Origin: a virus
DNA length: 41,188 nt
Reading direction: 5' to 3' (one strand)
IMG/VR virus record: IMGVR_UViG_3300045241_000093
Coordinates: 1-41,188 of that record
The translations under genes were made by a program, and so were the position numbers. The notes under the pieces were generated by a model. The model made no database searches. It had not been told where the DNA came from and saw only the letters and a list, made by a program, of their open reading frames with translations. The first letter of the stretch is position 1. Each line of letters begins with the position of its first letter. Shown here one piece after another: positions 1 through 41,188 of this stretch.

Positions 1-127
1 CCGCGGCGGGACCACGCAAACCCCCGGCCACCTTGCCGACCTCGCCGAGCGTGTAGTCGATCCCCTGCGGTGACCACGCCCACGCCTGCGACGCGCCAGC
101 GCCGCGCGGGGCGAACGCCGGGTAAGC
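1..127. repeat. Left copy of the 127-nt exact terminal direct repeat
   Basis: Bases 1-127 are identical to 41062-41188. The length matches a common maximal assembly k-mer, so this is most likely the overlap left when a circular (or circularly permuted/concatemeric) phage genome is assembled, not a biological terminal repeat. The reading frame of the lysozyme-like gene continues without a break across it, which supports true adjacency of the two ends. Confidence 0.95.
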
Positions 128-307
128 GCCGCCGTAATGCAGCTGGTTCGCGCCGAACGACGTGCCGTTGTCGCCGATCCCGCCGCCGAGTCCTTCCTGC
201 CGCGCGACCGCGAGCTCCGCCGCCGCATCTATCGGCGCGCGGGGATGCGCGCGGTTGTAGCGGGCGACGCCCGCCTGCACTTTGCCAACCCGCGGGTTCC
301 GTGCCAT
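1..307 (-). CDS. Lysozyme/lytic-transglycosylase-like virion protein, N-terminal part (gene crosses the junction)
   Basis: This is the 5' part of a gene whose 3' part is at 40388-41188. Joined through the 127-nt overlap it encodes 326 aa, starting at an ATG on the minus strand (CAT at 305-307). Residues about 30-62 hold a lysozyme-fold signature: a likely catalytic Glu38 in AVARQEG, followed by GDNGTSFGANQLHYGG (45-60), which matches the G-x-S-x-G-x-x-Q-x-H pattern of soluble lytic transglycosylases and phage tail lysozymes. The middle is Pro/Ala-rich linker. Its place directly after the internal virion proteins suggests a particle-borne enzyme that opens peptidoglycan during DNA entry. The 326-aa product is intact only on the circle. 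The fold assignment is by motif; the exact family is uncertain. Confidence 0.8.
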   Translation of the reverse strand, partial: MARNPRVGKVQAGVARYNRAHPRAPIDAAAELAVARQEGLGGGIGDNGTSFGANQLHYGGAYPAFAPRGAGASQAWAWSPQGIDYTLGEVGKVAGGLRGPAA

Positions 308-323
308 ACTTCCCACCGCCCCG

Positions 324-512
324 ATGAAAGTTCTCCGAGCTCTCGACGTCGCGACCGACCAGATCGGCCTAGCGCTGCTCCTGATCTACGCGGCGATCAC
401 CGTCGCGGCCCTCGCCGCCGTCGTCGTGCTGTCCCTCGCCACCGGAACATGGTGGGGGCTCGCCGCTCTCGCGCTGCCGGCGTTCTGGTTGCTCGTCTGG
501 TCTGACCGCTAG
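324..512 (+). CDS. Small two-helix membrane protein on the opposite strand
   Basis: A 62-aa reading frame, the only plus-strand gene between the lysozyme-like gene and the long internal-protein gene, which it meets tail to tail with a 4-nt overlap. Two hydrophobic stretches, LALLLIYAAITVAALAAVVV (about 17-36) and WWGLAALALPAFWLLVW, predict two membrane helices. Nearly every codon ends in G or C, like the neighbouring real genes and unlike a random frame. No clear Shine-Dalgarno precedes the ATG at 324; an in-frame upstream start at 282 exists but would overlap the lysozyme gene. It might be a membrane protein made from its own promoter, for instance for superinfection exclusion or lysis control. 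Function is unknown. Confidence 0.6.
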   Translation: MKVLRALDVATDQIGLALLLIYAAITVAALAAVVVLSLATGTWWGLAALALPAFWLLVWSDR

Positions 513-3500
513 CGGCCCGACAGTTCCCGCTTCGCGGCCTTGTGGGCTGCCGTCTTGTTCAGCCGCCGTGGCAACCCCGGCCCGACAAGTGTGCGCGCGA
601 GAACGTTCAGCGGTGTCTTGTGGAACATACGGGCCGACTGATCCTGGTTCCGCTGACGCAGCGCCGTGACGATCTGCGCCTCCGGCGTCGGCGAGAACAA
701 CGACGACGCCGCCGCGCCGTACGGCCGGTTCGTCGGCTGCCCGTACTGGTCGAGTCCGAACGCAAGGTTCGCGCCGGCCGACGCGACCGGGTTCAGGAAC
801 CCCGACAGCTGGCCGGGATGCACCGCCGCCTCCGCCACCTCCGCCGGCGTCACGAACGGCGAGAACGTCGAGAAGTCAGCGACGAGCGGCGTGTTGCCGT
901 GCTCCCGCAGCTGGAACACCCCTTGCTCATAGGATGGGAGATCGCCGACCTCGCGCTGCTGCCGCTCACGTCCGCGCTGCCCCAACGTCGCGAGCGCCGC
1001 CGTCTTGTACGGATGCTCGCTGAACGTGTTCGCGGCGAAACCGGCGGTGCCTCTGATCCACGGGTAGAACCAGACCGCACGTGAAATGAACCTCCGCTCG
1101 AAATCGCCGAGCCGGTCGTAGGCGATCGCCTCACGGTTCGCCCGTTTCGCGACCGCCGCCAACCGTGCCTGCTCACCCTTCGGCAACCCCTCCGGGTGAA
1201 GCATGTGCACGAGCATCGTGCGAAACTCGTCAGGGGTGCGGTAGCCGGACCGACGCGCCTCATACGCGAGGCTGTTGAACCGGAACGGCGCGTCGATGTG
1301 TTTCGCCCACCAATGCGCGCCGACCGTCGCGACCTTCGCGACCGCGTTCGACCCTTCGTGCGGCATCGCGTCGAAACCATGCTGACCCGCAGCGGCGAAC
1401 GACCGCAACCGCTCCTCGTGCGACAGCTGCTTCCACAACGTCACACTCTTGGCGAGCTCGCCCGGCGACGCCGACCCCTGAATGATGTTCGCCGACGCGT
1501 TCGTCAACGCGCGCGTGCCGAGGTGGCCGATCTTGAAGTAGACCGTCGCCGCCGTCACCGCCGAGTTGACGCTGTCCACCTTCGTCGCGATCCGTCCGCG
1601 CGGCCCGGACGGCACCCTCGCCAGGTCGCCGAGAATGTTCCGGTCAACCCATCGGTAGCCGGCCGGCGCCGGCGCCCCGATCTGCTGCGCCTTGTCGAGC
1701 GCGAACCGATCGTGCAACCCCGGGATGACCCGGGCCATGTAGTCGCGAAACGCAACCTCGTGGCCGGCGAGCTCATCCGTTGTGATCGTCGCCCGGCCGA
1801 GCGCCTGGTCGATCGACGGCGGAATCTTCGCGGGGTTCGTCACCTCCGGGTCCAACACGAGCACGTCGCGGGAGCTCCGCCGTGTCTCCGACCCCGTCTT
1901 GTAGACGTCGGAGCGGAACCGGGTGGTGTTGACGTACCGGTACGCGGCCCGCATGTGCGCGGCGACGAGCCCGGCCGTGTTGTTCGGCACCATCCCATGC
2001 TCGAGCCCGTGCCCCGTGAACGTCTTGCGGTTGATGAACGGCTTCACCTTCCCGAGCACCGGCGACGCCGCCCCGGCCATCGCCGTGCGCGGCGCCTTCG
2101 GCTCAACCACCCGATAGGAGACGTAGCCGCGGCCCGGCCGTGGCGCCTGCGGCCCGACGATCCCCGTCGGCTCCACACGCCGCGCCGCCGCCTTCTCCAT
2201 CGACTCGAGCCGGTCGCGCGCAACCGACAGGGCGCCACCCAAGCGCTCCGCCCGCGCCGAACCGGCCGGCGACAGGATGCGGCCCTTCATCACGACCTTG
2301 CCCGACGGCAAAGGCCGCTCCAACGGATGAACCGCCTTCTCACGCACGACCCGCTTCGACCCCTTCACCGTCCCGAGCGGCGGCCGCTCCGGGTTGCGGC
2401 CCGTCCGCAGGTACGCGCGCGCCGCGGCCGCTTCCGCGCGCGCGAGCGGTACGCTTGGGTCATCCGGCAGATGGTGTGCCGCTAGGTGCGTCTCCTGAAT
2501 CTCGAGCGCGCGGCGTGCCGCCGCCTCGTCCTTGAAGTGAAACTCCGGCCCGGTGAGTGCCGCCTCCTCGTGCGCGCCGATCGCCGTACGGAGCTCGTCC
2601 CGCTCGCGCGACAGCTTGAGGAACGCCTGCGCCGCCGGCATATCCTTGTGCTTCTCGGCGATGCGGTGCGCCTCGTTCTCCGCCTCGAGCCGCTTCTGCT
2701 CCGACACGTTCTTCTCGAGCCGCTGCACCTTGTAGTTGCCGCCCGCCCCCGACAGCTTGCCGCCGCGGGTGCGCCCCGATTGCTGGCGACGGTACTTGCC
2801 GCGCGACTGGTTGATTTCGCGTTGCGTCGCCTGCTCCGCCGGCGTCAGCTTCTTCTCGTAGATGTTCGACAGGAACTCCTCGTACTTCGCGTCGAGCTTG
2901 TCGAGCCGAGCCTGCGCCTCCTTGACCGTCCGCGGCCGGGTCGCCGCGCCCGCCTCGGTGACCGCCGGCAGCTTCTCCGCCGCCTTGAGCAGCCGCATCT
3001 GGTCAGGGTCGAAATGCCCCTCTTGCGCCTTCGCGGTCGCGCGCTCGTGCAGCTGCGCCAGCCGTTCGACGGTTGAGCGCTGACGGACCAGCCCGGGTGA
3101 CGGCTCGCCGAGCCTCGCCGGTGTCGGGTTGACGTACTTCGCGCCGGCGCGGATGCGGCCCGGCGCGGACGCGCGCGTCTTGAGTCCTTCCTCGGTCATC
3201 AGCCCGTAGTCGGCGGCGATCTTGTCGACTTCGCGCTGGCCTTTCGCGATCCGCCTGTCGAGCTCCGCGAGGTTCGGGTAGCGCTCCGAGTCGACCACGA
3301 CGCGGCCGGTCGGGTGCATCTTCACGAGCCCGAGCTCGCCGACCTTCGCGTACCGCTTCGCCATCGCGAGGTTCTTCCGCGGGTTGACCCCGGCGCGTGC
3401 CTGCGCGGTGTGGAACCGGACGGCTTCCTCCGCCGTCGACTGTTCCGACGTCAGCCTGAGCGCGTCCTGTGCCGTTCTCCGCGGAATCTTGTTGTCTTTC

Positions 3501-4246
3501 CGCACCCTGCGCGCCGACGACTCGACCATGCTCGCCGGCACCTCTTGGAGCCGGATGCGCGCCCGGTTCGTCTCCTGCATCGCGTGGCCGGCGCGGCGTT
3601 GGCCGTACCCGGCGAGCCTGGACTCCGGCCGTTTGTCGAGCGCCCGCTGCACCGCCGTGTCGTGGACGTGTTGCGCGCCGCGGACGATGACGCCGCGCGA
3701 CGGATGCAACGGAACGTCCTCGCCGCTGATACGGAGGTTCCTCGGCGGCGGCTCGAACGGCCTGGTGAGCGCGCCGAGCTCTCCGGTGCGCGCCACGTTC
3801 GCGGCGCGGCCGGCGGCCGACGCGACAGGCAACAGCGTGGTCGCGGTGATGAACGGGTCGCGCAAAGGGTGTTTGACCGATTCGACGGTCTGTTTCTTGA
3901 GCCCGTGGACGAGCGCGGCGCCCTCTTTGCCGGCTTTCGTGTTGCCGACGTAGTTCGGGTCTTTCTTGCCGTGCACCCACGGATGCCGGGCGGTCTGCGC
4001 GAGCATTTTCGCTTCGACGGTCGTGAGTTCCACGACGCCGCCGGGGATGCTCTTGACGTCGTGGGCTGCACGGCCGACCTTGTCAGCGGTGAAGTGCGCC
4101 GCCCGGCCGAGGAATCCGCGGTGGTGCTTCTGCTTGCCGCCCGACTGTGCGTACACCGAGCCGGTGCCGCCGCCGGGGTTCTGCGCGTAGACCGAACCCG
4201 CACCGTGGGCACCGCCGCCGCGCGGCGTGTGCGCGTAGACGCTCAT
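509..4246 (-). CDS. Very large internal virion (ejection-type) protein
   Basis: A 1245-aa protein, the longest in the genome. It has a short Gly-rich N-terminus with repeated SVYAQ/SVYAH units (residues 2-35), a long charged, helix-rich Lys/Arg/Glu/Ala middle, and a better ordered C-terminal third. That last part has FFKIGHLGTR-like and FISRAVWFYPWIRGTAG segments resembling the C-terminal domains of large polyvalent/internal phage proteins (LPD38-like). Its ATG abuts the TAA of the upstream gene. Position after the tail nozzle and fibre genes, size and composition fit an internal core protein ejected with DNA in podoviruses, as the T7 gp15/gp16 type is. The role is inferred from context and general features, not from a firm family match. 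Confidence 0.8.
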   Translation of the reverse strand: MSVYAHTPRGGGAHGAGSVYAQNPGGGTGSVYAQSGGKQKHHRGFLGRAAHFTADKVGRAAHDVKSIPGGVVELTTVEAKMLAQTARHPWVHGKKDPNYVGNTKAGKEGAALVHGLKKQTVESVKHPLRDPFITATTLLPVASAAGRAANVARTGELGALTRPFEPPPRNLRISGEDVPLHPSRGVIVRGAQHVHDTAVQRALDKRPESRLAGYGQRRAGHAMQETNRARIRLQEVPASMVESSARRVRKDNKIPRRTAQDALRLTSEQSTAEEAVRFHTAQARAGVNPRKNLAMAKRYAKVGELGLVKMHPTGRVVVDSERYPNLAELDRRIAKGQREVDKIAADYGLMTEEGLKTRASAPGRIRAGAKYVNPTPARLGEPSPGLVRQRSTVERLAQLHERATAKAQEGHFDPDQMRLLKAAEKLPAVTEAGAATRPRTVKEAQARLDKLDAKYEEFLSNIYEKKLTPAEQATQREINQSRGKYRRQQSGRTRGGKLSGAGGNYKVQRLEKNVSEQKRLEAENEAHRIAEKHKDMPAAQAFLKLSRERDELRTAIGAHEEAALTGPEFHFKDEAAARRALEIQETHLAAHHLPDDPSVPLARAEAAAARAYLRTGRNPERPPLGTVKGSKRVVREKAVHPLERPLPSGKVVMKGRILSPAGSARAERLGGALSVARDRLESMEKAAARRVEPTGIVGPQAPRPGRGYVSYRVVEPKAPRTAMAGAASPVLGKVKPFINRKTFTGHGLEHGMVPNNTAGLVAAHMRAAYRYVNTTRFRSDVYKTGSETRRSSRDVLVLDPEVTNPAKIPPSIDQALGRATITTDELAGHEVAFRDYMARVIPGLHDRFALDKAQQIGAPAPAGYRWVDRNILGDLARVPSGPRGRIATKVDSVNSAVTAATVYFKIGHLGTRALTNASANIIQGSASPGELAKSVTLWKQLSHEERLRSFAAAGQHGFDAMPHEGSNAVAKVATVGAHWWAKHIDAPFRFNSLAYEARRSGYRTPDEFRTMLVHMLHPEGLPKGEQARLAAVAKRANREAIAYDRLGDFERRFISRAVWFYPWIRGTAGFAANTFSEHPYKTAALATLGQRGRERQQREVGDLPSYEQGVFQLREHGNTPLVADFSTFSPFVTPAEVAEAAVHPGQLSGFLNPVASAGANLAFGLDQYGQPTNRPYGAAASSLFSPTPEAQIVTALRQRNQDQSARMFHKTPLNVLARTLVGPGLPRRLNKTAAHKAAKRELSGR

Positions 4247-5839
4247 TTACCCACCCGGCTTGTAGTTGGGATTCGGGAGGGCACCCTTCGGGTTGAAGTT
4301 CGTCCCGTAGGCCCGGTTGATCGCCGGGACCGCGATCGCGTCGGGGATGCCCTCCTGCCGCATTTCGCGGAGCGCGGCGGCGGCGCTGATCTTCGGATGA
4401 TCCTTGCCCGCCTTGTCCGTGAACCCGGTGAACGCGTTGTCGGCGATCAGCCCTGCGGTCGCCTTGACCTTCTGCAACTGCACCGGCGTCATCTTCGCCT
4501 GCTTCGCAGCCCTCACCGCACGCGCGGCGGCGGCCCGCTGATTTGTCGCCCGGATACGCGCCTGGTTGCGCTGGTTCTCGTTCGCCTGCCGCTGCTGCTG
4601 ACGCTGGTTCTCGTTCTGCTGCGTGAACGTCGCCCGCTGGTTCAACCCGGACTGCGACAGGTTCGCCCGCTGGTTCTGCGCGTTCTCGCGCTGCGCCTGC
4701 CGGGCGTCCTCCTCCTTCTGCGTCGCGACGAACTTGTCCCAATCCTGCTGCGCCTTCGCCGTGTCTGTTTCCGTCGCCATCTTCGCGAGCAACAGCTTCT
4801 CGCGGTTCGTGACGTTGAACTCGCGGCGGGCCTCGGAGCTCCGCGCCTGGTCGCTTTGCAGGCCGGCGTTGTAGCGGCGTGTGCTCTCGCTCTGCTGCTG
4901 CTGGAACTGCTGCTGCTGCTGCTGCCGGTCGGCGAGGTGTGTCGTCAGGCTCGTGCGGGCGTCGGCGAGGTCGGCTGTCCGCTGGTCGTTCGCGGTGCGG
5001 AACTGCTGCACGATGCCGGGAAGCTGGTTCAGAATGTCTTGCGTCCCTGACGCGAGCTCGCCGCCGAGTTGCCCCTGGAACTGGCCGAGCGTCTGCAATC
5101 CGCCCTGCTCCGCGAGCCCCGGCAGCTTCGCCGCGTACTGCTGCGCCTGGGCGCCCTGCGAAATCAGGTCGGACAGCGAGGCGGAGCCTTTCCCGTACAG
5201 CGCGTTCGACGCGCCGGTGCCCGTCTGGGCGGCTGCTGCTGCTGCTGCGGCCACGGCAGGGTCGGAGCCGTTCCCGATCCCGGCGAGCCTCGAGGACAGC
5301 CCTGCGGCCTGCTCCTGCCCGCCTCCCTGTAGCTTCGCGGCGAGCGCCGCGTCCGACGCGGCCTGCGACTGTTGCGCCTGCCCGAAGATGTTCGCGGCGG
5401 ACCCGGCGTACTGGCCGAGGTCCTGCGCGATCTGCGACGTGGAACCCCGGATCGCCTCCGACCCGGCGGCCGCCCGTGCGTTGATCTGGGCGGCGAGTTG
5501 CGCGACGAGGGGGTCGAGCATCCCGTGGGCCTGCGCGGTTATGTCGGCGTCCGACCGGGGTTGCGGGTAGCCGGCGAGGAGCGCCTCGATCGACGTGCCG
5601 CCGTACGGCTGCTGCGGCGCGACCGGCGGCACGCCCGGCGGCCCGCCCGGGTGGCGGCCCGGCGGGAGGTCGGGGATGCCGGGCGGCGGCCTGCGCTGCG
5701 GCGCCGTCGGTGCGGCGCCGTACGGGCCGGGCCGGTCGTTCGGCCGGGGCTTCCGTACGGGGGCGGCGGGAGGATGGATTCCGAATCCGCCCGGCCGGTT
5801 GTCGGGCCGAAGCTGTGTGGTGGGGCGGTATTTGGGCAT
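4247..5839 (-). CDS. Gln/Ala-rich coiled-coil internal virion protein
   Basis: A 530-aa protein. Residues 1-80 are Pro/Gly/Arg-rich and probably disordered. Then follow Ala/Gln-rich helical segments, a polyglutamine-rich stretch near residue 310 (visible in the DNA as CTG runs at 4890-4926) and a long Gln/Asn/Arg-rich coiled coil (about 375-440). A more compact C-terminal domain ends in NPNYKPGG. It overlaps the upstream gene by one base (ATGA) and is followed at once by the 1245-aa protein, so the two are translationally coupled. The composition resembles podovirus internal core or ejection proteins. No catalytic motif is visible, and the function is inferred from place and composition. Confidence 0.8.
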   Translation of the reverse strand: MPKYRPTTQLRPDNRPGGFGIHPPAAPVRKPRPNDRPGPYGAAPTAPQRRPPPGIPDLPPGRHPGGPPGVPPVAPQQPYGGTSIEALLAGYPQPRSDADITAQAHGMLDPLVAQLAAQINARAAAGSEAIRGSTSQIAQDLGQYAGSAANIFGQAQQSQAASDAALAAKLQGGGQEQAAGLSSRLAGIGNGSDPAVAAAAAAAAQTGTGASNALYGKGSASLSDLISQGAQAQQYAAKLPGLAEQGGLQTLGQFQGQLGGELASGTQDILNQLPGIVQQFRTANDQRTADLADARTSLTTHLADRQQQQQQFQQQQSESTRRYNAGLQSDQARSSEARREFNVTNREKLLLAKMATETDTAKAQQDWDKFVATQKEEDARQAQRENAQNQRANLSQSGLNQRATFTQQNENQRQQQRQANENQRNQARIRATNQRAAAARAVRAAKQAKMTPVQLQKVKATAGLIADNAFTGFTDKAGKDHPKISAAAALREMRQEGIPDAIAVPAINRAYGTNFNPKGALPNPNYKPGG

Positions 5840-6732
5840 CAGAAGAAGTACCTCGGATCGTTTTTGCGGCCGAGCAGCTGGTAGATGAGCGGGTTGTTCG
5901 TCGCGCCTACCGGGAGCGGAAGTGCCGGAGGCGGCGGCGGCGGAGCGACGGCGTCAGGTTCGGTTGTTACGTCCGGCGGAGGTGCTACGTCCGGCGGAGG
6001 GGCGTACTGCTGCGCGAGTTGCGCGTTCGCCAACGCCACCTGTAGCGCCTGCGCCTGCGCCGACTGTTTCGCCGCAATGTCACGCTGGTCGGCCGCCGAC
6101 AAAGCGGCGGCGAGCCCCTGGTCGATTCCACCCAAGAGCTTCTGTTCCTGCCCGAGCGCGCCGGCGTTCTGACCCTGATAGTCGCGGGTGAGTTCGCCCT
6201 GCTGCTTGATGCGCGCGCCGCCGTAAAACAGGTTTTGGCTGTTCAGGCTCTCATCGAGCCCCGCCTGCCCCTGCTGGTACTGGTGCAGCAGACTCGCGAG
6301 GACCGAGAACGGGTTCTGGGCGGCCGCCTGCGCCGTGTTCGGGTCGCCGATCTGGTTCGCCAACCCCGCGTCGCCGTAGTCGATCGCGAGTTGCTTCTTC
6401 GCCGACAGCGCCGACGATTGCGCGTTCGCGCGGTCCTGCACCCCGATCGCCTGGATCTGTTGCAGGATCGGGTCGGTGTTGTAGTCGTAGCTGATGTGCG
6501 GCGGCGCCGGCGCGGCTTGCGGAGACGGAGACGCCGCGGCGGGCGGCGGCGGGGGCGCCGCGGCGGGCGGAGGGTTCGGGCCGGGAAGCGTCGCCGGCGG
6601 CGCCGGTGTCGGCTCGTCGGGCGAGTAGCGCATCGCTTGCGGCGACAGGCTGCCCGCCAGCGACGGGAACGGCTGCCGCCTCGGCGGAGTCGTTCCGGTG
6701 CCGAACGTTGAGCCTCCCGGGTCAGACCTCAT
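5839..6732 (-). CDS. Virion structural protein with Pro-rich N-terminus
   Basis: A 297-aa protein with a Pro/Ala-rich first 85 residues, a helical Gln/Ala-rich centre and a short ordered tail ending NDPRYFF. The central segment around SQNLFYGGARIKQQGELTRD resembles a motif I associate with structural proteins of actinobacterial phages, where it sits in tandem with other internal virion proteins. The start overlaps the stop of the preceding 47-aa gene (ATGA) and the stop overlaps the next start, so it belongs to a tightly coupled group of four genes. It is probably a third internal or tail-associated component; no enzyme motif is seen. Confidence 0.78.
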   Translation of the reverse strand: MRSDPGGSTFGTGTTPPRRQPFPSLAGSLSPQAMRYSPDEPTPAPPATLPGPNPPPAAAPPPPPAAASPSPQAAPAPPHISYDYNTDPILQQIQAIGVQDRANAQSSALSAKKQLAIDYGDAGLANQIGDPNTAQAAAQNPFSVLASLLHQYQQGQAGLDESLNSQNLFYGGARIKQQGELTRDYQGQNAGALGQEQKLLGGIDQGLAAALSAADQRDIAAKQSAQAQALQVALANAQLAQQYAPPPDVAPPPDVTTEPDAVAPPPPPPALPLPVGATNNPLIYQLLGRKNDPRYFF

Positions 6733-6872
6733 CGCTTCTTCTCCTTCTCATCTTTCTGTTCCTTCTCGCGCTGCGCGAGCTCCTCGTCGGTGAACGGAAG
6801 CAGCGCCTCGAACGGGCGGCCGTTGACGTCGAGCACATGGCAGTTGATGACGTACTTCTGCGGCCGGTCCAT
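6729..6872 (-). CDS. Small conserved-looking structural-cluster protein, 47 aa
   Basis: A short gene reading MDRPQKYVINCHVLDVNG at its start, with a Lys/Glu-rich tail (KEQKDEKEKKR). It is supported by ATGA overlaps on both sides: its start overlaps the stop of the fibre-type gene upstream and its stop overlaps the start of the 297-aa gene. Codons end almost entirely in G or C. The N-terminal half looks like a small beta-rich unit, while the tail is charged and helical. Function is unknown; the position suggests a minor structural or assembly protein. Confidence 0.72.
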   Translation of the reverse strand: MDRPQKYVINCHVLDVNGRPFEALLPFTDEELAQREKEQKDEKEKKR

Positions 6873-7555
6873 CAGCCCCACCCGTACAGCGTCACGCGGC
6901 TACCTGCGACGAGGTTCTGCGACTGTGCGGTGAACGTCAGCCGGTTGATCGCGGCGGTGGAGTTCCAGTGTCCGCCGACCCGCCCCGTGAATAGCTGGCC
7001 GGTGGCGGCTTGGGCTTTGTGGTCGAACGTGATCGCCACGGTCTTGTTGAACGTCGTGCCGGTGTAGTTCAAGATGTACGCGAAGCCATTCGCGGCCGAG
7101 CCTGCAACAGCGGTCAGGCCGGGGATCGCGATGGCGAGCGGCGTGGCGCCGAACCCCTCTCCCGCCAGCGTTGACGAGCCGAACGACTCGAGAAGCTGGT
7201 AGTCGTAGTGGGCGGCGCCGTCGTTGTTGATTTTGAGCGTAGCGCTCACAACGTCGGCGGGCGCGTCGCCGCGGAGTTGCCAGCGGACGAGCAGGTGTGA
7301 GTAGGTCTGCGGAATGTTCTGAATGTCGATCGCCGCGGCGCCCACGCTCAAGGAGGTGTCGGCCAGGGCGGGCAGGCCAGAGAATGCGAAGTCGGCGCCG
7401 CTGCTGACGATCATTTGGCCGGCGGCGCCGGCGCCGAGCGAGGTGAGCAGAGCGTTCGCCGCCGTCTGAATGGCGGCGAAGTTGTTGCGGTGGTCGCTGG
7501 ACAGACGCGGGCCGCCGTCGGGGATCGTGCCGAGCGCCAACGAGGTAAGCGTCAT
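6872..7555 (-). CDS. Tail fibre/receptor-binding candidate, paralogue 3 of 3
   Basis: A 227-aa protein, the last of three tandem relatives. Shared blocks are the N-terminal NNFAAIQTAANALL, a central LKINNDGAAHYDYQ, then VGGHWNSTAAINRLTF and a C-terminal GSRVTLYGWG. The protein looks all-beta apart from the short N-terminal helix, which could be the virion attachment or trimerising part. It follows the nozzle gene and its two paralogues and overlaps the next small gene by ATGA. In podoviruses the genes after the nozzle commonly encode fibres or spikes, so a receptor-binding role is likely but inferred. It is the most diverged in its central part. Confidence 0.75.
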   Translation of the reverse strand: MTLTSLALGTIPDGGPRLSSDHRNNFAAIQTAANALLTSLGAGAAGQMIVSSGADFAFSGLPALADTSLSVGAAAIDIQNIPQTYSHLLVRWQLRGDAPADVVSATLKINNDGAAHYDYQLLESFGSSTLAGEGFGATPLAIAIPGLTAVAGSAANGFAYILNYTGTTFNKTVAITFDHKAQAATGQLFTGRVGGHWNSTAAINRLTFTAQSQNLVAGSRVTLYGWG

Positions 7556-7564
7556 CGGTACCCC

Positions 7565-8254
7565 CTAGATGCCGTAGACGGTGACGCGGGTTCCGACGTC
7601 GAAGAAGCCGGCGGCGGGCAGTAGCGTTATCCGGTTGACGGCTGCTGTGTTGCGCCAGTGTCCGCCGGAACGCCCGACGGTGACGTTGCCGGACACGGTG
7701 CTGATCTTGTAGTGGAAGTCAATGTCGGCGATCTTGTTGAACGTCGTGCTGGCGTAGTCCGGCAGGCTGATGACGCTGATGCCGGTGAGTCCTGCGGCGG
7801 CGTTGGCCGCCGCGATCACGCCGGCGACGATCGAGGTCTGCGCGAACGCTTCCGCGGCAGTAGCCACGGCAGCCGCCGCGGAACATAGTTGCCAGTCGTA
7901 GTTCGCGGCGCTGTCGTTGTTGAGTCTGAGCAGAAGGTTCGTTGATGGGCTTGAGACGTTGCCGCGCGCCTGACACATGACCATCAGATGCTTGAACGTC
8001 GCCGGGATGCCCAGGACGTCAATCGTCGCGGCTGCCGCCGCCACCGTGGTGTCGAAGATCGTCGGGTAGCCGCGCCACGTCAGCACGGAGCCGTTCCCGG
8101 TGAGTATCTGTCCTACGGTGCCGCCGCCGAGAGTCGTGACGAGGCTGTTGTGGAACGTCTGGATCGCCGCGTAGTCGGAGCGCGGGTCGTCGGCGCGGAG
8201 CAGCGAGTTGTCGGCGGGCGTTGTCAGCGCGAGCGGCTGCGGAAGCGATGGCAT
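7565..8254 (-). CDS. Tail fibre/receptor-binding candidate, paralogue 2 of 3
   Basis: A 229-aa protein that starts MPSLPQPLAL, close to the MPSLPSALAL of the next paralogue upstream. It carries the same order of blocks: DYAAIQTFHNSLV, LLRLNNDSAANYDWQL, VGRSGGHWRNTAAVNRITLL and a final GTRVTVYGI. Spacing to the neighbours is 3-9 nt, consistent with one transcript. The pairing of an N-terminal helix with a beta-rich C-terminal body suggests a compact adhesin-like module. A gene duplication origin is clear from the shared blocks; the receptor-binding function is inference from position. Confidence 0.75.
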   Translation of the reverse strand: MPSLPQPLALTTPADNSLLRADDPRSDYAAIQTFHNSLVTTLGGGTVGQILTGNGSVLTWRGYPTIFDTTVAAAAATIDVLGIPATFKHLMVMCQARGNVSSPSTNLLLRLNNDSAANYDWQLCSAAAAVATAAEAFAQTSIVAGVIAAANAAAGLTGISVISLPDYASTTFNKIADIDFHYKISTVSGNVTVGRSGGHWRNTAAVNRITLLPAAGFFDVGTRVTVYGI

Positions 8255-8257
8255 CGG

Positions 8258-8950
8258 TCAGTCCGTCCCGTAGAGGGTGCAGCGCGTCCCGGCCTTGAAG
8301 TTGCCGCCGGACGTCAAGATCAGCGTGATCCGGTTGACCGCCGCCGCGCTCCGCCAGAACCCGCCGATCCGGTCGGTCTGCAACGTCCCGGTCGTCGTGC
8401 CCGTCTTGCAACTGCTGATCGTGGAAGTGACCTTGTGGAACGTGACGCCCTGCGCGTCGTTGATAGTCACGACCGAACTGCCGTCGGCGCCGGCGGGGGC
8501 GGTGTTGCCTGCCACGCTGCCGATGTACGCGAACGTCTGCGCGAACGCCTCCTGCCCGACAACCACGGCGGCGCCGCCCCGGAGAATCTCGTAGTCGTAG
8601 TTCGCGCCGGTGTCGTTGTTGAACCGCAACCCCACAGAGTCGGTGATCGCCGCCGCCGACGAACGGCCTTGCACGACCAGCCGCAGATGCCGGAACGCCG
8701 GGATGCTCGTTATGTCGATCGTCGCTGCGTCGCCGCCCAACATGGAATCGAAGATCGCCGGCTGCCCACCCCACGTGAGCGTTTGGCCGACGCCGCCGAC
8801 CGCCTGCCCCGCGGCGCCGCCGGCGAGGACCGCCAGCAGCGCGTTCATTTCGGTTTGAACAGCCGCAAAGTTGTTGCGGAGGTCGGACGCCACGATCAGA
8901 GAGTTGGTTCCGATCGAACCCAACGCCAACGCGGAAGGAAGCGACGGCAT
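8258..8950 (-). CDS. Tail fibre/receptor-binding candidate, paralogue 1 of 3
   Basis: A 230-aa protein, first transcribed of the triplet, 12 nt after the nozzle gene. Blocks in order are NNFAAVQTEMNALL (about 27-40), AFRHLRLVVQGRS, LRFNNDTGANYDYEIL, DRIGGFWRSAAAVNRITL and a final GTRCTLYGTD. These match its two downstream paralogues position for position, while the stretches between blocks differ. The arrangement resembles phage fibre genes multiplied to widen host range. No enzymatic motif is seen, so it is unlikely to be a depolymerase. Confidence 0.76.
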   Translation of the reverse strand: MPSLPSALALGSIGTNSLIVASDLRNNFAAVQTEMNALLAVLAGGAAGQAVGGVGQTLTWGGQPAIFDSMLGGDAATIDITSIPAFRHLRLVVQGRSSAAAITDSVGLRFNNDTGANYDYEILRGGAAVVVGQEAFAQTFAYIGSVAGNTAPAGADGSSVVTINDAQGVTFHKVTSTISSCKTGTTTGTLQTDRIGGFWRSAAAVNRITLILTSGGNFKAGTRCTLYGTD

Positions 8951-8962
8951 CCGAACCCCCTT

Positions 8963-10480
8963 CTACGCGAGGAACATCGGTACGTACTCAACCTCGAACC
9001 CGTATACGGCGAAGAACCCGACGGTCGGGCTGACGCCTCCGAGGATCGCCTGCCCCGCCGCGACCGTGCTCGAGCTCCCCGTGAACTTCAACGAGAACTG
9101 CCGGCAGGTGCCGAGCGAGAAGATCGGTTGGGTGTTCTGCGCCGTCGGGATCGAGTAGAAGCCGCCGTCGTCCCAATGCAGCCCGGCGTCGTAGAACGCG
9201 TTGCCGGTGCCGGTCAGGTCGAACGTCTGACTGTCGCCGCCGCCTAGCTGGAAGTCATGAAGCACCGTCAGCGTGCCGGAGCCGCGGCCGTGCAACCGCA
9301 GCTGCCACAAAGCGGCGAGGAAGCCGCCGTTCGGCTCGAACCATCGTGTCTGGAACCGCCAGCTGATCGCGGCGCCGTCGTCGGTGCCGCCGGAGTCCAT
9401 CTGGTACACCTGCCCGGTCACCGTCGGGGAGCCGGCGTACACAACGTCGGTGGTCCCCTGGGACGTCGCGTAGCACGACGCGGCGTTCGAGTGCGGCGCC
9501 AACCAGCCCTGGTCGGGGTGGTACTCCAACGCGAGGTCGTTCGCGGTCGAGGCGCCGTGGCAGAGCGAGAACAGCGCCCGGTTCTTCTTCCGGCCGGCGC
9601 AGAACAGGTCGAGCTTCGTAAGGTTGATCTGGGCGGGGTCCCACAACGGCAGGAACCGGTCGGACACGTTCCGCATCCCGATCTGCCCCATCTGCCACTC
9701 GTGGATGCCGCGCCGCGACAGCGTCAGCACCTTCGCGCCGATCGGCACGACCGACAGCGCCGACGCCGCACCGGTGGTCGCGTCGATCACCTCATAGGCG
9801 CCGGTCGCCGGGTCGAAGATGCGGTACGTCGACTCCTGCTTGCACGCGATCAGACCGGAGCGTCCGAGGACGTCGATCCCCGGCGCGATCTTCAACGCGA
9901 CGATCTGCTCGTTGTCTTTCGTGCGAATCTCGTTGAAGTCGGTGGCGGAGTAGTTCGTCGGGTCACCCGCGACCGACCATGTGACGCGCGCCTTGTTCGT
10001 CGGGTCGCCGGCCGACCACAGCTTGTTCTGCCACACCTCGAGGCAGTTCCCCTTCGGCGCGTCCACGTCGGCGACGACGGTGAACGTCACACCGTCGGTT
10101 GACGTGAACAGACCGTCGACCGGATGGATGACACACAGCTTGCCGGCGAAGTCGGCGAACCCGACACGGGCCGACGTGGAGAACGTCTTGTTCGCGACCG
10201 TCGACGTGCCCTTGTAAAGCGACGCGCCAGCCTGCACGATCAACGCGCCGGCGGTGGTCGACCACCATTCGTTCTGCACGACGCCGCCGCCGTACGCCGA
10301 GCCGTTGAACTTCGCCATCCCCAACCGTTCGACGGCGCCGCCGCGCTCGTCATAGCTGATGTTCAGCGAGTCGAGCACCTCGTCCGGGGCGAGCTCCGAG
10401 GCGGCGTCGCGGACGTTCGGGCCGCCGGCGAAGTTCCGTTCCGACTGGCCGCGCAGCCAAATCCGCATCCGTGACGGCAT
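8963..10480 (-). CDS. Beta-propeller tail hub/nozzle protein (T7 gp12 / P22 gp10 type)
   Basis: A 505-aa beta-rich protein. The N-terminus has the typical hub start with SERNFAGGPNVRDAA and LNISYDERGGAVERLG (gene products that read a list of positions onto a propeller), then repeated WW/GALIVQAG, VIALKIAP-type and RRGIHEWQ blades. The C-terminal portion is a jelly-roll-like strand-rich region. This pattern, the roughly 500-aa length and the position right after a small helical adaptor fit the nozzle protein that closes the podovirus tail. It precedes three fibre-type genes that probably attach to it. Assignment is by architecture and context. Confidence 0.75.
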   Translation of the reverse strand: MPSRMRIWLRGQSERNFAGGPNVRDAASELAPDEVLDSLNISYDERGGAVERLGMAKFNGSAYGGGVVQNEWWSTTAGALIVQAGASLYKGTSTVANKTFSTSARVGFADFAGKLCVIHPVDGLFTSTDGVTFTVVADVDAPKGNCLEVWQNKLWSAGDPTNKARVTWSVAGDPTNYSATDFNEIRTKDNEQIVALKIAPGIDVLGRSGLIACKQESTYRIFDPATGAYEVIDATTGAASALSVVPIGAKVLTLSRRGIHEWQMGQIGMRNVSDRFLPLWDPAQINLTKLDLFCAGRKKNRALFSLCHGASTANDLALEYHPDQGWLAPHSNAASCYATSQGTTDVVYAGSPTVTGQVYQMDSGGTDDGAAISWRFQTRWFEPNGGFLAALWQLRLHGRGSGTLTVLHDFQLGGGDSQTFDLTGTGNAFYDAGLHWDDGGFYSIPTAQNTQPIFSLGTCRQFSLKFTGSSSTVAAGQAILGGVSPTVGFFAVYGFEVEYVPMFLA

Positions 10481-10489
10481 GGGCGCCTC

Positions 10490-11116
10490 CTAGCAGGGAC
10501 GGTACGCGGGAGACTGCTCGCGGCCGGACCGCACCGCCGTCAGGTAGTTGTTGCGGAGCGACTGGATCGCCGCCTGAAAGTCGCCCTCGAAATCGGCGGT
10601 GAAGTTCGGGACCGGGATCAGCTTGAACCCTTCCGCCTTCGCGCCGTGGACGAGCGCCAGGTCGTACCCGTCGGGCAGGCCGGTCGAGTCGCCGTCCGCG
10701 GACAGCACCGGCTTCGACCGCTCGTACTCCAAGATGTAAGCGCTCGAGGTTTCCGATGACTTCGGGCCGACGAGCATCGTGGAGCCGCGCACCGTGAACG
10801 CCTCCGGCAGCCCCGACGTGCTCGTTTGCAGGTTCGCGTTGTAGGCGTCCTGAAACGCGCGCGGCGAACGGTACGCCGTCAGCTGGTTGCCCCGCGTGTT
10901 GTAGAGCGCGTTCGCGACCTGAAAGTCGGCGGGCAACCCGGAGACGGTTTGCGAGCCGGCGGTGACGGTGACGGTCGCGGACGCCTGCCGAAACGTCCAG
11001 TCCTCAAGGTCCCAAATGAACGCGTGCCGCATCTGAATCCACAGCTTCGCGCTCGCGCGTTTCGCTTCGGAGAACGCGTCGGCGAGGACGGCGTCCTGAA
11101 TGTCTTTGAACGTCAT
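10490..11116 (-). CDS. Tail adaptor protein (T7 gp11 / P22 gp4 type)
   Basis: A 208-aa protein with N-terminal helices (TFKDIQDAVLADAF and AKLWIQMRHAFIWDLEDWTFRQAS), a small beta region (ATVTVTAGSQTVSGLPADFQ) and C-terminal helices. This is the layout of podovirus head-to-tail adaptors that bind the portal and seat the nozzle. Its start overlaps the end of the upstream gene by 4 nt, and the nozzle gene follows after 9 nt, matching the conserved adaptor-nozzle gene order. No alternative family seems better. Confidence 0.78.
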   Translation of the reverse strand: MTFKDIQDAVLADAFSEAKRASAKLWIQMRHAFIWDLEDWTFRQASATVTVTAGSQTVSGLPADFQVANALYNTRGNQLTAYRSPRAFQDAYNANLQTSTSGLPEAFTVRGSTMLVGPKSSETSSAYILEYERSKPVLSADGDSTGLPDGYDLALVHGAKAEGFKLIPVPNFTADFEGDFQAAIQSLRNNYLTAVRSGREQSPAYRPC

Positions 11117-11604
11117 GGGCGCAGATCAGGGTTCGGTGTTTTCGCGCGCACACGATCACGGGCCATCCGCAACGACTGAGAACGCGGCAACGGCGCCATC
11201 TTCTTCTCATCGAGCTTCGGCCCGAACTCCTTCACGATCGCCTCGGCGTCACGCATGTAGTCCTTCCGATGCTCCGCCCGCACCCGCCGGTCGACCTCAT
11301 CGACGTTGCCGGGTGTGCCGCGCGTGTTGCGGTCGTGCTTCTGCACCTCGTCCACGAGGCTCATCGACAGCGGCAACGGCTCCCCGTACCCGTTCTTCCG
11401 CCAGCAGACGACGAGCTCGAACGAACCGTCCGGTGCGCGCCGGTTCACTGACCACGCCCACCGCATCGTCTCGGCGTCCATCTGCCGGATGAGCTCGAGC
11501 TCCGGGTCATGGTGTTTCAGGGCAGCCGCAACAGCGGACTCGTCAGCGCTGTATTCAGCGACGACGAGCCCGCTTGCGTTACGGCTGTAAACCAGACCCG
11601 CCAC
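11113..11604 (-). CDS. Conserved hypothetical protein between coat and tail adaptor
   Basis: A 163-aa protein directly downstream of the coat gene (3 nt) and overlapping the adaptor start by 4 nt. The N-terminal part mixes strands and helices (ALKHHDPELELIRQ). A Trp/Val-rich centre (SFELVVCWRKNGYGEPLPLS) is followed by a charged helical C-terminus with many Arg/Lys. The position suggests a head-completion or DNA-binding protein. No recognisable catalytic motif is seen and the function is unknown. Confidence 0.72.
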   Translation of the reverse strand: MAGLVYSRNASGLVVAEYSADESAVAAALKHHDPELELIRQMDAETMRWAWSVNRRAPDGSFELVVCWRKNGYGEPLPLSMSLVDEVQKHDRNTRGTPGNVDEVDRRVRAEHRKDYMRDAEAIVKEFGPKLDEKKMAPLPRSQSLRMARDRVRAKTPNPDLRP

Positions 11605-11607
11605 GTA

Positions 11608-12918
11608 TCAGGTCGCGACGGCCAGGTTGTTCAGGAACACCATGCTGTTGCAGATTTTCGCGCCGAGCTGGACGCGGTCGAGCATGTCCGCTTCCTTGAG
11701 CAGCGTCGGCGAGAATCTGCGGTAGACGGCGCCGTCGTCATCGAGCAGCGACGGGCCGGGCTTGTCACCGTAGAGAACGAGGTGGTTCTTCACGATGAGC
11801 TTGACCTTGCCCTTCTGCGCCGACGGTTCCTTGATGCACGGGAACGGCTTGTCGGCGACGTCCACGATGATCCCCGGGAACCCCGATTTGATCTGCCCGA
11901 ACTGCGGGTCGTACCGCACCTGCGCGAACTTCCCGGAGGTGTAGAGGTCGATCGCGGCGGGATCTCCGATCGCGAAGTCCCACACGCCGACGGCGGCACG
12001 CCGGCCACGCCGTACGGCGGCCTGGAACATCTGGTCGGACAGAGCCACCGTGGTTGTGTCTCCGTTCCGGCCGTCTGTGCCCTGCCACTGTTGCGTGGTC
12101 GCCTTGTCGAGCGTCTCGAACACACCGGTCACGGCTGCGACCTGTTCGATGCCCTGCGCGGCGAGTGTGCCTGCGAGCGCCGGCGTCGTCGCCGAGCCCG
12201 GGATGAAGATGCCTTCGAGGGTGGAGAACGTGATGTTGCCGGAGTCGCCGTCGGACGCCTGCGCCGCCGTGTCGAACACGACGGTCTGCGTCGTTGTCGA
12301 GTCGACCACCGACGCGATGCGTCTCCGCTTCCCTCCGGTCGTCGGGACCGCCGTTGACTTCGTCGCGACGTCCCACACCGTTCCCGGCAGCAGAATGTCC
12401 ATGTTCGCCGTACCCGTGAGGGACACGTTGATCGACAGCCCCGGCGACGTTCCCGAGACAATGTCGGACACCTTGCCGGTGCCGTCACCGAGGAACGTGT
12501 AGTTCTCGGTGCGGGCCAGCGCCGTGCGCGCCTGGTCGGTGAGTTCCTCCACCGCGGCGGCACCCGAGTTGTCGAACGTGTCGCGCTCGAGGTCCACCGA
12601 CAGGTTGAACGGCTGGACCATGTCGCAGAGGACGATGTTGACCTGCTGAGACGCGAGAGCCTGCGGACGGTTCCACGTCTGTGTTTCTGTCACCCATCCG
12701 CCTGCCGGCAGCTGAGCGAGGACGATCGTGTGTCGAACGTTCTTGCCGGAGAACACCTCGCGGCCTGCGTTCGACGGGGTGATCCGGCCGACGTGCTGCG
12801 GATCGCCGACTCCTGAGAGCTCGGCGAGTAGCGGCGCCTCGGTCGGGAACACCTGGACCACCTTCCCCTGCATTTCGTAGAGGAAGGCAGACCATTGGGC
12901 TTTCGTGTTGTCGGCCAT
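11608..12918 (-). CDS. Major capsid protein, HK97-fold type (P22-like coat)
   Basis: A 436-aa protein in the coat position, right after a Glu/Gln-rich scaffold gene. Features fitting a coat are an N-terminal helix, the segment VTETQTWNRPQALASQQVNI, a long helix with AAAVEELTDQARTALARTEN (spine helix/E-loop region), an Asp-rich insertion domain around 150-230, and a C-terminal QVRYDPQFGQIKSGF/VQLGAKICNSMVFLNNLAVAT end typical of the A-domain. An AAAGGGG Shine-Dalgarno lies about 10 nt before the ATG. P22-like coats often have an inserted beta domain, as seen here, but the match is by pattern only. Confidence 0.85.
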   Translation of the reverse strand: MADNTKAQWSAFLYEMQGKVVQVFPTEAPLLAELSGVGDPQHVGRITPSNAGREVFSGKNVRHTIVLAQLPAGGWVTETQTWNRPQALASQQVNIVLCDMVQPFNLSVDLERDTFDNSGAAAVEELTDQARTALARTENYTFLGDGTGKVSDIVSGTSPGLSINVSLTGTANMDILLPGTVWDVATKSTAVPTTGGKRRRIASVVDSTTTQTVVFDTAAQASDGDSGNITFSTLEGIFIPGSATTPALAGTLAAQGIEQVAAVTGVFETLDKATTQQWQGTDGRNGDTTTVALSDQMFQAAVRRGRRAAVGVWDFAIGDPAAIDLYTSGKFAQVRYDPQFGQIKSGFPGIIVDVADKPFPCIKEPSAQKGKVKLIVKNHLVLYGDKPGPSLLDDDGAVYRRFSPTLLKEADMLDRVQLGAKICNSMVFLNNLAVAT

Positions 12919-12962
12919 GCCGTGTTGCCCCTTTCAGGGTTGCGTCGTGCTGGTGAGGGAAT

Positions 12963-12993
12963 CCGGGCGGCGGGAGTCGAACCCGCCGTCCGG
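12963..12993 (-). terminator. Strong hairpin with a tRNA T-arm-like core between scaffold and coat genes
   Basis: On the minus strand CGGCGGG-TTCGACT-CCCGCCG (12968-12988) forms a perfect 7-bp GC stem with a 7-base loop, extended by CCGG/CCGG pairs after one mismatch. It lies just after the scaffold stop and about 45 nt before the coat start. No U tract follows, so it may be a processing or attenuation hairpin that protects or boosts coat mRNA rather than a full terminator. The loop equals a tRNA T-loop, but no acceptor or anticodon arm is present. Confidence 0.55.
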
Positions 12994-12994
12994 G

Positions 12995-13723
12995 TCAGCG
13001 GTCGTTGTTGCCGAAGAAGCGGGCGGTTACCGAACCGCCCTCGCGGTAGTTCGGCATCACGCGCTCCTGCACCCCTTGGGTGTACGTCGACCCGGGCTCA
13101 CCGGGTGCGCCCGCCAGGGTGGCGAGTTGGTTCGTGTATTGGTCGACGGCCTGCTTGCGGAACCGCAACTCGAACTCGCGCTGCTGCCTCGCCGCCTCCT
13201 GCAACGCAGCCTCGGCCGCCTTCGGACCCGGTCCGAAACGCTGCACCATTTCCGGGTGGAGACGGTCGGCGCGGAGCCGCGCCATTTCCTTGTCGAACTC
13301 GCCGTCCGTAGCGGCGAGGTCGCCGAGAATGTCCAGCGCTCGTTCCTCGCCCTCGGACAGCTGCGCGTCGTTCTGGAACTCGCGGAACGGCGCCGTCTTG
13401 GCCTCGATGTACCGATCGAGGTCCTCGTGGAACGTGTCGGGCCTCTCCCACGGGTCCGGCCGCGGAATGTCGGCGGCGTTCTGCTGCGGCTGGTACACCT
13501 GCGCCCGCTGCTGTTCCAACTGAGCGAGGTACGACACCGCGCCTTGCAGCCGCTCCCACTCCTCCTGCGCCGGCGCCCACGGGGCTGCCTCCGGCTCCGG
13601 TGCGACGTCGCCGGCCGGCTCCGGCGGCGCCGGCACGAAGCCGGGGTCGCCGCCGTCGTCGGTGTCGAAGTCGAAAACGTGGCGGTCGAGGTGCGAACCG
13701 CCGAACGTGTGTTGCAGGGTCAT
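12995..13723 (-). CDS. Capsid scaffolding protein
   Basis: A 242-aa acidic, Gln/Glu/Ala-rich protein just upstream of the coat gene, the canonical scaffold position. It has a disordered Pro/Glu-rich N-terminal part (FVPAPPEPAGDVAPEPEAAP), helical heptad-rich segments (LQGAVSYLAQLEQQRAQVYQ; AAEAALQEAARQQREFELRF) and a short basic/aromatic C-terminus. Two ATGs are available: the outer, at 13732, sits one base after the Shine-Dalgarno AAAGGAG, too close. The inner, at 13723, has about 10 nt spacing and is preferred. Scaffold role is inferred from composition and order. Confidence 0.82.
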   Translation of the reverse strand: MTLQHTFGGSHLDRHVFDFDTDDGGDPGFVPAPPEPAGDVAPEPEAAPWAPAQEEWERLQGAVSYLAQLEQQRAQVYQPQQNAADIPRPDPWERPDTFHEDLDRYIEAKTAPFREFQNDAQLSEGEERALDILGDLAATDGEFDKEMARLRADRLHPEMVQRFGPGPKAAEAALQEAARQQREFELRFRKQAVDQYTNQLATLAGAPGEPGSTYTQGVQERVMPNYREGGSVTARFFGNNDR

Positions 13724-13728
13724 ACCGG

Positions 13729-14001
13729 TCATGCTCCTTTCGCTGCTGCCTTCCTGTCGGCGGCGGCCTGCTTCTCCGCAGCCTCGGCCGCCTCGATGGC
13801 GGCTTTCTCGTCGGCGGCGGCCTGCTTCTCCGCCTCCGCAGCCTTCGCCGCGGCTTCCTTCTCCTGCGCCGCCTGGTCCTCGGCTTCCTGCTTCGCGCGG
13901 GCCTCGGCCTGGTCTGCGTCATCGAACGCGGACAGGTACAGGCCCGTCGCGATCTGGAACCCCCGCTCGAGACGGGCGACTCTTGCTTCGAGCTCGTTCA
14001 C
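13729..14001 (-). CDS. Ala/Glu/Lys-rich coiled-coil protein upstream of scaffold
   Basis: A 90-aa protein made almost wholly of a charged coiled coil with AEAEKQAAADEKAA and AAEAAEKQAAADRKAA repeats, with a hydrophobic N-terminal helix (RVARLERGFQIATGLYL). The start is GTG with AAGGAG 9 nt upstream. It lies directly before the scaffold gene. It may be an auxiliary scaffold or a capsid assembly chaperone; the repeat could also bias any homology search. No more specific function can be given. Confidence 0.7.
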   Translation of the reverse strand: MNELEARVARLERGFQIATGLYLSAFDDADQAEARAKQEAEDQAAQEKEAAAKAAEAEKQAAADEKAAIEAAEAAEKQAAADRKAAAKGA

Positions 14002-14022
14002 GGTGATCCGCTCCTTCCTGGG

Positions 14023-14349
14023 TTAGGCGCCGGAATAGTTCCCGTGCGCGGCGATGCGGCACGTGGCCGCGGCCTGGTTGCCTGACACTTCGACGCCCGT
14101 GGTCGACACGAACGCCTGTAGCTTCAGGTCGGCGTTGTCGGTCGCCCCGAACACGACCCGGTACAGCTGCGCCGCCGGGCCGACACCGTTGACTTCGGCC
14201 CAATAGCAGGAGTCGAGCCCGAGAGACTTCAGGGTGAGTGTGTCGCCGCCGGCGGAGTAGGCGCCGGACAGCGCGAGGTCGGCGGTCACGACGACGGACG
14301 CACCGACCCCCACGTGCTTCTTTCTCAGCGTGACGGTTACGGTTCCCAT
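14023..14349 (-). CDS. Small beta-rich capsid decoration-type protein
   Basis: A 108-aa protein, MGTVTVTLRKKHVGVGASVV at the start, composed of short strands with many Thr/Val/Gly and no charge clusters. It resembles small head-decoration or coat-associated proteins in composition. AAAGGAA precedes the ATG. It sits in the block of small beta-rich genes between the portal and the scaffold. The decoration role is inferred. Confidence 0.65.
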   Translation of the reverse strand: MGTVTVTLRKKHVGVGASVVVTADLALSGAYSAGGDTLTLKSLGLDSCYWAEVNGVGPAAQLYRVVFGATDNADLKLQAFVSTTGVEVSGNQAAATCRIAAHGNYSGA

Positions 14350-14370
14350 TCGTGTGTTCCTTTCGGTGTG

Positions 14371-15078
14371 TTAGCCGCCGCCGTGACGGTGACGGAACTG
14401 GTGAAGCTGCGAGGTGCCTACACCGCTGGCACCGGCGGCGGCGAAGTGCGCGGCGATCCGTCCCGCCGACAGCGCGTTGTAGACGGCGACGTCCTGAATG
14501 ACTCCGTCCCAGAGTTCGGCGCCGTTGCCGTTCGCGCCTGCGCGCACCGTGTCGACGCTAGTGAGCGCGCCAGTGGTGTGCGTGAGGTTCTGCTGAAACG
14601 TTCCGTTGACGTACAGGTCGACCGAGAAGTTCGCGTTCGCGACGAACACGACGTGGTAGATCGTGCCGGTCGACGGGACGAACGTAAAGCTGTAGTCCTT
14701 GATCCCGAATGTGGTGAACCGGAAGTGCGATCCCTGCGCGATGCTCGTGACGCCGACGCCCCATCCGCCGCCGGCGATGTGGCCGCACGTCAGGAACCGG
14801 CGGGCGGCGGTCGTGAACGTGTCGAGCCTGATCCATGACTCCACGACGAGCGGTAGCTGCTGCGGGATCGAGAAGGTGCCGGCTGCTGCGTTGCCGCCGG
14901 TGAAGTCGGCGCCGCGCTGCGTCGGGTCGCTGCCGACAAGCGCCGCCGCCTGAAACGCCACCGAGCCGGAGGAGGTGAGCGTGTTGCTGCCGATCTGGTC
15001 GGCGAACGGTGACGCCGCATCGGTCAGACGCCACCACGCCTGCGGGCTGTCCGCGAGAACCTCGCTGGCGTAGCTCAC
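14371..15078 (-). CDS. LamG/concanavalin A-like domain protein, likely surface decoration
   Basis: A 235-aa protein. SYASEVLADSPQAWWRLTDA at the N-terminus, then ADFTGGNAAAGTFSIP, LVVESWIRLD, IYHVVFVANANFSVDLYVNG and ELWDGVIQDVAVYNALSAGRIAAHFAAA, are the sequential strands of a laminin-G/concanavalin A-like jelly roll (LamG_3 type), which often binds carbohydrate. The GTG start overlaps the TGA of the upstream gene. Located with the decoration-like genes, it may sit on the capsid surface and bind polysaccharide or mucus. The fold call is good; the ligand and location are inferences. The last 20 residues, His/Arg/Gly-rich, look unstructured. Confidence 0.75.
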   Translation of the reverse strand: MSYASEVLADSPQAWWRLTDAASPFADQIGSNTLTSSGSVAFQAAALVGSDPTQRGADFTGGNAAAGTFSIPQQLPLVVESWIRLDTFTTAARRFLTCGHIAGGGWGVGVTSIAQGSHFRFTTFGIKDYSFTFVPSTGTIYHVVFVANANFSVDLYVNGTFQQNLTHTTGALTSVDTVRAGANGNGAELWDGVIQDVAVYNALSAGRIAAHFAAAGASGVGTSQLHQFRHRHGGG

Positions 15079-15332
15079 GGAACGTTGATCGTCTGACCGA
15101 CGCGGGTTTGCGCCTGCGCCGCGGTGTCGAGCGCCTCGCGCGCACGCGCGCCTGCGGCGCGCACATCAGGGATCAGACTTGCCAGCGGCGAGCCGGGTTC
15201 CGCGGAGAACGTCCGCTGGTAGAGCTCGTTCGTGTGCTGCGTGTCTGTCGCGGCGAAGTACGACACCGAGATCAGCACGCCGCTCTCGCCGTTCGCGTCG
15301 ACCGCCTTTACGACCGCCACCCATGCCGCCAT
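15075..15332 (-). CDS. Hypothetical structural-block protein, 85 aa
   Basis: An 85-aa protein with an N-terminal beta hairpin-like stretch (WVAVVKAVDANGESGVLISV) and a C-terminal amphipathic helix (LIPDVRAAGARAREALDTAA). An AGGGGG Shine-Dalgarno lies upstream of the ATG. It overlaps the LamG gene by GTGA. It might be a small virion or assembly factor; no family is recognised. Confidence 0.65.
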   Translation of the reverse strand: MAAWVAVVKAVDANGESGVLISVSYFAATDTQHTNELYQRTFSAEPGSPLASLIPDVRAAGARAREALDTAAQAQTRVGQTINVP

Positions 15333-15341
15333 GTGTGCCCC

Positions 15342-15617
15342 CTAGATCAGGTCGATCGAGCCGAGGATCGTGCCGGCCAGCACCTCAACGTAGACACCGC
15401 TTGGGTAGAGCGGTGCGCCGTTCGGCATCGAGTACGACTCCGACGCCGACGCGTTCGCCGGAAGCTGCACTTGTATGTACCGGGTGCCGGTCACGCTGCC
15501 GTCGCGGAAGTTGACGGTCGCTGCGACGCCGGTGTTCGACAGGTGCCACGACGCGATCCGTTTGCCTTTCCCGACGCCGGTGAGGTCGACGGTGCCGGTG
15601 ATCGCGAACAGCGCCAC
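15342..15617 (-). CDS. Small beta-rich protein of the decoration block, 91 aa
   Basis: A 91-aa protein reading KRIASWHLSNTGVAATVNF, then RDGSVTGTRYIQVQLPANAS and YPSGVYVEVLAGT. This strand pattern with RDGS and a polar central loop is common in small phage head or fibre-associated proteins. It starts with GTG and lacks a strong Shine-Dalgarno, so coupling to the upstream gene 7 nt away is likely. A decoration-like role is inferred from neighbours. Confidence 0.62.
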   Translation of the reverse strand: MALFAITGTVDLTGVGKGKRIASWHLSNTGVAATVNFRDGSVTGTRYIQVQLPANASASESYSMPNGAPLYPSGVYVEVLAGTILGSIDLI

Positions 15618-15624
15618 AGCCGGT

Positions 15625-16011
15625 TCAGGTGTTGCGGTACTGGACGACGAAGTTCGCGCGGTAGGTGACGCCGGTGTTCAGCGTCGTCACGAGCCTTGCG
15701 CGCGGCACGAACCTCACCTGCGACTGCGCGAGATACGCGGCGGTTGCGCCCACCGTCGTCCTCGCGATCGTCACCGCCGCCGTCTCGTTGTCGGACGGCA
15801 ACAGGATCAGGTCGAACCAGTTCGCGGACGCGTCGTTCACGGTGCCGGGGTCAAAGGTGCCCTGCGCCTTGAACGACACGGTTGTCCCGACGGCCTCGGC
15901 GACGAACTCGACCGCCCATAGGTTGCCGGCGGCGGGGAGCTCGATCCCCTGGTGGTTGTTGTTGCCGGTCGACCCCGGCGGGGCGGCGAACATCTTGAAG
16001 ATGGCGGCCAA
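15625..16011 (-). CDS. Beta-rich decoration-block protein, 128 aa
   Basis: A 128-aa protein. The start is TTG (position 16011) with GGAG six nt upstream. The sequence has alternating strands (LWAVEFVAEAVGTTVSFKAQ; WFDLILLPSDN; AAYLAQSQVRFVPRARLVTT; RANFVVQYRNT) and no cysteine or catalytic motif. The ending FVVQYRN and the arginine-rich strand resemble head-decoration beta-sandwich proteins. Function inferred only from fold-like pattern and position. Confidence 0.62.
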   Translation of the reverse strand: MAAIFKMFAAPPGSTGNNNHQGIELPAAGNLWAVEFVAEAVGTTVSFKAQGTFDPGTVNDASANWFDLILLPSDNETAAVTIARTTVGATAAYLAQSQVRFVPRARLVTTLNTGVTYRANFVVQYRNT

Positions 16012-16020
16012 TGTGGGCTC

Positions 16021-16191
16021 CTAGATCAGAGTGAGGATCAGGACGATTTCGTCGTTGTCGAACCGGGCTATCCACTCGTCTATGCGCCGGTAGTCGTCCG
16101 GGCCGATCAGCTTGACCGGGCCGCTGACGCCCGGGGTCGGCGGCGGCGGGCCGACGACGACAGCCACGCCGCCGAACGCCCACAGCAGCAT
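16021..16191 (-). CDS. Small protein with hydrophobic N-terminus, 56 aa
   Basis: A 56-aa frame starting MLLWAFGGVAVVVGPPPP, then VKLIGPDDYRRIDEWIARFD and ending VLILTLI. Gaps to both neighbours are only 3-9 nt and codons end mainly in G/C, so it is a good candidate for a real gene. The N-terminus could be a membrane segment or a small hydrophobic core. Function unknown. Confidence 0.55.
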   Translation of the reverse strand: MLLWAFGGVAVVVGPPPPTPGVSGPVKLIGPDDYRRIDEWIARFDNDEIVLILTLI

Positions 16192-16194
16192 GGT

Positions 16195-17154
16195 TTAGAC
16201 GGCGGTGAAGTAGCTGACGTTTACCCGCCAGATCGTTTGCAGCTGGATCGGGCAGACGATCGTGGTCGCGGTGTTCGCGACGCTCGATTTCAGCGGTGTC
16301 GCCGGGCTGTAGTCGAGCACCGTTACGGCGGTGCCAGCGACGGACGCCAGCTGCTCGGTCGTCCACGCGGGGTTGCCGGGAAGGTTCGTTGAGGTGATGA
16401 TGTTGCCGGCGCCCGCCGCGATACCGACCACGCTGTAGAGCTTCACGATCTGGATAGCGGTGATGTAGTGGAACAGGCCTGCTCCGGCGGCGGCCAAGGT
16501 CGCGGTGACGGCGGTGTTCACTAGGCCGGTTGCGGTGACGTGGAGGGTGGAGGCGCGCTGCTCCGCGACGGCGGGCATGACGGATTGGTCGGACGCGATC
16601 GCGACCGGCACCGACGCCGCCATCGCTTTCTGGCCGATCAACGCGGCGGCGCCGTCTGACAACCTGACGAACGCGGGGGTGCCGACGGGCGCGTCGATGG
16701 TCAGCGAGCCGGCGTTGTCGTCTACGTGAAAGACGTTCGCGGCTCCCGACACGACACCGAGCAGGCGGGCCGCGCGGTCGGTCACGTCCGGCGCCTGCGT
16801 CGCCATCGAGACTGGCACCGCGCTCGCGCGGAGTTGCGTGTCGGTGAGCGGACCTGAGACAGGCTGCGTCGCTTGGAAGAACGCGCCCGACACCGGGATC
16901 GCCGACTGGTCCGACGCCACGACGACGGGCAGAGAGTTCGCCATGACCTTCTGGCCGACGTAGGCTGCCGCGCCGTCCGACAGCCGCACCCACAACGGGC
17001 CGCCGACCACACCGGCTGCGGCGGACGAGTCGAGCGTTCCGTCTACGAGCTTGACGCGCTGGTAGTGGGTTCCCGCGACGTCGTCTGTCGCGATGACCGT
17101 CGCCGCCGGCGGAGTCGCGAGCGTCGCCGACTGCGTGGTGATGTTGTCAGCCAC
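16195..17154 (-). CDS. Virion protein with an internal duplication
   Basis: A 319-aa protein. Residues about 53-90 and 159-196 are repeats of one another: each has VRLSDGAAA, a GQK segment, then PV and ASDQS. These 38-residue repeats are typical of structural proteins that pack several similar domains. The C-terminal region (FHYITAIQIVKLYSVVGIAA, WRVNVSYFTAV) looks beta-rich. Start GTG; it overlaps the upstream gene by 8 nt. It is probably a decoration or base protein; there is no enzymatic signature. Confidence 0.7.
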   Translation of the reverse strand: MADNITTQSATLATPPAATVIATDDVAGTHYQRVKLVDGTLDSSAAAGVVGGPLWVRLSDGAAAYVGQKVMANSLPVVVASDQSAIPVSGAFFQATQPVSGPLTDTQLRASAVPVSMATQAPDVTDRAARLLGVVSGAANVFHVDDNAGSLTIDAPVGTPAFVRLSDGAAALIGQKAMAASVPVAIASDQSVMPAVAEQRASTLHVTATGLVNTAVTATLAAAGAGLFHYITAIQIVKLYSVVGIAAGAGNIITSTNLPGNPAWTTEQLASVAGTAVTVLDYSPATPLKSSVANTATTIVCPIQLQTIWRVNVSYFTAV

Positions 17155-17482
17155 CGGCCGGCTTTTCCTTCACGTGAGCGCCGACGATCAGCCCGTGCTC
17201 GTCACGTTCGATCGTGATCTCTTTCGCGGTCGGTGTCGCCGGAACGTTCACCTTGACCGACGGCGGCGCGGCCTGCGGCACGTGAACCTGCGCACCCCTT
17301 GTCTCGACGTGGACGGGTGCCGGCTGGACGTCGTTCGACACGTGAACGTCGATCGGCGGCAGCGTGATCGTCAGATGGATTTCCGGCGGCGGCGGGGGGG
17401 CGGGCTGCTGGTTCTGTTCGGCCCGAGCTTGTATGTGGGCGAGGTGCTGCATCGCCGGGTCGGTGTGCCAGTCGAAACTCAT
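17147..17482 (-). CDS. Small protein just after the portal, 111 aa
   Basis: A 111-aa protein starting at an ATG that overlaps the portal TGA (ATGA). The N-terminus MSFDWHTDPAMQHLAHIQAR is helical, a Pro run (QPAPPPPP) follows, then a beta-rich segment with EIHLTITLPPIDVHV and HVETRGAQVHVPQ, and a Lys-rich end. It may be a portal-associated or head-completion protein. No known family is recognised. Confidence 0.65.
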   Translation of the reverse strand: MSFDWHTDPAMQHLAHIQARAEQNQQPAPPPPPEIHLTITLPPIDVHVSNDVQPAPVHVETRGAQVHVPQAAPPSVKVNVPATPTAKEITIERDEHGLIVGAHVKEKPAGG

Positions 17483-19503
17483 GGCGGGCCTCCCGGCGGC
17501 AGAGCAGCGGGTCCACCCGGCGGTTCGGGCGGAGGCACGGGCGGCGCCTGCGGCAGGCTGTCGGCGACGAGCGCCGCCATGTGCATGTGGTCCTGAATGT
17601 GCTGCTCGATGCCGTCCACGAGGTCGACGCGTCCCTGCAACCTCGCCTGGATCTGCGCGCCGCGGTGGCCGGGAATGTGGGTGGCGGGAATGTCGGAGTA
17701 GTCGACCTTCTGCGGGACGCCCTGCAACAGCATGTGGTTCTCCATCGCCACCAGTTCGGCTTGCGCATCCGTCGGCGCCTCCGGCAGCGGCAACGCCTGT
17801 CCCGCGTCGAGCGACTCGAGCAGCCACTTCACCGGAACAGGTGTGCGCGCCTGCACCGAGAACTGCGCAACGTCCTCAACCTTCTTCAACTCCGCCGCCT
17901 GCGACCGTGGCTTCGGCACACCCTTCGGGGCGCGAACGATGAAGAACGCCGGAACCTTCGTCGCGTCGAACACTTCGACGTCCACGAGGTCGTTGTCGCC
18001 GGCGAGCGCGATCCGCTTCTGCGGACCCCAATACAAGCCTATGTCGTAGACGGAGTCCTCAACCAGCCGGAAGATCGAACGTTGGCGGCCCGCGAGGATG
18101 GTCGACCGTTTCGTCTGGTCGTTCTCGTTCTCGAGCGCGAGCTCACCGTACGTTTTCGACTTCAGCGCCGCCTCACCGATGCGGATGCCGTGAATGCCGG
18201 TCGCGTGCGCGAGGTCCTCCCGCATCGCTTCGACGTCGGCCTGCATCCACGTACCCGGCCCGATCCCCGGATGCGGGACCGGCTGCCGCTCCTGCGCCCC
18301 GAGCTCCGCGAAACCCATCGGTTTGCCGTTCGCGTCGTTGATGACGTTCGAGTCCTTCTCCACGAACCAGAACGGCATCCCACGGTCAACGATCTCGCCG
18401 GACTGTGTGCGGCGGCGGTTGATGCCGCGCTGAATGTCTTTCATCACGTCCATCAGCCCGCGCGACCAGAACCGGCCGGAGACTCTCCACCAGTGGAAGT
18501 AGACGATCCCAGACCGCCACTCGCCGTTCGGACCCTGATACGGAAGCCGCTGGTCGACCTTCAAGAGCTTCATCTGGTTCGAGCCGAGCGTGATGACCTG
18601 GCCCTGCGGGTTCTGCTTCGACGGCCGCACGTAGTACGTGAACAACCAGATGTAGCCGTGCAGCCGGCCGGCGCCGCTGTTCCCCGGAGACGTACTCGAC
18701 CAGTCGCCGCCGCCGACGGACTCCTCGCCGAGCAGCGAGCCAATGTCGCCGTCCTCCGTCAAGTCAGCCGCCGGCTCGCCGTACTCCGCCTTCACGTCGG
18801 AGAGCAGGACAGGGCGGACCCAACACTCCCACGGGAAATACCTCTCGTGCGGCACACCCGGCGGCACCAGAAAGTTGAACGCCGACCCGGGCTCCCAACA
18901 AATCTTGCCTTGCTGGATCTGCTTCATCTGCACGTCGGGGTTCGGCCCGTTCCCGAGCAGCTTCGTTTGCTGTTCCGGGTCCAACACCGGCTGGCCGTTC
19001 ACGTGCGGGTACTCGCCCATCGACGGGCCAGTGTCCGGGTCGAACCGGCAACGGATCGCCGACGTGCCCAGGTCGATGCACAACCGGTCGGCTTCCTCGA
19101 GCGCCTGGTCGCCGTCCCACTCGTGGTCCCACCCGAACCGCAACGCCCGGTTGATCTGCTTCGTGTAGTCCTCGGAAGGGACGTCCTGCTTCGCGAGCAG
19201 CAACTCCGGCCGGTCGTCGTCGCCGCCTATCTCGCCGAGCGCCGTCTGCCGGTACTCGGTGATGACGTCGGCGGTGTAGAGCTCCTTGTCCTGGTATTCG
19301 TCCGGCAGTTGCAGCGCACGGTTGTACCGGTTGATCTCCAACCAGTGTTGGCCGGCGGCCATCGCGAGGTTCTGCTTCCACGTCGGCTCGAACCGTTTCC
19401 GGTAGGAGCGCGCCCGCGAAATGTCGAGCTTCGCTTTCGCCGCGAGCTGCTGGTCCGACAGGATCGAACCGGTGGCGGTGTCCTCGAGGTAGACCGACGA
19501 CAT
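17479..19503 (-). CDS. Portal protein
   Basis: A 674-aa protein two genes after the SNase-type gene. It has the acidic, Trp-rich pattern of large podovirus portals (P22 gp1-like size): N-terminal RSYRKRFEPTWKQNLAMAAG, a clip/stem-type region with YFHWWRVSGRFWSRGLMDVM and QRGINRRRTQSGEIVDRGMP, SIFRLVEDSVYDIGLYWGP in the long helix region, and a Pro-rich C-terminal extension. Shine-Dalgarno GGAG lies within the end of the upstream gene. It forms the dodecameric ring through which DNA is packaged by the terminase. The family call rests on size, order and these segments. Confidence 0.82.
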   Translation of the reverse strand: MSSVYLEDTATGSILSDQQLAAKAKLDISRARSYRKRFEPTWKQNLAMAAGQHWLEINRYNRALQLPDEYQDKELYTADVITEYRQTALGEIGGDDDRPELLLAKQDVPSEDYTKQINRALRFGWDHEWDGDQALEEADRLCIDLGTSAIRCRFDPDTGPSMGEYPHVNGQPVLDPEQQTKLLGNGPNPDVQMKQIQQGKICWEPGSAFNFLVPPGVPHERYFPWECWVRPVLLSDVKAEYGEPAADLTEDGDIGSLLGEESVGGGDWSSTSPGNSGAGRLHGYIWLFTYYVRPSKQNPQGQVITLGSNQMKLLKVDQRLPYQGPNGEWRSGIVYFHWWRVSGRFWSRGLMDVMKDIQRGINRRRTQSGEIVDRGMPFWFVEKDSNVINDANGKPMGFAELGAQERQPVPHPGIGPGTWMQADVEAMREDLAHATGIHGIRIGEAALKSKTYGELALENENDQTKRSTILAGRQRSIFRLVEDSVYDIGLYWGPQKRIALAGDNDLVDVEVFDATKVPAFFIVRAPKGVPKPRSQAAELKKVEDVAQFSVQARTPVPVKWLLESLDAGQALPLPEAPTDAQAELVAMENHMLLQGVPQKVDYSDIPATHIPGHRGAQIQARLQGRVDLVDGIEQHIQDHMHMAALVADSLPQAPPVPPPEPPGGPAALPPGGPP

Positions 19504-19752
19504 TTACGCGAGCTCCTGGTCCCATTCGTGTTCGGGGAGTTGCTCAGGCGAACGGATCGTGTCGCGCGGCCTGGGCGGCGCCGGCGGTGTCGTTCGCGGC
19601 GGCTCCTGCCACGGTTTGCCGGACAGGTGCATGATCTGGTTCAGCATCAGGTCGCGCTCGCGTGCGTGCTGCCGGATCATCGCCCGGATGATGTTCGCGA
19701 ACACCAATGCGACGGTGACGGTCGCGGCGGCCGCGACGGCGGCGGCGATCAC
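19504..19752 (-). CDS. Small single-helix membrane protein before the portal
   Basis: An 82-aa protein with a strongly hydrophobic N-terminal helix (MIAAAVAAAATVTVALVFAN) followed by a charged, Pro-rich tail (PRTTPPAPPRPRD). The GTG start overlaps the TGA of the previous gene. It could anchor in the membrane or be an unusual virion component. Function unknown; membrane location is inferred from hydrophobicity. Confidence 0.65.
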   Translation of the reverse strand: MIAAAVAAAATVTVALVFANIIRAMIRQHARERDLMLNQIMHLSGKPWQEPPRTTPPAPPRPRDTIRSPEQLPEHEWDQELA

Positions 19753-19961
19753 TTGTGGCCCTTGACGCCCGACAGCGCGTGCGTGATCGCGGTGTAGTGC
19801 GTCGAGCCGCGCGCGTGCGGAATCTTCTTCTTCCGCTTCTTCCCGACGCGTACCGGCAGCGTCGTTCCTTTCGGGGTTGCCGCCTCGAACTCGTCAATGA
19901 ACTTGTGCAGCTTCGGCGTCGCATAGAAGTGATTCCGCTGCGATTGCGATTTGAAGGGCAC
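19749..19961 (-). CDS. Basic small phage protein, 70 aa
   Basis: A 70-aa, Lys/Arg/His-rich protein with GTG start at 19961 and AGAGGAG 7 nt upstream. It opens PFKSQSQRNHFYATPKL and contains KKRKKKIPHARG and a His-rich end. The PFKS(Q/K)xQRxxF opening is common in small proteins of actinobacterial and other phages near the portal. It probably binds nucleic acid; precise role unknown. Confidence 0.68.
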   Translation of the reverse strand: MPFKSQSQRNHFYATPKLHKFIDEFEAATPKGTTLPVRVGKKRKKKIPHARGSTHYTAITHALSGVKGHK

Positions 19962-19972
19962 GGCTCGCTCCT

Positions 19973-20299
19973 CTAGGGATAGACGGCGGCTTGGCCTGCG
20001 GTGAGCATGACCGTTGCGTAGTCGGCGGGCGGAGAACCGAACGTGAGGTCCGCGTCGATGCGTCCGCCGTACTTGTCCCATCCGTGCGACGTCACCATCA
20101 CCGGCGTTCCGACCGGCAGAATCTTTTGCGCGTAGTCGCGCGCGATGACACCGGCGGCGGTCGACAGTTCGGGTGAGTTGATGCCGAAGATGCGGCAGCG
20201 TGCGTACACGGTCAGGTCGAACCCGACGTCGAGTTTGGTGTAGACGGTGTCGCCGTCCACGACGCGGTCCACGACGCCGCGGTACGGGCCGAACAGCAC
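19973..20299 (-). CDS. Staphylococcal-nuclease (SNase/thermonuclease)-like domain protein
   Basis: A 108-aa, single-domain protein with GTG start at 20299. The catalytic set of the SNase fold is present in order: Asp in VVDGDTVY (about 14-20), Arg and Glu in RCRIFGINSPE, and the later Arg in WDKYGGRIDADL. It is a Ca2+-dependent DNA/RNA phosphodiesterase fold. It lies two genes before the portal, in the packaging region, where an extra nuclease is unusual; it might trim DNA ends, process branched packaging substrates or degrade host nucleic acid. The fold and catalytic residues are clear; the role is inferred. Confidence 0.82.
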   Translation of the reverse strand: MLFGPYRGVVDRVVDGDTVYTKLDVGFDLTVYARCRIFGINSPELSTAAGVIARDYAQKILPVGTPVMVTSHGWDKYGGRIDADLTFGSPPADYATVMLTAGQAAVYP

Positions 20300-20502
20300 T
20301 ACGGCACCTTCGCCTTGATCGGGTTGGACGACAGGTGCGCGAGCACCTTCTTCTGGTACTCGAGCACCTTCGCGTCGTTGCGGTCGCCGCGTCCGCGGCG
20401 GACACGCCTTGACGGTTGAAGCGGTGTGTCCTGCACGTGGCTGTAGCGGACACCGAACTTCTCCCTGTACCACTCCTGCTGTTCCGGCGTCAGCTTGCTC
20501 AT
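20299..20502 (-). CDS. Basic helical small protein, 67 aa
   Basis: A 67-aa protein with an Arg/Gln-rich composition: MSKLTPEQQEWYREKFGVRY, then PSRRVRRGRGDRNDAKVLEY. GAGAAG is a reasonable Shine-Dalgarno. The stop overlaps the SNase start by one base. The composition suggests binding to nucleic acid, perhaps as a partner of the nuclease with which it is coupled. No family is recognised. Confidence 0.62.
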   Translation of the reverse strand: MSKLTPEQQEWYREKFGVRYSHVQDTPLQPSRRVRRGRGDRNDAKVLEYQKKVLAHLSSNPIKAKVP

Positions 20503-20648
20503 GGCCGCTTCTCGTTGCAGCCGCCGGTGAGACACCGCACGACGTAGCCCTTGTTGTCGTGACCCTGCGAACACGTCCAACCTGCGCGCGGCTCACGCAG
20601 CGGACGTTTGCAGCCGGAGTTCGCCGGGCCGCCGTTCACAAGCAGCAT
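20499..20648 (-). CDS. Small cysteine-rich protein, 49 aa
   Basis: A 49-aa gene framed by ATGA overlaps at both ends. It has four cysteines, in SGCKRPLREP, WTCSQG and VRCLTGGCNE, spaced in a way that could form a zinc ribbon (C-x11-C, C-x4-C). It sits in the small-gene group between the large terminase and the SNase. Function is unknown; small zinc-ribbon proteins in such operons often bind nucleic acid. Confidence 0.6.
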   Translation of the reverse strand: MLLVNGGPANSGCKRPLREPRAGWTCSQGHDNKGYVVRCLTGGCNEKRP

Positions 20649-21073
20649 CAGACTTCCACCGGCTCATGCACGTCGACGTTCGCGAGCAGCTGCCAGCCGT
20701 GGTCACGGACAGCCTGCTCCAACTGCTCGATCCGTCCCTGCGCCCACTCCTTGAACTGCTGGTCTTGGTTCTGCTGCCACCTCGCCAACCGGAGTTTCTC
20801 GTCGGCGTCGGCGAGCTTCTCCTCGTAGCCGGCGATGATCTTGTCTTTCGCGTCGAACGTGTCGGCGGCCGCCATCAGTTCCTCGAACCGCTTGCCGCCC
20901 TTCACGATCCCGGCGGCCTTCGCCATCCCGACGAGCGCTTGCTTCGACACGTACACGCGGCCGTGGCCGCGGAGCTCGCGGCCGGTGTCGACCATCTGCC
21001 CGACGGTGTCACCGGACACGACACACGCGAACGGCTGGATCGTCGCGTGGTCGACAAGAAGGAAATCGGTCAA
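20648..21073 (-). CDS. Hypothetical protein with C-terminal coiled coil
   Basis: The preferred start is TTG at 21073, with AGGGAG six nt upstream, giving 141 aa; an upstream in-frame start would overlap the large terminase. The N-terminal region is mixed (TDFLLVDHATIQPFACVVSG), then a helical region ends in a strong heptad-like coiled coil (DADEKLRLARWQQNQDQQFK, QGRIEQLEQAVRDH). It is probably a structural or packaging accessory; no known family. Confidence 0.62.
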   Translation of the reverse strand: MTDFLLVDHATIQPFACVVSGDTVGQMVDTGRELRGHGRVYVSKQALVGMAKAAGIVKGGKRFEELMAAADTFDAKDKIIAGYEEKLADADEKLRLARWQQNQDQQFKEWAQGRIEQLEQAVRDHGWQLLANVDVHEPVEV

Positions 21074-21083
21074 CGTCGCTCCC

Positions 21084-22631
21084 TTATGCGAAGAAGGTTT
21101 TCCGCCGGCGCGGTTTGCGTCGGTCGTACTGCTCACGGAGCCACTCGGACCGTGTCTGCTGCTCCGTCTTGTCGTGCTGGATGCCGCCGACGTAAGGCTC
21201 CGACGACGGCGACGGCCGGGTCATCGCGGCGTACCTGCACATCGCGGCGGCGTGGCCGTGCTGCGACTCCCATGCCGGGTCGACCTTCTCGCCGCCGTCG
21301 GCTTTGTCGAGCGGCTGCAACGGCGCCGACTCGAGCTCCTCCACCACCTTCGCGCACCGTTCACGGTGGAAGAACATTCGGGGCGCCCCCGGCTCGCCCG
21401 CCCTTGGATGCCACGGCGGGAACCGATGGTTCGGGTCGATCTTCAACAGTTCGCGGAGACGGATCATGCCGGCGCGCGGATCGTTGTTCGCTTTCGTGAT
21501 CGCGACGCCGTTGTCGTGGAACTCGTCGGAGAGCATCGCCGGGTCGCCGAACTTGTTGACGTTGCCGGTGCGATGCCACACCGACGGGTCCATCACCGCC
21601 GCCGACGTCGTGCGCCACAGCCGTCGGCGGTCCAACACGAGCGGCGCGAGTTGCGACGGCAGCTTGTCGCGTTCGTACAACAGGTCGTACGCGATCATGT
21701 TGCCTTCGTAGTCGACCGCCCACAGACACCACGGCGCACCGTTCAGCCCGTAGTCGGCCGCCTCGAAACGGTCGTGCGAGTTCTGCAACGCGAAATCGTC
21801 AACGATGTGTTCATCGAGCACTTGGTACGCGAGCCCCTCCGCGACCTTCCAATCGCCGAGCTCGAGTTGCAACCTCAGTGTCTCGCCGAGGTGCGACAGA
21901 CCGGCCCGGTACGCGACGGCGTCTACGTGTTCGTTGTCGGCGAGCTTCGCCGGAATGAACACCCGCCGGCCGCGCGGCTTCCCGTCGATCGGGAACCTGC
22001 GTTTCACCCACTGGTGTCCGACGCCGCCCGGGTTCGACGCCGCCCGCATACGCAACGGCACCTTCGACAGAGGACCCTCCGACGGGCGGCGCAGCCGGGA
22101 GAACAGGTACGTGTATTGCGCTTCGGGGAACTGCGTCAACTCGTCAAAAGCGACGTACTGGAACTCGGCGGACTGGTAGCGGAGCTCATCGAGCGCGTGG
22201 TCCATGTAGGCGAACTGGATCGACGCGCCGGACGGGAACGCCCACTGTTTCAGCTGGTCGTTCCAGCGCACCCCGTTCTTCTCGAACCGCACAAGCCACT
22301 CCCGCGACCGCGCCATGATCGCGCCCGGCAGCGCCAGATCGGTGAACGTCTTGCGGAAGATGATCGCGGCGTACCCGGGAACGTCGACGTACTCCAACGC
22401 ACCCATCAGCAACCAATCCGACTTGCCGCCGCCAGCAGCGCCGCCGTAGAACACCTCCGACGGCTCATTGTCCGGCAGGAACCGGTGCGCGACGAGCGCG
22501 ATCGACTGTCGTTCAGTCGGTGCGTGCGGGCAGAACTTCGACAGCCGCGGCGTCAACAACTCCCGCATCTGCTCGCCGGATAAGCCCGACTTGTTCCAGT
22601 CCGGCGAGGATGCGCCCGAAGTCTGGTTCAA
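21084..22631 (-). CDS. Terminase large subunit
   Basis: A 515-aa packaging motor. The ATPase domain has Walker A GGAAGGGKS (63-71), Walker B EFQYVAFDE (156-164) and a coupling motif RAASNPGGVGHQWVK (196-210). The nuclease domain shows candidate acidic sites in ADYGLNG and VMDPSVW. The last part, WESQHGHAAAMCRYAA, sits where many terminases carry D-x-H-A-x-D-A, but both aspartates are replaced here, so the third metal ligand is uncertain. It overlaps the 3' end of the small subunit by 119 nt in another frame. It pumps DNA into the prohead through the portal. Confidence 0.88.
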   Translation of the reverse strand: MNQTSGASSPDWNKSGLSGEQMRELLTPRLSKFCPHAPTERQSIALVAHRFLPDNEPSEVFYGGAAGGGKSDWLLMGALEYVDVPGYAAIIFRKTFTDLALPGAIMARSREWLVRFEKNGVRWNDQLKQWAFPSGASIQFAYMDHALDELRYQSAEFQYVAFDELTQFPEAQYTYLFSRLRRPSEGPLSKVPLRMRAASNPGGVGHQWVKRRFPIDGKPRGRRVFIPAKLADNEHVDAVAYRAGLSHLGETLRLQLELGDWKVAEGLAYQVLDEHIVDDFALQNSHDRFEAADYGLNGAPWCLWAVDYEGNMIAYDLLYERDKLPSQLAPLVLDRRRLWRTTSAAVMDPSVWHRTGNVNKFGDPAMLSDEFHDNGVAITKANNDPRAGMIRLRELLKIDPNHRFPPWHPRAGEPGAPRMFFHRERCAKVVEELESAPLQPLDKADGGEKVDPAWESQHGHAAAMCRYAAMTRPSPSSEPYVGGIQHDKTEQQTRSEWLREQYDRRKPRRRKTFFA

Positions 22632-22977
22632 CTTTCACCTCCACCGTCCCGCCGACCTCGAGCTCAAACCTTTGACGTGCCGCAGCCTGCGTCTCCGGCA
22701 ACTCCTCCAACGACAAGTGCTGCAAAAACCACGACGAGCTCTTGTCCTTCCGGTCGAACGCACGGTCCCAACGCTCAGACCTGATCCGGTCACGCCGACG
22801 CTCACGCGCGTGCGCGTACTCCTCCGGGTAGGTGTCCTTGAACGCGTTGTGCAACGTCCCAGGTGAACGCTCGATCGCGTCAGCCGCCGCGCTCACCGTC
22901 GCCCCGCCGGCGATCAGCTTCAACGCGACTTCCACCTCGGTCGGGCGGAGCGGATAACCCTTCCCCGGCTTGCTCAT
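22513..22977 (-). CDS. Terminase small subunit
   Basis: Starts at ATG 22977 with AAGGGG 8 nt upstream, giving 154 aa; a GTG three codons upstream is less likely. The N-terminal HTH is clear: EVEVALKLIAGGATVSAAAD followed by RSPGTLHNAFKDTYPEEYAH and an Arg-rich stretch, as in small terminases that recognise packaging DNA. The 3' end lies within the large subunit gene, a large overlap that suggests coupled expression. Site specificity cannot be read. Confidence 0.8.
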   Translation of the reverse strand: MSKPGKGYPLRPTEVEVALKLIAGGATVSAAADAIERSPGTLHNAFKDTYPEEYAHARERRRDRIRSERWDRAFDRKDKSSSWFLQHLSLEELPETQAAARQRFELEVGGTVEVKVEPDFGRILAGLEQVGLIRRADAGVVDAAAVEVLPARTD

Positions 22978-22992
22978 CGCTCGCACCCCTTC

Positions 22993-23259
22993 TCAGACGA
23001 TCGCGGCCGGACGCGCGGACCGGTAACGCTGATACGCGACCGTAATCAGCATCAACGTCCTGCGTTCGAGGTCATCCGTCGACCGCTCCCCGTACAGCCA
23101 CTTCCGCAACTCATCCTCCGACCCGGGCCTGACCTGACGGCAGATCGCGACGAGCAGATTCGCCGTCTGCACCGGTGTCGTCTCCCACCCGCCGTCCTCA
23201 TGCTCAACCCCGCAGAACAGCGCCGCGAGCTCCTGCGAATCAACCGGCAAGGCACCCAC
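22993..23259 (-). CDS. Small hypothetical protein upstream of the small terminase
   Basis: About 88 aa beginning at a GTG near 23259 (a second GTG is at 23262 and a longer start would be at 23391, overlapping the previous stop by GTGA). The reliable part is GALPVDSQELAALFCGVEHE, then QTANLLVAICRQVRPGSEDE and helical segments ending RSARPAAIV. The codons before 23259 look less coding-like, so the short start is favoured. It may be a DNA-packaging or regulatory factor; function unknown. Confidence 0.5.
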   Translation of the reverse strand: MGALPVDSQELAALFCGVEHEDGGWETTPVQTANLLVAICRQVRPGSEDELRKWLYGERSTDDLERRTLMLITVAYQRYRSARPAAIV

Positions 23260-23262
23260 CAC

Positions 23263-23387
23263 CCCCGAAAAACCGTGCCCCCCACGGCCGGAGAACGCAC
23301 GAAACCCTAGGGGGTCAAACGTGTCCGGTCGAGCCGGCACGCACCCGAAACGGTAGCCCCACCCCCGGACGGACGAAAGACTCGCAA
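23263..23387. other. Putative noncoding stretch next to the small terminase genes
   Basis: About 125 bases between the DnaJ-type zinc finger gene and the 88-aa gene that look noncoding. The stretch contains the palindrome CCCTAGGG within a C-rich context and several G runs. It could hold a pac/cos-type or regulatory site because terminase genes often flank such sites. No defined site could be shown. A longer reading frame through it remains possible. Confidence 0.3.
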
Positions 23388-24206
23388 TCACGCAACGTCC
23401 CGGTCGCCGTTCACGATCCGCCGCAGCTGCCGATCCGAAAGTCCGAGCTCGAACGCCACCCACTGAAACGCACGCCCCTCACGAACCCACCTCCGCGCCT
23501 GCGCATCACGCGCCGCCAACGCACGCGCATCCGCCGCACGACCCTTCACACGACGCAAATGCTCACGCAACAACCGCGCGTTCGCAGCAACACCCGCCGG
23601 CACACGAATCGGATCAGGCATCCGCGCATCAATAAACCGGATCGCCTCGTCATACGCCGCCTGCTGACGCTCCGACAAACCCGCGTACTCGCAGTTCAGA
23701 AGCGGCAACCCGAAATGCTCGAAGTGCCCAAGCTCCGCGATCGCTAGATCGAGCTCGTGATACGACCCCGCCGCGTCACGCGCCGCAACCGCCAACGTCA
23801 ACCCATCAACATCAGCACGCTCACCCAAATCAACGCGCAACTCGAACACATGCAAGTCACGCCGCCCCTCACCGTCGCAGTAACGACAGCGGCCGTACAA
23901 CGTCGCACCCTGACCACCACACGCATCACACAACACCGTCCTCCGCTCACGCGGAACCGACACCGCAGACGTCGAAACCCGCCGACCCGTATACGCATCA
24001 ACAGAAAACCAACCCACACCGCCGCACCCCGCACACCCAACGTCGACGCCGAACCTATCCGTCACCGACCCCTCACCCCCACACGCCGAACACATATGCG
24101 AACCCGACGGACCCTCACCACCCGACGTCCGCAACGACCCCGACGGAAACCACAACCAATCAAACCGCGTCGCAAGAAGCAGAAGAATCCGCACACGCCG
24201 ACTCAC
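23388..24206 (-). CDS. DnaJ-type zinc-finger protein with C-terminal HTH
   Basis: A 272-aa protein. Two pairs of CxxC-type motifs like the DnaJ cysteine-rich domain appear: CSACGGEG with CAGCGGVG, and CDACGGQG with CRYCDGEG. After a helical middle (LDLAIAELGHFEHFGLPLLN) the C-terminus has an HTH-like unit: GRAFQWVAFELGLSDRQLRR then IVNGDRDV. It is not DnaJ itself: there is no J domain. It may be a nucleic-acid-binding regulator tied to replication or packaging, as it sits between the replication initiator and the terminases. GTG start overlaps the previous stop. Confidence 0.7.
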   Translation of the reverse strand: MSRRVRILLLLATRFDWLWFPSGSLRTSGGEGPSGSHMCSACGGEGSVTDRFGVDVGCAGCGGVGWFSVDAYTGRRVSTSAVSVPRERRTVLCDACGGQGATLYGRCRYCDGEGRRDLHVFELRVDLGERADVDGLTLAVAARDAAGSYHELDLAIAELGHFEHFGLPLLNCEYAGLSERQQAAYDEAIRFIDARMPDPIRVPAGVAANARLLREHLRRVKGRAADARALAARDAQARRWVREGRAFQWVAFELGLSDRQLRRIVNGDRDVA

Positions 24207-24796
24207 ACCGGATCACCACCCACATCAGACACCCGCCCAGGATCCCCCGACGGCCGCAACGCATCCCCCACACGATCCCCCGGCCCATACAACCTCGCCG
24301 GCCGCAACCCCGAAAACGGACGCACCCACCCCAACGACGAATCAGCCCCCGACGCCGCGCCGCCGTGAGCCTCTCGCCCCGGGTCGCGCGTGGACGGCGG
24401 CGGGTAGGGTCCCCCGCGCGGTTCGTCGTCGGCGTCGACGTAGCGGCAGGCGGCGAGGTCGTTGAGGCGGCGCTCGTGCTCGCGCGTCTCGGGGGTGGCG
24501 GCGATGACGTGCTCGAGGTGTCTGACGCGGCGCTCGAGCGCTGCGTGTATGTCGCGGTGGGTGAGCGGCGCCGGATCGGTCGGCAACGTCGGCGTGGCGG
24601 TGAGGGTGCCGGCGGTCGCGAGCTCGAGGTGCGCGGTCCGCTCGAGCAGCTCGGCGGCGTGAAGCTCTAGCGTCTCGAGCCTGTCGACCAGCCCGCCCGC
24701 GCGCCGAAGCCGCCTGCGGTCGCGGGCGGCGACGAGGAGAGCTCCGGCCACGATCAGGCCGCCGAACAGCCCGCCGAGCAGGATTGCAACGATCAT
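24203..24796 (-). CDS. Membrane-anchored coiled-coil protein
   Basis: A 197-aa protein with ATG at 24796 behind AGGGAG (6 nt). The N-terminus is a strong transmembrane helix (IVAILLGGLFGGLIVAGALL), followed by RDRRRLRRAGG (positive inside) and a helical/coiled region (DRLETLELHAAELLERTAHL). The C-terminal third is Pro/Gly-rich and likely disordered. It overlaps the zinc-finger gene by GTGA. No known family; could link phage replication to the membrane or be a structural membrane protein. Confidence 0.65.
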   Translation of the reverse strand: MIVAILLGGLFGGLIVAGALLVAARDRRRLRRAGGLVDRLETLELHAAELLERTAHLELATAGTLTATPTLPTDPAPLTHRDIHAALERRVRHLEHVIAATPETREHERRLNDLAACRYVDADDEPRGGPYPPPSTRDPGREAHGGAASGADSSLGWVRPFSGLRPARLYGPGDRVGDALRPSGDPGRVSDVGGDPV

Positions 24797-24798
24797 CA

Positions 24799-25494
24799 CT
24801 AACTCCCTTCGGGTAGATCGGCGGCCAGCCGCTCCAAGTGGGCGGCGATCACGCCGGCGTCATCGGTGAACCCCTCAAGCAACAACCGCGCCGCGTTAAC
24901 ACCACTGGCAACAAACACCGGGCGGGCGAGCTCGAGAAACGCAAGCCTCGAGGCACGGCCGCGCGGGCTCGGCGCGGGGTTTGGTCGTGAACCATTTAAG
25001 GAGTTTTTCTCTGTCTCTGTCTCTGGGCTAGCGTGTTGATAGCGGAGTGCTAGCGGTTTGCTAGCGGAAAACTCGATGAATCCCGCATGGTTGAGCCGTT
25101 CGAGTTGTTTCGTGGTGATTTTCTGGGCGAGTCGTCGGGCGAGCGAGCGGGAATCCCCGAGGAGTTGTCCGTCAGTGCTGGCGTATTCGAGCCAGAGTCC
25201 TAGGAGTAGGCCGCGTTCGGCGAGGGTTAGGCGTAGGTAGTCGTCGTCGCGCATGAGGCGCGTGTATGCCTTGACCCAGACGGGGTCGCGGTCGCGGTAG
25301 TGCTGGAATCCGTCTTTGCCGTTTTTGCCGTGCCAGTGGGGTATGACGATCCAGCGCTCGGCGCCGGCGGGGCTCGAGCTCGAGGGGCTCGAGGAGCTCG
25401 CGCGTGGGCTCGAGGTGCCGGCGGCCGCGGCCGGGGTTGTCGAGTCCTGGGAGGCGGCCGCCGGCGGTGTGAGGTTAGCGGGGTTGGTGGTCAT
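24799..25494 (-). CDS. Replication initiator-like protein (wHTH, phage O-type)
   Basis: A 231-aa protein. After a Ser/Pro/Ala-rich N-terminus (1-45) comes the winged-helix signature of phage replisome organisers: W(x)IPHWHGKNGKDGFQHYRDRD, PVWVKAYTRLMRDDDYLRLT, and an HTH with DSRSLARRLAQKITTKQLER. The C-terminal part is a linker and a helical region. The DNA inside its own frame (24988-25066) carries iterons next to AT-rich DNA, as in lambdoid origins within gene O. No helicase gene was found, so host helicase is probably recruited. It is the first gene of the long leftward operon; there is no good Shine-Dalgarno before its ATG. Confidence 0.72.
   Translation of the reverse strand: MTTNPANLTPPAAASQDSTTPAAAAGTSSPRASSSSPSSSSPAGAERWIVIPHWHGKNGKDGFQHYRDRDPVWVKAYTRLMRDDDYLRLTLAERGLLLGLWLEYASTDGQLLGDSRSLARRLAQKITTKQLERLNHAGFIEFSASKPLALRYQHASPETETEKNSLNGSRPNPAPSPRGRASRLAFLELARPVFVASGVNAARLLLEGFTDDAGVIAAHLERLAADLPEGS
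24988..25066. other. Candidate replication origin: four 11-bp iterons plus AT-rich segment inside the initiator gene
   Basis: GCTAGCG-type heptamers start at 25027, 25038 (one mismatch, GATAGCG), 25049 and 25060, exactly 11 bp apart. On the initiator's coding strand the repeat unit is CGCTAGC plus four bases, four times. Immediately beside them, at about 24988-25026, is an AT-richer, polypyrimidine-flanked segment (coding strand ends with TTAAATGG) in an otherwise very GC-rich genome. This is the same layout as iterons plus AT-rich unwinding region within lambda gene O. Confidence 0.6.
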
Positions 25495-25518
25495 CGTGAC
25501 GTGGCTTTGTTAAGCGAC

Positions 25519-25548
25519 GTTGCGCAACATGGCGTGAACGTGTATTGT
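25519..25548 (+). promoter_or_regulatory. Promoter and palindromic operator before the plus-strand cassette
   Basis: The -35 TTGCGC (25520-25525) and -10 TATTGT (25543-25548) are separated by 17 bp. The -35 overlaps a perfect palindrome GTTGCGCAAC (25519-25528), made of the GTTGC half-site that recurs at the 37418-37464 switch. This suggests control by the same regulator. The opposite strand has no promoter as clear for the leftward replication operon. Confidence 0.5.
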
Positions 25549-25583
25549 CGGACGGTCGAGTCCATCTAGTAGGAGGCTTGGTT

Positions 25584-26351
25584 ATGTCCGATGAACAGCT
25601 GCCGCGGCGCACGAGGCGCGAGCGGCTCGAGGCGCGCGCCGAACGGCGGCGTTTGTGGGCGGAGGCGCGCGGCCGTGATGGTGAGGCGGCGCGTCAGCGT
25701 GTGCACGAGATCGCCGACCGGATTCCGTTCGGTCAGCCGATCTTGGTAGGGCATCACTCGGAGGCCGGCGCGCGGGCGGATCAGCGGCGCATCGAGAACG
25801 GGATGAGGAAGGCCGTAGAGAACTGGAATATGGCGGAGCGGCACGAGAGCAAAGCCGACGGGATCGAAGCGCAGTTGCGCGGCTCGATCTTTTCGGATGA
25901 CGTCGACGCGGTGCAGCGGCTCGAGCAGAAAATCGCAGGGCTCGAGCAGCACCGCGACAGGGTGAAGGCGTTTAACAAAGCGGTTCGGGCGAAGGGTGTC
26001 GGGCCGACCGAGGCGGCGGGGTTCGCGCGCGAGATTCTGACGGAGCGCGAGCAGGAGAATCTGCGTGGTCTGTACCGGATCAACTTCGCGGGCGGCCGGT
26101 CCGGGCTCGAGTTCCCTTCGTACCATCTGACGAACGTGGGCGCCAACATCAGGCGTTTGCGTGGCCGGCTCGAGGAGATTCGCAAGGTGTCGGCGATGCA
26201 GGCGGCGGGGGATCGTGGCCGCGGCCGGGCGATGCTGTCGCGTTACCGCGGCGAGTGTCCGGAGTGCGGCGCCGCGATCGAGAAGGGCGCCGAGATTGTC
26301 TATTACCGCGTGACTCGTGAGGCGCTCCACGCGGCTTGTGTGGAGGCGTAA
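25584..26351 (+). CDS. DUF3560 family protein with C-terminal zinc-ribbon-like end
   Basis: A 255-aa protein with ATG at 25584 and AGGAGG 7 nt before it. It begins with Arg/Glu-rich helices and then has the DUF3560 hallmark RIPFGQPILVGHHSEAGARA followed by DQRRIENGMRKAVEN, then long charged helices. The C-terminus holds RGECPECGAAIEKGAEIVYY and a His/Cys pair, HAACVEA, which could bind zinc. DUF3560 occurs on mobile elements of actinobacteria and other bacteria; its biochemistry is not known to me. It heads the plus-strand cassette and is likely the first early product. Confidence 0.85.
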   Translation: MSDEQLPRRTRRERLEARAERRRLWAEARGRDGEAARQRVHEIADRIPFGQPILVGHHSEAGARADQRRIENGMRKAVENWNMAERHESKADGIEAQLRGSIFSDDVDAVQRLEQKIAGLEQHRDRVKAFNKAVRAKGVGPTEAAGFAREILTEREQENLRGLYRINFAGGRSGLEFPSYHLTNVGANIRRLRGRLEEIRKVSAMQAAGDRGRGRAMLSRYRGECPECGAAIEKGAEIVYYRVTREALHAACVEA

Positions 26352-26354
26352 CCG

Positions 26355-26600
26355 ATGGCTGCTAAGACGTACAGCTGTTTCGGCGGCCGCGATTCTTTCC
26401 AGGTGGTCGCGGTTTACCCTTCGGGACACCGTTACGAGGTTCGGGCGCCGCATGACACGCTCGAGGGTGCGGTGGCCCATTGTCGCGCGTGCGAGGTCGA
26501 CAGTGACCCGCGCGACACGTGGACGTATCAGGTCGACGTTTACTACACCGGGTCCGACGGTTGCCGGCATTGGCGCGGCAACGTCGGCGGGGAGGCGTGA
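26355..26600 (+). CDS. Small hypothetical protein, 81 aa
   Basis: An 81-aa beta-rich protein (SFQVVAVYPSGHRYEVRAPH; TWTYQVDVYYTGSDGCRHWR), linked to the previous gene by the repeated junction with GGAGG inside the last codons. Three cysteines and several His could bind a metal, but the spacing is not a recognised pattern. Function unknown. Confidence 0.68.
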   Translation: MAAKTYSCFGGRDSFQVVAVYPSGHRYEVRAPHDTLEGAVAHCRACEVDSDPRDTWTYQVDVYYTGSDGCRHWRGNVGGEA

Positions 26601-26603
26601 GCG

Positions 26604-26756
26604 ATGAAAACCACGCCCGGAACCAGTGTCCGCACACCCGACGGCGTCGGTTACGTCGTCGGGCGCCACAAGCGGCGCGGTGTCCTGTATGCGTCTGTTC
26701 GGCTCGCCAACGGCGCGGTGTACGTCTACCGCGTCGACGCGATCGAGGAGGCGTGA
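26604..26756 (+). CDS. Small hypothetical protein, 50 aa
   Basis: A 50-aa protein: MKTTPGTSVRTPDGVGYVVG, then RHKRRGVLYASVRLANGAVY and an EEA end. It resembles a small SH3-like beta barrel (KOW-type pattern with a gly-rich loop). The Shine-Dalgarno GGAGG lies in the upstream gene's last codons. No function assigned. Confidence 0.65.
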   Translation: MKTTPGTSVRTPDGVGYVVGRHKRRGVLYASVRLANGAVYVYRVDAIEEA

Positions 26757-26759
26757 GCG

Positions 26760-26921
26760 ATGGCTACGACGCTCGAGCGGCTGGTGCGTAACGCGTGGCT
26801 TGCGTGGGGCGATTACGCGCAGCACACGGTTTGTCAGGGTTGCGGCCGGTTTGTGTATTGCCGGCGTCATCGCCGCGGCCCGTGGTTGTGTCTGGACTGT
26901 TTCGATCAGAAGGAGGCGTGA
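26760..26921 (+). CDS. Small zinc-ribbon protein, 53 aa
   Basis: A 53-aa protein with two CxxC pairs: TVCQGCGR and WLCLDCFDQ, separated by an Arg/His-rich FVYCRRHRRGP segment. This is a zinc ribbon, probably nucleic acid-binding. The N-terminal helix (TTLERLVRNAWLAWGDYA) is amphipathic. It carries the repeated junction at both ends (ends KEA). Function in the phage is unknown. Confidence 0.68.
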   Translation: MATTLERLVRNAWLAWGDYAQHTVCQGCGRFVYCRRHRRGPWLCLDCFDQKEA

Positions 26922-26924
26922 GCG

Positions 26925-27119
26925 ATGAAATCCCCGTGGGCTATCCCTAACGATCCGCGCATCACTCAACGGCTCGAGGCGTTGCGCGTCGAGTTGCGGG
27001 CGGAGCGGATCAGTTACGGCGAGCTGCTCGAGCTGCAAGGGCTGGCCGGCCACATCGACCCTGGTGACGTTGAGCTCCTCGAGGCGGCCGGCGTCCCTGA
27101 GTTTCAAGAGGAGGCGTGA
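26925..27119 (+). CDS. Small helical protein, 64 aa
   Basis: A 64-aa, mostly helical protein (DPRITQRLEALRVELRAERI; YGELLELQGLAGHIDPGDVE) ending EEA. The acidic C-terminal half resembles small helical DNA mimics or partner-binding proteins, but nothing specific is recognised. The start follows GGAGG in the conserved junction. Confidence 0.65.
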   Translation: MKSPWAIPNDPRITQRLEALRVELRAERISYGELLELQGLAGHIDPGDVELLEAAGVPEFQEEA

Positions 27120-27122
27120 GCA

Positions 27123-27281
27123 ATGCAAATCACCAAGATCACCCATGAACCGGGGAAGGGGAGTTACGCCGTGGACATTCGTTTCGGGCCTAGCGTGGCG
27201 GCGCGCGTGTTCGGTCCTGCGACGTTGGGCGAGTGCGAGCGGTACATCCTCGAAAAGACGATCGCGGCAAAGGAGGCGTAA
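27123..27281 (+). CDS. Small hypothetical protein, 52 aa
   Basis: A 52-aa protein, MQITKITHEPGKGSYAVDIR followed by FGPSVAARVFGPATLGECER, then helix and a KEA end. It has a small beta hairpin and one helix. Junctions at both ends carry the repeated GGAGG-stop-start signal (GTGAGCA before its ATG). Unknown function. Confidence 0.65.
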   Translation: MQITKITHEPGKGSYAVDIRFGPSVAARVFGPATLGECERYILEKTIAAKEA

Positions 27282-27284
27282 GCG

Positions 27285-27614
27285 ATGACGTGGGAGAAGA
27301 ATCCCGGCGGTAAGCGCTACAGCTGCACGACCGACGCGGGCCTGTTCAGGCTTGTGCGTCAGAATACGGCTGCGGGTGCTGCACGGTGGCGGGCGACGCT
27401 CGAGCGTGGCGGGACCACGCGCGTCGTCGCGAGTGTTCACTACTTGCGTGACGCGAAGGCCGCCTGCGAGCTCCGTCTTTCGGAGGAGCTCGAGGCGCAC
27501 GCGGAGCTCGAGCGCTGGCACGCGACGCTGCCGCCGTCGGTCGAGTTGTGTACGGTCAACGGGACTACGTTCTACGGGTCCCCCGATTGCCTGTACGTCG
27601 GCGAGGAGGTGTGA
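27285..27614 (+). CDS. Hypothetical protein, 109 aa
   Basis: A 109-aa protein with a beta-sheet front (RYSCTTDAGLFRLVRQNT, ARWRATLERGGTTRVVASVH) and a helical middle (AKAACELRLSEELEAHAELE), ending GEEV rather than EEA. It begins directly after the repeated junction (GGAGGCGTAAGCG). No known family. Confidence 0.66.
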   Translation: MTWEKNPGGKRYSCTTDAGLFRLVRQNTAAGAARWRATLERGGTTRVVASVHYLRDAKAACELRLSEELEAHAELERWHATLPPSVELCTVNGTTFYGSPDCLYVGEEV

Positions 27615-27617
27615 GCG

Positions 27618-27866
27618 ATGGCCGCGATGGATCACAACGCAGCCGATCACGATTGGGAGTCCTGCCGCGAATGCGTCGAGCAGGCCAAGCGGGACGAGAT
27701 TCTCGGACCGGACGCGGAGCCGTTCGGCATCCATCAGAACGGACAGACGAGGCTCGAGGTGTCCGGTGAGCAGCGCGAGTTGCTGCCGATCGCGGATGAG
27801 CTCATCCCTACCGACGGCGGCGATCGGTCGGCGGCGGACCTTGAGCTCGAGCGCCGGCGTGCGTGA
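27618..27866 (+). CDS. Hypothetical protein, 82 aa
   Basis: An 82-aa, acidic protein with an N-terminal CRECVEQ motif next to His residues (MDHNAADHDWESCRECVEQA), which may bind one metal ion, and a Glu/Arg-rich C-terminus. The start follows the repeated junction; its 3' end overlaps the next HTH gene by 8 nt. Unknown function. Confidence 0.62.
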   Translation: MAAMDHNAADHDWESCRECVEQAKRDEILGPDAEPFGIHQNGQTRLEVSGEQRELLPIADELIPTDGGDRSAADLELERRRA

Positions 27867-28035
27867 GCTCGAGCAGGTTCGGAGGGCTGCACGTTCTAAG
27901 CGGCGCGCGGATGAGGTTTTCCGCGCGTCGCTTAGGGCGGCGGTCGACGCGGGCTGTTCGTATTCGGAGCTCGCGCGGGAGCTCGGGGTGTCTAGGCAGG
28001 CGGTCCGGCAGCTCGCACAAAGGCTGCGGTCGTGA
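27859..28035 (+). CDS. Small HTH DNA-binding protein, 58 aa
   Basis: GTG start at 27859, 58 aa. The C-terminal half is a clear helix-turn-helix: CSYSELARELGVSRQAVRQL (two helices with the Gly turn), followed by AQRLRS. The N-terminal half is a charged helix (ELEQVRRAARSKRRADEVFR). It is probably a small transcription regulator or DNA-recognition adaptor within the cassette. No strong Shine-Dalgarno, but overlap with the previous gene suggests coupling. Confidence 0.6.
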   Translation: MRELEQVRRAARSKRRADEVFRASLRAAVDAGCSYSELARELGVSRQAVRQLAQRLRS

Positions 28036-28280
28036 ACCTCGAGAAGCGCTATCACGTGCCACGCTCGCAGGTTTGGGCGGGCTCGCGCGGCCGGCAGTCG
28101 GGGCGGACGCACCTGCATACGCTCGAGCCGTTCGCGGTAGGCCGAATCCGTAGGGAGCCGCACGCGGCGCTATGCGGCCGGCGTGGCTGGTATGAGCGGC
28201 CGGCGGAGGGTGAGCTCGAGCTCGCCGACGTGTGTCCGCGGTGCGCGACGATCGCCGCGCGCGTCACTGTTCCCGCCTAG
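28032..28280 (+). CDS. Small zinc-ribbon-like protein, 82 aa
   Basis: The GTG start overlaps the HTH stop (GTGA). It contains C-x15-ish paired cysteines: AALCGRRGWYERP and DVCPRCATIAARV, which could form one zinc site. Rest is basic and His-rich (RTHLHTLEP). The last gene of the plus-strand cassette; its 3' end overlaps the convergent gene by 17 bp. Function unknown. Confidence 0.6.
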   Translation: MNLEKRYHVPRSQVWAGSRGRQSGRTHLHTLEPFAVGRIRREPHAALCGRRGWYERPAEGELELADVCPRCATIAARVTVPA

Positions 28281-28521
28281 CAGCGCCGGCGGCGGCCGCG
28301 GGTAGCTGAGTTCGGCACTCGAGACACCGGTACGGATCAGGCAGACCGTCGACGTATCCGCAGACGAGTACGTGGGCGCCGCATCCTGCGCACGTGACGA
28401 GGAGCTCGTTCACCGGGTCGTTGGAGACAAGCGGCGGGCTGGTCACGATCGGCCATCCGTGACGGTCTAGACGGGGCGGGCTGCTCACATCGGCCGGCTC
28501 TCTCGCCAGTAGGTTGCCCAT
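28264..28521 (-). CDS. Small zinc-ribbon protein, 85 aa
   Basis: An 85-aa protein with CAGCGAHVLVC and RCLECRTQLP, two CxxC pairs of a zinc ribbon. It is the last gene of the leftward early operon and converges with the plus-strand cassette. ATG start at 28521; overlap with the upstream gene 28485-28823. Similar zinc ribbons are frequent among small early phage proteins. Confidence 0.6.
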   Translation of the reverse strand: MGNLLAREPADVSSPPRLDRHGWPIVTSPPLVSNDPVNELLVTCAGCGAHVLVCGYVDGLPDPYRCLECRTQLPAAAAGAARREQ

Positions 28522-28823
28522 TGCTCAGGTGTCAGCACGACCACGTAGCTGCCGCCGCGGCGCCGGCAGAACATCGCGGCGAACGTGGCGCCGGCGTTCG
28601 CTTGTTGCCGCTCGAGTTCGGGGAGTTTCTCGCGGATCGCTCGGTTGAGGTCGGACCAGTTGGCTACTTGGATTGCTGTGTCGGGCACGCCGTGTATGTC
28701 GCCGACGTCGTCCAGCCGGCCGGCGCCGAGTGCGCGGCGGGCGGGTACGCCGAGGTGGTCGCGGAGCCACCCTTGCACCTCGAGCTCGGCACGATCACCT
28801 TTGTCTTTCGACCGGTTCGTCAA
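28485..28823 (-). CDS. Holliday-junction-resolvase-like nuclease fold protein
   Basis: TTG start at 28823 behind AAGGG, giving 112 aa. The order SKDKGDRAELEVQGWLRDHL, then GVPARRALGAGRLDDVGDIH, GVPDTAIQVANWSD and SYVVVLTPEQWATYW matches the PD-(D/E)xK resolvase-like family in phages (E in the first helix, D-x-GDI next, then the E-x-K strand). Here the third element reads IQVANW, lacking the usual Glu/Lys, so catalysis may be altered or lost. It is possibly a structure-specific nuclease involved in recombination. Confidence 0.65.
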   Translation of the reverse strand: MTNRSKDKGDRAELEVQGWLRDHLGVPARRALGAGRLDDVGDIHGVPDTAIQVANWSDLNRAIREKLPELERQQANAGATFAAMFCRRRGGSYVVVLTPEQWATYWRESRPM

Positions 28824-28924
28824 CGCAGCCCTTTGCGGCGGAGCTCGCGGCGCACCGCCCACGCGAACAGCGGTTCGGGCACGTAGATATCGCGGCCCAC
28901 AAACCAGCCGACGAGACGCCACAT
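28820..28924 (-). CDS. Very small basic protein, 34 aa
   Basis: A 34-aa gene, MWRLVGWFVGRDIYVPEPLF with an Arg-rich end (RRELRRKGLR). It has ATGA overlap with the upstream gene and its stop overlaps the resolvase-like TTG start. The coupling on both sides and G/C third positions make it plausible. Function unknown; a Trp-rich amphipathic peptide. Confidence 0.45.
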   Translation of the reverse strand: MWRLVGWFVGRDIYVPEPLFAWAVRRELRRKGLR

Positions 28925-29220
28925 CAGGCGATCCATCCGTCTTCGCGCATCTGGGCGAACGCCTCGGCGAACCAGCCGGCCGGGAACACGAGCGGCTCGC
29001 CGCAGCTGTGGCAGCGCGAGGCAACCTCGGCGTCGGCCGGAATGTCGGCGGTCTGCGATTCGTGCAGGTGCAGCGTGTAGCCGCAACGGCAGCGGATCGT
29101 CACGAACGGAGTTCCGTCGTGGCACTCGACCTTGAGCGGCCGCGGCGTCTTGCCCGCGTAGTTCGGGTTCACCGCCAGTGTCCATTGCCGGGCGAATGTG
29201 CCTGGGACGCGGTTAGCCAC
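28924..29220 (-). CDS. Zinc-ribbon protein, 98 aa
   Basis: GTG start at 29220, 98 aa. Four cysteines: HD-PFVTIRCRCGYTLHLHES and ASRCHSCGEPLVF form a zinc ribbon (CxC..CxxC). The N-terminus is ARQWTLAVNPNYAGK-like and the C-terminus is helical. It overlaps the next zinc-finger gene upstream by 8 nt. It probably binds DNA or RNA. Confidence 0.6.
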   Translation of the reverse strand: MANRVPGTFARQWTLAVNPNYAGKTPRPLKVECHDGTPFVTIRCRCGYTLHLHESQTADIPADAEVASRCHSCGEPLVFPAGWFAEAFAQMREDGWIA

Positions 29221-29404
29221 GGGCGAGCGCCTCGAGGTGGCACCGCCGGCAGCGTTTCGCGCGCGCGTACTTCTCTCCGCCGCATTCGCAGAGGTCGCGG
29301 CGGTAGCCGGCGTACCGGCCATCACGCATGTAGCCGGTGTGTGCCTTGCGGCATCGGTCGCAATGGCAGCCGTGGAGGTAGCAGCTGACGGTGCCGTGGG
29401 TCAC
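29213..29404 (-). CDS. Zinc-finger protein of the HGT/CxCxxC family, 63 aa
   Basis: A 63-aa protein: MTHGTVSCYLHGCHCDRCRK, YAGYRRDLCECGGEKYARAK, RCRRCHLEALARG. The HG-T, C-x-C-x2-C and YxxxLCxCG segments match two units of the larger 145-aa protein at 34310-34747. The conserved clusters could coordinate two zinc ions. Such proteins are frequent in actinophages but without known function. The stop is TAA. Confidence 0.65.
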   Translation of the reverse strand: MTHGTVSCYLHGCHCDRCRKAHTGYMRDGRYAGYRRDLCECGGEKYARAKRCRRCHLEALARG

Positions 29405-29796
29405 GCGGCCGCCCGCAGTTTGGCGCGTGCTGAGTTGACGGCGTTCTCTGCCTGTTTCCAGCTGAGTCCTTCGGCGGCCGCTATCTCATGGTGGGTGGCG
29501 CCGGCGGCCGCCCGGATCAGGCAGCGGCGTTGGCGCGGCGCGAGCCGGCCGACAGCCTCGAGCGTTTGTGCGAGCTCGTCGCGGGCGATGACGGCGGCGA
29601 GGGTCAGGTCGTCGCCGGCGCCGTGGGCGGCGGTGTCGAGCGTCACGGCGTCCGTGAGGAGCCGGTGCTTGCCGCGGGTCGCGGCCCGGGTGACGTCGAC
29701 CAGGTGCAGGTAGACGTTCCGGTCGAGCAGCCGGGCGAGCGCCGCCTCCTGGCGGTAGTCGTCGCGGTCGAGCCACGGCGCGAACAGGAACCTCAT
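29401..29796 (-). CDS. RNA polymerase sigma-like / sigma region 4-like protein
   Basis: A 131-aa protein. The N-terminus WLDRDDYRQEAALARLLDRN resembles sigma region 2 of ECF-type factors, and the C-terminal AVGRLAPRQRRCLIRAAAG, then ATHHEIAAAEGLSWKQAENA and SARAKL match sigma region 4 HTH. It is short compared with typical ECF sigma factors (about 160-190 aa), so it could be a partial sigma or a region 4-like anti-activator. Located next to the integrase and attP. Could switch host RNA polymerase to late genes. Confidence 0.65.
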   Translation of the reverse strand: MRFLFAPWLDRDDYRQEAALARLLDRNVYLHLVDVTRAATRGKHRLLTDAVTLDTAAHGAGDDLTLAAVIARDELAQTLEAVGRLAPRQRRCLIRAAAGATHHEIAAAEGLSWKQAENAVNSARAKLRAAA

Positions 29797-29885
29797 CGCA
29801 CCAGCCAGTCGGCGATGAGGATCGACAGCGCCCCACCGACGTACCCGATGGCGAACACGATCAGCAGGGCGGTTTCGAGCCGCAC
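29793..29885 (-). CDS. Mini membrane protein, 30 aa
   Basis: GTG at 29885 gives a 30-aa, one-helix membrane peptide, VRLETALLIVFAIGYVGGAL then SILIADWLVR. It overlaps the sigma-like start by 4 nt. The upstream part of the frame runs through the attP core, so the short start is preferred. Codons fit coding but no Shine-Dalgarno is visible. Function unknown. Confidence 0.4.
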   Translation of the reverse strand: MRLETALLIVFAIGYVGGALSILIADWLVR

Positions 29886-29928
29886 ACGCCCGGAATCGGC
29901 TAGATCATGCGGTTTGGGCGGGAACGCA

Positions 29929-29955
29929 ACGCGGGTTCGATTCCCGCCGCCTCCA
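29929..29955 (+). other. Candidate attP core: 3' end of a tRNA or tmRNA
   Basis: Plus-strand 29931-29947 is a perfect T arm: stem GCGGG, loop TTCGATT, stem CCCGC. It is followed by CGCCTCC and A, the 3' acceptor strand plus discriminator base of a tRNA-like molecule, about 250 bp from the integrase gene. No matching 5' acceptor strand (GGAGGCG), D arm or anticodon arm lies upstream, so this is only a 3' fragment. Integrating phages commonly carry such a fragment at attP so that integration restores the host gene. Host target is probably tmRNA (ssrA) or a serine tRNA. Confidence 0.75.
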
Positions 29956-29990
29956 CTTTCCGCGTAACTATGCGGGTCGGGCAGGAACAC

Positions 29991-30206
29991 TTACTCCAAC
30001 CCCTCTAGAACGTAGACGACGCGGCCGTGGATCAGGTCGCGGCCGCGGCGGTGGTAGACGAGCGGCTGCGGGATTTCAAAGGCGTCAGTCCCCATGACAC
30101 CCAAGTAGCTGATGACCGGCTGCACCGGGACGTACCAGCATGGGCGGTCGTCGGGCAGATTCTCAACGCGCCCGTCCCACGGTCCGCCGATGAACTCCGC
30201 GATCAC
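29991..30206 (-). CDS. Small hypothetical protein after the integrase, 71 aa
   Basis: GTG start at 30206, Shine-Dalgarno GAGGAGG about 5 nt upstream and partly in the integrase 3' end. Contains IAEFIGGPWDGRVENLPDDR and WYVPVQPVISYLGVMG and ends YVLEGLE. Resembles small phage proteins with the GGPWDG motif. Possibly an excision or control factor; function unknown. Confidence 0.62.
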   Translation of the reverse strand: MIAEFIGGPWDGRVENLPDDRPCWYVPVQPVISYLGVMGTDAFEIPQPLVYHRRGRDLIHGRVVYVLEGLE

Positions 30207-31210
30207 GCGTCCTCCTCGCCGCGCATCGACCGGAGCACGCGCGCGAGGTCCTCGGTGTCGAAGCCGGCGTACGCGTCCCGGGTGGTGCCTATGTCGGAGT
30301 GGCCGAGGAGTTCCTGCGCCGCCGTCAGGTTGCCGGTCTTGCGGACAATGTCGGTCGCGACGGTGTGGCGGCCGCGGTGCATCCCGAACCCCTTGTGGTC
30401 GTCGGTAACGACGCCGGCCTGCTCGAGGCACCTGTACCACCACGTATGGACGGAGCGGGGCACCAGGCCGCGCTCATGCCGCCGGTAGGTGCGCATCCCG
30501 CGGGTGTCGGTGCGGTACAGCAGGTGATGGTCGAGGATGACGTCGCGGCCGCCGAGCTCGATCTCGAGGGCGCCGAGGTCGCGCCAGAACGGTTCGTCCA
30601 CGATCGGGACGATCCGGACCTTGCCGCCTTTGCCGGTGACCGTTAGCGTGCGACGCTCGAAGTCGAAGTCGCGGAACCTCACGGCGGCGAGCTCGGCACG
30701 CCGGAGCGCGTAGACCAAGATGAGCCAGCAGCCGAGCTTGTCGGCGAGGTAGTCCTGCGATGCGAGCACGCGGGAGACGAGTCCGCCGCTGAACGGCTCA
30801 CGGCGCACCCCGCGGCGCTTCGGCGACGCGAGCGCGCGGGCAGGGTTGCCGATCACGCCGCGCCGCTCGCGCACCGCCCAGTCGAAGAAGTCGACCCACA
30901 CCGACCGGACCTTCGCTCTCGTGCGGCCGGCGGAGTCGCCCCAGTAGTGGTCCCAACACTCCCGCAGCCGCTCCGTGCCGACGGGCGCCTCAAGGTCGGC
31001 GAGGGTCAGGTCGGAGAAGAACAGGGCAAGCCGAGCGAGGATGGACTCGTAGTCGCGGATCGTGTCCTTGGTGGCTCCCCATTCGCTGCGTTTCCAGCGT
31101 ATGTAGCGTGCGACCTCGAGCCCGAGGGGAGTCGAGCGGTAGCTCTTGTCTCTCAGGGCGTCACGGAGGATACGCGCCGCGGCGCCGAGCTCCAACAGGG
31201 TGCCGGTCAA
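30203..31210 (-). CDS. int: Tyrosine recombinase integrase
   Basis: A 335-aa integrase. The N-terminal core-binding domain has YIRWKRSEWGATKDTIRDYE. The catalytic domain shows Arg in VYALRRAELAAVRF, Lys in TVTGKGGKVRIV, the HxxR box in HRGRHTVATDI, His in LGHSDIGTT and nucleophile Tyr at residue 314 in TRDAYAGF. It splices phage DNA at attP, the tRNA-like segment nearby, into the host. It overlaps a small downstream gene and follows the Cys-rich gene by 4 nt. Typical length for phage integrases. Confidence 0.95.
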   Translation of the reverse strand: MTGTLLELGAAARILRDALRDKSYRSTPLGLEVARYIRWKRSEWGATKDTIRDYESILARLALFFSDLTLADLEAPVGTERLRECWDHYWGDSAGRTRAKVRSVWVDFFDWAVRERRGVIGNPARALASPKRRGVRREPFSGGLVSRVLASQDYLADKLGCWLILVYALRRAELAAVRFRDFDFERRTLTVTGKGGKVRIVPIVDEPFWRDLGALEIELGGRDVILDHHLLYRTDTRGMRTYRRHERGLVPRSVHTWWYRCLEQAGVVTDDHKGFGMHRGRHTVATDIVRKTGNLTAAQELLGHSDIGTTRDAYAGFDTEDLARVLRSMRGEEDA

Positions 31211-31422
31211 ATCGGGCCGTCCGTGTAGCGCTCCGGATAGTCGATGTGCGGGTCGAAGTCAGGGCGTGGCCGCGGGGTTGGTTTGTCTTGGCAGCCGTCG
31301 CGTTCGCACCGCGGCGCGTCGCACTCGCAGTCGTTTGGGCAGTCGGGATCGCCGCAGCAGTTGTCGATGAAGCCGCCCAGGTCGGCCTTCCAGCCGAGGT
31401 CGTTCTTACTCGCGTCGGTCAC
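31207..31422 (-). CDS. Cysteine-rich small protein, 71 aa
   Basis: GTG at 31422, overlapping the stop of the previous gene (GTGA); a longer start at about 31452 exists. Dense cysteines: NCCGDPDCPNDCECDAPRCE and RDGCQ. This pattern may bind several metals or form disulphides. Acidic elsewhere. It lies directly before the integrase; function unknown. No signal peptide visible, so a metal-binding cytoplasmic protein is more likely. Confidence 0.58.
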   Translation of the reverse strand: MTDASKNDLGWKADLGGFIDNCCGDPDCPNDCECDAPRCERDGCQDKPTPRPRPDFDPHIDYPERYTDGPI

Positions 31423-31577
31423 CGGCTCCGCCTTCCGGCCGATAGCCACGGCCACCGCACGATGCGACGGCGGCGGAAGAACAGGCCCGGTCGCACGTAG
31501 GTCTGGTCGGCCCACCAGAACCAGTGACGGTCGCCGCCCTTCGCATACGGATCGCTGTTCTGTCCATAGTCCGTCAC
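31419..31577 (-). CDS. Small basic protein, 52 aa
   Basis: GTG at 31577, overlapping the TGA of the transglycosylase (GTGA) and with its own stop overlapping the next GTG. VTDYGQNSDPYAKGGDRHWF, WWADQTYVRPG then Arg-rich (FFRRRRIVRW). Aromatic and positive; may be a membrane-interacting peptide. Function unknown. Confidence 0.45.
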   Translation of the reverse strand: MTDYGQNSDPYAKGGDRHWFWWADQTYVRPGLFFRRRRIVRWPWLSAGRRSR

Positions 31578-31900
31578 AGCAGACCGCACATTCGCGCCGT
31601 CTTGCGCCACGGCCAGAACCCCGACACCCGCCAATAAGCGATGCCAGCCCTCACCTGCTCCGCCGGCGTCGCGAGGTCAGCCCGGTACGCGTACTGCCGG
31701 CCGAACCGGCGCCACTCGCCCCACCCGAACTGCAACCCGCCGTAGTACCCGTTCCCCGTGTTCGCGTCCCACGCACCTTCGTGGGAGTGGATGCAGAGGA
31801 ACGCTTTCCAGAGCCACGATTCCGGTTCGGCTTTGGACGGTAGGGCAGCAACCAGAGCAGCGGAACAAGCAGCGGCCACGAGTGCGCGAGCATGAGTCAC
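31574..31900 (-). CDS. Secreted Rpf-like transglycosylase
   Basis: A 108-aa protein, GTG start overlapping the previous stop. A signal peptide (THARALVAAACSAALVAALP) precedes the transglycosylase-like domain: WLWKAFLCIHSHEGAWDANT, NGYYGGLQFGWGEWRRFG, ending ARMCGLL. This is the resuscitation-promoting factor type fold of actinobacteria; Glu41 in SHEGAW is the likely acid, Cys36 and Cys105 might form a disulphide. It cleaves peptidoglycan outside the membrane. It sits in the lysogeny region, not the lysis cassette, so it may act in the lysogen or in entry. Confidence in the family is high, in role low. Confidence 0.85.
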   Translation of the reverse strand: MTHARALVAAACSAALVAALPSKAEPESWLWKAFLCIHSHEGAWDANTGNGYYGGLQFGWGEWRRFGRQYAYRADLATPAEQVRAGIAYWRVSGFWPWRKTARMCGLL

Positions 31901-32118
31901 GACACGCGCCTGTTCCTGACCAGAGAATCGACGTTCTCCCGAAGCGAGTCGAACGCCTCGCGCTCTCTAAGCGTCGGGTGTTGGTACTCCGGGTTGCGCC
32001 GCTCGTTCGCCTCAACGAAGTTGCGGGCGATCTGAGCGAGCGCGTTCATATCGTCCCGCGTCAGAGCCCGTTTGCTCGTGCCGTTGCCTTCCTCGTATTC
32101 AGGCAGTCCGTAACTCAT
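31897..32118 (-). CDS. Hypothetical protein, 73 aa
   Basis: A 73-aa helical protein: SKRALTRDDMNALAQIARNF, NPEYQHPTLREREAFDSLRE. Its ATG overlaps the stop of the DUF1996 gene and its stop overlaps the GTG of the transglycosylase. It is coupled to the two secreted proteins on either side, perhaps as a cytoplasmic accessory. Unknown function. Confidence 0.65.
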   Translation of the reverse strand: MSYGLPEYEEGNGTSKRALTRDDMNALAQIARNFVEANERRNPEYQHPTLREREAFDSLRENVDSLVRNRRVS

Positions 32119-33104
32119 GCTGTCGCCTCGTCGGCGGTCGCGCCCATCCCGGTCAGACAGTCGACCGTCGCGACCGGCATCAGGTTGTTGCACTTGAACG
32201 TGAGCGTCTGGTAGAAGCGCGACGCGAGGTTGAAGAAGTCGACGTGGAACGTCCAGTACGCGCCCGACGAGAGCGTCAGCTGCGCAGGGTCGACCATCGG
32301 GCTGTTGTCCATCGGGTTGACGAACTCGGTGCGCGTCACCAGCTGCGCGATCGGCGTGAAGCCGACGGGGCATTGGCCGTCGAACGAGTAGGTGAAGTTC
32401 GCCGGGCCGACGCCGGCGACGGTGTCGAACTGGACCTTGCCGGAGAACGACGGGTCCCACCCGTCGGAGCCCCACCCGTGCTGCTGGTTCCAACAGTCGG
32501 GGAACTCCACCACCGCTGTCACCTGTCCGGCGCCGACGCAGTTGACGGGGGAACGGGCGCCGTCGTACTGCGAGCCGCACGTCCACGACAGGTGCGGGTT
32601 GTCGGCCGGCGACGTCGCTTTCGAGTTGCCTGCGACGACAGCCATGCCGTACGGCACCGGGAGAACCGGGATGCCTTTGTGCGCGCGGAACGTCGCGAGG
32701 AACTTGTAGTTCGCGACCATCCGCGTCGTGGGTGTGTCGGTGTGGTTCGGCGCCAGCACGCCGCCGACGAGCGGGGTCGGGTTCCAGAACTCCGGCCAGT
32801 TCGAGTAGGGGATGCACGTCGACACTTGCGGCTCGTAGCCGGGGTTCGACGTCGTCCCTACCGGCAGCGTCGAGTTCGCGACGGTGTTCGCGGATACCCG
32901 GATGCGGCACCAGAAGTCGTGGAGGTGCGCCGACACCGGGACGCCGGGGCTGACGATCGGGTCGATCTGCGCCCGCATCCGGGTTGCGTCGAACTCGCTT
33001 TTGACGCTGTAGAGGTTGTATTCGTGGGTGGCGCACGCCTGCGACGCGACAGCCGCGACGAGCGCGACCACGGCGACGGCGGCGGCGATCAGTAGTTTCC
33101 TCAC
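32115..33104 (-). CDS. Secreted DUF1996 protein
   Basis: A 329-aa protein with GTG at 33104 and GGAG 5-6 nt upstream. A signal peptide (LLIAAAVAVVALVAAVASQA, then CATH) precedes the DUF1996 pattern: AQIDPIVSPGVPVSAHLHDF (46-64), STCIPYSNWPEFWNPTPL (95-112), LSWTC (162-166), VVEFPDCWNQQHGWG (188-202) and GQCPVGFTPI (233-242). The Cys after the hydrophobic stretch may make it a lipoprotein. The family occurs in actinobacterial and fungal extracellular proteins; its activity is unknown to me. In a phage lysogeny region it looks like cargo that modifies the host surface or interacts with polymer. Confidence 0.85.
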   Translation of the reverse strand: MRKLLIAAAVAVVALVAAVASQACATHEYNLYSVKSEFDATRMRAQIDPIVSPGVPVSAHLHDFWCRIRVSANTVANSTLPVGTTSNPGYEPQVSTCIPYSNWPEFWNPTPLVGGVLAPNHTDTPTTRMVANYKFLATFRAHKGIPVLPVPYGMAVVAGNSKATSPADNPHLSWTCGSQYDGARSPVNCVGAGQVTAVVEFPDCWNQQHGWGSDGWDPSFSGKVQFDTVAGVGPANFTYSFDGQCPVGFTPIAQLVTRTEFVNPMDNSPMVDPAQLTLSSGAYWTFHVDFFNLASRFYQTLTFKCNNLMPVATVDCLTGMGATADEATA

Positions 33105-33304
33105 TGGTTCTCCATTTCGGTCAGCTGGTCGCGGAGCCGGGTGCGCCACCGGTTGAGGGTGGCGAGCGCTTCCTCACGCCGCTCCGGGGCGATGACGGGG
33201 CTCGCCGCCCCGAGCCGGTCGATGCGGCGTTCGGTGTCGGCGAGCTCGGCGAGCACGTCGTCGCGGGACGCGAGCGGCAGGATCGGGCTAGAAGGGCGCG
33301 TCAC
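33101..33304 (-). CDS. Small helical protein, 67 aa
   Basis: GTG at 33304, with GGAGG 7 nt upstream lying inside the exonuclease end; 67 aa. Helical: RDDVLAELADTERRIDRLGA, then ALATLNRWRTRLRDQLTEME. Its stop overlaps the DUF1996 GTG. Possibly a small coiled-coil regulator; function unknown. Confidence 0.55.
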   Translation of the reverse strand: MTRPSSPILPLASRDDVLAELADTERRIDRLGAASPVIAPERREEALATLNRWRTRLRDQLTEMENQ

Positions 33305-34313
33305 TGTCGTCCTCCACGGCGACGGTCGGCCCGGTTTGGGTGACGTCCCACACCGAGAACTCCGTGACCGACGTGAACTCATCGAGGAGCTCCCCGGGGA
33401 TGCGCGAGTCCTGTTCCGCCAATGGCAGCTTGAACGTCCGCTTCGTCCGGTCGGACCGCTTCACCACGTAGTTGCCGACCACGTGTTCGCCGGCCGGCAC
33501 AAGTGGGTCGAGCTCCTGCTGAATCTGTTTCTGCTCCTTCTCGAACGTCTTGTCCGACCGGGCGAGCTCACGCCGCTTGTCCTTCACGTGCGCCAGCTGA
33601 ACCGCCAGCTGCAACGCTTCGCCGTTGTCGATTTCCGGCAGCGGCTCCGGCTCCCACCCCTCGAAGCAATGCGCGGCGTACAGGCAGAAGTGCCCCCACG
33701 CGTCACCCGGTTTGCGGCAGACACGGCCGGGCAGCTGCCCGGTTTCGCCCCACCCCTTGACGATGTTGACGCGCTCCCGCACCTCGCCGGCGAGGTCGTC
33801 CCAGAGTTTCGATGAGCGCGCGACGATCACGCGTTCGTCCTCCAATGTGGCGGGGTCCACGATCGCCAACGCGATGTTGTCGGCGTCCAGGCCGAGCGCG
33901 TACCCGCACGCTTGCACCAGCTTCGAGTGGATCATTTCGGCGGATGCGTGCTGCGACGACAGCACCTCGAGCACCGTGTCGGTTTCGCGGAGGTAGGCGT
34001 CGACGTGGCCGACGCCGAGCTCCCACCTGACTTGGACCTCGGCGAGTATGTCGGCGGTGTCCTCGTCGGCGGCCCGGAGGTGCGGGTACGGCAGCGTGAA
34101 GTCAGGGCCGGAGCAGACGTGGATGGTGCGGCCGGTGTCGCCGGCGGCGATCGCGATGAGGTAGTCGTGGCCGACGGAGCGGCCGCGGGCGAGTTGGCGG
34201 TCCTCTTTGATGGTGCGTTCGCGTGCCGGCGCCTTGGTTGCTTCGTACACGGCTTTGCGTGGACAGTCGCGGACGGATGACCAGCGGAGGGAAGGGATGG
34301 AGGAGACGGTCAT
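33288..34313 (-). CDS. Cas4/RecB-like PD-(D/E)xK exonuclease with likely Fe-S cluster
   Basis: A 341-aa protein. The N-terminal CRDC-like element SSVRDCPRKAVYEATKAP includes a first cysteine; the nuclease core follows: ILAEVQVRWELGVGHVDAYL and DTVLEVLSSQHASAEMIHSK (E-x-K-like strand, with Lys nearby), then QACGYALGL. Three more cysteines cluster in RVCRKPGDAWGHFCLYAAHC, as in Cas4-type 4Fe-4S nucleases. It acts as the exonuclease partner of RecT, making single-stranded ends. ATG overlaps the upstream stop by ATGA. Confidence 0.75.
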   Translation of the reverse strand: MTVSSIPSLRWSSVRDCPRKAVYEATKAPARERTIKEDRQLARGRSVGHDYLIAIAAGDTGRTIHVCSGPDFTLPYPHLRAADEDTADILAEVQVRWELGVGHVDAYLRETDTVLEVLSSQHASAEMIHSKLVQACGYALGLDADNIALAIVDPATLEDERVIVARSSKLWDDLAGEVRERVNIVKGWGETGQLPGRVCRKPGDAWGHFCLYAAHCFEGWEPEPLPEIDNGEALQLAVQLAHVKDKRRELARSDKTFEKEQKQIQQELDPLVPAGEHVVGNYVVKRSDRTKRTFKLPLAEQDSRIPGELLDEFTSVTEFSVWDVTQTGPTVAVEDDSDAPF

Positions 34314-34747
34314 GCCGCCGCCCGCTTTTCGGCCCACACGCGGCGCATCGCGCACGGCTGGCACTCCGGCGGCTTGTCGGGGTTGCGGCGGTTGATCCCG
34401 TCGACCAGGGTTCCGCACCCGTGTGAGCAGGGGACCCGTGACGCTTCGCGCCGTCTGCGTTTCGCCGCCGTCGCAGCACGGCGGCACTCGCCGCAGCGGC
34501 ACCTGCCGGAGCGGTAGCGACTCTCGGTGCCGTGCGGCGCTTCGACGTCGGCCAGGTAGCAGGCGACGCACTTCTCCGACCTGACGTCTTTCTTGTTGCC
34601 GCACGCGCAGAGGTCGCGCGCGTAGCCGGCGTACCCATGCGCCTTGTTGTATTCGCGCGCCGCGACCCGGCAGGCGTCGCAGCGGCAGCGAAGGTTGCCG
34701 TAACCGTTCCTAGTGCCGTGCCGCGGGTCGTCGGGAGCGAGGGTCAT
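34310..34747 (-). CDS. Repeated zinc-finger protein of the HGT/CxCxxC family
   Basis: A 145-aa protein with at least two similar units: HGTRNGYGNLRCRCDACRVA with YARDLCACGNKKDVRSEKC, and HGTESRYRSGRCRCGECRRA, followed by a CSHGCG...CQPC end. The unit also makes up the 63-aa protein at 29213-29404, so the two genes are relatives. Between RecT and its exonuclease it may be a DNA-binding accessory. Zinc binding is inferred from cysteines. Confidence 0.65.
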   Translation of the reverse strand: MTLAPDDPRHGTRNGYGNLRCRCDACRVAAREYNKAHGYAGYARDLCACGNKKDVRSEKCVACYLADVEAPHGTESRYRSGRCRCGECRRAATAAKRRRREASRVPCSHGCGTLVDGINRRNPDKPPECQPCAMRRVWAEKRAAA

Positions 34748-34917
34748 GCCTGCTCCTCCAACCGGAGCCGTGCGACGAGCCGGGCGAACTCGGCCCGCAC
34801 CGCCGCGGCGTACCGGGGCGACAGCGGACTCACTTCCTGCGCGACACGGCCGCGCGCGATCCGGTACAGCTGATGCCGCAGATGATGTTGGGTGGTCGGC
34901 TCCGTCACGACCGTCAC
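34744..34917 (-). CDS. Small basic protein next to RecT, 57 aa
   Basis: GTG at 34917 overlaps the RecT stop (GTGA); the stop overlaps the next ATG. 57 aa: TQHHLRHQLYRIARGRVAQE then AVRAEFARLVARLRLEEQA. Helical, positively charged at the front. Framing on both sides by overlaps supports it. May assist RecT/exonuclease; unknown. Confidence 0.55.
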   Translation of the reverse strand: MTVVTEPTTQHHLRHQLYRIARGRVAQEVSPLSPRYAAAVRAEFARLVARLRLEEQA

Positions 34918-35864
34918 GACCGCCGCCCTCCTCTCGGACCGCTAGGGATCGGGAACGCCGTCTGCTGCTCACCTTCGGCCGGCTCGTCGGGGAGCGGTTC
35001 GTCCTCGGCCGACTCCGACCACTCGTCGTCGTAGTCGGGCTCCTCGATCACCTCGCCGTCGACGGAGTCATCGGGACCCCCGCCGGACGGGTGGACAGGA
35101 GCCCCGATGGATGCGTCGATGTTCGCTTCATCGACTGTCTGAGTGGACTCGGCAGGGAACTCGGCTTCGTCGTCGGCCGCCTCGAGGATCGCCTTCTGCC
35201 GCTCGTCCAGGTCGCGAAGCGGAAGCTGCTTGAACAACCGGCGGGCTACCGTCTTGCGCGCCTGCTGGTCCCACCAGTTGACCCACGGCCCATACTCATT
35301 CGTCGCCGCGCGCGACACCGCCCGCACCTTTTCGATTTCGTTGACGTCCATGACTTCGGGCGGGCAGACCATCCGGCCGTTCGCATAGGTCGCGACGCTG
35401 TACGCGCCGATCGGTTCGCCGCGGTCCTCGCCCAACCGAGGCGGCTTGTGATGCACGTGCGGCGCCTCGCCGAGCACGTAGTCGAACTCGTCGTTCTCGT
35501 ACACGACGAACGCGTTCAGCGTGATGCCGTTGTCGGCGGCGATCTTCCGGTAGCCGCCGATCATCGGCCAGTACGCGGCCGCCTTGCCCTCCTTCACGTG
35601 GCTGTCCCGTATGTCCACGATCACGGCTTCGCGTGCGTCGGGCAGCAGCCCGTCTTGCGCGCACCGGATCACGGCCGCGAACAGCGAGGAGCGGTTGACC
35701 GTGACGAGCGCGGGGTTCTGGTTGATCGCGGTGACGGTGACGCGGACGAACCGGTCGGGAAGAATGTTGCCGGGGAGCGCGTTCGCGATCTCGGCGCGGA
35801 ACTGGTCGCCGCGGATCTGGGACACGAGCTCCTGTATCGGGGTGCGGGGCGCGAGTTCAGTCAT
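34914..35864 (-). CDS. recT: RecT-family single-strand annealing protein
   Basis: A 316-aa protein. The core is characteristic: PIQELVSQIRGDQFRAEIAN, LPDRFVRVTVTAINQNPALV, SLFAAVIRCAQDGLLPDARE, AAYWPMIGGYRKIAADNGIT, EYGPWVNWWDQQARKTVARR with LFKQLPL. It anneals complementary single strands during phage recombination. The C-terminus is acidic (PDYDDEWSESAEDEPLPDE), a usual feature for partner recruitment. The nuclease at 33288-34313 probably forms the RecE/RecT-type pair. Confidence 0.92.
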   Translation of the reverse strand: MTELAPRTPIQELVSQIRGDQFRAEIANALPGNILPDRFVRVTVTAINQNPALVTVNRSSLFAAVIRCAQDGLLPDAREAVIVDIRDSHVKEGKAAAYWPMIGGYRKIAADNGITLNAFVVYENDEFDYVLGEAPHVHHKPPRLGEDRGEPIGAYSVATYANGRMVCPPEVMDVNEIEKVRAVSRAATNEYGPWVNWWDQQARKTVARRLFKQLPLRDLDERQKAILEAADDEAEFPAESTQTVDEANIDASIGAPVHPSGGGPDDSVDGEVIEEPDYDDEWSESAEDEPLPDEPAEGEQQTAFPIPSGPRGGRRS

Positions 35865-36129
35865 GCGGCCCGACCGCCTCGATCCGCAGCGTCGTCTCGA
35901 CCTTCTTGCTGACCTTGACCGGCGCCCATGACCGTGAAGGCACCGCAACGAACGTGTCCGTGCTCGCGATCCGCGGCGGCACGAGTTGGCCGCCGTCACT
36001 CAGCGCGGCCCTGATCGCGTCGTTGCCGCTGCGTGCGTCGAACGTGCCCACGACCGTCCAGTCGTTCTCGTAGGAGCCGAGCACGACGTACGTGGTAGTG
36101 GCCTGCCTCTGCTGCGCGACCTCGCCCAT
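35857..36129 (-). CDS. Small protein, 90 aa
   Basis: A 90-aa protein (ATTTYVVLGSYENDWTVVGT, FDARSGNDAIRAALSD, VAVPSRSWAPVKVSKKVETT) with a ferredoxin-like mix of strands and a helix. ATG overlaps the upstream stop by ATGA; its end overlaps the RecT start. It may be a small partner of the recombination genes; unknown function. Confidence 0.65.
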   Translation of the reverse strand: MGEVAQQRQATTTYVVLGSYENDWTVVGTFDARSGNDAIRAALSDGGQLVPPRIASTDTFVAVPSRSWAPVKVSKKVETTLRIEAVGPHD

Positions 36130-36332
36130 CACAGCCTCCACATCGGGCGACGGCTGCGCACCTGAATGACCGGGCCGGCGGTGTCGCGGCCCTCGGCTTC
36201 CATCCGGTCGGCGATCTGTTCGACGGTCGCGGCGAGCCGGTCGCCAGCGCGGTTCGCGACGTCGTTCTCGACGGTGATCGCCTCGTCGTAGTAGCGGGAG
36301 CACGCCTCCCGTAGATCAGATGCGTGGCTCAT
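36129..36332 (-). CDS. Small helical protein, 67 aa
   Basis: A 67-aa, helix-rich protein: SHASDLREACSRYYDEAITV then ANRAGDRLAATVEQIADRME. Acidic and alanine-rich; ends MWRL. Overlaps both neighbours by ATGA. No family recognised. Confidence 0.63.
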   Translation of the reverse strand: MSHASDLREACSRYYDEAITVENDVANRAGDRLAATVEQIADRMEAEGRDTAGPVIQVRSRRPMWRL

Positions 36333-36529
36333 GCTGTCGCCTCCGCCGGCATGAGCTCGAGCGCGTCGGTCAGCACCTTCACGAACGCCTCAACGTCGCC
36401 GCGGGTGCGGAACACGAAACACGGCTGGTACGGGCCGGCCATCAGCAGCAGTTGGCCGTCGTCGTGGTAGCTCGCTTCGTAGTCGTCGGTGTCGACGTGG
36501 GCGCTTGTTCCGATGTAGATACCGCTCAT
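36329..36529 (-). CDS. Small acidic protein, 66 aa
   Basis: A 66-aa acidic protein: SGIYIGTSAHVDTDDYEASY and GQLLLMAGPYQPCFVFRTRG, then helical (VEAFVKVLTDALELMPAEAT). Overlaps the LuxR-type gene by ATGA. The Asp-rich front may mimic or bind. Function unknown. Confidence 0.62.
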   Translation of the reverse strand: MSGIYIGTSAHVDTDDYEASYHDDGQLLLMAGPYQPCFVFRTRGDVEAFVKVLTDALELMPAEATA

Positions 36530-36756
36530 GCCGTCACTTCGCTGGTGAGCGGGTTGTCGCCGGTCTGCTGAAAGTACGCGACCGGAATCTGCGCCTTGCG
36601 CGCGACGCGCAGCTTCACGCGGATCGCGACGACGTGCGAACGCACCGTCCGTTCGGAAATGCCGAGCGCCTCGGCCGTCTCGTCGTTCGAGCAGCCGCGC
36701 GCGATCTGTTGGATCACTCCACGCTGACGCGGCGTGATCGGTGTGCAACCGTGCAT
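36526..36756 (-). CDS. LuxR/GerE-type HTH regulator, 76 aa
   Basis: A 76-aa protein that is almost wholly a LuxR-type HTH: ITPRQRGVIQQIARGCSNDE, TAEALGISERTVRSHVVAIR and VKLRVARKA. The TPRQRxVxxxIAxGxSN...ISERTVxxHV pattern is diagnostic. No receiver or sensor domain, so it probably binds DNA alone as an early-gene activator or repressor. It overlaps the downstream gene by 4 nt. Confidence 0.8.
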   Translation of the reverse strand: MHGCTPITPRQRGVIQQIARGCSNDETAEALGISERTVRSHVVAIRVKLRVARKAQIPVAYFQQTGDNPLTSEVTA

Positions 36757-36926
36757 GGTCCCGTCCTTTCGGTACAGATGTGTGTTGCGGCGCGGCTCCG
36801 GGCGGCGTGGTAGCTCGCCGCGGGGGAGAGGAATCCGCAGAGCTCACAGTGAGCCCGGTAGCCGCGCACGCCGAAGCCGCCTACAGGCCGCATCCCGAAC
36901 GTCGGGGTGATCTTTGCGGCGGCCAC
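36714..36926 (-). CDS. Small zinc-finger-like protein, 70 aa
   Basis: GTG at 36926, 70 aa, overlapping the LuxR-type gene by 43 nt. RAHCELCGFLSPAASYHAAR and RAATHICTERT show CxxC with later His residues, as in compact C2H2/C2HC fingers. Basic N-terminus. Likely DNA-binding. Start uncertain as no strong Shine-Dalgarno is seen. Confidence 0.58.
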   Translation of the reverse strand: MAAAKITPTFGMRPVGGFGVRGYRAHCELCGFLSPAASYHAARSRAATHICTERTGPCTVAHRSRRVSVE

Positions 36927-36930
36927 CGGC

Positions 36931-37035
36931 CTAGAAGCCGGAGTCGAAGAAGAACGTCCCCCATGACGCGTCGCCGAACAACGCGGCGAGCGCAACAGCG
37001 AACGCGATGACGGTCAGAATGGTTGCCTTGCGCAT
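36931..37035 (-). CDS. Mini secreted/membrane peptide, 34 aa
   Basis: A 34-aa gene with AAGGAG at a good distance before ATG 37035: MRKATILTVIAFAVALAALF GDA, then SWGTFFFDSGF. One hydrophobic helix with a basic start, like a signal or small membrane peptide. Comes after the HTH regulator. Could be a membrane regulator; unknown. Confidence 0.55.
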   Translation of the reverse strand: MRKATILTVIAFAVALAALFGDASWGTFFFDSGF

Positions 37036-37101
37036 ATCAACTCCTTCCGACGCGTCCGAGCCGCAAGCAGAGCGTCAATGACAAGGTCCAGCGTGAGGTC
37101 C

Positions 37102-37416
37102 TCACGCGGGGCTGCCGTCCGCCAGAAACGGGCCGGCGGAAGCCGGTGAACGACCTCCTGCGTCCTCTAGGAACCAATCCGGCAGACGGCCGGTCGCGCC
37201 GGCGATCTTCCGCAGCATTGGTGCCCGAGGGCGGTGGCGGGCCTTCTCTAGCTTGATGAGGTGGGCGCGGGACACGCCTCCGCAGAGCGCGCCGAGCGCG
37301 TCATGCGAGAGGTTCGCGTCTTGCCTCGCCTCTTTGATCCTGGCCGCGATCAGGTGTCCGGGCGCGAGGCGGATTCGCTCTTGGAGTTCCTCGTCCGCCT
37401 TCTGCAACGTTGCCAT
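37102..37416 (-). CDS. XRE-family HTH regulator (repressor or Cro-type), leaderless
   Basis: A 104-aa protein with an XRE-type HTH: ARIKEARQDANLSHDALGAL, GVSRAHLIKLEKARHRPRAP. The C-terminus is a short linker, so it lacks the peptidase domain of large CI repressors. The ATG lies 8 nt past the -10, so its mRNA is probably leaderless. As it heads the leftward operon with RecT and integrase it could be the Cro-type or the repressor; the neighbour on the other strand is also HTH, so roles are open. Confidence 0.82.
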   Translation of the reverse strand: MATLQKADEELQERIRLAPGHLIAARIKEARQDANLSHDALGALCGGVSRAHLIKLEKARHRPRAPMLRKIAGATGRLPDWFLEDAGGRSPASAGPFLADGSPA

Positions 37417-37464
37417 AGGTTGCGAGTATATGCAACCTGGCGCAACGTGTCAAGCATCCGCAAC
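37417..37464 (-). promoter_or_regulatory. Divergent switch: strong leftward promoter with repeated GTTGC operator half-sites
   Basis: The leftward promoter has -35 TTGACA (plus-strand 37448-37453) and -10 TATACT (37425-37430) with exactly 17 bp between. The inverted repeat GGTTGC-N8-GCAACC (37418-37437) covers the -10. Further GCAAC half-sites are at 37442-37446 and 37460-37464, and a palindrome GCAACGTTGC (37404-37413) begins the gene itself. The mRNA would start 0-2 nt before the ATG. Repression by a GTTGC-binding protein is inferred. Confidence 0.75.
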
Positions 37465-37503
37465 TTGTGAACCAGCAAGGCGCGTGGCTACGCTACGTCG
37501 CGA

Positions 37504-37866
37504 ATGACCGCAGGGTGGGATGCGTCAGGGCGACTTTCGGCGCTATGGGGGCGCGTCGGCGGCCGCGACCGGCTCGCCGAACTGACCGGCATCCGGCCGG
37601 AGACACTGAGCTCCTACAACTCCGGCGGCCGGCCGCTCGGCTACGCCAACGCCGAGAAGATCGCCGCCGCGCTCGACGTCAGCCTTGTGGAGCTCGGAGC
37701 GCCCGTGACGGAGGCGAACGGTCACGCCGTGCCGCTTCTCGATCTGCTGGCACGAGTGTCAGGTGCGGGCGAGAAAACCCGGGAAGCTCTCGAGCGGTTG
37801 ACGCAACGGGTGGAAGCCCTAGAACGCGCCGGTGAGTCGCGTCGGCGCGGGCGCAGTTCTCGTTGA
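37504..37866 (+). CDS. HTH regulator with C-terminal coiled coil (second switch gene)
   Basis: A 120-aa protein. HTH-like unit at the front: GRVGGRDRLAELTGIRPETL then SSYNSGGRPLGYANAEKIAA, ALDVSLVELGAP. The C-terminus has a leucine-rich coiled coil (KTREALERLTQRVEALERAG) that would mediate dimers. Transcribed divergently from the XRE gene. A weak TTGTGA-18-TACGCT promoter precedes it with a short leader. It may be the immunity repressor, or Cro-like; it overlaps an antisense gene in its 3' half. Confidence 0.72.
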   Translation: MTAGWDASGRLSALWGRVGGRDRLAELTGIRPETLSSYNSGGRPLGYANAEKIAAALDVSLVELGAPVTEANGHAVPLLDLLARVSGAGEKTREALERLTQRVEALERAGESRRRGRSSR

Positions 37867-37921
37867 TGTAGCCGACCAGCTGCTCGTTCGTTGCCACGTG
37901 CAGAACACGAGGCTCCGGCAT
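37679..37921 (-). CDS. Possible antisense gene under the second HTH gene, 80 aa
   Basis: An 80-aa frame opening MPEPRVLHVATNEQLVGYIN, with GGGAGGGA 7 nt before the ATG and its own promoter (37971-37999). The first about 32 codons have high G/C third positions; the rest, antisense to the HTH gene, do not. It could be a real short gene with a spurious long C-terminus or mainly an antisense transcript controlling the HTH gene. Evidence is mixed. Confidence 0.4.
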   Translation of the reverse strand: MPEPRVLHVATNEQLVGYINENCARADATHRRVLGLPPVASTARELPGFSRPHLTLVPADREAARRDRSPPSRALRAPQG

Positions 37922-37970
37922 CGTGCGGTCCCTCCCGACGATAGGTGGTGACGCCTGCCGCGCACCGGCG

Positions 37971-37999
37971 AGTATCCCACGGCGCCTATGCGTAGGCAA
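37971..37999 (-). promoter_or_regulatory. Promoter for the antisense gene
   Basis: Leftward -35 TTGCCT (plus-strand 37994-37999) and -10 GATACT (37971-37976) are 17 bp apart. It is immediately downstream of the late-operon terminator, so it starts fresh transcription into the HTH gene's antisense strand. Confidence 0.5.
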
Positions 38000-38006
38000 G
38001 CCGAAA

Positions 38007-38041
38007 GCGCCCCGCCCACCCATGACGGGCAGACGGGGCGC
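38007..38041 (-). terminator. Terminator of the late operon
   Basis: Arms GCGCCCCG (38007-38014) and CGGGGCGC (38034-38041) pair over 8 bp, with an inner GCCC/GGGC stem and a small bulge. In the leftward direction the arm is followed by TTT. It lies 31 nt after the holin stop, a proper place for ending the late transcript. Only a short U run, so efficiency is uncertain. Confidence 0.65.
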
Positions 38042-38072
38042 AGACCCACGTTTCGGTTGCGGCGCAGAACGG

Positions 38073-38285
38073 TTAGGGCGACGGCGGCTCCGGCGGCGGC
38101 GTCAGCGTGCCCCACGACGCCGAGATTTTCGCGATGCCGCGCGAGATCGCATAGGCGGACGACGACACCGCGGCGCCGATCGCCGCATACCTGGGCGGCA
38201 GAGAAGTGGACGCGGCCGCGACGAGCAGACCGACCGCGGTGAGCGCCGACACCCAGAACTCGGTTGTCTTGTATCCCGGTTTCAC
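38073..38285 (-). CDS. Holin
   Basis: A 70-aa protein: MKPGYKTTEFWVSALTAVGL begins a hydrophobic helix, a second stretch PPRYAAIGAAVSSSAYAISR follows and a Pro-rich tail ends. The TTEFW start, two helices and the AYAISRG end match small holins beside actinophage endolysins. It forms membrane lesions that let the amidase reach the wall. Last gene of the late operon, 13 nt after the amidase. Confidence 0.8.
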   Translation of the reverse strand: MKPGYKTTEFWVSALTAVGLLVAAASTSLPPRYAAIGAAVSSSAYAISRGIAKISASWGTLTPPPEPPSP

Positions 38286-38298
38286 GGTGCCCCTTTCG

Positions 38299-38895
38299 TT
38301 AGACGTCGACGCCGCGAAGGATTTGCAGCGCCATGTACCGGATCGGCGCGATCTCGCTGACGAGGTTCGCCGGGCACGCCGTCGCGAAAAACTTCGAGTG
38401 CGGATACGACGGCAGGATCGTCAGCCGGCGGTACTTCTCGGCGATCCACGCCATCAGCGTTGCCGACGCCACACGCTGCGCGTTCGTCATCGCCTCGGTC
38501 CCGAGGTGCTCGTGCTCGATGCCGATCTGGTTGTTCTGGCCGGGACAGTGAGCGGACACGACCATCCGCCGCTGCTGAATCTGCGACACCGTTCCCCATC
38601 GGCCCTGCAAGATGTGACCGGCCCGGGTGACGAGGAAGTTATGCCCCGAGTCCTTCCACGGCTTCGACGGGTCGGTGGCGGACGGATGGGTGTGCGACCA
38701 CTGAATGTCGCGCGCGTACCGGATCGCTTCCTCGAGCGACTCGTCGGCCGGGTTCTCGATTTCGTGGTGGTGGCCGGCGGTGTGGTGGAAGATCGTCCGG
38801 ATCGCCGGCCCGTTCGTCGGGGTGATCGGCGAGAGCGGCTCCTTCGCGCCCCACTCAGGGCACGTGATGATGTTGATGGCGATAGCGACCGGCAA
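38299..38895 (-). CDS. Endolysin: N-acetylmuramoyl-L-alanine amidase (Amidase_2/PGRP type)
   Basis: A 198-aa protein. Zinc ligands of the amidase_2 fold: His in TIFHHTAGHH, His in VVSAHCPGQNNQIGIEHEHL, and His/Cys in YPHSKFFATACPAN. The GHNFLVTRAGHILQGRWG segment is the typical core. It hydrolyses the bond between muramic acid and the peptide. No separate wall-binding domain is evident. The neighbouring holin completes the lysis pair. Confidence 0.9.
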   Translation of the reverse strand: MPVAIAINIITCPEWGAKEPLSPITPTNGPAIRTIFHHTAGHHHEIENPADESLEEAIRYARDIQWSHTHPSATDPSKPWKDSGHNFLVTRAGHILQGRWGTVSQIQQRRMVVSAHCPGQNNQIGIEHEHLGTEAMTNAQRVASATLMAWIAEKYRRLTILPSYPHSKFFATACPANLVSEIAPIRYMALQILRGVDV

Positions 38896-38907
38896 ACGAG
38901 GAGCTCC

Positions 38908-39147
38908 TTAGATGAGTTGCAGGACGAGGTGCGCGAACAGCAGCGCGAGGAACGGCACACCGGCGAGCAGGAACGACGCGATGACGTACCGCAGCCACGG
39001 CCGCCGCTGGTAGGCGAGGAAGATGCGGTTCGAGAGGGTGTGCGCGCCGCGGTTCTTCGCGACGAACTCGGCGTAGATTTCCCACGCGGCGAACGCCGCC
39101 GCCGCGGCAACGCCGACGGCGAGGATCGCCCAGAGAATGACGTCCAC
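38908..39147 (-). CDS. Two-helix membrane protein of the lysis cassette, 79 aa
   Basis: A 79-aa protein with helices ILWAILAVGVAAAAAFAAWE and YVIASFLLAGVPFLALLFAH joined by a basic loop (YQRRPW). Two to three membrane segments, located just before the endolysin. It may be a second holin or antiholin. Family not recognised. Confidence 0.68.
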   Translation of the reverse strand: MDVILWAILAVGVAAAAAFAAWEIYAEFVAKNRGAHTLSNRIFLAYQRRPWLRYVIASFLLAGVPFLALLFAHLVLQLI

Positions 39148-39151
39148 GGGG

Positions 39152-39301
39152 CTATGTCAGCCGAGCGAGAGCGAGTCCGGCGATCAAGATGTACGCGATC
39201 TCGAGCGTGGTGTGGCCGACGACGAGGAGAACGATCGCGAGGACGAGAACGATGATGGCGATGATGGCGCCGATGGACCATGTAGGCATAGCGACTTGCA
39301 T
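39152..39301 (-). CDS. Small hydrophobic protein, 49 aa
   Basis: A 49-aa protein: MQVAMPTWSIGAIIAIIVLV, LAIVLLVVGHTTLEIAYILI. Two hydrophobic segments with a short polar hinge suggest a small membrane protein. Alternative start at the second ATG, four codons later. Part of the lysis cassette, between two membrane genes; role unknown. Confidence 0.6.
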   Translation of the reverse strand: MQVAMPTWSIGAIIAIIVLVLAIVLLVVGHTTLEIAYILIAGLALARLT

Positions 39302-39317
39302 GGTTCGGGCTCCCTGT

Positions 39318-39536
39318 TTAGATGGGCGGTGATGGCTGGTGGGGGCGGACAGCGATCAACACGACGGGATCGTGGTTGTCCTTCTCCCATTCCAGATACA
39401 GCACGTGTTCGACAACGAGCGGCGAGGTCGCGGCGTCGGCGGAGGCACGGCGAATGTGTTCCCCGATCCGCGGTATCCCCGCCAGCGGCAGGTTCTCGCG
39501 TTGCCCGTTCGGATGAATGATCGTTACTTCGATCAC
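39318..39536 (-). CDS. Small hypothetical protein, 72 aa
   Basis: A 72-aa protein with beta strands EVTIIHPNGQRENLPLAGIP and VEHVLYLEWEKDNHDPVVLI. Resembles small cytoplasmic proteins of head/lysis regions. No membrane segment. Function unknown. Confidence 0.62.
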   Translation of the reverse strand: MIEVTIIHPNGQRENLPLAGIPRIGEHIRRASADAATSPLVVEHVLYLEWEKDNHDPVVLIAVRPHQPSPPI

Positions 39537-39567
39537 GACACCTCCGCCGCAGCTTCGACGGTTGCGG

Positions 39568-40089
39568 TCACTGCCTGGTGACCGTTGTGGTTGTCGTCAC
39601 CGCAGCCTGCTCCGCCGCCTCCGCCGTGTGGGTGAGGCGGTCCTTCAACTCAGCTTTCATTTCGTTGATCCGATCCTCGGCCGCTTTGATCGCCGCGAGC
39701 GACTCCGACGACGGCTCCTTGCCTTGCGCGCGTTTCATGTCGACCACCTCGCGCATCAACACCAGCTGCGCCTCCGTCGAGTCCAGCGCTTCTTGTTTCG
39801 CGGCGGTCATGTTGGAGTTCACGTCGACCCGGATGACCTCGAGCTTCTCGCCGATCGCCTTGTTGTCCGCCGCCCGGATCTCGGCCTGCGCGGCAGCCTC
39901 CTTCTTCACCGCGTCGGTCGCCTTGATCGTCTCCTTCTGCGCGTCGAGGAGGCGCTGCGCGACCTCATCCTGCCGCTCCCACTCCGCCTCCTTCTCCGCG
40001 CGCCGATCGCGTTGGGTGAGGTAGTTGAGGAATAGCGGCGCCGTAACCGACGTGAACAGCGCGACGACAATGACGATCGCAACGTTCAT
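39568..40089 (-). CDS. Membrane-anchored coiled-coil protein, 173 aa
   Basis: A 173-aa protein with ATG at 40089 overlapping the upstream stop. N-terminal helix AIVIVVALFTSVTAPLFLNY, then a long coiled coil (AEKEAEWERQDEVAQRLLDA, ETIKATDAVKKEAAAQAEIR) and a Thr-rich end. It could be a membrane-tethered linker or spanin-like protein in the lysis cassette, though spanins are not expected in monoderm hosts. Confidence 0.65.
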   Translation of the reverse strand: MNVAIVIVVALFTSVTAPLFLNYLTQRDRRAEKEAEWERQDEVAQRLLDAQKETIKATDAVKKEAAAQAEIRAADNKAIGEKLEVIRVDVNSNMTAAKQEALDSTEAQLVLMREVVDMKRAQGKEPSSESLAAIKAAEDRINEMKAELKDRLTHTAEAAEQAAVTTTTTVTRQ

Positions 40090-40340
40090 TTCAGCAGCAC
40101 CGTCAACGCGTACAGGATCGCCGTCGCCGTGATCGACAGCGAGAATCCGACCAGCGACCACCGCAGTTTGTCCATCGACTTCGACAGCTGCTTCATATCG
40201 CTTTGCAGGTAGCCGAGGTTGACCCGGTCAATGTCCACGAGCCGTCTCCAATCCTCCAACGCATCGCACCGGTTTTCGAGCCTCTCGACTCTGTACGTCA
40301 GTAGGTCAGGAACGTTTGCGATACCACCGCTTGCTTCCAC
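40086..40340 (-). CDS. Coiled-coil protein with C-terminal membrane helix (XhlA-like)
   Basis: An 84-aa protein. LTYRVERLENRCDALEDWRR is heptad-like, VNLGYLQSDMKQLSKSMDKL continues, and a C-terminal helix WSLVGFSLSITATAILYALT anchors it. This layout resembles haemolysin XhlA-type proteins near phage holins. Start 47 nt after the lysozyme-like gene's stop. Confidence 0.68.
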   Translation of the reverse strand: MEASGGIANVPDLLTYRVERLENRCDALEDWRRLVDIDRVNLGYLQSDMKQLSKSMDKLRWSLVGFSLSITATAILYALTVLLK

Positions 40341-40387
40341 CGTTGTTGCCCCCTCTTAGTTGACCCCCATGCGGACGGCGTGTTCGT

Positions 40388-41188
40388 TCATCTGCCGTAC
40401 CTCTGTTGCAGCAGAGCGAACAGCCGGTTCATGGCGCCGGATTCTCCGGACGCGTCGGCTGCCTGACCGAGCCGACGTCCGTCGTAGCGCCCTGGGAACG
40501 TGCGGTAGTGATAGGAGTGCGCCGCATGGACAGGGTCGACGGGGTCCGTGTACGGGTTCTCGCGCACCTGCAAACCGAGTTGCTGCGCCAACCGGATGCT
40601 GGCGAGTTCGGTCTGCGGATTCGTTGACGCGAAGTGAATGTGCTCACCCGTTGAGTGCGTCGGACCGCCGATGCCTTCGTGCAGTAGTTCCGCAAGTGAT
40701 CCGGGCGCGGCGACGCCGCCGACACCCGGGTTAGAAGAATCTCGCGCCGGCGCGCCCTGCCGCGCTGCGGTGGGTTCAGCGGAGGCTAGAGGCGCCGGCG
40801 CGACCGGCGGGGCGTTACGCGCTGCGAGCGCCTTGATGATAGGCGTAAACGATGACAGCCCCGGCTTGTCGAATCCCGCCGCGAGCTCGAGCAGCAACCG
40901 CCGCCGGTCGCCGCCTCCCGCCGGCGTCGGGGTCGGGCCTGGTCCCATCATCGCCGGGCCGCGCATCGGCGCCGGCGAGCTCGAGCCGTACGCGGACAGC
41001 GCGTTCGCTATCTCGCGTTGCGGGTTCGCCGGCCGCTCGAACTTCGACACGATCGCCCGCACCGCGGCGGGACCACGCAAACCCCCGGCCACCTTGCCGA
41101 CCTCGCCGAGCGTGTAGTCGATCCCCTGCGGTGACCACGCCCACGCCTGCGACGCGCCAGCGCCGCGCGGGGCGAACGCCGGGTAAGC
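40388..41188 (-). CDS. Lysozyme/lytic-transglycosylase-like virion protein, C-terminal part (gene crosses the junction)
   Basis: Continues the gene whose start is at 305-307 on the circle; frame is kept across the overlap of the repeats. The middle is Pro/Ala-rich, SSPAPMRGPAMMGPGPTPTP, then AGFDKPGLSSFTPIIKALAA. The C-terminal about 90 residues form a second domain: HSTGEHIHFASTNPQTELAS, then AHSYHYRTFPGRYDG and RRLGQAADASG, a His-rich layout like small metal-bound wall-lytic or wall-binding domains (H-x-H...G-x-A-x-D). Two-domain muralytic enzyme probable; catalytic details not proven. Its stop precedes the coiled-coil/membrane gene. Confidence 0.78.
   Translation of the reverse strand, partial: AYPAFAPRGAGASQAWAWSPQGIDYTLGEVGKVAGGLRGPAAVRAIVSKFERPANPQREIANALSAYGSSSPAPMRGPAMMGPGPTPTPAGGGDRRRLLLELAAGFDKPGLSSFTPIIKALAARNAPPVAPAPLASAEPTAARQGAPARDSSNPGVGGVAAPGSLAELLHEGIGGPTHSTGEHIHFASTNPQTELASIRLAQQLGLQVRENPYTDPVDPVHAAHSYHYRTFPGRYDGRRLGQAADASGESGAMNRLFALLQQRYGR
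41062..41188. repeat. Right copy of the 127-nt exact terminal direct repeat
   Basis: Identical to 1-127. The same coding frame of the lysozyme-like gene passes through both copies, so joining them restores one gene. Confidence 0.95.

What the first reader, a model, noticed from the sequence alone, without database searches (positions are those of the whole stretch)
29929..29955. attP core is the 3' end of a tRNA or tmRNA, next to a tyrosine integrase
A complete T arm plus acceptor strand is present without the 5' half of any tRNA, 250 bp from the integrase. This both supports a lysogenic lifestyle and gives a way to identify the host: the fragment must match the 3' end of a host tRNA or ssrA gene.
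Basis: partly seen in the sequence, partly recalled or inferred. Interest (0 to 1): 0.7.

Follow-up and report, generated by a model that had tools for sequence, protein, structure and literature searches.

The report
Phage attachment site copying bacterial tmRNA end
This phage carries a copy of the last stretch of a bacterial tmRNA gene beside its integrase, the usual mark of a virus that inserts into that gene without breaking it, and integrase relatives sit at the same gene in soil actinobacteria of the class Thermoleophilia.

Summary
Confirmed, and resolved to one target. Window 29929-29955 is the T arm, 3' acceptor strand and discriminator base of a tmRNA (ssrA) gene; ARAGORN finds no complete tRNA or tmRNA in the window. 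It lies 247 bp from the end of a convergent tyrosine integrase gene. The window has a 127-bp direct terminal repeat, so it looks like a complete phage genome (41,061-bp unit) with an internal attP. In 399 genomes of one class (one titled Thermoleophilia), 7 hold integrase relatives at E<=1e-20; of 8 matches, 5 sit directly beside a complete ssrA, convergent, and a sixth (broken frame) has an ssrA end 2.4 kb away. One bounds a 42-kb prophage with terminase, portal and RecT. In 6 of 6 compared repeat pairs the repeat starts one base before the T stem and ends at, or 1-3 bases past, the ssrA end. Two other viral contigs carry the same core with relatives of this integrase (66% and 47%). The core alone does not name the host: it also occurs in Planctomycetota, Myxococcota and others; integrase and prophage kin point to Thermoleophilia. 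Integration at ssrA is well known: a new member of a known kind.

The parts
29931..29955 (+). attP core: ssrA 3' end (T arm 29931-29947, 3' acceptor strand 29948-29954, discriminator A 29955); base 29930 is also shared in all compared attL/attR pairs, 29929-29930 with host ssrA
   Evidence: RF00023 match; identity blocks; single copy in window
30203..31210 (-). tyrosine integrase, 335 aa, convergent to the core; R, K, HxxR, H and Y catalytic positions visible in the alignment (motif recalled)
   Evidence: PF00589 1e-15, phrog_1 1.8e-32, alignment of 11 relatives
29920..29930 (+). left (P) arm motif GGGAACGCAAC touching the core; several relatives have GGGAACCTTGC or similar at the same place; possible integrase-binding repeat
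   Evidence: 11 P arms lined up, motif seen post hoc
29983..29992 (+). right (P') arm motif AGGAACACTT, resembling the P motif in the same orientation, 27 bases after the core; relatives at +27/28, +38 or +41
   Evidence: 12 P' arms: 11 hits against a shuffle mean of 1.8, maximum 7, motif chosen post hoc
29960..29975 (+). short hairpin CCGCgtaactatGCGG in the P' arm just after the core; similar hairpins of differing sequence in several relatives
   Evidence: sequence; arms; not tested as a structure
1..127 (.). direct terminal repeat, left copy
   Evidence: first 127 bases equal last 127
41062..41188 (.). direct terminal repeat, right copy

Best explanation
The window is a complete temperate phage genome whose attP core (29930-29955) copies the 3' end of host ssrA. 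The integrase at 30203-31210 recombines attP with the ssrA gene, exchanging strands inside the shared T arm (most likely the T loop, with the T-stem strands as inverted core sites). After integration the 5' part of ssrA is completed by the phage copy of the T arm and acceptor strand, so tmRNA stays functional; the old 3' end is left as a repeat at the far end of the prophage. GGGAAC-type sequences beside the core (29920-29930 and 29983-29992) are possible integrase arm sites. The host is most likely a member of the class Thermoleophilia (about 0.75). Shown: fragment identity, adjacency, integrase family, the same arrangement in bacterial relatives, repeat boundaries. Inferred: crossover in the T loop, arm sites, host of this very phage, activity.
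For: Fragment is ssrA. Integrase. Integrase relatives at E<=1e-20 in 7 of 399 genomes of the class (8 matches): 5 of 8 directly beside a complete ssrA (ARAGORN), convergent as in the window; 1 of 8 (G231, frame broken) 2.4 kb from an ssrA end on the same contig; 1 beside tRNA-Cys; 1 on a 4-kb contig without the core. Two more ssrA sites carry C-terminal pieces of this integrase family (L330; L304, by reading the translation). G010: two core copies 42,041 bp apart bound a prophage with terminase, portal, head protease and RecT; its RecT is 57% identical to the window's over 226 aa. Identity blocks in 6 of 6 compared pairs are 26-29 bp and always start one base before the T stem. Viral contigs L016 and L014 carry core and integrase relatives (66% and 47%); L016 also shares terminase and portal in the same order. 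G001 (titled Thermoleophilia) shows an occupied and an empty ssrA junction, 137 of 138 bases alike up to the core end and different after it. 127-bp terminal repeat: core is internal, as attP should be.
Against: No integration was observed; no prophage close to this phage was found. The 25-mer is not class-specific: 63 stretches with core plus TTT came from many phyla. The integrase was sought only in Actinomycetota: class 7 of 399, phylum 1 of 396, that one being a genome of the class. One relative sits at tRNA-Cys, so the family is not ssrA-only. A portal profile gave no host signal (2 of 399 against 1 of 386).
Confidence: 0.92

Rival explanations
1. The fragment is the attP core of a phage whose host lies outside Thermoleophilia; integrase kinship at 36-44% reflects an old, widely spread integrase family.
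For: Core found in many phyla; integrase relatives are only 36-44% identical in bacterial genomes; portal profile has a hit in the phylum sample; integrase was not sought outside Actinomycetota.
Against: 7 of 399 in the class sample against 1 of 396 in the phylum sample, itself in the class; RecT of the G010 prophage is 57% identical.
Confidence: 0.22
2. The fragment is a decaying remnant of a tmRNA gene once carried by the phage, or tmRNA sequence picked up by chance, not an attachment site.
For: Only the 3' end is present.
Against: T arm and acceptor strand are flawless; the left edge falls within one or two bases of where attL/attR repeats of related elements begin; same core beside the same integrase family in L016 and L014.
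Confidence: 0.03
3. Besides being attP, the hairpins after the core (CCGC-GCGG and its counterparts) end ssrA transcription after integration, so the phage brings its own ssrA terminator.
For: Hairpins of differing sequence follow the core in several P' arms.
Against: Not tested as a structure or terminator; they need not be more than integrase arm sequence; it adds to the attP reading rather than replacing it.
Confidence: 0.1

Closest known systems
ssrA-integrated prophages of Bifidobacterium breve (Bb447phi1, Bb1192phi1; PMC6109161, passages read)
   Different: Host class and core sequence differ; no comparison of proteins was made here
ssrA genomic islands of Dehalococcoides (PMC3146451, passages read)
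   Different: They use a serine recombinase (DsiB); the window has a tyrosine integrase
tRNA/tmRNA integration classes of K. P. Williams (2002, 2003; known here only as cited in PMC3146451 and PMC2647930, and from recall; the 2003 paper is not held)
   Same: Tyrosine integrases with cores at set sublocations in tRNA or tmRNA genes
   Different: The integrase lineage described here was not checked against that classification
XerC/XerD tyrosine recombinases
   Same: Best curated family match (TIGR02224, 6.9e-25); XerD structure 1a0p at 5.3e-11
   Different: 88 bits against a cut-off of 335, so not filed as XerC

Membership tests
Temperate phage attP at ssrA with tyrosine integrase | Core identical to the 3' end of a host tmRNA gene | tested here: met
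   (25-mer exact in 101 of 399 class genomes)
Temperate phage attP at ssrA with tyrosine integrase | Intact tyrosine integrase gene beside the core | tested here: met
   247 bp from core
Temperate phage attP at ssrA with tyrosine integrase | Core internal to the phage genome, single copy | tested here: met
   (terminal repeat)
Temperate phage attP at ssrA with tyrosine integrase | Relatives integrated at ssrA with core repeats at both ends and ssrA complete | tested here: met
Temperate phage attP at ssrA with tyrosine integrase | Integration and excision of this phage at ssrA | not testable with these tools
   Needs a host, a lysogen or in vitro recombination
Phage of Thermoleophilia | Close prophage or spacer match in that class | tested here: inconclusive
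   Integrase kin 36-44% and RecT 57% in class genomes; portal gives no signal; spacers not tested
Complete tRNA/tmRNA gene carried by the phage | Complete gene found by ARAGORN or Rfam over cut-off | tested here: not met

The most novel reading that the evidence does not exclude
One lineage of tyrosine integrase with a compact attP (GGGAAC-type repeats touching and 27-41 bp beyond a 26-bp ssrA core) drives ssrA occupancy across Thermoleophilia, shared by free phages, 42-kb prophages and elements of only 3.8 and 5.5 kb that may be phage satellites.
Probability: 0.4. Interest if true: 0.45.

Novelty: new member of a known kind. Interest (0 to 1): 0.3.

Why it matters
It gives an unplaced environmental phage a named insertion target and a likely host class for which my paper searches listed no described phage, and it gives attL/attR junctions that can be looked for in metagenomes of soil Thermoleophilia. 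The mechanism itself is textbook.

Tried and rejected
Complete tRNA or tmRNA in the window: none. DNA relatives of the attP region among 50,697 phage records: none. Integrase by back-translated patterns in viral contigs: none confirmed, although L016 and L014, found by the core, carry relatives: a false negative of that search. Reading CTTT after the core as host sequence (my assumption): rejected, because the empty junction L305 continues with TCGCC while occupied L304 has CTTTCCGC. Taking the core as a host name: rejected. Portal profile for the host: no signal. Papers on Thermoleophilia phages (Thermoleophilia with prophage; Solirubrobacterales with phage, host prediction, integrase; Solirubrobacter with bacteriophage, lysogen; Thermoleophilia with temperate phage): no listed title or abstract start describes one; of these only PMC9903846 was opened (passages). 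The tool does not name the class of G002 and the others; it is taken as Thermoleophilia because G001, whose locus L201 bears that name, was the centre of the class search that contains them. Pairs of core copies: 14 genomes show two copies; I compared 6 of them as attL/attR pairs (those whose second copy had a left flank unlike ssrA: G090, G229, G010, G231, G003, G322) plus G001 as occupied/empty; G004, G041, G145, G201, G205, G239 and G259 were not compared (in G041, G145 and G239 both copies show ssrA-like flanks or contig ends).

Full report
What is there. Window 29931-29955 reads as a perfect T arm, 3' acceptor strand and discriminator base. The Rfam tmRNA model matches with E=8.2e-12 for the record; its last ~28 positions fit, while most of the tmRNA body is absent. 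ARAGORN finds no tRNA or tmRNA. The 25-mer is unique in the window and absent from 100 shuffles. A tyrosine integrase is encoded convergently at 30203-31210, 247 bp away. The first and last 127 bases of the window are the same, so the record is most likely a complete phage genome (41,061-bp unit) and the core is internal to it, as an attP should be.

Same target in bacteria. The core plus TTT was found in 63 stretches of genome contigs, titled Planctomycetota, Archangium and Pyxidicoccus (Myxococcota), WOR-3, Acidobacteria, Actinomycetota and others. In the class of G001 (its locus titled Thermoleophilia) the 25-mer occurs in 101 of 399 genomes. The integrase has relatives at E<=1e-20 in 7 of 399 genomes of this class, 36-44% identical. 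Of the 8 matches, 5 (G090, G229, G010, G139, G002 contig 204) lie directly after a complete tmRNA gene and convergent to it, as in the window; G231 has the core 2.4 kb away and a broken frame; G002 contig 234 has a relative next to tRNA-Cys; G181 is on a 4-kb contig without the core. Two more ssrA sites, L330 and L304, carry integrase C-terminal pieces. In a sample of 396 genomes of the whole phylum only one matched, G010, which belongs to the class.

Junctions. Second core copies give attL/attR pairs 5.5 kb (G090), 3.85 kb (G229) and 42.0 kb (G010) apart, and pairs in G231, G003 and G322. In 6 of 6 compared pairs the repeat starts one base before the T stem and runs to the ssrA end or 1-3 bases past it (26-29 bp); these 6 were chosen from 14 two-copy genomes, as told under Tried and rejected. 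G001 holds both an occupied and an empty ssrA junction, alike at 137 of 138 bases up to the core end and different straight after it, so the core ends with the gene, and CTTT in the window is phage sequence. The 42-kb G010 element encodes terminase, portal, head protease, tape measure-like and RecT proteins, and its RecT is 57% identical to that of the window over 226 aa. It is a prophage in ssrA.

Related viruses. Of 104 viral stretches with the core, at least two, L016 and L014, also encode integrase relatives (66% and 47%; only L016, L014 and L043 of these stretches were searched for the integrase). L016 shares terminase (42%) and portal (43%) in the same order. In an 11-sequence tree the window, L016 and L014 form one supported group.

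How it works. Integration at ssrA by a tyrosine integrase, with strand exchange within the T arm, leaves ssrA whole: five occupied ssrA genes are called complete by ARAGORN. The repeat boundary at the T stem suggests exchange in the T loop; this is inference. GGGAAC-type repeats flank the core (11 P' hits in 12 arms against a shuffle mean of 1.8 and maximum of 7; the motif was chosen after looking, and on the P side the stated pattern was reached in only 1 of 11 arms, against a shuffle mean of 0.7, because its last bases differ). They are offered as possible arm sites.

Known or new. ssrA is a well-known integration site: Bifidobacterium prophages of about 41 kb use a 26-bp ssrA core (PMC6109161, passages), and Dehalococcoides islands insert in the ssrA T loop with a serine recombinase (PMC3146451, passages). 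The window is a new member of this kind. The gain is the likely host class. That part is less sure (about 0.75): the phage itself was not found integrated, integrase identity is moderate, only Actinomycetota were searched for it, and a portal profile gave no signal.

Noticed in passing
window 1-127 and 41062-41188: 127-bp direct terminal repeat: the record looks like a complete, circular or terminally redundant phage genome.
   Followed up: partly
L260 2913-8454 (G090) and L263 1724-5594 (G229): Elements of only about 5.5 and 3.85 kb with the same integrase family, bounded by ssrA core copies; possible satellites or islands.
   Followed up: no
L246 1501-2602 (G002): A 40% integrase relative sits beside tRNA-Cys, so the family has changed target at least once.
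   Followed up: no
L304 1-560 and L305 4208-4345 (G001): Occupied and empty ssrA junctions on two contigs of one metagenome bin, likely strain variation for an ssrA element.
   Followed up: partly
L354 about 2042-2090, minus strand (G245): A core copy whose left flank (GGCGGGAACGCTAC) is nearly the window's P arm (GGCGGGAACGCAAC), likely an attR of a related element; no protein match to the window in the 2.7 kb held.
   Followed up: no
window 29401-29796, minus strand: Small ORF with a weak sigma-70 region 4 match (20.1 bits, below the cut-off of 25.7) on the other side of the attP.
   Followed up: no
L330, L332, L306, L043, L014: A CTGCAAAT-containing stretch, often in a hairpin, recurs next to ssrA cores in several elements; meaning unknown.
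   Followed up: no

Follow-up and report, generated by a model that had tools for sequence, protein, structure and literature searches.

The 41,188-nucleotide stretch of viral DNA analyzed here (IMG/VR record IMGVR_UViG_3300045241_000093, the window in what follows) is a complete 41-kb phage genome, and its minus strand carries at 32115-33104 a gene that, judged by sequence, is a real but very divergent member of the DUF1996 family (Pfam PF09362). DUF1996 proteins occur widely in Streptomyces and in fungi; no biochemistry has been assigned to the family. The reading that we favor, tentatively and with somewhat less than even confidence, is that the gene is exported accessory cargo of a temperate actinophage, lies in an early leftward operon, and encodes a protein that may modify or mask the host envelope with a presumed protective effect. 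Comparison across the family yields a concrete, testable hypothesis, namely an exported protein with an HxH/HxD metal site and copper-protein neighbors. This neighborhood and the broader spread of DUF1996 among phages are the more useful results.

Genome organization and the leftward operon

Bases 1-127 of the window are identical to bases 41062-41188, forming an exact 127-bp direct terminal repeat. The genome encodes a terminase large subunit (21084-22631), an amidase endolysin (38299-38895), a tyrosine integrase (30203-31210, minus strand; PF00589, 58.4 bits; phrog_1, E = 1.8e-32), and two HTH_3 regulators identified with Pfam. One regulator leads the leftward operon (37102-37416, minus strand), and the other, transcribed divergently (37504-37866, plus strand), is a candidate repressor. 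The integrase and the two HTH_3 genes are those expected of a temperate phage. A promoter-like site (TTGACA-17-TATACT, 37453-37425 on the minus strand, 11 of 12 consensus positions) directly precedes the first HTH gene of the leftward run. It is the only sigma-70-like site found in the 9.5 kb between 29000 and 38500, where 0.6 would be expected by chance.

From the start of recT (35864) to the end of the integrase gene (30203), minus-strand genes form an unbroken chain of overlaps, nearly always of 4 bases. The gene for the RecT annealing protein (34914-35864; PF03837, 104 bits) is followed by two small ORFs, a nuclease-like gene (33288-34313) assigned by eye from a Cas4/RecB-like Cys pattern (Pfam and NCBIfam searches were empty), a 67-aa ORF (33101-33304) that overlaps both neighbors and matched nothing in a family search, and the DUF1996 gene, whose coordinates are exactly those of a 329-codon ORF that starts with GTG. 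Next come a 73-aa ORF (31897-32118) with no signal peptide seen and no Pfam or PHROG match, the gene for an exported 108-aa protein with an Rpf-like transglycosylase domain (31574-31900), a 52-aa ORF in which W and R are abundant (31419-31577), a 71-aa Cys-rich ORF (31207-31422), and the integrase gene. The DUF1996 gene shares GTGA with the gene upstream and ATGA with the gene downstream.

The first-pass annotation had placed the DUF1996 gene in a lysogeny region, in one overlap-coupled run with a secreted Rpf-like transglycosylase, and had read the two as lysogenic cargo. The coupling is as described, with the transglycosylase gene two genes downstream, the 73-aa ORF between, and all of them in 4-base overlaps. 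The regional label suits the integrase downstream in the run and does not suit recT and the nuclease-like gene upstream in the same run. Predicted export, accessory status, an exported and putatively muralytic neighbor, and an intact integrase in the phage agree with cargo; a lysogen-specific role is unsupported, because the coupled recT-integrase operon leaves no room for a separate promoter. Near the DUF1996 gene, we found no promoter-like or terminator-like site on the minus strand. A moron would carry its own promoter and terminator, and this gene is overlapped on both sides; like a moron, it is accessory and missing in relatives, which are distant and in some cases fragments. Nothing in the sequence appears to single out DUF1996 as an independently expressed moron.

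Several features elsewhere in the genome were also observed. On the plus strand at 26591-27629, successive small genes carry five near-identical start-associated sequences (GGAGGCGTGAGCGATG), which span stop codon, Shine-Dalgarno sequence, and start codon and resemble the SAS repeats found in some mycobacteriophages. Three tandem paralogues of 227-230 aa with ~695-bp spacing (repeat families D1 and D5; 6872-8950, minus strand) may be tail proteins or lie on the virion surface. The large ORFs tested at 509-20596 (minus strand), presumed to be structural, gave no Pfam or informative PHROG match except for a weak amidase-like stretch at 8963-10480, and this phage seems to have strongly diverged virion proteins. 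A small protein encoded at 29401-29796 (minus strand) resembles sigma-70 region 4 (20 bits, below cut-off) and could be a sigma factor of the phage or a regulator that binds DNA. Two related short stretches (29266-29316 and 34585-34635, 78% identical) lie inside small cysteine-rich ORFs and perhaps represent duplicated small zinc-ribbon genes.

The DUF1996 protein and the neighboring transglycosylase

The Pfam match of the 329-aa protein scored 56.8 bits (E = 4.4e-15; curated cut-off 27) and covered profile positions 1-235 of 237, corresponding to residues 48-292 (32229-32963). A six-frame search of the window gave 57.4 bits, with none of 14 control genomes positive, and a profile-profile comparison, run against a few bacterial and phage DUF1996 proteins, gave a probability of 98% (E = 2.8e-13). 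These three results place the family match far beyond chance. The first-pass observation of a clear DUF1996 pattern, with a signal peptide and a Cys directly after it, is borne out. Residues 1-23 (33036-33104; MRKLLIAAAVAVVALVAAVASQA) precede Cys24, the protein begins MRKLLIAAAVAVVALVAAVASQAC, and AlphaFold places a helix at residues 2-24; the protein is thus predicted to be exported. Lipid anchoring is uncertain, since Cys24 agrees with the loose PROSITE lipobox pattern PS51257 and fails the stricter Gram-positive pattern G+LPP.

Across 46 DUF1996 sequences, the HxH motif (H60 and H62 in the window copy; 32919-32927) is invariant, the HxD motif (H287 and D289; 32238-32246) is at least 90% conserved, and several cysteines are also conserved. 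The window copy keeps the DPIxxP head motif (D48-P-I-V-S-P53), HxH (H60-L-H62), CP (C245-P246), H287, D289, and the core cysteines in an intact ORF. In the middle motif, DxSxYWxP, the aligned stretch is NWPEFWNP and retains W and the final P alone; the GW of the HxDxxxGW tail motif is gone. The invariant HxH and near-invariant HxD, putatively the two halves of one metal site, suggest a secreted metal protein, perhaps a copper protein, and we offer metal binding by DUF1996 as a hypothesis drawn from these motifs and from the gene neighborhoods described below.

Structure prediction gave a good AlphaFold model for the window protein (pLDDT 77.5, pTM 0.78; from an alignment that left out four rows from annotated records) and an excellent one for a canonical phage member, L010 (pLDDT 93.2, pTM 0.91). 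At E = 1e-3, neither model matched a fold in the PDB, and the window model matched nothing among viral models; a sequence search for solved-structure homologues gave none of use. With no PDB match for either model, the DUF1996 fold may be a new one, or it may have diverged too far to be recognized. A defense-gene identity was also considered and dropped, as PADLOC defense models left the window gene unmatched at E values up to 0.1.

The transglycosylase scored 43.7 bits against PF06737 (cut-off 27) and has its own signal peptide. The phage protein resembles actinobacterial Rpf-like proteins, with a match in 62 of 396 Actinomycetota genomes. Its E41 can be aligned, across a two-residue gap, with the conserved Glu of a relative, L201, and both end in TARMCGLL. 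NCBIfam Rpf equivalogs scored 38 bits against cut-offs of 180-200, by which it is not an Rpf orthologue. Searches of viral contigs returned no close relative of either the transglycosylase or the nuclease-like gene. A transglycosylase gene beside DUF1996 was absent from all 19 other phage records and all 34 bacterial loci compared, so a conserved pair is rejected and the pairing is private to the window phage. Cargo is still a plausible idea, yet neither of its two supports, a placement specific to lysogeny and a muralytic neighbor that recurs with DUF1996, stands up.

DUF1996 in other phages and in bacteria

No match to the window protein was found among isolate phages (at E = 1e-5), and single-protein searches of viral contigs returned no close homologue. 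Searching phages for the family as a whole, as the first-pass annotation had proposed, recovered DUF1996 in at least 18 IMG/VR contigs besides the window and in one GenBank phage, MW202423.1 (UOF76731.1, annotated as hypothetical; 133 bits). Clear phage genes are present in several of these records: terminase, portal, and major head protein in L022, tail protein J and endolysin in L015, a tail spike in L011, a prohead protease-capsid fusion in L199, and an endolysin in L016. The site itself varies, being found after tail protein J and before the endolysin, after the tail spike, after the endolysin, or between terminase and portal. Some phage copies are fused to other domains, including LysM (L019), a GDSL esterase (L021), Calx-beta (L016), and PKD (L017). 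In the phage contig L021 (272-2167), the protein that joins DUF1996 to a GDSL esterase-like domain has no obvious signal peptide. L199 (G011; 13351-16197) has two adjacent and quite different DUF1996 genes downstream of its prohead protease-capsid fusion, one of which groups with the bacterial copy L169. Relatives of the window phage lacked DUF1996 whether identified by RecT (0 of 41) or by terminase (0 of 47), these relatives being distant and many of them fragments; from this absence (0 of 88), the gene is accessory in phages. The literature searched contained no paper treating DUF1996 in a phage, and the annotation's statement that the family has no established biochemistry holds there as well.

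In a tree of 50 DUF1996 domains, 13 phage copies formed one clade (support 100/99). The window copy fell outside it, on a very long branch (1.73) among actinobacterial chromosomal copies and with no supported sister. Forcing it into the phage clade was mildly rejected (AU p = 0.013, to be read with caution given the long branches). On supported branches, the family must have changed between bacterial and phage carriers at least twice, and acquisition by phages on at least two occasions points to some use of the exported protein in infection or lysogeny. The tree placement and the Rpf-like partner make an actinobacterial host likely.

Bacterial DUF1996 loci came from two sources: a genome-collection scan with a narrow alignment, which returned Streptomyces and Kitasatospora only, and a separate search that supplied the broader actinobacterial set. 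The chromosomal relatives are exported, often with lipoprotein-type leaders. In one clade of eight Actinomycetota loci, every DUF1996 gene adjoins a gene for a beta-helix lipoprotein (matching Pfam NosD in most cases scanned), and seven of the eight loci encode a plastocyanin/azurin-type cupredoxin. At two further loci outside this clade, the neighbor is a gene of the DUF305 (CopM) type; CopM itself is a copper-binding protein (PMC4335983). A copper-protein neighborhood thus occurs at 10 of 34 bacterial loci, at separate places in the family and largely in one clade. The cluster of cupredoxin lipoprotein, NosD-like beta-helix lipoprotein, and DUF1996 (L185, L188, L190, L192, L193, L195, L196, and L312, with the cupredoxin absent from L190) is not described in the papers searched. 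Streptomyces loci have other neighbors, a large discoidin-domain protein gene at 79 of 80 and a GH3 gene at 35 of 80, and streptomycete copies carry His/Met-rich stretches after the leader (e.g., VDHSAHRAGAVMPMAP).

Fungal work ties DUF1996 to stress and to sensitivity toward metals (PMC7679414, PMC4738358). Sensitivity to several metal ions has been described in mutants (PMC4738358), and the domain is often fused to CBM1, CBM6, or WSC, with a suggested link to polysaccharide degradation (PMC7679414).

Possible functions and comparison with known systems

On the reading that we favor, an accessory, horizontally acquired phage gene would give rise to a Sec-exported, disulfide-rich DUF1996 protein that acts beyond the cytoplasmic membrane of infected cells. 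Its gene would share the early leftward transcript with those for the HTH regulator, RecT, the nuclease, the transglycosylase, and the integrase; co-transcription with these recombination and integration genes leads us to expect it early after infection or induction. Any expression in a lysogen would come from leakage or from an unseen internal promoter. The protein would most likely modify or mask the host envelope, possibly through its HxH and HxD metal site, while the co-expressed transglycosylase would open the peptidoglycan locally. As a presumed net effect, the infected cell or the lysogen would be protected, for example through exclusion of competing phages or altered surface properties.

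We also weighed other explanations. DUF1996 might be a secreted protein that binds a metal, most likely copper, with HxH and HxD as ligands, and the phage copy might bind or deliver surface copper; if so, the host would be shielded from copper stress or copper-dependent envelope oxidation would be supported. The NosD-like neighbors in 8 of 8 loci and cupredoxins in 7 of 8, the DUF305 genes at two more, the conservation of both motifs, the His/Met-rich streptomycete stretches, and the metal sensitivity of fungal mutants all point in this direction. The neighborhood nevertheless covers 10 of 34 loci, mostly in a single clade in which the window copy has no supported place, the NosD label may reflect the beta-helix fold alone, and Streptomyces loci have carbohydrate-type neighbors instead. 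No cuproprotein fold was matched, and the fungal mutants showed no Cu2+ sensitivity, which counts against a simple copper role. We consider this explanation possible, if doubtful. That DUF1996 is an unrecognized secreted family for copper or another metal, with a fold of its own and captured by phages at least twice to alter the metal chemistry of the infected-cell envelope, seems to us unlikely. A surface-glycan module that binds or cleaves polysaccharide, remodeling wall or capsule glycans together with the transglycosylase, would account for the discoidin and GH3 genes of Streptomyces, the LysM and GDSL fusions in phages, the CBM1, CBM6, and WSC fusions in the literature, and the transglycosylase close to the window copy. 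It is somewhat unlikely, given that no glycosidase or lectin fold was matched, that the copper-linked clade has no common glycan enzyme, and that the transglycosylase link recurs nowhere else.

The gene surroundings in L009, L011, L014, L015, and L016, with tail and endolysin genes, would fit a late or structural protein aiding release or adsorption. We judge such a role very unlikely for the window copy: a virion role is disfavored by the early-operon location, remote from the terminase gene and from the large ORFs presumed to be structural, the phage encodes an amidase endolysin of its own, and a Sec signal peptide would be unusual in a tail part. The window copy could also be drifting, as its long branch and the loss of DHxSH and GW allow, and with no conserved linkage it might be a captured host gene without function in the phage. 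The intact ORF, the retained core cysteines and HxH/HxD, and the tight translational coupling speak against such a passenger, which we find quite unlikely.

The operon in which we place this exported accessory cargo resembles the PL operon of lambda. In lambda, recombination genes of the left operon are followed by accessory genes and then by integration genes, and the same succession is seen in the window. Exported phage envelope proteins with a proposed exclusion role include Ltp of TP-J34 and gp41 of the Cutibacterium acnes phage Aquarius, the latter with high early expression (PMC11480721); neither is known to be homologous to DUF1996, and both are proposed to act on adsorption or DNA release. 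The DUF1996 proteins of other phages are likewise phage-borne, mostly exported, and in most cases complete in the domain; they differ in being larger and modular, in lying mostly in tail, lysis, or packaging regions, and in having no transglycosylase partner. Rpf-like transglycosylases of PF06737 are, like the one in the window, small, exported, and single-domain, with a NTGNGYYGGLQF core; the window's transglycosylase is two residues shorter around the catalytic region. Compared with actinobacterial DUF1996 proteins, the window copy lacks the first family Cys, DHxSH, and the final GW, has insertions near residues 80-95 and 205-240, and is located in a phage early operon. With the secreted or lipoprotein-type actinobacterial members, it shares DPIxxP, HxH, CP, HxD, the core cysteines, and a signal peptide, with a best identity of 33% over 249 columns (L155).
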